Source: Lutibacter sp.
Lineage (GTDB): Bacteria; Bacteroidota; Bacteroidia; Flavobacteriales; Flavobacteriaceae
DNA length: 35,439 bases
Assembly: GCA_028696945.1 (NCBI GenBank)
Contig: JAQVGD010000009.1
Span: forward strand, 1 to 35,439
Direction of reading: 5' to 3'
Positions 1 through 35,439 of this stretch are shown piece after piece. The number at the start of each line of letters is the position of its first letter. The stretch's first letter is position 1. A program made the translations under genes and the position numbers. The notes under the pieces are model-generated. The model did no database searches. It worked only from the letters and a program-made list of their open reading frames with translations, and was not told the origin of the DNA.

Positions 1-2
1 AA

Positions 3-812
3 GCCATTATTTTATCTTGTTTTGATCCAGTGCGAAGAGAAATAGCACGATTGGCTTTGCACAATTTGGTTACAGACGGACGAATTCATCCAGCGCGTAT
101 TGAAGAAGTTGTAAAAAAGACGGAAAAACAAATTCAGCAAGAAATTATTGAAATTGGGAAACGTACGGTGATAGATCTGGGTATTCACGGATTGCATCCT
201 GAACTTATCAAAACCGTTGGGCGTATGAAATATCGTTCATCTTACGGTCAAAATTTACTGCAACATTCACGTGAAGTTGCCAACTTGTGTGGTTTGATGG
301 CTGCGGAATTAGGTTTAAACGCCAAATTGGCCAAAAGAGCTGGTTTATTGCATGATATTGGAAAAGTACCAGAATTGGAAGGTGAATTGCCACATGCATT
401 ATTAGGAATGCAGTGGGCAGAAAAATATAATGAAAGTGCTGAAATTTGCAATGCGATAGGGGCACACCATGATGAAATTGAAATGAAAACATTGATTGCG
501 CCTATTGTGCAAGTTTGTGATGCTATTTCAGGTGCAAGACCAGGCGCACGTCGTCAAATTTTAGATTCGTACATCCAACGTTTAAAAGATTTGGAAGATA
601 TTGCCTTCGGATTTACAGGTGTTCAAAAAGCTTATGCAATTCAGGCAGGAAGGGAATTGCGTGTGATTGTTGAAAGTGAAAAAGTTTCTGACGCTAAAGC
701 AGCAGAACTTTCTTTTAACATTTCTCAAAAAATTCAAAATGATATGACTTATCCAGGCCAAGTTCGTGTAACTGTAATAAGGGAAACAAGATCTGTAAAT
801 ATTGCCAAATAA
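3..812 (+). CDS. rny: Ribonuclease Y, C-terminal part (KH/HD domains), truncated at window start
   Basis: ORF open from the window edge. HD-domain motif '[28 protein letters not shown]', 'AHHDEIE', and C-terminal '[20 protein letters not shown]' typical of RNase Y. Confidence 0.93.
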
Positions 813-840
813 TAATTAATATTTTAAAAAATAGATTTAA

Positions 841-862
841 AAACCGCTTTTGCGGTTTTTTT
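841..862 (+). terminator. Rho-independent terminator after rny
   Basis: Short hairpin aaaccgc-ttt-tgcggttt followed by a T-run. Confidence 0.7.
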
Positions 863-983
863 ATTTGCAATATCTTGGAGATATTGCCAGTCATTTTCTT
901 TGGTTTTTTTATCACACAAATCAAAAATATTCTTTATATTTACTTAATTAAAAATTTAAAATAAACACTTAATACATATCATT

Positions 984-1088
984 ATGGCAAAAAGTCAAGA
1001 CGCGAAAAAAAACGTCAAAAAAGAACCGCTTAAATCGGCAAAAGAAAAAAAAGAAGCAAAAAGAGATAAGAAAGCAAAAAGAGATTAA
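984..1088 (+). CDS. Small Lys-rich protein, 34 aa (MAKSQDAKKNVKKEPLKSAKEKKEAKRDKKAKRD)
   Basis: ATG...TAA read by hand. Not in the ORF track because of length. Strongly biased K/A/E composition and immediately followed by a terminator. Confidence 0.6.
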   Translation: MAKSQDAKKNVKKEPLKSAKEKKEAKRDKKAKRD

Positions 1089-1100
1089 CTCTTTAAGCTA

Positions 1101-1134
1101 AAAACCCTCATTTAATTTAAATGAGGGTTTTTTT
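1101..1134 (+). terminator. Rho-independent terminator after the small Lys-rich ORF
   Basis: Inverted repeat aaaaccctcattta-atttaaatgagggttt followed by a T-run. Confidence 0.8.
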
Positions 1135-1157
1135 ATGCTCTTTCTAACAGTATTTTT

Positions 1158-1679
1158 TTAAATTAAGTTTCTAACTTCCTCCTTAATAAAAGCCAATGCC
1201 GTGGTTGATGGTGCTGAACTATTTAGAATTCTTTTAATAATAGCTTCCCTTAATTCCTGGACATTGTTAACTGGTTCTTCTTCTCCCGCTTTTTGTATGA
1301 TAAGGATTGTGGTATTTTTTGCGGCCATAATAACACTCCAACACTTTTCTGAGATATAGATTTGCTGGGTCAGATTATGCTCAAATTCCTGTTCGATAGT
1401 GTTGATAAGACTTTGGCTATAGGCATTTATATCATTGTTGACAGAAGTAATTCTTAATACCAGTTTTGATGGATTTATGCGTTCTAAAAACAAAGCCATT
1501 CTCTCATAGGCCTGCAATTTAATCGGCAACGACTGTTTTTGATTTTCCCTTAAAAGTGATAATCTCATTTTTCTTTCTTCATTATTGGTATGAGCAAGAA
1601 AAAAATAATAAGCAACAATACCTGTAACAATAGAAGGAATTGTATAGCTTAACAATTCGACAATTTTAGAGTATTCCAT
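1158..1679 (-). CDS. Hypothetical membrane-anchored protein (N-terminal TM, cytoplasmic helical region)
   Basis: 173 aa ORF with N-terminal hydrophobic segment 'YTIPSIVTGIVAYYFFLA' and then a helical soluble domain. Confidence 0.75.
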   Translation of the reverse strand: MEYSKIVELLSYTIPSIVTGIVAYYFFLAHTNNEERKMRLSLLRENQKQSLPIKLQAYERMALFLERINPSKLVLRITSVNNDINAYSQSLINTIEQEFEHNLTQQIYISEKCWSVIMAAKNTTILIIQKAGEEEPVNNVQELREAIIKRILNSSAPSTTALAFIKEEVRNLI

Positions 1680-1888
1680 AGTTTTTATAAATATTTGTAA
1701 AATTAGTGGATGTATTTTTAAATAAATAATATTTACTGATAAAAGTCAGTATAATTACTTTGCATAGGTTTTAAATTTGTTAAATGTTATATAAATATCT
1801 ATAAATCAACAGGTAACAAATGTTACACAGTGACGTAACAAAAGTTTCATTAAAAAAGATCATTAAATTAAAAATTAAAATCAAAATT

Positions 1889-3274
1889 ATGCAAAAATTA
1901 TTAAGATTGGCATTCGTGCTTTTAACAACTGCAACCTTTGCCCAAGCAGGGCATATTATGCAGGGAGTGGGTTCAGTAAACATGTCCATGGGTGGTGCTG
2001 CAACAGCCCAACCTTTAGACATTAGCGGCGCGTTACAGTGGAATCCAGCAGCAATTTCTGTTTTTGACAGTAAAATAATAAATCTTGACATTGGTGCCTT
2101 CTTTTCATCGCCTGAATTAAGTTCAAGCTTACCAGCAGGAATGATGGGCCCTGGTTCTCCTGCGGTATCTGGTATTACTAAAGATGATAGAGGAACTTCC
2201 ATAATGCCAGCTTTAGCTTATGTTTATGGAAAAGAGGGAAGCAAACATACTTTTGGAGTGTCTGCCTTTGGAATTAGTGGTTTTGGGGTTACTTTTCCAG
2301 AGGAGGCAAATAATCCAATGAGTCCTGATTTTAACCCAACAACAAATTCAAACCCTATAAATTATCCACAACAAGCAGGTGGTTTTGGACACATTGAATC
2401 TGATTATATGTTATTGCAAGTAGGATTTGCCTGGGCTTATGAACTAACCAATGAATTGTCAATCGGCGTGCAGCCAACAATTAACTATGCAGCGTTGGAA
2501 TTGGCACCAAACCCAACAGCAAATCCTGATTTTCCTGTTGAAATGGGAGGGACAGGAAAAGGTTATCCTACAAGTGATAACGCTTCTGCAATAGGTTTCG
2601 GAGCACAATTTGGAATATTTTATAATTCACCAAGCGGATTTAAATTAGGGGCTTCTTATAAAACAACGCAAAAATTCGAAGATTTAGAATTTAAAAACAC
2701 TTATTTAGATGGCTCTGCTGCACCTGATAATTCATTTAATATGGATTACCCAGCAATTTTATCCTTTGGTGTAGGTTATTCAAAAGGTGACATTGATTTT
2801 GCAATTGATTATAGATATGTGGATTATGAAAATACTGCTGGCTTTGAAGATAAAGGGTGGACGATAGGAGATAATGGTTTCCCAACTGGTTCTGTTGAAG
2901 GCTTTGGATGGAAAAATATTAGCATTATTTCAGTTGGTCTTCAATATAAAGGCATTGAAAAATTACCTTTAAGAATTGGTTATACTTATAGCGGTAATCC
3001 TATTGACGATGAATTGGCATTTTTCTCAATTCCTGCAACTGCAGTTATTGAAAACGCATTCCAATTTGGAACAAGTTACCCTATTAGTGATAACTTTAAG
3101 TTAAATGGAGTGTTTCATTATGGCACTAGCGGAGGTAAAACTGAAGGTGAAATGTTAGATCCAATGCAAATTACACCATCAAATCCTTATGGAGCAGTGG
3201 CAGGAACAAAAGTTGGATATGAAATGACCACAAGTATGGTTATGTTAGGCCTTACTTATACATTCAGTAAATAA
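1889..3274 (+). CDS. OmpP1/FadL/TodX-family outer membrane transporter
   Basis: Signal peptide from internal Met at 1889 (MQKLLRLAFVLLTTATFAQAG). 'GVGSVNMSMGGAATAQPLDISGALQWNPAAIS' and C-terminal beta-barrel 'VMLGLTYTFSK'. Confidence 0.88.
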   Translation: MQKLLRLAFVLLTTATFAQAGHIMQGVGSVNMSMGGAATAQPLDISGALQWNPAAISVFDSKIINLDIGAFFSSPELSSSLPAGMMGPGSPAVSGITKDDRGTSIMPALAYVYGKEGSKHTFGVSAFGISGFGVTFPEEANNPMSPDFNPTTNSNPINYPQQAGGFGHIESDYMLLQVGFAWAYELTNELSIGVQPTINYAALELAPNPTANPDFPVEMGGTGKGYPTSDNASAIGFGAQFGIFYNSPSGFKLGASYKTTQKFEDLEFKNTYLDGSAAPDNSFNMDYPAILSFGVGYSKGDIDFAIDYRYVDYENTAGFEDKGWTIGDNGFPTGSVEGFGWKNISIISVGLQYKGIEKLPLRIGYTYSGNPIDDELAFFSIPATAVIENAFQFGTSYPISDNFKLNGVFHYGTSGGKTEGEMLDPMQITPSNPYGAVAGTKVGYEMTTSMVMLGLTYTFSK

Positions 3275-3309
3275 ATCAGTAAATAAATATTTGGTTAATT
3301 AGTTTGAAA

Positions 3310-3340
3310 GAGACTGTCCTGAAAAGGCAGTCTTTTTTTG
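3310..3340 (+). terminator. Rho-independent terminator after the OmpP1/FadL gene
   Basis: agactgtcc-tgaaaa-ggcagtct followed by a T-run. Confidence 0.8.
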
Positions 3341-3399
3341 TTATATTATGTAAGAGGTTTGATAAATTTCTTGTTTATTTGTAGGAAAAATTTTATTAA

Positions 3400-4626
3400 A
3401 TGTTAGTAAACAAAAAAAGCAGGTTTCTTTATTTATACGCATTAACCTTGTTTATTTTATCCTCTTTGTATGGATTGTTGATGCGGTGGAACTTTGCGTT
3501 TCCCACAAAATTTATTCCTTATCAAAATTTACTGCAGAGCCATTCTCATGTGGCATTTTTGGGTTGGGGATACCTTGTAGCCATCGGTGTAATTATTTAT
3601 TATTTTGTTTCAGAGGAAAATAAACAGAAGAAAGTCTATAAAATAACCATAGGAATTTTGTTGGTCGCTATTTCTTTAATGTTAATTAGTTTTCCTTTAG
3701 GCGGCTATAAAGCATTTTCCATTGTATTGCTTGCTGTTTTTGGACTTACTTCTTATGTATTGTCCTTTAGGATTTTAAAAGATTTACAAGGAAATAATAC
3801 TTCAGCCAAGTTAATTAGATACGGAATTTACTATTATTTACTTTCAAGTTTGGCCACTTGGTTTTTGGCTTTTGTGATTACAACACAAGGAAAAACAGAT
3901 TTGTACCATAATACCATCTATTTTTATCTTCACTTTTTGTACAATGGATTTTTTGTTTTTGCTTTGTTTGGATTGTTGTTTAAAATTTTTGAAAATCAGC
4001 AAATTGTAATTTCGGAAAAACTGCAAAATGGTTTTTTCATATTTTTAAATATTGCCTGTATTCCAGCTTATACCTTATCTATTTTGTGGAGTTCCGATTT
4101 TTCATTATTTTATGTTATAGGTTTTGTGGCTTCCGTATTGCAATTAATTTCATTGGTATTTTTGTTAAAAATTATGCGTCAGGCATTTTTGCAAATTAAA
4201 TGGAGTTTTATTTCAAAATCACTGCTCATATTTGGGTTGATTTCCTATAGTTTGAAAATTATCAGCCAAATTTTATCTGCATTTCCTTATATCGTTGAAA
4301 AATCCTTGGCTTTAAAACCATTTTTTATAATTGGCTATCTACATTTATTCACATTGGGATTTTTAAGTGTCTTTTTGTTTTTAATAGTAGATCAATTGGG
4401 GAAAATTAACCTTCATAAACCAACTTCAAAAGTTGGAATATTGCTATTTTTAACAGGAGTCTTTATTACTGAATTGCTGTTGTTTTTACAGGGGTTTTTA
4501 TTTTTGTTTCGACTTAATGCCATTAAAAATTTCAGTTTATTTCTATTAATTTTTAGTTTTTTGATGGTAATTGGCTTGTTGGTAGTTTATATAAACCAGT
4601 TTTCAAAAAAAATAAGAACTAATTAA
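3400..4626 (+). CDS. Polytopic membrane protein with His motifs (possible heme-binding NnrS/cytochrome-oxidase-subunit-I-like)
   Basis: 408 aa with about 12 hydrophobic segments. 'LLQSHSHVAFLGWGYLVAIGVI' and 'GYLHLFTLGFLSVFLFLIVDQ'. Confidence 0.65.
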   Translation: MLVNKKSRFLYLYALTLFILSSLYGLLMRWNFAFPTKFIPYQNLLQSHSHVAFLGWGYLVAIGVIIYYFVSEENKQKKVYKITIGILLVAISLMLISFPLGGYKAFSIVLLAVFGLTSYVLSFRILKDLQGNNTSAKLIRYGIYYYLLSSLATWFLAFVITTQGKTDLYHNTIYFYLHFLYNGFFVFALFGLLFKIFENQQIVISEKLQNGFFIFLNIACIPAYTLSILWSSDFSLFYVIGFVASVLQLISLVFLLKIMRQAFLQIKWSFISKSLLIFGLISYSLKIISQILSAFPYIVEKSLALKPFFIIGYLHLFTLGFLSVFLFLIVDQLGKINLHKPTSKVGILLFLTGVFITELLLFLQGFLFLFRLNAIKNFSLFLLIFSFLMVIGLLVVYINQFSKKIRTN

Positions 4627-4679
4627 TTTGGAAGCGAATATTAGGGGAATAACCAATAGAGCAACGAGAATGCCTAAAA

Positions 4680-4802
4680 CTTCCAACTTCTGTCTTCTGT
4701 ATTCGGACTTCCGACTTCTGTCTTCCGTCTTCCGTCTTCCGTCTTCGGTCTTCCGTCTTCCGTCTTCGGACTTCCGACTTCCGACTTCCGACTTCTTTCT
4801 TC
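4680..4802. repeat. Heptanucleotide tandem repeat, about 17 units of CTTCCGT/CTTCCGA/CTTCGGT/CTTCTGT
   Basis: Direct reading in 7-nt steps from 4680: CTTCCAA CTTCTGT CTTCTGT ATTCGGA CTTCCGA CTTCTGT CTTCCGT x3 CTTCGGT CTTCCGT x2 CTTCGGA CTTCCGA x3 CTTCTTT CTTC. Confidence 0.95.
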
Positions 4803-4877
4803 AATAAAAACAAACATTATGATAAATTAATTGCCTAACTAAATTTGGAATGGTACTTTTGTTTTTAAAGAATTCCC

Positions 4878-7205
4878 GTGACTGACTACTTAAAAAATCT
4901 TAACGAATCGCAAAAAGCCGCCGTATTGCATAAAGAAGGTGCAATGATTATTATTGCTGGCGCCGGCTCAGGTAAAACGCGTGTTTTAACCTATAGAATT
5001 GCCCATCTAATGAATCAGCGTGTTGATCCTTTCAATATTTTGGCATTAACTTTTACCAACAAAGCAGCACGCGAAATGAAAAACCGTATTGCAACAGTTG
5101 TAGGTGTTTCTGAAGCCAAAAATTTATGGATGGGAACTTTTCACTCTGTTTTTGCGCGAATTTTACGTTCAGAAGCAGACAAATTGGGATTTCCAACTAA
5201 TTTTACTATTTACGACACACAAGATTCCGTAAGATTGCTTTCTTCTATAATCAAGGAAATGCAATTGGACAAAGATCGGTACAAGCCAAAACAGGTGCTG
5301 AGTCGGATTTCTTCCTTTAAAAATAGCCTAATTACGGTTAAAGCATACTATAATGATCCCGATTTATTAGAAGCCGATAAAATGGCACAACGCCCGGAAA
5401 TGGGAAAAATATATCAGGAATATGTTGATCGATGTTTTAAGGCAGGTGCCATGGATTTTGATGATTTATTATTGAGAACCAACGAACTATTAACCAGATT
5501 TCCAGAGGTTTTGGCAAAATATCAAGATCGGTTTAAATATATTTTGGTCGATGAGTATCAAGATACCAACCACTCTCAATATTTAATTGTAAAGGCTTTG
5601 GCCGACAGGTTTCAGAATATTTGCGTAGTGGGTGATGATTCGCAAAGTATTTATGCTTTTCGTGGTGCAAATATTCAAAATATTTTAAATTTTCAACGCG
5701 ATTACGACAATGTGGCTATTTTTAAGCTGGAGCAAAATTACCGTTCCACAAAAAATATTGTTGAAGCTGCCAATAGCGTTATTGAAAAAAATAAAACCAA
5801 ACTCGACAAACAAATTTGGACTGAAAATAGCGAAGGAGCAAAAATAAAAGTAATGCGCACCATTACTGAAGTTCAAGAGGGTAGGTTTATTGCAAATTCA
5901 ATTTTTGACAATGCCATGAATTTGCAGATGAAAAATTCTGACTTCGCTGTATTATATCGAACAAATGCCCAATCCAGAGCTATTGAAGATGCACTTCGAG
6001 AAAAAAATATAGATTATGTCATTTATGGAGGCTTGTCGTTTTACCAGCGAAAAGAAATTAAAGATACCTTGGCATATTTGAGATTGCTGGTAAATCCTAC
6101 TGATGAAGAAGCACTAAAAAGAATTATTAATTATCCCGCCCGAGGTATTGGCGATACCACATTAGACAAACTTTCGGTAGCAGCCAATCACTATAAAATA
6201 TCAATTTTTGAGTTGTTGATGAATCTCAGCACTTTTGATATGAACCTTAATTCGGGAACAAAAAGAAGGCTTTCAAACTTTGTGACCATGATGCAGCATT
6301 TTCAAATTGAATCGCAAACTAAAAATGCTTTTGAGATTGCCGAATTTGTGGTTCAAAAAACGCAATTAATTCAGGATTTGGAAAGTGAAGGCACACCAGA
6401 AGGTGTCAGCAGGGTTGAAAATATACAAGAGCTGTTAAATGCAATCAAAAACTTTACGGAGGAACAAAAAGAAAAGGAAGAAGATGATTCTTTGGCCTTT
6501 TTCTTGGAAGATGCTGCTTTGGCTTCCGATTTGGACAAGAAAGCAAAAGATGATAAGCCAAGCGTTTCATTAATGACCATTCATTTGGCAAAAGGATTGG
6601 AGTTCCCGTTTGTTTACGTAGTTGGGTTAGAAGAAAATTTATTTCCTTCGGCCATGAGCATGAATACTAGAAGTGAACTGGAAGAAGAACGCCGTTTGTT
6701 TTATGTTGCCTTAACACGAGCCGAAAAACAAGCCTATTTAAGTTATGCTCAAACCAGATATCGCTGGGGAAAATTGGTAGATTGTGAGCCAAGTCGATTT
6801 TTAGAAGAAATTGATGATGCTTTTTTAGAACATTTAACACAAAAAACACCGCCGCTCAAACAAAATCCTTTTGTTGATGAGGATATTTTTGGCGACATTC
6901 CACAAGATAAAATTAGATTTAAAAAACCGATACAGCGTACGCCAACCAAGAAAATGATACAACCTCCAATCGAATTAAAAAGTCCAGCAAATTTTAAAAA
7001 AGTAGATGCTTCTATGGCTTCCTCCGCAAATTTATTTGATGACAATATTATTGTGGGAACCTTTGTTGAGCATGCAAAGTTTGGAAAAGGCGAAGTGCTC
7101 AGTTTAGAAGGTTATGGTGCCAGTCAAAAAGCCGAAATAAAATTTACCTCAGTTGGTGTTAAAAAATTGTTGTTACAATTTGCAAAGCTTGTAATTATAG
7201 CTTAA
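4878..7205 (+). CDS. UvrD/PcrA-type ATP-dependent DNA helicase (GTG start)
   Basis: 775 aa. Walker A 'AGAGSGKTRVLTYR', 'DEYQDTNHSQY', 'GDDSQSIYAFRGANIQNIL', 'QNYRSTKNIV', 'TIHLAKGLEFPFVYVVGLEE', 'EEERRLFYVALTRAEKQ'. Confidence 0.95.
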   Translation: MTDYLKNLNESQKAAVLHKEGAMIIIAGAGSGKTRVLTYRIAHLMNQRVDPFNILALTFTNKAAREMKNRIATVVGVSEAKNLWMGTFHSVFARILRSEADKLGFPTNFTIYDTQDSVRLLSSIIKEMQLDKDRYKPKQVLSRISSFKNSLITVKAYYNDPDLLEADKMAQRPEMGKIYQEYVDRCFKAGAMDFDDLLLRTNELLTRFPEVLAKYQDRFKYILVDEYQDTNHSQYLIVKALADRFQNICVVGDDSQSIYAFRGANIQNILNFQRDYDNVAIFKLEQNYRSTKNIVEAANSVIEKNKTKLDKQIWTENSEGAKIKVMRTITEVQEGRFIANSIFDNAMNLQMKNSDFAVLYRTNAQSRAIEDALREKNIDYVIYGGLSFYQRKEIKDTLAYLRLLVNPTDEEALKRIINYPARGIGDTTLDKLSVAANHYKISIFELLMNLSTFDMNLNSGTKRRLSNFVTMMQHFQIESQTKNAFEIAEFVVQKTQLIQDLESEGTPEGVSRVENIQELLNAIKNFTEEQKEKEEDDSLAFFLEDAALASDLDKKAKDDKPSVSLMTIHLAKGLEFPFVYVVGLEENLFPSAMSMNTRSELEEERRLFYVALTRAEKQAYLSYAQTRYRWGKLVDCEPSRFLEEIDDAFLEHLTQKTPPLKQNPFVDEDIFGDIPQDKIRFKKPIQRTPTKKMIQPPIELKSPANFKKVDASMASSANLFDDNIIVGTFVEHAKFGKGEVLSLEGYGASQKAEIKFTSVGVKKLLLQFAKLVIIA

Positions 7206-7270
7206 ATACACATTGTAAAACCAAATTTTATATTGTAATTTGCAAAAAATATTATAGAAATAACAGATTC

Positions 7271-7885
7271 ATGGAATTTAATTTAGAATACAATTCAGAA
7301 AGACCCCATTTAATTATCCCAGAATACGGCAGACACGTCCAGAAATTGATTGACAATTGTGTGTCGATTGAAGATGCTGAAGAACGTAACAAAATGGCAA
7401 AAGCTATTGTTGATGTTATGGGAAATTTACAGCCTCATTTGCGTGATGTGCCTGATTTTAAGCATAAATTATGGGATCAGCTATTTATCATGTCCGATTT
7501 TAAATTGGAAGCAGATTCTCCTTATCCAAAGCCAGAAAAAGAAGAATTGGCGGCAAAACCAGAAGGGTTGGCTTATCCGAAATACGATTCAAAATACCGA
7601 TTTTATGGCAATAACATTCAAACGATGATTGATGTGGCCTTAACTTGGGAAGAAGGAGAGGCGCGTGAAGCTTTATATTTTGCCATTGCCAACCACATGA
7701 AAAAATGTTATTTAAACTGGAATAAAGATACCGTTGATGATCATATAATTTACAATCATCTACTCGATTTGTCCAAAGGAAAAATTGATTTAGAAGGTAA
7801 AAATGAACCTTTATCGGAAGTGAAGGAACTGATGAAAAAAAGGAAGCCAGCGGGCAAAACCAAAACTTTGAAAAAGAAGCAATAA
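7271..7885 (+). CDS. DUF4290 domain-containing protein
   Basis: 204 aa 'MEFNLEYNSERPHLIIPEYGRHVQKLIDNC...DVPDFKHKLWDQLFIMSDFKL', the Bacteroidota DUF4290 pattern. Sits directly upstream of murA. Confidence 0.85.
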   Translation: MEFNLEYNSERPHLIIPEYGRHVQKLIDNCVSIEDAEERNKMAKAIVDVMGNLQPHLRDVPDFKHKLWDQLFIMSDFKLEADSPYPKPEKEELAAKPEGLAYPKYDSKYRFYGNNIQTMIDVALTWEEGEAREALYFAIANHMKKCYLNWNKDTVDDHIIYNHLLDLSKGKIDLEGKNEPLSEVKELMKKRKPAGKTKTLKKKQ

Positions 7886-7907
7886 ACCAATTTATCTACC
7901 AAGTATA

Positions 7908-9215
7908 ATGGCAAAATTTGTTATAGAAGGAGGTCATAAATTAAGCGGAAGTATTACGCCTCAAGGAGCTAAAAACGAAGCACTTCAAGTAATATGTGCC
8001 GTTTTGCTAACTCCTGAAAAAGTGACAATAAGCAATATTCCAGATATTAGGGATGTTAATAAATTGATTTATATATTAAGTGAGTTTGGTGTAAAAGTGG
8101 ATAGGATTAGTCCAGATACTTACTCCTTTCAGGCGGATGAATTGGATTTAAAATATTTAGAATCAGAAAAATTCAAGGTTGAAGGAAGTTCTTTACGTGG
8201 TTCAATTATGATTGTGGGTCCTTTATTGGCGCGATTTGGGAAGGGATATATTCCTCGTCCAGGAGGTGACAAAATTGGAAGACGTAGGTTAGACACACAT
8301 TTCGAAGGATTTATTCAATTAGGTGCCACATTTAGATACAATAAAGATGAACGTTTTTATGGTGTGGAAGCCAAACAGCTTACTGGAACAAATATGTTGT
8401 TGGATGAAGCTTCAGTTACAGGAACCGCAAATATTGTGATGGCAGCCGTAATGGCCAAAGGAATTACCACAATTTACAATGCTGCTTGCGAACCTTATGT
8501 ACAGCAATTGTGTAAAATGTTGAATAATATGGGAGCGAAAATTGAAGGCATTGGTTCTAATTTATTGCACATAAAAGGTGTTAAAAAATTAGGAGGTTGT
8601 TCTCATAGAATTCTGCCCGACATGATTGAAATCGGCAGCTTGATTGGTATGGCGGCAATGTCGAGATCTTCTTTAACCATTAAAGATGTTAGCTGGAATG
8701 ATTTGGGTTTAATACCTCGCGTTTTTCAAAAACTGGGAATTAAATTAGAAAAAAGAGGAGATGATATTTTTATACCACAACAAGACAATTATGAAATTCA
8801 AAACTTTATTGATGGGTCAATTTTAACGATTTCAGATGCACCTTGGCCTGGTTTTACCCCCGATTTATTGAGTATTATTTTAGTTGTTGCCACACAAGCA
8901 AAAGGAAGCGTGCTGATTCATCAAAAGATGTTTGAGAGTCGTTTATTCTTTGTCGATAAATTAATTGATATGGGCGCAAAAGTAATCCTTTGCGATCCAC
9001 ATAGAGCCACCGTTATTGGTATGAATCATGAGTTTTGTTTAAAAGGTACCACTATGGCATCCCCTGATATTAGGGCTGGAATTTCATTGCTGATAGCAGC
9101 ACTTTCTGCTGAAGGCACCAGTACCATCCAAAACATTGAACAAATTGACCGAGGATATCAAAATATTGATGAACGTTTACAAGCCATTGGTGCTAAAATA
9201 ATTAGGGTAGATTAA
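7908..9215 (+). CDS. murA: UDP-N-acetylglucosamine 1-carboxyvinyltransferase
   Basis: 435 aa. 'GSITPQGAKNEALQVICAVLLT', 'RPGGDKIGRRRLDTHFEGFIQLGA', 'PDIRAGISLLIAALSAEGTSTI.NIEQIDRGYQNIDERLQAIGAKI'. Confidence 0.96.
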   Translation: MAKFVIEGGHKLSGSITPQGAKNEALQVICAVLLTPEKVTISNIPDIRDVNKLIYILSEFGVKVDRISPDTYSFQADELDLKYLESEKFKVEGSSLRGSIMIVGPLLARFGKGYIPRPGGDKIGRRRLDTHFEGFIQLGATFRYNKDERFYGVEAKQLTGTNMLLDEASVTGTANIVMAAVMAKGITTIYNAACEPYVQQLCKMLNNMGAKIEGIGSNLLHIKGVKKLGGCSHRILPDMIEIGSLIGMAAMSRSSLTIKDVSWNDLGLIPRVFQKLGIKLEKRGDDIFIPQQDNYEIQNFIDGSILTISDAPWPGFTPDLLSIILVVATQAKGSVLIHQKMFESRLFFVDKLIDMGAKVILCDPHRATVIGMNHEFCLKGTTMASPDIRAGISLLIAALSAEGTSTIQNIEQIDRGYQNIDERLQAIGAKIIRVD

Positions 9216-9503
9216 TTTGTTTATCATTCAATTGTGGTAACCGTTTATTTGTGAGCATTTGTTTATTTGCTTCTTTTTGGCTCAGGTTGCGAAATCGTGT
9301 AATTACTTGTCTTAAATTTTTTAAGTATTCATTTTTAATTATTATTGTCTGGTTAAATTTTTCAAAACAAACAGACCGCTCCTGATGGGGCTAAATGATT
9401 GAAATTTTTCATCTGTTTAATTTTTATTTTTTTGTTGGTACAGATGCAGTTCGCCATTAATCATTCTGCTGTGTATCAAAATTTGTTATGGTTCGTTTCA
9501 TTT

Positions 9504-9672
9504 TTCTACAAATATTTAGCTCCTACGGAGCTGTTTCAGTCCCAGAGGGACGACCTATTTGTAGGAAAATAGATTTTTATGTAAATCAAGCCTATCGGGG
9601 CGACCTGTTTATAAAGTTCCATTTAGATTGAGATAAATCATTTTTTATGAATTTTTATCGGACAACAATGAT
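9504..9672. repeat. REP-like intergenic repeat, copy A
   Basis: 'ctacaaatatttagctcctacggagctgtttcagtcccagagggacgacctatttgtagg...' through '...ttccatttagattgagataaatcattttttatgaatttttatcggacaacaat'. Diverged copy at 14389-14546. Confidence 0.85.
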
Positions 9673-10044
9673 ATTTAATTATTCATGCGAATTAAGGGTT
9701 AAAAATAATATAGAAGCCAATATCCTAGAAAAATGTTCAAAAAAATTTTCATTATTGAATTCCATGCCAATCATTACTTGCAGTGGAGAAGGAGTAGGGA
9801 AAGTTGCCAAGGAAACTATCGCTAAAAGTTTTTGTTTCATACCATTTAAGCATTCAAATATCACATAAAATTTGTTTCTTTCCTATCTGTCGGCTAGGCA
9901 GGTTAACTCTTATGTCGTCATTAAAAAATAACCATAATTAAGGATATGCTAAATTCTTCTTCCTATTCAGATTAAAAACAATTTGAATTTTTAATCCAAC
10001 ATTTAAACATTTAATTGGTATTAAAATATGCTTCAATTAATTAC

Positions 10045-10080
10045 AAAAAAATGACAGCCATTTCCGACTGCCATTTTTTA
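10045..10080 (-). terminator. Rho-independent terminator for the 10103..10765 gene
   Basis: On the minus strand aaaaatggcagtc-ggaaa-tggctgtcattttttt: 13-bp stem with G-U pairs and a T-run. Confidence 0.75.
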
Positions 10081-10102
10081 CATTAATCAACCAAAAAGTT
10101 AC

Positions 10103-10765
10103 TTAATTTTTTGCTTCTTTCATTTCTTCAGTTTTTGACCCTATTCTATTTAATGCATAAACTGGGGCAAATTTTAATTTTAAACCGGCAATTTTTCTGT
10201 TGTCAGCTGAAGTAAGCCCTTCATTTTCCACAGTATTTTTTCTACTGTCAAGAGCTTCATACATTAATTTAATTTTATCCCAATCTTCACGAGAATAACT
10301 GTCTTTGTTATCTACAACAGTGTTTACAAATTTATCATAAACTGAAAGAATATTGTCCTTGTTTACCCAACCAAAATTCATGTCATCGCCAATTTTTCCT
10401 TCACCAAATAATGAACTTCTCAATAATTGTTTTGAGTTTGCCATAGCTTCAGCTTGCCTATCTGCTTCAATTTGTGCTTGTAAAGCTGCATATTTAGCCT
10501 TGCTTGCATCAATTCTTTCCTGTGCTTTTTCTCTTTCCTTTAAATTTTCCAAAGCCATATCAGCATCGGCAACTTTTATTTGGTAAGCATCATCAATTGC
10601 TTGCCAATTTGCTTTAACTTCTGCTGCTTCAATATTTCCTATTGAATCAACATACACAACATAAGTATCTACTGATTTCTCAGCTGCTGTTACTTTTTCA
10701 TCTTTACAAGATGTAAATACCAAAGACACTAATGCCAATCCTAAAAATAAATTTCTTTTTTTCAT
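10103..10765 (-). CDS. Putative lipoprotein with helical/coiled-coil domain
   Basis: 220 aa. Lipobox 'LVFTSC' after 'MKKRNLFLGLALVS' and charged helical body 'ALENLKEREKAQERIDASKAKYAALQAQIEADRQ'. Confidence 0.8.
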   Translation of the reverse strand: MKKRNLFLGLALVSLVFTSCKDEKVTAAEKSVDTYVVYVDSIGNIEAAEVKANWQAIDDAYQIKVADADMALENLKEREKAQERIDASKAKYAALQAQIEADRQAEAMANSKQLLRSSLFGEGKIGDDMNFGWVNKDNILSVYDKFVNTVVDNKDSYSREDWDKIKLMYEALDSRKNTVENEGLTSADNRKIAGLKLKFAPVYALNRIGSKTEEMKEAKN

Positions 10766-11187
10766 TTTATTTCGTTTTATTAATTAATTGATAATGATTT
10801 ATTAAGAGTACAAAATTAACCATCTAATTTAGTGAATTTGTTACACAATTAAAAATAAAACTTACATTATTCATACATTTCTATGTAACCTCCACCTAAA
10901 TAAATGCCATAAATTATTAATCAATTTTCGGCTTCTAATCTGATTTAGCTATATATCAGGACTAAATCCGATATAATAGGGAATCGGATTTTAAAGCTAT
11001 ATAATTGAAATAAAAAATAAAATAAATCCGAACATTGTTTTTACTTCATAAACAGTAAATTTGAAAATCAATTAGCCAATGAAGCAATTACACGATTTGT
11101 AAAAGTTTTCAGTTGCAGCTGGCGGTTATTCAGTAAACAACGCAACAGTTAAACGATTACACAATTAAATAAACAACTATCAAACAA

Positions 11188-12261
11188 ATAAAAGTCATAC
11201 AACTCATAGATTCCTTAAGCCCTGGAGGTGCTGAAATGATGGCGGTAAACATTGCCAATGCATTGGCGGAAAAAGGGATAATTTCCCATTTATGCGCTAC
11301 AAGGAAGGAAGGGGGGTTAAAGGTCAAATTAGGGTTAAAGGTGCGCTATTTGTTTATAAATAAAAAAAAATCACTGGACTTCAATGCCATACAAAAATTA
11401 GTTCGCTATATAAAATATAACGAAATTAACACGATTCATGCGCATGCGACTTCTTATTTTACAGCTTTTTTGGTTAAATTATGGCTTCCAAAAATACATA
11501 TCATTTGGCACGACCATTATGGGAATAGTGAAAATTTAAGAGCGCGAAAAAAATTTCCTTTAGTTTTTATATCTAGAACTTTTAAAACGGTCATTTCCGT
11601 AAATAATAATCTGCACCATTGGGCACAGCAAAATCTAAACGCAAAACATTATAAATATTTGCCGAATTTCGCATCATTTAATATAGAGATTCCTAAATCC
11701 ACCAAATTGAAAGGGGTGAACGAAAAACGCATAGTATGCCTGGCTAATTTAAGGCCTCAAAAGGATCATTTAAACCTATTGAAAGCATTTAAAATAGTGC
11801 AGGGGAAACATACAGATTGGACTTTGCATTTGGTGGGCTTAGATTTTAAGGATACCTATTCCGAAGCCATAAAATCATATATAAAGCAACAAAATTTAAA
11901 TAACCATGTTTTTTTGTATGGCAGTTGTGCAGATACAAAAGCTATTTTAAAACAGGCCACGATAGGGGTATTGGGTTCAAATTCTGAGGGTTTGCCTGTT
12001 GCATTACTAGAGTACGGGTTATCGAAATTACCTGTTGTTGTAACCGATGTGGGGGAATGCGGAACGGTGGTTACCAACCTTGAAAGTGGCATGGTGGTTT
12101 TACCAAATAACGAAAATAAAATGGCTGAGGGAATCCTTTTTCTGATTGAAAATGACAAACAACGAAAAGTATTTGGAGAAAACTTGTATAAAAATACGGT
12201 TTTAAATTATGGGAAAAACACGTACCTTACCCAATTAATTTCTATATATCATTTTGAATAG
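11188..12261 (+). CDS. Glycosyltransferase family 4/1-type (GT-B), apparent ATA start
   Basis: ORF track starts at ATG 11236, but the in-frame upstream codons ata-aaa-gtc-ata-caa-ctc-ata-gat-tcc-tta-agc-cct-gga-ggt-gct-gaa encode (I/M)KVIQLIDSLSPGGAE, the typical GT-B N-terminus. C-terminal 'SNSEGLPVALLEYGLSKLPVVVTDVGECG'. Confidence 0.88.
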   Translation: MKVIQLIDSLSPGGAEMMAVNIANALAEKGIISHLCATRKEGGLKVKLGLKVRYLFINKKKSLDFNAIQKLVRYIKYNEINTIHAHATSYFTAFLVKLWLPKIHIIWHDHYGNSENLRARKKFPLVFISRTFKTVISVNNNLHHWAQQNLNAKHYKYLPNFASFNIEIPKSTKLKGVNEKRIVCLANLRPQKDHLNLLKAFKIVQGKHTDWTLHLVGLDFKDTYSEAIKSYIKQQNLNNHVFLYGSCADTKAILKQATIGVLGSNSEGLPVALLEYGLSKLPVVVTDVGECGTVVTNLESGMVVLPNNENKMAEGILFLIENDKQRKVFGENLYKNTVLNYGKNTYLTQLISIYHFE

Positions 12262-13597
12262 CCTTTCAAAACACAAACGTTTGGTTTTAGCCGTTTTTCA
12301 CCTTGTGTTAGGTGTGCTGTTTCTTTCAGGCTTAATTGCGAAAGCATACTCGCTGCTAATCCTGTTTTTTGGCGTGTTGTATATCATCAAAAATAAAAAT
12401 GAAAACAATGAAGCTATATACTGGAGTGCTTATCTAGTAGGGGCAGAAGTGCTTTTTAGAATGGCCGGTGGAATGATTTTTTACGAATTGCCAAAATATG
12501 CCGTATTGATTTTTCTTTTCGTGGGATTGGTGGTTGAAAAACGAAATCACCCAATTTCCTTGAGTTATCTCATTTACATCCTGTTGTTGCTGATAGGAAT
12601 TGCCTTTGTGGATATTCCGTTTAATGAATCCATTAGAAAAGCCATTGCATTTAATTTGAGCGGTCCTATATTGTTGGGGGTATCCGCCATCTATTTTTAT
12701 AAGCGACCTTTGTCGCTTTTAGCCTTGATGGACATGCTGTTTTTTATGGCATTGCCTATCATTTCTATGACTAGCTTCTTATATTTAAAAACCCCAGATA
12801 TTAGTGATATTAGTTTTGGTGGAAGTGCCAGTTTTGAGGCTTCAGGAGGTTATGGACCAAATCAGGTAGCCACTATTCTTGGAGTGGGCGTTTTTATTGT
12901 TGCGGCACATCTATTTTTAAAACGGCGTATTTTCGCTTTTTTCAGTATCGATATGTTTTTATTTACCTATATTATTTATAGAGGTTTAATCACACTTTCA
13001 AGAGGTGGAATGATTACAGCATTTTTGGCAATTGGAGCGTTTACCTATTATTATATCATATCTAGAGAAAATAAGATTTTGAATTTAGCTAAATATTCTG
13101 GATTGGTGGCTATGTTTGGTTTTGCTTTATTTGTTTATACCTCAAATGCAACCGGCGGAATGCTTGAAAATAGGTATGCCAACAAGAATGCTGCTGGAAG
13201 GGAAAAAGCTGACATTACCACGGGAAGAGCCACTTTATTGGCAAGTGAAATGAGTGCTTTTTTAGAACATCCATTTTTTGGTGTTGGCGTTGGTGGAGGA
13301 AAGTATTACAGATTGGAGGAGCTGGAAATTCAGGCAGCTTCACACAATGAAATGAGCAGGTTAATTGCTGAGCATGGACTTATAGGCATTGTAGCACTTT
13401 TTTTACTGATAACGGTTCCAATTCGGCACATGTTTAAACAGCCCTACTTGGCACGTGCCTTTTTGGGCTCATTTTTAATATTTTGGTTTTTAACCATCAA
13501 CCATTCGGCAATGAGAGTCGCATTTCCCGGCTTTATTTACGGATTAAGCGTAGCGGTAATAACATTTAAAGAAAAGGAGGAGGAAAATGAGTTATGA
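12254..13597 (+). CDS. O-antigen ligase/polymerase-like polytopic membrane protein (Wzy/WaaL-type)
   Basis: 447 aa, many TM segments, 'LSRGGMITAFLAIGAF', 'GRATLLASEMSAFLEHPFFGVGVGGG', 'SHNEMSRLIAEHGLIGIVALFLLI'. TTG start overlapping the upstream GT. Confidence 0.82.
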   Translation: MNSLSKHKRLVLAVFHLVLGVLFLSGLIAKAYSLLILFFGVLYIIKNKNENNEAIYWSAYLVGAEVLFRMAGGMIFYELPKYAVLIFLFVGLVVEKRNHPISLSYLIYILLLLIGIAFVDIPFNESIRKAIAFNLSGPILLGVSAIYFYKRPLSLLALMDMLFFMALPIISMTSFLYLKTPDISDISFGGSASFEASGGYGPNQVATILGVGVFIVAAHLFLKRRIFAFFSIDMFLFTYIIYRGLITLSRGGMITAFLAIGAFTYYYIISRENKILNLAKYSGLVAMFGFALFVYTSNATGGMLENRYANKNAAGREKADITTGRATLLASEMSAFLEHPFFGVGVGGGKYYRLEELEIQAASHNEMSRLIAEHGLIGIVALFLLITVPIRHMFKQPYLARAFLGSFLIFWFLTINHSAMRVAFPGFIYGLSVAVITFKEKEEENEL

Positions 13598-13602
13598 GTT
13601 AA

Positions 13603-13630
13603 ATATTAGATATTAGATATTAGATATTAA
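13603..13630. repeat. Heptanucleotide tandem repeat (ATATTAG)3-ATATTAA
   Basis: Read directly: atattag atattag atattag atattaa. Confidence 0.95.
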
Positions 13631-13663
13631 GAAGTTACCTGCAAGGCGATAAGAAAAAAATTT

Positions 13664-14134
13664 ATGAAAGAAAACAAATTTACAGAATGGACAAATTGGG
13701 AAAATAGAAATTCTTTAGAAGGAATTAAATTCCCTGGAATATATTGTATTGCAATTTCAGATATTGACTTATCACAGCAAAATTTTAAATGGATTTCAGA
13801 AATTAATTATATTGGTATGACAAATTCTGTAAATGGATTAAAAGGTCGTTTAAAACAGTTCGACAATACTGTTATCGGAAAGACTGGACACGGTGGAGCT
13901 GACAGATTTAGATTTAAATATGAAATTTATTCTGACCTTGTGAAAAAATTATACGTTTCTGTTTGCTCGTTTGAATGCAATGTTAAATCAAATTCTCCGA
14001 AAGATTTAAGAATTATGGGAGAGGTTGCAAAATTTGAATATGATTGTTTTGCAATCTATGCCGAGAAATTTAACAGTTTACCAGAATTTAATGACAAAAA
14101 AAACTCTCTGAAATACAGTTTGACACATAGATAA
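13664..14134 (+). CDS. Stand-alone GIY-YIG-like domain protein
   Basis: 156 aa. 'PGIYCIAIS...(spacer)...INYIGMTNSVNGLKGRLKQF' (GIY...YIG...R) and a downstream Glu in 'IMGEVAKFEYDCFAIYAEKF'. Confidence 0.6.
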   Translation: MKENKFTEWTNWENRNSLEGIKFPGIYCIAISDIDLSQQNFKWISEINYIGMTNSVNGLKGRLKQFDNTVIGKTGHGGADRFRFKYEIYSDLVKKLYVSVCSFECNVKSNSPKDLRIMGEVAKFEYDCFAIYAEKFNSLPEFNDKKNSLKYSLTHR

Positions 14135-14295
14135 TTATTAAGTATATGAAAAAACCCAGCAGGTAATAATGTATAAAATTTATGCTCAAATCGGATTTAG
14201 TACAAACCGACAAACATCCAATAATAATATTGCTGGCAGAAAAATCTCCGATTTTTATGTCGCACAAATCTTAGTACAAAATACAAAACCGTTAA

Positions 14296-14309
14296 ATATT
14301 AGATATTAA
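14296..14309. repeat. Second short copy of the heptamer repeat: ATATTAG-ATATTAA in shared context ttaa...gaag
   Basis: 'gttaaatattagatattaagaag' matches the context of the 13603-13630 array. Confidence 0.85.
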
Positions 14310-14388
14310 GAAGCATTGTTGTCCGATTAAATATTTAATACAAAAAGGTTTCCCCAAAGGAGCTTTAATTACTAAATTATTTTATGTT

Positions 14389-14546
14389 TTTACAAACATT
14401 TAGTTCATACAAAGCTATTTTAGTCCCAGCGGGACAACCTATTTGTAGAAAATAGATTTTACCCAAAAGCAAGCCCCATCGAGGCGACCTGTTCCATTTT
14501 GATTGAGATAAATCATTTTTTATGAATTTTTATCGAACAACAATAA
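14389..14546. repeat. REP-like intergenic repeat, copy B
   Basis: 'tacaaacatttagttcatacaaagctattttagtcccagcgggacaacctatttgtagaaaatagatttt...ttccattttgattgagataaatcattttttatgaatttttatcgaacaacaat', colinear with copy A. Confidence 0.85.
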
Positions 14547-14593
14547 TTAAGAAGTCAAATTCTAAAGGTTGTCAATGTCTGAATAATGTTAAG

Positions 14594-15247
14594 TTATTTA
14601 ATATACGGTGCCAAAATTTTTGTCCATAATTGGTAGCCTTCATCAGCCATGTGCAAGCCATCTTCCAGAAACCATTTTTTGCTTGGTTTTCCATTTAAAT
14701 CAATCATAGGCGAAAAAATATCCACAAAAGCAGCGTTGGATTTTGTATTTAGATACTCGTTAATCATAGTGTTTGCTTTTTGCATTTCTATCACTTTTGC
14801 CCAACGGTTTAAACTTGGTTTTATAGCGATATAATAAACTTCGGCATTTGGCAATTTTGCTTTAATCATGCCATATAACGTGCAAAAATCCCCAAAAACA
14901 ATTTCGGCAGATTTCCCTGCATACACATCATTATCACCAGAATAAATGACAATTTTATTAGGATGGTATTTTAGAATTACCCGATCAAAATTCTCTATTA
15001 AATCTATAATTTGAGAACCGCCAAAACCCCTGTTTAAAATTTTCGGATTGTTAAAATCTTTGGCAGGATCTTTCCACATTCTAATGGACGAACTTCCTGT
15101 AAAAAGAATTCCATCTTGTAAGGCTTTGTTTCCATCTAATTTGTCGAACGCATCAATTTCGGTTTGCCATATATTTTGATATTCTTGTGCAAACGTATTT
15201 ATTGAAATAAATAAAAATAGGAATAAAATGTTTTTTTGAATTTTCAT
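14594..15247 (-). CDS. SGNH/GDSL-type hydrolase (secreted)
   Basis: 217 aa. Signal peptide, 'ILFTGSSSIRMWKD', 'IYSGDNDVYAG', 'WFLEDGLHMADEGYQLW' (D-x-x-H block). Confidence 0.87.
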   Translation of the reverse strand: MKIQKNILFLFLFISINTFAQEYQNIWQTEIDAFDKLDGNKALQDGILFTGSSSIRMWKDPAKDFNNPKILNRGFGGSQIIDLIENFDRVILKYHPNKIVIYSGDNDVYAGKSAEIVFGDFCTLYGMIKAKLPNAEVYYIAIKPSLNRWAKVIEMQKANTMINEYLNTKSNAAFVDIFSPMIDLNGKPSKKWFLEDGLHMADEGYQLWTKILAPYIK

Positions 15248-15344
15248 GAGTTACTAATTTAGGTCTTAATTTTTGAGAAGTTAAAGGTATATAATCTTTG
15301 ATATTTATAATTTGGAATGTTCATTATTTGCTGTAATAAAACCA

Positions 15345-15459
15345 TTATTTTAGCAGATTTTGAGGATTTTTGTCTATATGAACTTCAATTTCATCTTTTT
15401 CAGCCGCCAACAATTATTAAAAAAACACCAAGTAAAATGGATAAAAATAATTTTTTCAT
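15345..15459 (-). pseudogene. Relic of a short lipoprotein (frameshifted at the lipobox)
   Basis: Minus strand reads MKKLFLSILLGVFLIIVGG* and, in another frame directly after, ...EKDEIEVHIDKNPQNLLK*. Confidence 0.35.
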
Positions 15460-15493
15460 TTGTAAGAGTTTATTTATTTCAACCAAAGATATT

Positions 15494-16753
15494 TTAATCA
15501 ACTTTAAAATTTAAGGCTTTTACATATCCTTTGTTGGAGTAATTATTTTTATAAAGGCTATTTTTTAAATAAGCATTCAGTGCTATTTGAATTTTAATAA
15601 TATCTGGGCGATTTTCTCTCATTTTAGCATAAGTAGAACGATCGCTATCGGCATATTTAGTAACCAAATGATAATCTTTCGGCTCATTAAAATTCATAAT
15701 TCCTTTGGTGTTATTCATTTTTTTATAGGGCCAAAAAGCCCAACCAATCTCATATTTATCTAGCAAAATTCTAAAATCTTTTACCCATTCATCCGTATTT
15801 TCACCTGTTTCGCCAATATAGATTGGAACTTGATGTTTGTCTCTAAAATCGAGATATTCTTGTATCGCTTCCTGATTTACTTCAAACCAATATTTATGAA
15901 ATTCGTACACCACATTATCATCTGTAATTTCTTCAAAAACATCAAAATTTCCGCTCCAATTGGAGCCATTCAGAAAAATAGTGTGTTCTTTATCCACTGC
16001 ACGGATTTCGGTAATAATACGTTTATATAGTAAAAATAGTTGATGGTTTAAATAGGGAAGTTCATCATTAAAATAATGAGCAATAGGTTCATTTACAATA
16101 TCATAACCAATAATTACGGGATCGTTTTTATATTTTTTGGCGATTTCAACCCAAATTTCCGTCATTAAATCTTGGGAAGATTCACTTTTAAAAAGATATG
16201 GATATCCATAACTGTCGTCTATATTGTCACCGGTTTGTCCGCCTGGGGCAGCATGCATATCCAATAAAACATACATATTTTCTTGTCTGCACCAATCAAT
16301 TAATCGGTCAAAATACTTAAAACCGACATTTCTTTCTCCCATATACAAATCGTCCGTAAACATTTTATAATGAAATGGCAATCGGATATGATTACAGCCA
16401 ATACTCTTTAAATATTTAATGTCATCGTGGGTAATGTAATTATTCAAATACCCATTCCAAAACACCTGTAAACTGTCTGGACCGACCAATTCATAAAGCA
16501 TTTCATCAATTTTTCGAGGGGAATTTACCTGATTCATTTTGAACATATAGCCTTCAGGAACCAACCAGTTACCCAAATTTGTTCCTTTTAAAATTAAAGA
16601 ATTGCCATTTGCGTCAACCAATTGTGTTCCTTTTGTTTTTATAAAACTTAATGTATTGGCAGTTATTTTTTTTGAATTATTTTCAGCGACTTTACACGAA
16701 CTGACTGTTGAAATAAGTGCTATTGCGATTAATATATTTAGATATTTTTTCAT
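15494..16753 (-). CDS. Glycoside hydrolase family 5-like (cellulase/exo-glucanase type) lipoprotein
   Basis: 419 aa. Lipobox 'ISTVSSC', 'LILKGTNLGNWLVPEGYMF', 'HIRLPFHYKMF', 'LDMHAAPGGQ', 'YDIVNEPIAHY' acid/base Glu, 'IYIGETGENTDEW' nucleophile Glu. Confidence 0.88.
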   Translation of the reverse strand: MKKYLNILIAIALISTVSSCKVAENNSKKITANTLSFIKTKGTQLVDANGNSLILKGTNLGNWLVPEGYMFKMNQVNSPRKIDEMLYELVGPDSLQVFWNGYLNNYITHDDIKYLKSIGCNHIRLPFHYKMFTDDLYMGERNVGFKYFDRLIDWCRQENMYVLLDMHAAPGGQTGDNIDDSYGYPYLFKSESSQDLMTEIWVEIAKKYKNDPVIIGYDIVNEPIAHYFNDELPYLNHQLFLLYKRIITEIRAVDKEHTIFLNGSNWSGNFDVFEEITDDNVVYEFHKYWFEVNQEAIQEYLDFRDKHQVPIYIGETGENTDEWVKDFRILLDKYEIGWAFWPYKKMNNTKGIMNFNEPKDYHLVTKYADSDRSTYAKMRENRPDIIKIQIALNAYLKNSLYKNNYSNKGYVKALNFKVD

Positions 16754-16794
16754 TATGATTTGAGTTTTTCCAATATTTTAGTTTTTTTTGAGTT

Positions 16795-19700
16795 TCAGGT
16801 TAAAAAAAAATTTTCATTATACGAAACCAGAATTTTAGATACTTCGCCAGTTCTTCCAAAAATTTGATTGCTTATTTCTGAAGTTAACTTCAATCCATCA
16901 ATTGAAATTGATTTATCTTCTGAATAAATAACCTGAATTATATCCTTTTCAGCCAATTTATAAATAACTGGAACTTGACAATAAGTGAAAAACAGCGAAT
17001 TTTTTTCCAGCACCAATTCTTTTTTCTGATGGTTCACATCGGCATAATTGATTGTTTTCCTTTCTTCAAGAAATTCTTCTTTTTTCAACAATTTAGGTTG
17101 AAATTTTAACAATCCATTTTTTACGGAAACACCCAATTCTCCCATTCTTGCCAAAATATCTTCTTTTACTTGCCCTGTCATACCGGGCTGTTGCGCTCCT
17201 TTTCCCGCTGGAGTATGGGAATATGGATCTGTTGGAAATGCACCGTATAATTCAGGCGATTTATGAACGCCAATGCCTTCCGTTATTTCATAATAATGAT
17301 TTTTTAATTCAGTAATAATTACATTTTCAGCACCCGATTCAATCGCATCTATGCAACATTCTTGCACCGCCAACGCCAATTTAGAAACCATATGCCAATA
17401 AATAGAGCCAAGTCCTTCATAACCGAAAAAAGTGCCTGAACGCCCAGTAAAAGATTTGTGGTTGAAAATATTTTCAAAGGTAGTTAACAGCAATTCCCGA
17501 TCTTTTTCAATGAGTTTTTGGTAAGTTTTTGGCAATGATTCTAACGCACTTTTAAGACTGTTTGCGTTATTAAAATTTCCGTTGAAATGAACATTTTCCA
17601 AAACATCTTTTTCAATAATTTGTGAGTTTCCGTTTTTCAATAATTGTTTTGCCAAATCCGATTTTTCAATAGATGATAACGGAATATTATTTTTATCAAC
17701 AAATCTTTTAAGTTGCTTGTTCGGATACAAAATATAGCTATTTTGATCTGCTCGGTACAAGGCACTTTTTCTTAAACTGTTCAATAAAGTCAAAGAATTT
17801 AATGGCGAAAGATGTCCGGAACTTAAAACAGCAACTTGTCCTTCCAGCATTTCAGGCAAGTGGGAAATGGAGATTTCTTGTTCATTTTCAATGGTTATTA
17901 AATTGTAGGCATGGTATAAATTATCAGCGCGTTTGTTGGCGTTTATGGTGTGGTCTATAAATTTTTTAGTTAATCCAAAAAACTGGGATAACTCACTATT
18001 GCTTATGGCAGATTTATTGCTTGAAAATCCTTTTTCGTAAATTACAGTTCTGTATTGACTTCCCGCCAATCCAAGTCCGTCCAACATCTTTTTACGCGCT
18101 GTATCTGAAATTTTCCCTAATAAAATATGCTTATTTTTCTCAAATATTACAACAATCTCCTTGAAAAATCCCGTCAATTCTTCTGAAATAAAAATATTTT
18201 CTATGGAAGCATTTTCAACAATTTCTTCAAAGAAAATTAAAAATCGTCTTAAATAATAAAGCGTAACCATAGAAACGCCGTTGCCTACCAAGGCGTTGTT
18301 GGCGTCGTTCCATTCGGGTCTTTGCGTGTTGAGCCAAATACCGGCTTCTGGAATAAAATTGGACAGTTTTGCCAACACCGTTGCCAACAGTTTTTCAATT
18401 AAATTGACTTTATAAATTTCTTGAGTTTGGGATAGGAGCAAAGCGCCGTCAGCACCCAGCATTGTTTTTTGCAGATTTATTTTTTGAGCTAATTTTTGGT
18501 CAAAATAAATGGTATTTTTTGGATTTTTCAGGATTTCCACATAGCTTTTAATTTTATACGGGACATTGGCATACACAAACAATTCCTGATTAAAATATTG
18601 GGACAATTTGTTGGGATAATAATTTTCTGCAAATTCCAAAAATTTCAACAAATAGATAATTTGATGGTCGCCCCAATAGCCAATAAACGACCAAGGATTA
18701 TCTGGCTCAATCACTTCCCAATCGAAACCATCTTTTGTAATTCGATATGGATTATATCCTTCAAAAGTCGTTGCATTTAAAAACTTAAAAATCATATTTT
18801 CAATAAACTCAGGATAAGAATGCACTAGTGCTTCCCAATTCTGAAAAATATCTCGCCAGTTTCCCTCTTAATCCAAAATTTTTGAACCGTCTATTTCATT
18901 GGTTGTGTTAATCGAAAATTTATTCCAGGGCCTGCTGGGATCGCCGTGTCTTCTGCTGAATTTCAACGGCATATATTCAAAACAAAGGCGTTTAAAATTT
19001 AAATCTTTATTTTGTTGTGCTATTTCCTTTAGTTTTTTTAATGAGAAAGTGTTAGGTAATTTCCCCATTTCGATTTCATTATTTTTGAAGGCAATTTTAT
19101 TCCCTTTTTCAATATATTTCGAAAAATCGTTCTTATCTATATTGTAATTTTCATCAAAAATACCGCCGCGCATGATATTAAAAAGCGTGTTTGCATAATG
19201 CCTTGAAGTGCGAAGTTTATCGTTGGTTACCTGCAATCCGTCGGAATTTCCCGTTAACTGAATCAGATTTTTAGTTCCCAATTCAATATCTGCTAAAACT
19301 TCTTGTTGTAAGTTTTTTATTGATTTTAATTTTTCTGATATATTTACAATTGCAGCAGGTCCTTGGTTCACATTGGCTACCAGCATCCAGTTTTTAGATT
19401 CTTTACTTTTGAGTTTAAATTCTGAAAATGTAAAATAGGCGCCTTTTTCGGCCCTAATGTCAATTTCTTGTTCAATTGGCAGGCCATTCCTGAAATTATT
19501 AAGTTGTAATGAAGACAATAAATATTTCGGATTTCTTAGGCCAATTGACCAAGTTATGGTTGCTTTTAAAGCTTCACTAGGTTCCGCTTTGTCAATAATA
19601 ATGGCACTTAAAGCATAAATTCCCAATCCGATTTCTGCTTCAAGCTCGTTTTTTTTGTAGGCGTCAACCAAATTGCTTTTGCTGTTTTGAAGTTCTGCTG

Positions 19701-20268
19701 AAAGTCCGTAAGGCAGTATATTTTGAATGCCATCCAATACGGTTACTGATTTATTTTTGGAAGAATTATTACTTAATGTGGCTTTTTTTACAAATCCAAA
19801 AAGATTGCTGGAATTCCATTCATATCGAAAAGTTAATTCAAGATCATTATTTATTTCTTCAAAAATGATTTTATTTCCAAAGCTATTTTTATATAAATTT
19901 CTTTGAATTTCATACAGTCCTTGATAACTATCTGAAAAAGGTTCCCAAAGAAGGATTTTCTTTTTTTTATGAATTTGAATTATGGTTTTACTTCCTGTAA
20001 TAGTTGCAGATTCTGTTATTTTATCATCTGTATAATAGGGAAAAAGTGCGGAATCGCAATCTTTTCTTCCAGCTGTTAACCCTCCATTACTCGAAATAAA
20101 CATCCAGTGATTTGAGTCACTTACCATGCTCATAAAGAAAGGCCTTAAACCATCAGAATTAGAAATCTTGTAGAAATTTTCATTTCCTATAATAATTTCA
20201 TCCCCTGCAACAATTCTGGTCTTGAAATTAGCTTCTGATTTTCCAATAAATATTGGTTTGTGAGACAT
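16795..20268 (-). pseudogene. GH94/GH149/GH161-like beta-glucan phosphorylase candidate (1157 codons), interrupted by a single in-frame TAA at 18868..18870
   Basis: ORFs 18868..20268 and 16795..18825 lie in the same frame. The joining codons are ...GGT TCA AAA ATT TTG GAT [TAA] GAG GGA AAC TGG CGA GAT ATT TTT CAG AAT TGG GAA GCA CTA GTG CAT TCT TAT, giving SKILD*EGNWRDIFQNWEALVHSYPEF. N-terminal half has 'GGLTAGRKDCDSALFPYYTDDKI'; C-terminal half has 'RPEWNDANNALVGNG' (GH94-like W-N-D catalytic-Asp motif). No signal peptide. Confidence 0.75.
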
Positions 20269-20292
20269 TATGAGCGCTCTATTTAGAAAATG

Positions 20293-21606
20293 TTAATTTA
20301 CTTTAAATGGAATATTTGCAGTTGCTGCATGTCCGTGGCCATCATCGGCATAAACAAATAAACGGTACATTCCGGCAGTTGGTGCTTTAAAGGTAAGTTC
20401 CCCGTCTTTTTGGTTAACTATTTCAAAATTAACACTTTTCGGACGCTCTTCATGGTCGCCACCATCTCCTAAATCAACGCTTTCAGGCAATATTTCCCAA
20501 GTATAATTGATGGGATCATTTTCAAAATCGGAAATTTTCAGGGATGCTGTATATAATTTTTCGGCTTCCATTACCACATTTTCATAAGCTGTTTTGCCAT
20601 CAATGGTATAAGAAACTATTTGAGGTGTTCTGTTTTCAGGCCATTTGCTATTCCAAACAAAATGCATCACATCCACAGATTCCGTTTCTTTGCCATCTTC
20701 CAAATAAATACCATACCAAGTAGGTGTTCTTTCCTGTTTATTTCCCCAAAGAAAAACATAAGAGCCAATACATTGCAATGAATCAGCTTCAATTCCGCCT
20801 TTGTATCTCTTTAAATAATTAGCGGCTTTAAGGGTGCTGTTTTCTTCTATCGGCGCACCCCAAGCTGTTTTTGGAACTTCCCAATGCCCGGTAGCACCCC
20901 ATTCGGTTACTATGTACGGACCTTCCCATCCATATTCCCTGATTAATTTCGGTAAATTTGGAAGATCGCCATACATTTGAACAGATAAAATATCTAAATC
21001 GGAGCATTTTTCTTTGATTAATGCAATTTCCTTTTTGGAAATACCCGCCAACATGGTTGTGGTTAAATGATTTGGATCAACTTCATGAATCATTTTCGAA
21101 ATGTCATTCACGGCATCCCAAACTTTCGGATTTTCATAACGCAAATTCAATTCATTTCCAATTCCCCAAATCATTAAAGCAGGATGGTCTTTTAAGTCCA
21201 AAACTTTAGTTTTAATACGCTCCAATTGCTCTTTTACGGCGACAGTATCATTATAGTCAAATCCGTGGCGTTCTCTTTCTACTTCAATGCCCATAGTTAC
21301 CATCAACCCGTTTTTGTACGCCTCATCTAAAATTTCTTTGCCACTTTTTTGTCCGTTTTCGGTTCTCCAAGTTCTAAAAGAATTTCCGTTGTGTTTGGCA
21401 ACCGACGCAATATTGCCGAATTCCAATCCAGCCCCTTTAATGTAAAATGGTTTTCCGGCAACAAAAAGTTGGAATTTTCCATCGGTATTTGTTAAAGTTA
21501 CTTTTACCGGTTTCTCCAGCGGTAATTGAGTTGTTGTTATTTGTGGCGTTTTTACACATGAAAACAAGCAAAATAAACACACGATTATAATTGGGGTAAT
21601 TTTCAT
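20293..21606 (-). CDS. GH2-like TIM-barrel glycoside hydrolase lipoprotein with C-terminal beta-sandwich
   Basis: 437 aa. Lipobox 'CLFSC', 'PFYIKGAGLEFGN', 'NSFRTWRT', 'LMIWGIGNELNLRYENPKVW' (acid/base Glu), 'PYIVTEWGATGHWEV' (nucleophile Glu). Confidence 0.75.
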   Translation of the reverse strand: MKITPIIIVCLFCLFSCVKTPQITTTQLPLEKPVKVTLTNTDGKFQLFVAGKPFYIKGAGLEFGNIASVAKHNGNSFRTWRTENGQKSGKEILDEAYKNGLMVTMGIEVERERHGFDYNDTVAVKEQLERIKTKVLDLKDHPALMIWGIGNELNLRYENPKVWDAVNDISKMIHEVDPNHLTTTMLAGISKKEIALIKEKCSDLDILSVQMYGDLPNLPKLIREYGWEGPYIVTEWGATGHWEVPKTAWGAPIEENSTLKAANYLKRYKGGIEADSLQCIGSYVFLWGNKQERTPTWYGIYLEDGKETESVDVMHFVWNSKWPENRTPQIVSYTIDGKTAYENVVMEAEKLYTASLKISDFENDPINYTWEILPESVDLGDGGDHEERPKSVNFEIVNQKDGELTFKAPTAGMYRLFVYADDGHGHAATANIPFKVN

Positions 21607-21613
21607 TTTATGG

Positions 21614-23128
21614 TTATGATCTAATTAATAATTCTTCAACTTCTTCCAAAGTTTTTCCCTTTGTTTCAATGACATATTTATAAACAAACAGCACGGATAA
21701 AACAGCCATGCCCGCATAAATTGCGAAAGTTACCGTTGGTCCTAAATTTGTGAGTTCCCAAGGGAATAATTGGGTTACGGCATAACTTACCAAGGAGTTG
21801 AAAAATCCAACGATGGAGATAGCGATTCCTTTTACGTTTCCAGGGAAAATTTCCGACAGCATCGTCCACATTACTGGTCCCAAAGAAATGGCAAATGCCG
21901 CCACATATAACAAAATGGCTATCAATACCAAATTGGCGTTGATGTTAATGAAATTTTTAGTTTCGTTTTGCTTAAATTCAAGTAATTGCGCCTCACTTAT
22001 CAACGGTGCAACACCAGCAAACAACTCACTTTGTGAAGAAAATGTCGATCCGTTTAATGGTGTTAAGGACGATTTCATGTCGGCATTTCCAATTTTTGCA
22101 ATGGTTGATTCATTAAAATTGTAGGTTGCGTTGTTAAAGGCTAAAGTTGCCATTGAAAGTGCAATTGCCATGGCTGAAGTTCCAATAATCAACAAAGGTT
22201 TTCTGCCCAATTTATCAATAAACCAAATAGCGACAAAAGTGAACACCAAATTGATAAGTCCAACAACAATTGCCTGTAAAAATGAAGCATCCGTACTTCC
22301 GCCGGCTTGTTCAAAAATGGTTGGCGCGTAATAAAAAATAGCATTAATTCCCGTTATTTGTTGGAAAAAGGCCAATCCGAAAGCGATAATGAGAATAACT
22401 GTCATTCTTTTGCTGAAGAAATCTGCATAGGTGCCTTTGGCTTCTTTTTTGTCGATTCCTCTCTGAATTTCTCCAATAGTGGTATCGGCAAATTCATCCC
22501 CACCAATTTTTATCAATATTTTTTTAGCTGTTACAACTTCATTTAAACGTTGAATTAACCATCTCGGACTTCTAGGCACCATAAAAAGCGCAAAAAAGTA
22601 GATGATTGCAGGAATTGCTTCCACGCCCAACATCCACCTCCAGCTTTCGCCTTCCAAATCTTTCAAAAAATAATTTGAAAAATACGCTACGGAAATTCCC
22701 AAAACAATGTTTAGTTGGTTTAAAGAAACCAAGCTTCCCCTTAATTTAGGCGGCGCAATTTCAGCAATATAAATTGGCGCAATTAAGATAGCACCACCGA
22801 TGCCGACACCTCCAATAATTCTGGCGATGACAAAAGAAAGATAATCGGTTGCTGTTGCAGACCATAATGCAGATACCGTAAAAAGCATGGCGGTTACAAT
22901 CAATATTTTTTTTCTTCCGAATTTATCGCTTAAAGGACCAGCGGAAATGTTTCCAGCCATCGCACCGAAAATTACGCAACCCACGGAGAATCCAAGTTCC
23001 CAATCGGACATTTTAAAATAAGTTCGAATTCCGTTTACGGCACCTGAAATTACCGCACTGTCGAAACCCAAAAGGAAGCCGCCCATAGCAACAATGAGGC
23101 TGATGGAAATGGCATAAGATTTTTTCAT
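21614..23128 (-). CDS. MFS sugar porter (sugar:H+ symporter family)
   Basis: 504 aa. 'GFDSAVISGAVNGI', 'DKFGRKKILI', 'PRSPRWLIQ', 'FFQQITGINAIFYYAPTIFEQAG', 'DKLGRKPLLIIG', 'YVIETKGKTLEEVEE'. Confidence 0.94.
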   Translation of the reverse strand: MKKSYAISISLIVAMGGFLLGFDSAVISGAVNGIRTYFKMSDWELGFSVGCVIFGAMAGNISAGPLSDKFGRKKILIVTAMLFTVSALWSATATDYLSFVIARIIGGVGIGGAILIAPIYIAEIAPPKLRGSLVSLNQLNIVLGISVAYFSNYFLKDLEGESWRWMLGVEAIPAIIYFFALFMVPRSPRWLIQRLNEVVTAKKILIKIGGDEFADTTIGEIQRGIDKKEAKGTYADFFSKRMTVILIIAFGLAFFQQITGINAIFYYAPTIFEQAGGSTDASFLQAIVVGLINLVFTFVAIWFIDKLGRKPLLIIGTSAMAIALSMATLAFNNATYNFNESTIAKIGNADMKSSLTPLNGSTFSSQSELFAGVAPLISEAQLLEFKQNETKNFININANLVLIAILLYVAAFAISLGPVMWTMLSEIFPGNVKGIAISIVGFFNSLVSYAVTQLFPWELTNLGPTVTFAIYAGMAVLSVLFVYKYVIETKGKTLEEVEELLIRS

Positions 23129-23196
23129 TCTATATTTATTGGTTGGTTATTGATTGTTCTTTTCGACTTCGCTTCGGGTAAGGTTATTGGGTTAAA

Positions 23197-24666
23197 CTAT
23201 AATACAATTGTTTGAATTGAATGGGCTGGAGCATGTAATTCCGCTATTCTTAAATTCATCGTTACACTATAGGATATTGCTGCATCGCCATGGTTCATTA
23301 CCACCACAACAATGCCTCCGTCTTCATTTATAAATGCAGTGGTTATTAAATTGTTAGCACTTGATACGCTTGAAATTCTTTTTGCGCCCGGACGTATAAA
23401 TTTTGAAAAATGCCCAATATAGTAATAGGAATTTGTGAACAGAAGTTCATTTGTTTTTGTGTCTCCATGAACAGGGGAGAAGCACAGGTTCCCAACGTGA
23501 TTTGGTCCTCCGGTTTCATCCAACAAAATATTCCAGTCTGTCCAGGCAACCGTTCCGTTATTAAAATCGTTAATCATCGATTTTCCATAACGTTCTGCCA
23601 ATTTCGGATCTTCCGAGACAATTCGCGTTAAGTCATATTTTTCGTTGGTGCCTTCTGTAAAAATCAAATTTTTGTCAGGAAACGCCTCATTTACGGCTTT
23701 TACGTTATTAAACATAGGAATACCGTCTTTCCAGTCTTCATACCAATGAAAACCAATTCCCCAAACGTATTTTGAAGCTTCAGGATCATTTAAAATCACG
23801 CTGGCTCTTTGAAACATTAAATCGCGGTTATGATCCCAAACAATTATTTTTTTATCGCCCAAACCTTCTTTTTCCAAGGTTGGTCCTAAATAATTTTTTA
23901 AAAAATCGCGTTCCTCTTCCGCAGAATAAATACAAGATTCCCAAGTTTGGGTGGCCATAGGTTCATTTTGAACGGTTAATCCCCAAATTGGAATTCCTTC
24001 TTTTTCGTAGGCTTTTATAAATTTTGCATAATAATTTGCCCAAGGCTGATAGAATTCTGGTTTTAATTTTCCGCCCTGCAACATATTGTTGTTCGTTTTC
24101 ATAAAAGCAGGAGGACTCCACGGACTTGCATACATCATTAATTTTCCTCCGGCAGCGGCAATTGCCAGTTTTGTAAATGGCAATCTAAATTGCTTGTCGT
24201 GATCAATGTTGAAAGTCTTTAACTCGGAATCTCCTTCTTCAATATAAGTGTAACTTTCGCTTGAAAAATCGCAGCTGTTAATGATGGTTCTTCCCAACGT
24301 ATAGCCAATCCCTTTATCAACGCTATAATAAGCTTCCATAAACAGGTCTTGATTTTCTTTTGAAAGTTTGTAAAAGGTTTCTGCGGAAGCATCGGTTAAC
24401 GCTGCGCCAATCCCCAAAAAGGTTTGAAATTGCTTGCTTGGATCGACCGAAATAGCAGATTCTGTTTCCAAAGGCTGTTTAAAATCATTAAATTTTAAAG
24501 TATCTGTAAGTGTTAACTTTAAATCCGTATTATGTGCAGAAGTATAAACTATTGCAGTTTTATTTTCTGCCATTATTGGTTTCTCAGCCTTAATAATGGT
24601 TTTTTCTTTTGGGGTACATCCAGTAAATGCAATAATCAGAAGAAGGATTGTTGATATTTTTTTCAT
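23197..24666 (-). CDS. Glycoside hydrolase family 30 (glucosylceramidase/beta-1,6-glucanase type) lipoprotein
   Basis: 489 aa. Lipobox 'IAFTGC', 'FLGIGAALTDASAETFYKL', 'MYASPWSPPAFMKTNNNMLQGGKL', 'WGLTVQNEPMATQTWESC', 'LIFTEGTNEKYD'. Confidence 0.92.
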   Translation of the reverse strand: MKKISTILLLIIAFTGCTPKEKTIIKAEKPIMAENKTAIVYTSAHNTDLKLTLTDTLKFNDFKQPLETESAISVDPSKQFQTFLGIGAALTDASAETFYKLSKENQDLFMEAYYSVDKGIGYTLGRTIINSCDFSSESYTYIEEGDSELKTFNIDHDKQFRLPFTKLAIAAAGGKLMMYASPWSPPAFMKTNNNMLQGGKLKPEFYQPWANYYAKFIKAYEKEGIPIWGLTVQNEPMATQTWESCIYSAEEERDFLKNYLGPTLEKEGLGDKKIIVWDHNRDLMFQRASVILNDPEASKYVWGIGFHWYEDWKDGIPMFNNVKAVNEAFPDKNLIFTEGTNEKYDLTRIVSEDPKLAERYGKSMINDFNNGTVAWTDWNILLDETGGPNHVGNLCFSPVHGDTKTNELLFTNSYYYIGHFSKFIRPGAKRISSVSSANNLITTAFINEDGGIVVVVMNHGDAAISYSVTMNLRIAELHAPAHSIQTIVL

Positions 24667-25502
24667 TTTTTATAATTTAATTTTACAAACACGGGTAAAT
24701 GATCAGATGGATATTTTAAATCTTTTGAATCGCTTAAAACAGCATATTTTTTAACTATTAGCTTGTTGTTTTTAGAAACAAAAATATAATCAATCAATAT
24801 AGTTACCGGTTCATTATGCTTAAATCCATTGAATGTTCCTGTTGGTCCAAAAGGTTTTTCTTCGGAAATGTCTCTGCTATCATCCATTTGAGTTTTTAGT
24901 GAAATAATCCTTTCAGCATCGGGTTCAGAATTAAAATCGCCCATAAAAATAACCGGATAGTTTTGCGTATTTACTTCTGCTATTTTTGAAAGAATAAGTT
25001 CTATTCCTTTTGTTCTTGCAACTTCCCCAATATGATCCAAATGTGTGTTGAAAACCCAAAGATTCTTTTTTGCTTTTTTATCTTTAAATAGGGCATAAGT
25101 ACAAACCCTGTTATAAGCGGCATCCCAACCTTTTGAAATTACATTTGGCGTTTCAGAAAGCCAAAAAGTATTGGATTCTTTCAATATAAATCGGTCTTTT
25201 TTATAGAAAATATTGGAAGATTCCCCTTTTCCTTCGCCATCCCGTCCCATACCAACATAACTATATTGCGGTAGCGCGGTTACAATATCTATTACCTGAT
25301 TTGGCGTTGCTTCTTGAACTCCAAAAATATCTGGTTCGTAAAATTGAATTTGTGAAGTGAAAAATTCTTTTCTGAGCGGCCATGCATTTTCGCTGTCAAC
25401 CGCAACATTCAATCGAATATTGTAGGTAATAACTTCCAATGATTGGGCACTTGAAAATAAGGCATATAAACTAAAGGCCAACAAAACAATTGATTTTCTC
25501 AT
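24663..25502 (-). CDS. Secreted endonuclease/exonuclease/phosphatase-fold hydrolase
   Basis: ORF from internal Met at 25502 (MRKSIVLLAFSLYALFSSAQS). 'EVITYNIRLN', 'DIFGVQEATPNQ', 'WVFNTHLDHIGE', 'VIFMGDFNSEPD', 'IDYIFVSK', 'YPSDHLPVFVKL'. ATGA overlap with the GH30 gene. Confidence 0.9.
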   Translation of the reverse strand: MRKSIVLLAFSLYALFSSAQSLEVITYNIRLNVAVDSENAWPLRKEFFTSQIQFYEPDIFGVQEATPNQVIDIVTALPQYSYVGMGRDGEGKGESSNIFYKKDRFILKESNTFWLSETPNVISKGWDAAYNRVCTYALFKDKKAKKNLWVFNTHLDHIGEVARTKGIELILSKIAEVNTQNYPVIFMGDFNSEPDAERIISLKTQMDDSRDISEEKPFGPTGTFNGFKHNEPVTILIDYIFVSKNNKLIVKKYAVLSDSKDLKYPSDHLPVFVKLNYKK

Positions 25503-25503
25503 G

Positions 25504-27078
25504 CTAATTATTTTGCGATGATTTTTGATATATTCTAACATAGTCTATTAACATTTCAGAAGGAAAAATGGAATCGTCAATTTCTCCGCCCCAATTGCCG
25601 CCAATGGCAAGATTTATGATTAAATAATAGGGTTTTTCAAAAGGCCAGCCTTCATTGGTGGTGTCTTTTCCGTTTTCGCCTTTTGTGGCTTCATAAAACA
25701 AGTTATTGTCGATATAAAATTTAATGCTTTCAGAAGTCCATTCAATTCCGTACAAGTGAAATTCTTTAAAAACGTCCGGCAGAGTTTCAAAATGGGTATA
25801 TTGATTTTTTTTCCAAAAATTGTACAGCTCAGTATGAAGCGATGTGTGTACAACGTTTGGGTCTTTGCCAACGTGCTCCATAATGTCTATTTCTCCGCTT
25901 AGCGGCCATTCTTCCTCTTTTGTGCGAAGCGTTTCAGGAAGCATCCATATAGCAGGCCAAGTTCCTTTACCTTCAGGCAGTTTTGCCATCACTTCCAGTT
26001 TGCCGTATTGCATAAGAAACCTTTTATAAGTTGTTAAGCGGGCAGAAGTATATTCGCTATTTTTATAAGGCTTTTTTAAGGCTACGATATGAAGTTTACC
26101 TGCTTTTACAAAAGAATTTTCAATCGATTTCTCCAAATAAAATTGCTTTTCGTTATTTCCCCAGCCATGACCGCCAATATCATAATTCCATTTTGTGGAA
26201 TCTGGTAAACCGGAATAGTCAAATTCATCAGACCAAACTAATTTATAATCTTGGTAGGAAGCTTTAAATTGTGCAATTCTTTCCAGTAACAATTCCGGTT
26301 CGTTGGTGGTGATAAAATCGAAATTGTTTGCCAACAGCCAGTCCATATCCACAGCGTCATTTACCGTCCAAGCGTTTAAGGTAATATTGTTATTTTTAGC
26401 ACTTTCAATCCATTCAGGATGGTTTTTAAAAACTGAAAAATGACAATCTAATCCTGAAATTCCATCCGCTTTTAATTGCTCTGGAGATTTATTTCCTTCT
26501 AAATACTGGGTGGAAACTGTCGGATTTAATACTCTTATCTTCTTTAAGATTTCATAATCAAAACTTATAAAAGCAACCATCTGTTCGGCATCGAGTTCTT
26601 TAAACAATTGAACTACTTTTGTGGCAATTATTTGGCCTCTTTCTTTGCTTATTTCTGATGGTTTTATTTCACAAACCAACCTTGTTGAATTGTTATTTTC
26701 CATTCCAGCTTTAATATATTCCCTTAGTGTGGGCAGTTTTTCGCCATTTGTTAGTTTGAATTTTACAAGATTGGCGTAAGTGGTTTTTTCGATTTCCAGA
26801 TTGTTATAATGCGGATCGTGATTGATTACCAATGAATCATCGGCCGTCATTCTCACATCAAATTCGGAGCCTGTACAATTTAATTCAATGGCATGTTTAA
26901 GCGATGCAATGGAATTTTCGGGAAAACCGTTTTTCTTCCAAGCACCTCTGTGGGCAACCACGCTATTGTTCGCAAAGGCTATTTTATTCATTGCAACAGG
27001 TTTGGTTGAAACACAGGCTGAAAAAAGTAAAATAATGAATCCAATAATTACCGTGTTAATTTTCTTTAATCTATTCAT
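25504..27078 (-). CDS. Bimodular lipoprotein: glycerophosphodiester phosphodiesterase (GDPD) domain fused to GH16 beta-glucanase
   Basis: 524 aa. Lipobox 'ILLFSAC'; GDPD 'VVAHRGAWKKNGFPENSIASLKHAIELNCTGSEFDVRMTADDSLVINHD' and 'VNDAVDMDWLLANNFDFITTNEPELL'; GH16 'KLVWSDEFDYSGLPD', 'WPAIWMLPE', 'SGEIDIMEHVG' (ExDxxE), 'IDYVRIYQ'. Confidence 0.93.
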   Translation of the reverse strand: MNRLKKINTVIIGFIILLFSACVSTKPVAMNKIAFANNSVVAHRGAWKKNGFPENSIASLKHAIELNCTGSEFDVRMTADDSLVINHDPHYNNLEIEKTTYANLVKFKLTNGEKLPTLREYIKAGMENNNSTRLVCEIKPSEISKERGQIIATKVVQLFKELDAEQMVAFISFDYEILKKIRVLNPTVSTQYLEGNKSPEQLKADGISGLDCHFSVFKNHPEWIESAKNNNITLNAWTVNDAVDMDWLLANNFDFITTNEPELLLERIAQFKASYQDYKLVWSDEFDYSGLPDSTKWNYDIGGHGWGNNEKQFYLEKSIENSFVKAGKLHIVALKKPYKNSEYTSARLTTYKRFLMQYGKLEVMAKLPEGKGTWPAIWMLPETLRTKEEEWPLSGEIDIMEHVGKDPNVVHTSLHTELYNFWKKNQYTHFETLPDVFKEFHLYGIEWTSESIKFYIDNNLFYEATKGENGKDTTNEGWPFEKPYYLIINLAIGGNWGGEIDDSIFPSEMLIDYVRIYQKSSQNN

Positions 27079-27128
27079 TTTAGAAACTATTTTTTAGTTG
27101 CTTCTTTTTTTTTAATTGAAGCAAAATT

Positions 27129-27200
27129 TTATTGATAAACCCTAACATAATCCACAAACATTCTTTGGGGAAATGTAGTGGAGGAGTCTTTTGGTAATTT
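27129..27200 (-). pseudogene. Decayed 3' remnant of a GH16 gene
   Basis: Minus strand encodes KLPKDSSTTFPQRMFVDYVRVYQ*, similar to the GH16 C-terminus of the neighbour (DDSIFPSEMLIDYVRIYQ). Confidence 0.6.
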
Positions 27201-27205
27201 AATTA

Positions 27206-27240
27206 AAAAGAACTCCTCTAATTTTAGGAGGAGTTCTTTT
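27206..27240 (-). terminator. Strong hairpin (terminator/attenuator) downstream of susD
   Basis: Perfect 13-bp stem aaaagaactcctc-(taattttag)-gaggagttctttt, T-runs on both sides. Oriented after susD on the minus strand. Confidence 0.8.
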
Positions 27241-27345
27241 CGATGTTAAAAACTCAAATTTTTATTTTAAAGAGATCCTTAAATCTTTAGAAAAATAAAA
27301 TTTAAATCATAAATAAAAACAAAGAACAATATGTAAGTAAATTTA

Positions 27346-29004
27346 TTAATATCCTGAATTCTGAGGATAATCTGGTCCCAATAAATTTAATTCGCTTTGT
27401 GGAATTACCCAATTTACCATCCAAGGTTGCATATTACGTCTGGCATCATTTCTGTATGGGAATGGATCTTCAGGTGTATTTGCATGTCCAGCAGAATTTT
27501 CAAGACTTAAATCTCCTGATTTACCATACCCAGCATGATTAACAACATATTCATATAGTTTTCCAGTCCGTTTTAGCATATACCAACGACGCCCCTCAAA
27601 AGCCAATTCTCTAGCTTGTTCATCAAGAATATCTTCAATAGTTACGATGCCTGTTAACGCAGCCGTTTTTGCTCTAGTTCTCACGGCATTTAAGTTTGTT
27701 AAAGCACCGCCATTATTTCCAAGCATCATATTAGCTTCTGCCGCATAAAGATAAGTTTCAGCCAAACGAGCCATCATGATATTTTTTACTTGGGTGTCTT
27801 CAGTAGGGATACCGTCATCTGGGAAGTATTTTTTGCAACCTACATTTTGACGAATAAAGAATCCGTTTCTGCTTGCTTGATCACCGAATTCCTTCCAAGG
27901 TGCAGTTGGATTGTCTCTAATGATGGTTCCTAACGTTTGGCCTGCAGGTAATGTTGCAGGATCATTATATAAATAATCTTTAACATAGTATGAGCCTTTG
28001 ATTCTGGTATCATTAGGATCTTGTGCCAATAAATCACGAACGTAATTGTTCATTGTCAACCATCCAAATCCGCGGCCACCTTGCTCTACCGTGTATTTTG
28101 AGCCAGGTGTTTGTTCAGCATAATTAGGCATTAGGTTGAAGTTAATTTTATTTGGATTTCCATTAACTGCCTTTTTGAATTGTAAAACCCACAATGCCTC
28201 AGTTGTGTTCATGTCGCCTTTAAAAACTTGATCTGTTTGCGCTACCAATTTATGGTTTGCAACTTGTGCAATTACCGCTTCTGATTGTGTTTTGGCTTCC
28301 AACCAATTATTTTGCCATAATGCCACTTCGGCTTTTAGGTGTCTAGCCACTCCTTGGGCTATTCTTCCTGTAGCAGTTGGCGTCCAACTTAAGTGATCAA
28401 TAGCGTAGGTTAAATCTTCATTAATAAGGGTGTAAATAGCTGCTTCTGGAGTTATTTCATTAATAATGTTCAATGCATTTTCAGGCGTGGTAGGCTCTGT
28501 TGTTACATAAATATTGTTGAATAATTTGAATAAGGTAAATACAGAATTTGCTCTAAAAAATTTAGCCTCAGAAACAATTTGTGCTTTTTGATCATCTGGC
28601 ATTGATACCGATTCGGCTGCTTTTATTAAAGCATTAGATCGGTCTAATATTCTATAATATAACTTCCAATAATCTCCATGAACACCGCTATTGGTAGGGT
28701 ATCTACCACTATTTAATTTTCCGTAGTTTGAGATTTCACCACCGCGAGGAACATTTAGGTCATCTTTGGCATCTAAAATAAGCGGATTTGATCCATTGTT
28801 TGCTAGGTTTTCCCAAAATGATCTTTGGATGCTATATAGTGCAACCACTCCAGACTCTAGTCCTTCTGGAGTATTATATACAAAATCAGCGGTAAACCCT
28901 GATGTAGGTTCTTCAATTAAGTAATCTTCATTACATGAAAGAAAGGAAACAAAGATTGCAAGTAGTGCAATGCTCCATTTCGTAAATTTATTACTATTTT
29001 TCAT
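27346..29004 (-). CDS. SusD/RagB-family nutrient-binding outer membrane lipoprotein
   Basis: From internal Met at 29004 (MKNSNKFTKWSIALLAIFVSFLSC). 'RFFRANSVF'-type 'EAKFFRANSVFTLFKLF', 'RLAETYLYAAEANMMLGNNGGALTNLNAVRTRA', 'ILDEQARELAFEGRRWYMLKRTG'. Confidence 0.95.
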   Translation of the reverse strand: MKNSNKFTKWSIALLAIFVSFLSCNEDYLIEEPTSGFTADFVYNTPEGLESGVVALYSIQRSFWENLANNGSNPLILDAKDDLNVPRGGEISNYGKLNSGRYPTNSGVHGDYWKLYYRILDRSNALIKAAESVSMPDDQKAQIVSEAKFFRANSVFTLFKLFNNIYVTTEPTTPENALNIINEITPEAAIYTLINEDLTYAIDHLSWTPTATGRIAQGVARHLKAEVALWQNNWLEAKTQSEAVIAQVANHKLVAQTDQVFKGDMNTTEALWVLQFKKAVNGNPNKINFNLMPNYAEQTPGSKYTVEQGGRGFGWLTMNNYVRDLLAQDPNDTRIKGSYYVKDYLYNDPATLPAGQTLGTIIRDNPTAPWKEFGDQASRNGFFIRQNVGCKKYFPDDGIPTEDTQVKNIMMARLAETYLYAAEANMMLGNNGGALTNLNAVRTRAKTAALTGIVTIEDILDEQARELAFEGRRWYMLKRTGKLYEYVVNHAGYGKSGDLSLENSAGHANTPEDPFPYRNDARRNMQPWMVNWVIPQSELNLLGPDYPQNSGY

Positions 29005-29030
29005 TGTTGTATTTTTTAAATAAGTTAACA

Positions 29031-32000
29031 TTAAAGACCAATATTTAATCCAAGAGTGATTGACTTTGTGTCTGGGAAATCATTTGGATTATTTTCTGGG
29101 CTATATGATTTATAATCTGTCCAAGTAAATAAATTGGTGCCAGTTACATAAAATTTGACATTGCTCATTTTTAATTTACTTAAAACTGCACTAGGTAGGT
29201 TATAAGCCATAGTCAATGTTCTTAATCTAACATAAGATGCATCTGTTACCCCCATAGTTCCAATATTTGCCGGTGCATGAAGATAACTAGGACGTGGGTA
29301 AGTTGTTGATGGATTTTCTGGTGTCCAATAATCCACTTTTATACCATTTCTTACTGATTGAAGGGTTCCTCCTTCATTAAAATTAGCTAAAAACGGATTG
29401 AATTTTGTTGATCCTTCCACGATATAAAAATCTGCCAACATTTCAAAGTTTTTATATACAAAAACGGTTGATAAAGAGCCATACCATTCAGGGTCTGTGT
29501 TGATAACAATATTGTCATCATCATTAACAATTCCATCCCCATTGACATCTTTTACGCGGATAGATCCAGCTTTTAATAAGGTAAGATCTGAGTTGGTGGT
29601 ACTTCCTGGCTGCGCCTGAGGAGATGCCAAAGCTTCTTCATCTGTTTGGAAAATACCGTCAAACACCAATGTTCTTATATTGTTGATAGATTTTCCAATA
29701 TAACGACCTCTGGCCTGATCATCTTTTGGGGCGCCATCAATGTCCACAATACCCGATTTGATTAATTCGTTTTTGTTTTTTGTAAATGAGGCACTTATAC
29801 TCCAATTAAAGTTGTCATTTTTTACAATTTGCCCAGTTAACAACACTTCAATACCACTATTTTTTGATTCACCGCCGTTAGTTATTGTTGAACTAAAACC
29901 AGATGTTCCTCCAAGCGTAATATCTGTTAGTAAATCAGTTGTATTGGTGTCGTAATAATCTACCGAACCTGTGATTCTGTTTTTAAGCAACCCAAAATCA
30001 ATCCCAACGTTTGTGGTTGTAGAGGTTTCCCAAGTTAAATCTGGATTAGGTAAAACAGTTCCCGGTAAATTACCACCAACAATTGCTCCTCCAAAAATAT
30101 ATGGATAGTTACCCACCACCCCAAGCGTAGTATAAGGATCTAAGGATTGATTTCCCACAGAACCGTAACTTACTCTTGCCTTTAGTTGACTGATAGTTTC
30201 TGAATTGGCCAAAAAGTTTTCTTTATGTATTTGCCAGGCTACAGAACCAGCAGGAAAAAATCCCCATTTTTTGTTTTCAGAAAAAACGGACGCACCGTCT
30301 CTACGAGCTGTAAAGGTAAAAAGATATTTATCCATTAAGGTATATCTTGCCCTTCCTAAAAATGATAATATTCTTTTTTGCTCCTCAATCCTTGTTACTT
30401 TAAAATTTAAAGCATTGGTAATACCATCAAATCCAAGTAAATCATTCCCAAAACCAGTTCCGTTTGAAGATGTTTTTGAAGTCTTTATTTGATTGGCAGA
30501 TTGAACAGCCGTGAAATCAAATTTATGATCTTCTCCAATACTCACATTATAATTTAAAATATTTTCAATCAAATATTCTTCGCGCAATGTATTGGCAACA
30601 TCGGCAATACCATTAAGATTAACACCCGCAGAATGGATTTTTGATATATAACTTCCTTCATCAATAAATTTTCTGCTAATCAGAGTGTTTAATTTGTAGG
30701 AGAAATTTTTTGCCAGCTTGTAATTCCCAACCAAATTTATATTGTAGAAATTGACTTTAATTTCGTTTTGGGATTCTCTGATATTCCATAAGGGATTTAC
30801 CGCAGAACTACTTGCATTGGCACCAGCAAGGAGTTTAACAAGCGCTCCAGATTCATCATAAGGTCCTGTAAAAGGAGAAATGGTAATAAAATCTAAATTT
30901 GAAGTTTCTTTTTCTTGTTTGTCTGTAGCTAAATTTATATTTGCTTCAACACTCGCTCTTTCATTTATTTTCTGATTGATATTTAATCTGAAAGATCCTC
31001 TTTCATAATTAGAAGAAGGGACTAATCCCGATTGATCGAAATAATTAACACTAGAAAATATTTTGGTATTTTCTGTTCCGCCTGAAAGACTTACAGTATT
31101 GCTTGTTATAAAACCAGCTTTTAGTACTTCATCTTCCCAATTTGTGTAATTACCTGCCAAATAATTCAAATACTCTGGTGATGTAGCACCATTAAAACTT
31201 AATTCATCAGATAAATAATCTTGACTTGGTGTATTGTCTGTTCTTTTTGCTTCTCTTCTCAATTGCGCAAACTCTTCAGCATTGTACAAATCAAAGTTCT
31301 TTGTTAATTTTTGTGAAGTCATATAAGAATTAAATGAAACTGTCATTTTCCCTTCCTTGCCTTTTGTAGTGGTAACAAGTATAACACCATTAGAAGCTCT
31401 AGCGCCATAAATGGCTTGTGCAGATGCATCTTTTAAGACTTCAATGGAAGCAATGTCATCGGGGTTAATATCATTAATATTTTCAATTGGAAAACCATCT
31501 AATACAATTAACGGATCATTACCGCCACGAATAGAGTTTCTTCCCCTAATCAAAATATTTGAAGTTCCTCCAGGTCTGGCAGATCCTAATGTAATTTGCA
31601 CACCCGCAGCCTGTCCGCGCAGCATCTCCGAAACATTCGAAGTTGGAACTGCCAAAGCTTTGTCTATTTCTACTTTTGAGACCGCTCCTGTAACGTCAGC
31701 CTTTTTTTGAGTACCATATCCAACAACTACAACTTCCTCTAAACTTTGGGTATCTTCATTTAGGGTTACGTTCAAATAGTTAGAATTGCCAATTGCAATT
31801 TCTTTGGTGGTGTATCCAAGAAAAGAGAATACGAGTATTTCTCTATTTTGGACGTCAGACAGCGTAAATTTACCGTCAAAATCGGTGGATGTGCCTTTAG
31901 CTGTGTTTTTAACAACTATAGAAACTCCTGGCAAAGGCAAACCGCTTGCGTCGGATACGGTTCCTTTAATTTCATAACTTTGCGCGTAAATTGAAATACC

Positions 32001-32039
32001 CGCAAAACATAGAAAAAATGATAATAGTAGTGATTTCAT
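29031..32039 (-). CDS. SusC/RagA-family TonB-linked outer membrane transporter
   Basis: 1002 aa. 'KGTVSDASGLPLPGVSIVVKNTAKGTSTDFDGKFTL', 'VVVVGYGTQKKADVTGAVSKV', 'LIRGRNSIRGGNDPLIVLDGFPI', 'IASIEVLKDASAQAIYGARASNGVILVTTTKGKEG'. Confidence 0.96.
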   Translation of the reverse strand: MKSLLLSFFLCFAGISIYAQSYEIKGTVSDASGLPLPGVSIVVKNTAKGTSTDFDGKFTLSDVQNREILVFSFLGYTTKEIAIGNSNYLNVTLNEDTQSLEEVVVVGYGTQKKADVTGAVSKVEIDKALAVPTSNVSEMLRGQAAGVQITLGSARPGGTSNILIRGRNSIRGGNDPLIVLDGFPIENINDINPDDIASIEVLKDASAQAIYGARASNGVILVTTTKGKEGKMTVSFNSYMTSQKLTKNFDLYNAEEFAQLRREAKRTDNTPSQDYLSDELSFNGATSPEYLNYLAGNYTNWEDEVLKAGFITSNTVSLSGGTENTKIFSSVNYFDQSGLVPSSNYERGSFRLNINQKINERASVEANINLATDKQEKETSNLDFITISPFTGPYDESGALVKLLAGANASSSAVNPLWNIRESQNEIKVNFYNINLVGNYKLAKNFSYKLNTLISRKFIDEGSYISKIHSAGVNLNGIADVANTLREEYLIENILNYNVSIGEDHKFDFTAVQSANQIKTSKTSSNGTGFGNDLLGFDGITNALNFKVTRIEEQKRILSFLGRARYTLMDKYLFTFTARRDGASVFSENKKWGFFPAGSVAWQIHKENFLANSETISQLKARVSYGSVGNQSLDPYTTLGVVGNYPYIFGGAIVGGNLPGTVLPNPDLTWETSTTTNVGIDFGLLKNRITGSVDYYDTNTTDLLTDITLGGTSGFSSTITNGGESKNSGIEVLLTGQIVKNDNFNWSISASFTKNKNELIKSGIVDIDGAPKDDQARGRYIGKSINNIRTLVFDGIFQTDEEALASPQAQPGSTTNSDLTLLKAGSIRVKDVNGDGIVNDDDNIVINTDPEWYGSLSTVFVYKNFEMLADFYIVEGSTKFNPFLANFNEGGTLQSVRNGIKVDYWTPENPSTTYPRPSYLHAPANIGTMGVTDASYVRLRTLTMAYNLPSAVLSKLKMSNVKFYVTGTNLFTWTDYKSYSPENNPNDFPDTKSITLGLNIGL

Positions 32040-32249
32040 ATTTTTTGATTAATTAAATTTTCATAAAAATAAGTTAAAAAGAAGGTGAAAGAATAAAATG
32101 AACCTATACAAAAAACATACATGTTAGCAATCGGAGAAATTAATTTGTAAATGAAAGGAGGCACTCAATCCCTTTTGTTGTGAGTTTATTAACAAAACAA
32201 CACGTTGAATAAGCAATTGCTTAAGGTATAAAAATGTGGAATTTTAAGA

Positions 32250-32295
32250 AACTACAACCTTATAGTTTTTGAAATGTTAAGGTAATGTTGTAGTT
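32250..32295. promoter_or_regulatory. Imperfect palindrome between regulator gene and susC (terminator or regulatory site)
   Basis: AACTACAAC-CTTA ... TAAGGT-aat-GTTGTAGTT. Outer 9-bp arms 32250-32258/32287-32295 and inner ACCTTA/TAAGGT. Confidence 0.55.
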
Positions 32296-32318
32296 ATTTT
32301 AACAATTGTTGAAGTAAT

Positions 32319-35168
32319 CTAAATTTTTAAAATGTACTCAACAAGACTATTTTCATGGGATAAGTCCATTTTCTTACGCAAACGATATCTTTTTATCTCC
32401 ACGCTTCTTACAGAAATGTTTAATAAGGGCGCAATTTCTTTAGAAGACAGGTTTAATCGCAAATAGGCGCATAAACGTAAATCGTTCGGACTTAAGGAAG
32501 GATGTAAGGATTTTACTTTCTTTAAAAAATCGCTATCAGCATTGTTAAAAGCTTCCTGAAACAACTCCCAGTCACTGGTATTTGCAAGATTTTTGTTAAT
32601 AATTTTAATTACAGGTTTTACGTTGGTTTCATCTTTAACTGAGGTCAACTCATCTTTAATGGTTCTTAAGAGTTCATTCTTATTAATAATGTTCATAGTT
32701 GATACCGATAATTCTCTTGTTTTACTAAAAATTTCACCTTGTAGTTTTTCATTTTTTAATCGCATAATTACTTTTTCATTTTCTAGTTGAGACAAGGCAA
32801 AATCGCGTTGCTTTCTTTCCATTAATTTTTGTTTCTGTTTTGCGTAATAAATTTTGTAAAGGTTATGGATTAAAAGCAGCAGTGCGCTAAATAAAATAAA
32901 ATAAATTAGAAGCATTGGAGTTGAAAGCATCCAAGGCCTATCAATTCTAAAAGAATAAGAGGCAATATTGGAAGAAAGTTCATCGCCTATTTTTGCTTTT
33001 ACGTTAAAGGTATAATTTCCAGCAGGCAAATTTTTAAAAAAAACCTCAGAGTTTGTGGACCAATTGCTCCATTCATCATACATTCCTTCTAACTGATATT
33101 GGTAATTTACTTCTGAATATTTGTCAAATTCTGGAACGCTGAAAGTAAATACTAGGTTATTGTTTCTAAATTCAAAAGCGTTGTTATTTTTTAAGGAAAC
33201 AGGCGTACTTTGCGCATTAAGAATACTTTTATCAATTGAATTAATCCCTATTTTAAAAGTTTTTCCATGATTTATTTTATCCAAATTTAAAATAATATAG
33301 CCTCTGGATGTTCCAAATAAATACTTGCGGCCAGTTAAATTGGTCATGCTTTCAAATCCAGCAATATCTCTTCTTAACGATGCCGGCAAATAAATTTTAA
33401 TAGTTTTGGGAATGTTATTTAATTGACCAGGCGTAAAATAAACGATGTTTTTAGTGGTAAATCCCCAAAGTGTATTTGTTTTTGGATCAACAACCAAATT
33501 TCCTGAAAAATAAGTATCATCTGCCAAAAAATTAGCCGACATTAATGAGTCTTTTATAAATTTTTCTTCTTTAGTGTTGTATTTGAAAATACCCTCTTTT
33601 ACAGTGTAAATGATATCATCGTTGTATTTTATCAAGCTGGATTTCAATCCCTTTTGAACACTGGTTTCAGTAGAATAATGCAAAACTTTTGTAAAATCAT
33701 CATTAATTTTTAATTTAAACACACCTTTATATTCATGGCTCACAAATAATTGATTGTTATCAATTAATTCAAAATGTCTGCTCGAAATATCAAACCCTTC
33801 AATTTTATTTCTAATTTTCCAAGTGTTATTTATTTTTTCCAACACAAAAAGTCCATCATAATTTCCTTGCAACAACAAATTTTTATTGGAATTTATGTGT
33901 TTAATGTCCCAGGTGCCCATTTTATCTGAAATGAGGTTTGCATTGTTGTTATTGATAATAAATGTACCGTTATTATGACCGCAAAAAAGCGTATTGTCAA
34001 TTACCTTTAAACACCAAACCTGGCCATTAGTACCCTTAACAAACTGAAAGTCGTCATTTGAATTGATGTTTTTATAAAACAATCCCTGATTGGTGCCGAG
34101 ATAGAGGTTGTTATTGAAGATTACCGAAGTGTAAACAGTTCCCAATTTTCCATAAATATCATTATAAATACTAAAAGGTGAATTGATATTGATAACACTG
34201 ATGCCATTATCCAAGCCAAGCCAAACATTGTGGTTCCGGTCTTCAAACATCGATAAAACAGTGTTGTTGTTTAAACCATTTTTCTGATTGATTTTATTTA
34301 AAAGGTTTCCCAGAATGTCAATATGATAAATTCCATTTGAAATGGTTCCTATAATAAAACTTCTATCTGCAAGTTGTATGCTGCTATAAACACTCATAGC
34401 TGAAATTTCGTCATTAGAAGGAAAATTCAATTTTGAAAGATTTTCATCTTCAAAAAAATAAAATCCTTTTTCTTGTGTTTGCAACAGTATTTTTTTATCG
34501 ACAGAAAACATATTGACCAAAATATTATTTTGCAATATTGGATGGTTTGAAATTAAAACCGGATTTCCATTTTCAATTTTATAAAGTCCATCATTCATCT
34601 TTTGAAAATAAATACTTCCAGCCACTTTATGCACCTTTGGAAGGTTGGTTTTAGAATTTATACTACTAAATGATTCATCAACCGTGTTGTAAATATATAT
34701 TCTATGCAAAGATTGAAACAATACCCAATTGTCAAATTTCACAATATTCCAAAATTCTTCTTCAAGTAAAGGTTCTTTCAATTTTTTGCTTAAGGAAAAG
34801 TAAATCAAATTTCCAAAGTCGTTTTCTTCCCAATATCCAAATTCCATATAGCAACCCGTATAAATTCTGTCGCCAATAACATTTACAGAGCGCAAACTCG
34901 ATTCGTTGGGCGAGGGATACAATTTCCAGTTAGCTCCATTAAATGCTAACAATCCACTGCTGTTTGCAACATAAATATAGTTGTCTGCTGCTTGTGAAAT
35001 TGCCCAGTTCTGGTTTTCAGCACCATAAATTTCCGGAGCATAATTTTCAACAGGAGGCAGTTCCTGGGCATCCATAAAAAAAGTGGCCAAGAACAGGAAG
35101 AATAGTATCGATTTTTTAAAGAATTTCAATAGGTAAAAATTAAAAATAACAGCGTTACAATAATACAA
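32319..35168 (-). CDS. Membrane-bound sensor-regulator: beta-propeller repeats, Y_Y_Y domain, TM, coiled coil, LuxR-type HTH
   Basis: 949 aa. 'SMFEDRNHNVWLGLDNGISVI', 'YQYQLEGMYDEWSNWSTNSEVFFKNLPAGNYTFNVKAK', TM 'TPMLLIYFILFSALLLLIHNLY', C-terminal HTH 'LSPNDLRLCAYLRLNLSSKEIAPLLNISVRSVEIKRYRLRKKM'. N-terminal start uncertain. Confidence 0.9.
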   Translation of the reverse strand: MYYCNAVIFNFYLLKFFKKSILFFLFLATFFMDAQELPPVENYAPEIYGAENQNWAISQAADNYIYVANSSGLLAFNGANWKLYPSPNESSLRSVNVIGDRIYTGCYMEFGYWEENDFGNLIYFSLSKKLKEPLLEEEFWNIVKFDNWVLFQSLHRIYIYNTVDESFSSINSKTNLPKVHKVAGSIYFQKMNDGLYKIENGNPVLISNHPILQNNILVNMFSVDKKILLQTQEKGFYFFEDENLSKLNFPSNDEISAMSVYSSIQLADRSFIIGTISNGIYHIDILGNLLNKINQKNGLNNNTVLSMFEDRNHNVWLGLDNGISVININSPFSIYNDIYGKLGTVYTSVIFNNNLYLGTNQGLFYKNINSNDDFQFVKGTNGQVWCLKVIDNTLFCGHNNGTFIINNNNANLISDKMGTWDIKHINSNKNLLLQGNYDGLFVLEKINNTWKIRNKIEGFDISSRHFELIDNNQLFVSHEYKGVFKLKINDDFTKVLHYSTETSVQKGLKSSLIKYNDDIIYTVKEGIFKYNTKEEKFIKDSLMSANFLADDTYFSGNLVVDPKTNTLWGFTTKNIVYFTPGQLNNIPKTIKIYLPASLRRDIAGFESMTNLTGRKYLFGTSRGYIILNLDKINHGKTFKIGINSIDKSILNAQSTPVSLKNNNAFEFRNNNLVFTFSVPEFDKYSEVNYQYQLEGMYDEWSNWSTNSEVFFKNLPAGNYTFNVKAKIGDELSSNIASYSFRIDRPWMLSTPMLLIYFILFSALLLLIHNLYKIYYAKQKQKLMERKQRDFALSQLENEKVIMRLKNEKLQGEIFSKTRELSVSTMNIINKNELLRTIKDELTSVKDETNVKPVIKIINKNLANTSDWELFQEAFNNADSDFLKKVKSLHPSLSPNDLRLCAYLRLNLSSKEIAPLLNISVRSVEIKRYRLRKKMDLSHENSLVEYILKI

Positions 35169-35230
35169 TTTTTTTACAACTGTTTTTTTTTGAGATTTGT
35201 ATTTTTTTGAACCTGCCTGCCTTTTTGGTG

Positions 35231-35319
35231 GGCGTTACCCTACGGGTCAGGCTTTCCGCTGCAATCTGTAATCGCTCGTTCCTCGCAATTACAGGATTTC
35301 CGCTTCAATCCTTAACGCA
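35231..35319. repeat. Structured interspersed intergenic element
   Basis: Ends GGGCGTTA...TAACGC. Contains direct repeats tttccgctgcaatc (35253-35266) and tttccgcttcaatc (35297-35310) flanking a CTGTAAT...ATTACAG hairpin. Confidence 0.65.
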
Positions 35320-35361
35320 AATTGATTTACGTCCCGATAGCTCCTAATCTCCGCAAGTCTT

Positions 35362-35405
35362 TTAAAAAAAATGCTGCAAAACCTTATTAGATAAAGCTTT
35401 GCAGC
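35362..35405 (-). terminator. Probable Rho-independent terminator of a minus-strand gene lying right of the window
   Basis: On the minus strand gctgcaaag...tttgcagc followed by atttttttt. Confidence 0.65.
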
Positions 35406-35439
35406 TACGTAATATTCACTTAAATTAGTGTTGACCAAT

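Follow-up and report, generated by a model that had tools for sequence, protein, structure and literature searches.

The locus examined here raises the question of how a large phosphorylase gene carrying one in-frame stop codon should be read: as a damaged gene, as a gene whose stop is bypassed, as two separate genes, or as an error in a draft sequence. The window, a 35,439-nucleotide stretch comprising an entire contig (JAQVGD010000009.1, C134), derives from a Lutibacter sp. draft genome (GCA_028696945.1) of 3.36 Mb in 310 contigs, with an estimated contamination of 6.9%. A minus-strand frame runs from an ATG to a terminal TAA with one interruption only, an in-frame TAA at codon 467, beyond which it continues for a further 690 residues (Table 1). 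Reading codon 467 as an amino acid gives a product of 1157 aa. The TAA is the sole lesion seen within the window, and the interrupted sequence occurs once in the genome. An initial annotation, made from the DNA letters and a list of open reading frames, had given the coordinates of the two halves, their common frame and the single TAA between them, all of which proved exact, and had proposed that 14 sense codons carry the protein on past the stop, in agreement with the gap-free match of codons 468–481, which lie between the stop and the second reading frame, to the structure 6HQ6.

Table 1 Features of the interrupted gene and of the surrounding locus, in window coordinates
Feature	Position	Strand	Basis
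GH5 enzyme, same orientation, directly downstream of GH149	15494–16753	-	Pfam PF00150
GH149 beta-1,3-glucan phosphorylase gene	16795–20268	-	6HQ6/6HQ8 full-length match; NF058639.1; 99 aligned relatives
Downstream half from GTG 482: remaining catalytic domain and jelly-roll domain, without Arg-Asp motif	16798–18825	-	6HQ6 match; start codons
Trp653-Asn654-Asp655	18304–18312	-	Catalytic-loop W651-N652-D653 of Pro_7066 (PMC6771811)
Arg472-Asp473, between stop and first restart	18850–18855	-	Sugar-phosphate-binding R470-D471 of Pro_7066 (PMC6771811)
In-frame TAA, codon 467; invariant Tyr in relatives	18868–18870	-	61 TAT, 38 TAC, no stop
Upstream half, residues 1–466: beta-sandwich, linker, first part of catalytic domain	18871–20268	-	6HQ6 match; domain limits PMC6771811
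GH158 enzyme	20293–21606	-	GH158 structure 9oro, E = 1.5e-90
MFS sugar transporter	21614–23128	-	Pfam Sugar_tr; TIGR00879 sugar porter above cut-off
GH30, beta-1,6-glucanase-like	23197–24666	-	Pfam PF02055/PF17189; NF053856 match below cut-off
Endonuclease/exonuclease/phosphatase-fold protein	24663–25541	-	Pfam PF03372
GDPD-GH16 two-domain beta-1,3(4)-glucanase	25504–27078	-	Pfam; PDB 7ww4 full-length match
SusD-like glycan-binding protein	27346–29031	-	Pfam PF07980/PF14322
SusC-like TonB-dependent receptor	29031–32039	-	Pfam PF07715/PF13715
Likely locus regulator: Y_Y_Y domain, weak LuxR-type and propeller matches	32319–35168	-	Pfam

Family assignment and active site

The annotation had suggested a large cytosolic beta-1,3-glucan phosphorylase of the GH94, GH149 or GH161 type. 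Based on sequence comparison the family is GH149, leaving the large cytosolic phosphorylase in place and removing the other two families. The joined 1157-aa translation aligned with the GH149 beta-1,3-oligosaccharide phosphorylase Pro_7066, whose structure is solved (PDB 6HQ6), over residues 1–1152 at 1579 bits, and scored 1764 bits over residues 19–1149 against the NCBIfam GH149 equivalog model NF058639.1, for which the cut-off is 1150. Taken alone, the upstream half matches residues 20–483 of the 6HQ6 chain (E = 1e-184) and the downstream half residues 500–1171 (E = 3e-270). The halves thus belong to the same family, not to unrelated ones as would have spoken against the annotation, and because they align to adjoining stretches of a single protein of known structure, the split frame is far beyond what chance would produce. 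Pfam returned no family for either half. A GH94 assignment was ruled out since neither half, nor the genome as a whole, has a match to the GH94 Pfam model (PF17167), and GH161 was ruled out on a weak match of 40 bits over residues 65–226, as opposed to 1579 for GH149. These differences separate the gene from GH94 and GH161 phosphorylases, although the WND and RD motifs are common to GH94 and GH149 (PMC6771811).

All active-site residues reported for Pro_7066, namely R470, D471, W651, N652, D653, E951 and H959 (PMC6771811), are kept in the window protein, at positions 472, 473, 653–655, 951 and 959. The WND motif with its catalytic Asp is intact, as is the RD motif for the sugar 1-phosphate, which lies 3' of the stop and is invariant in 100 sequences, while the Glu and His equivalents fall within the motif GRSGTFFGYEGLGSIYWHM starting at residue 942. 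The N terminus of the sequence shows no hydrophobic leader, in keeping with a cytosolic enzyme. Pro_7066 has a Tyr and an open frame where the window gene has TAA. As assembled, the gene therefore departs from GH149 in lacking a complete catalytic-domain open frame, and its sequence marks it as a GH149 member by descent whose frame is interrupted.

Since the (alpha/alpha)6 catalytic domain of Pro_7066 spans residues 342–1045 (PMC6771811), the stop cuts this domain approximately 125 residues in. The Arg-Asp motif begins five residues after the stop. In-frame starts beyond the stop are GTG 482, the first, and ATG 492, so a restarted chain would be without residues 468–481, among them the stretch GNWRDI, unchanged across 100 aligned sequences. 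Judged against the Pro_7066 active site (PMC6771811), neither fragment, nor both together, would be expected to hold a complete set of active-site residues. Gene callers are expected to split the gene into two partial proteins, and automated tallies to miss the otherwise complete GH149 of a laminarin-type locus.

Relatives and age of the stop

A Tyr occupies the codon-467 position in 99 of 99 aligned relatives, in keeping with the earlier suggestion that the TAA, which is one base away from either Tyr codon, replaces this residue. A match was found in 138 of 397 genomes sampled from the same family. Flagged relatives were re-aligned, eight from this family search and three from a search of the genus, and none of these 11 has an internal stop, any stop seen being the gene end at residue 1153–1154; one more flagged fragment, representing the C-terminal end in genome G022, lay outside the re-aligned set. 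Among the 99 aligned relatives and in the 397-genome search, the window gene is the sole interrupted copy found. An arrangement as two separate proteins in relatives, which the annotation had named as contrary to its view, was rejected, as no relative is split at the junction in the alignment, the family search or the re-alignments. In genome G005 the GH149 gene is broken across two contigs (L158 and L159) at residues 574–579, an assembly break in a conserved part of the gene.

The age of the stop was assessed using tests based on pairwise distances. Near-invariant positions were changed in 0 of 207 cases downstream of the stop and in 2 of 105 upstream. Pairwise dN/dS to close relatives ranged from 0.10 to 0.14 downstream and from 0.07 to 0.13 upstream, the same as for pairs of intact relatives, and the amino-acid distance of residues 468–800 to six outgroups was 28.0%, as compared with 26.0–28.1% for seven intact siblings. 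An old stop would have let the downstream half decay, and as no decay is seen, the stop is probably of very recent origin, a variant of the strain or an error in the consensus. Based on the terminal synonymous distance of ~0.4 and the absence of changes in 207 codons, we roughly estimate that the unconstrained time would be at most ~1.5% of the branch, a bound that recombination makes approximate.

Explanations for the interrupted frame

The findings are best explained by a lone nonsense codon in an ordinary GH149 gene for the breakdown of algal beta-1,3-glucan, representing a null allele that is very young or of low frequency, or else an error of the consensus or the assembly (probability approximately 0.94). 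An error or consensus artefact has about an even chance of being the cause, and a real young allele just short of that. A single base difference would have turned the invariant Tyr codon into TAA. By analogy with the GH149 family mechanism, the uninterrupted enzyme would work in the cytosol, splitting beta-1,3-gluco-oligosaccharides with phosphate to yield glucose 1-phosphate. The product of the stop allele would be a fragment of 466 residues that has neither the catalytic Asp nor the Arg-Asp motif and is expected to be inactive. The annotation had offered a recent lesion, a sequence error or a read-through stop; the first two are retained here and the third is disfavoured. The gene is not evidence for a new kind of translation.

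A stricter proposal is that the nonsense mutation is fixed in the species, making the gene a young pseudogene with loss of cytosolic phosphorolysis of beta-1,3-gluco-oligosaccharides. This is possible but we hold it tentatively, at somewhat less than even odds. The stop is present in the assembly at a single base from Tyr, the genome has neither a second GH149 copy nor a GH94 substitute, and GH149 went undetected in several genomes of the genus, suggesting that its absence is tolerated, but there is no second lesion and no relaxation downstream of the stop, and the roughly estimated ~1.5% of the branch would leave a fixed null little unconstrained time. With one GH149 gene and no GH94 match, a real fixed null would remove the function, the evidence in either direction being indirect. 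Were the null real and common, it would provide a small natural experiment on flavobacteria without laminarin-oligosaccharide phosphorolysis.

Regular read-through or recoding of the stop, with some full-length enzyme being made, appears very improbable. Normal purifying selection on the downstream half would be consistent with it, but would be expected equally for a very young stop or an error, and the stop is common to no relative. The genome yielded 42 tRNA genes, of which none carries an anticodon matching TAA, TAG or TGA; 16 of the 23 ORFs in the window end in TAA, making it the usual terminator there; and folding of the RNA after the stop was no better than that of shuffled sequences (z = 0.51), on which ground a structured read-through signal was rejected. 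Genome-wide, no stops were found inside 79 domain matches (50 ABC-transporter, 26 Plug and three GH3), which together with the tRNA set and the TAA usage led us to reject recoding or suppression. Read-through is thus without positive support, and its narrower form, in which this one species bypasses the TAA to make a low level of full-length phosphorylase, perhaps under regulation, is more doubtful still. Least probable of all is a two-chain enzyme assembled from separately translated ORFs. The downstream frame does have its GTG and ATG starts, but the split falls inside the catalytic domain, the invariant GNWRDI would be in neither chain because the first restart lies beyond the essential Arg-Asp motif, and split relatives number zero.

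The upstream and downstream halves have different nearest relatives, which raised the suspicion that the stop sits where a chimeric contig was joined or where recombination took place. Residues 1 to ~185 are nearest to genome G002, at ~87–94% nucleotide identity in sliding windows with most others lower, whereas beyond residue ~800 it is G002 that stands apart from the rest, with a divergent last third. The pattern points to recombination within the genus and to mosaic GH149 genes. The mosaic structure and the 6.9% contamination would favour a joint, but both boundaries are far from codon 467 and do not explain the stop, and from residue ~420 to ~540 the close relatives resemble the window to much the same degree. 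The idea of a chimeric joint at codon 467 was accordingly rejected and is highly unlikely.

The surrounding laminarin-type locus

The minus-strand run from 15494 to 32039 is a laminarin-type utilization locus, the substrate name being taken from the enzyme families present, and is conserved within the genus. Members of GH158 are endo-beta-1,3-glucanases. The run from the glucanase to the GH5 gene is kept in genomes G001 and G003, almost complete in G010, and partly present in G002 and G013; the GH5 enzyme is 87–90% identical in G001, G003, G010 and G026. The genes around GH149 align over their full length to relatives. GH149 genes are known from Bacteroidetes polysaccharide utilization loci, which have SusC/SusD, several glycoside hydrolases, a transporter and GH149, as does the window locus, the interrupted frame being its only difference (PMC5827456).

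The sugar transporter is 93–94% identical in G001, G003 and G010, and only 43% identical in G002, indicating an exchange of the transporter within a locus that is otherwise similar. The two-domain glucanase consists of a glycerophosphodiester phosphodiesterase domain fused to a GH16 laminarinase and adjoins the phosphatase-fold protein. This fusion, kept in G003 and G002 while G001 and G010 differ, may hint at a glycerophosphate-bearing glucan. Just outside the laminarin-type locus, glycosyltransferase and O-antigen-ligase-type genes are situated on the plus strand (11236–14134).
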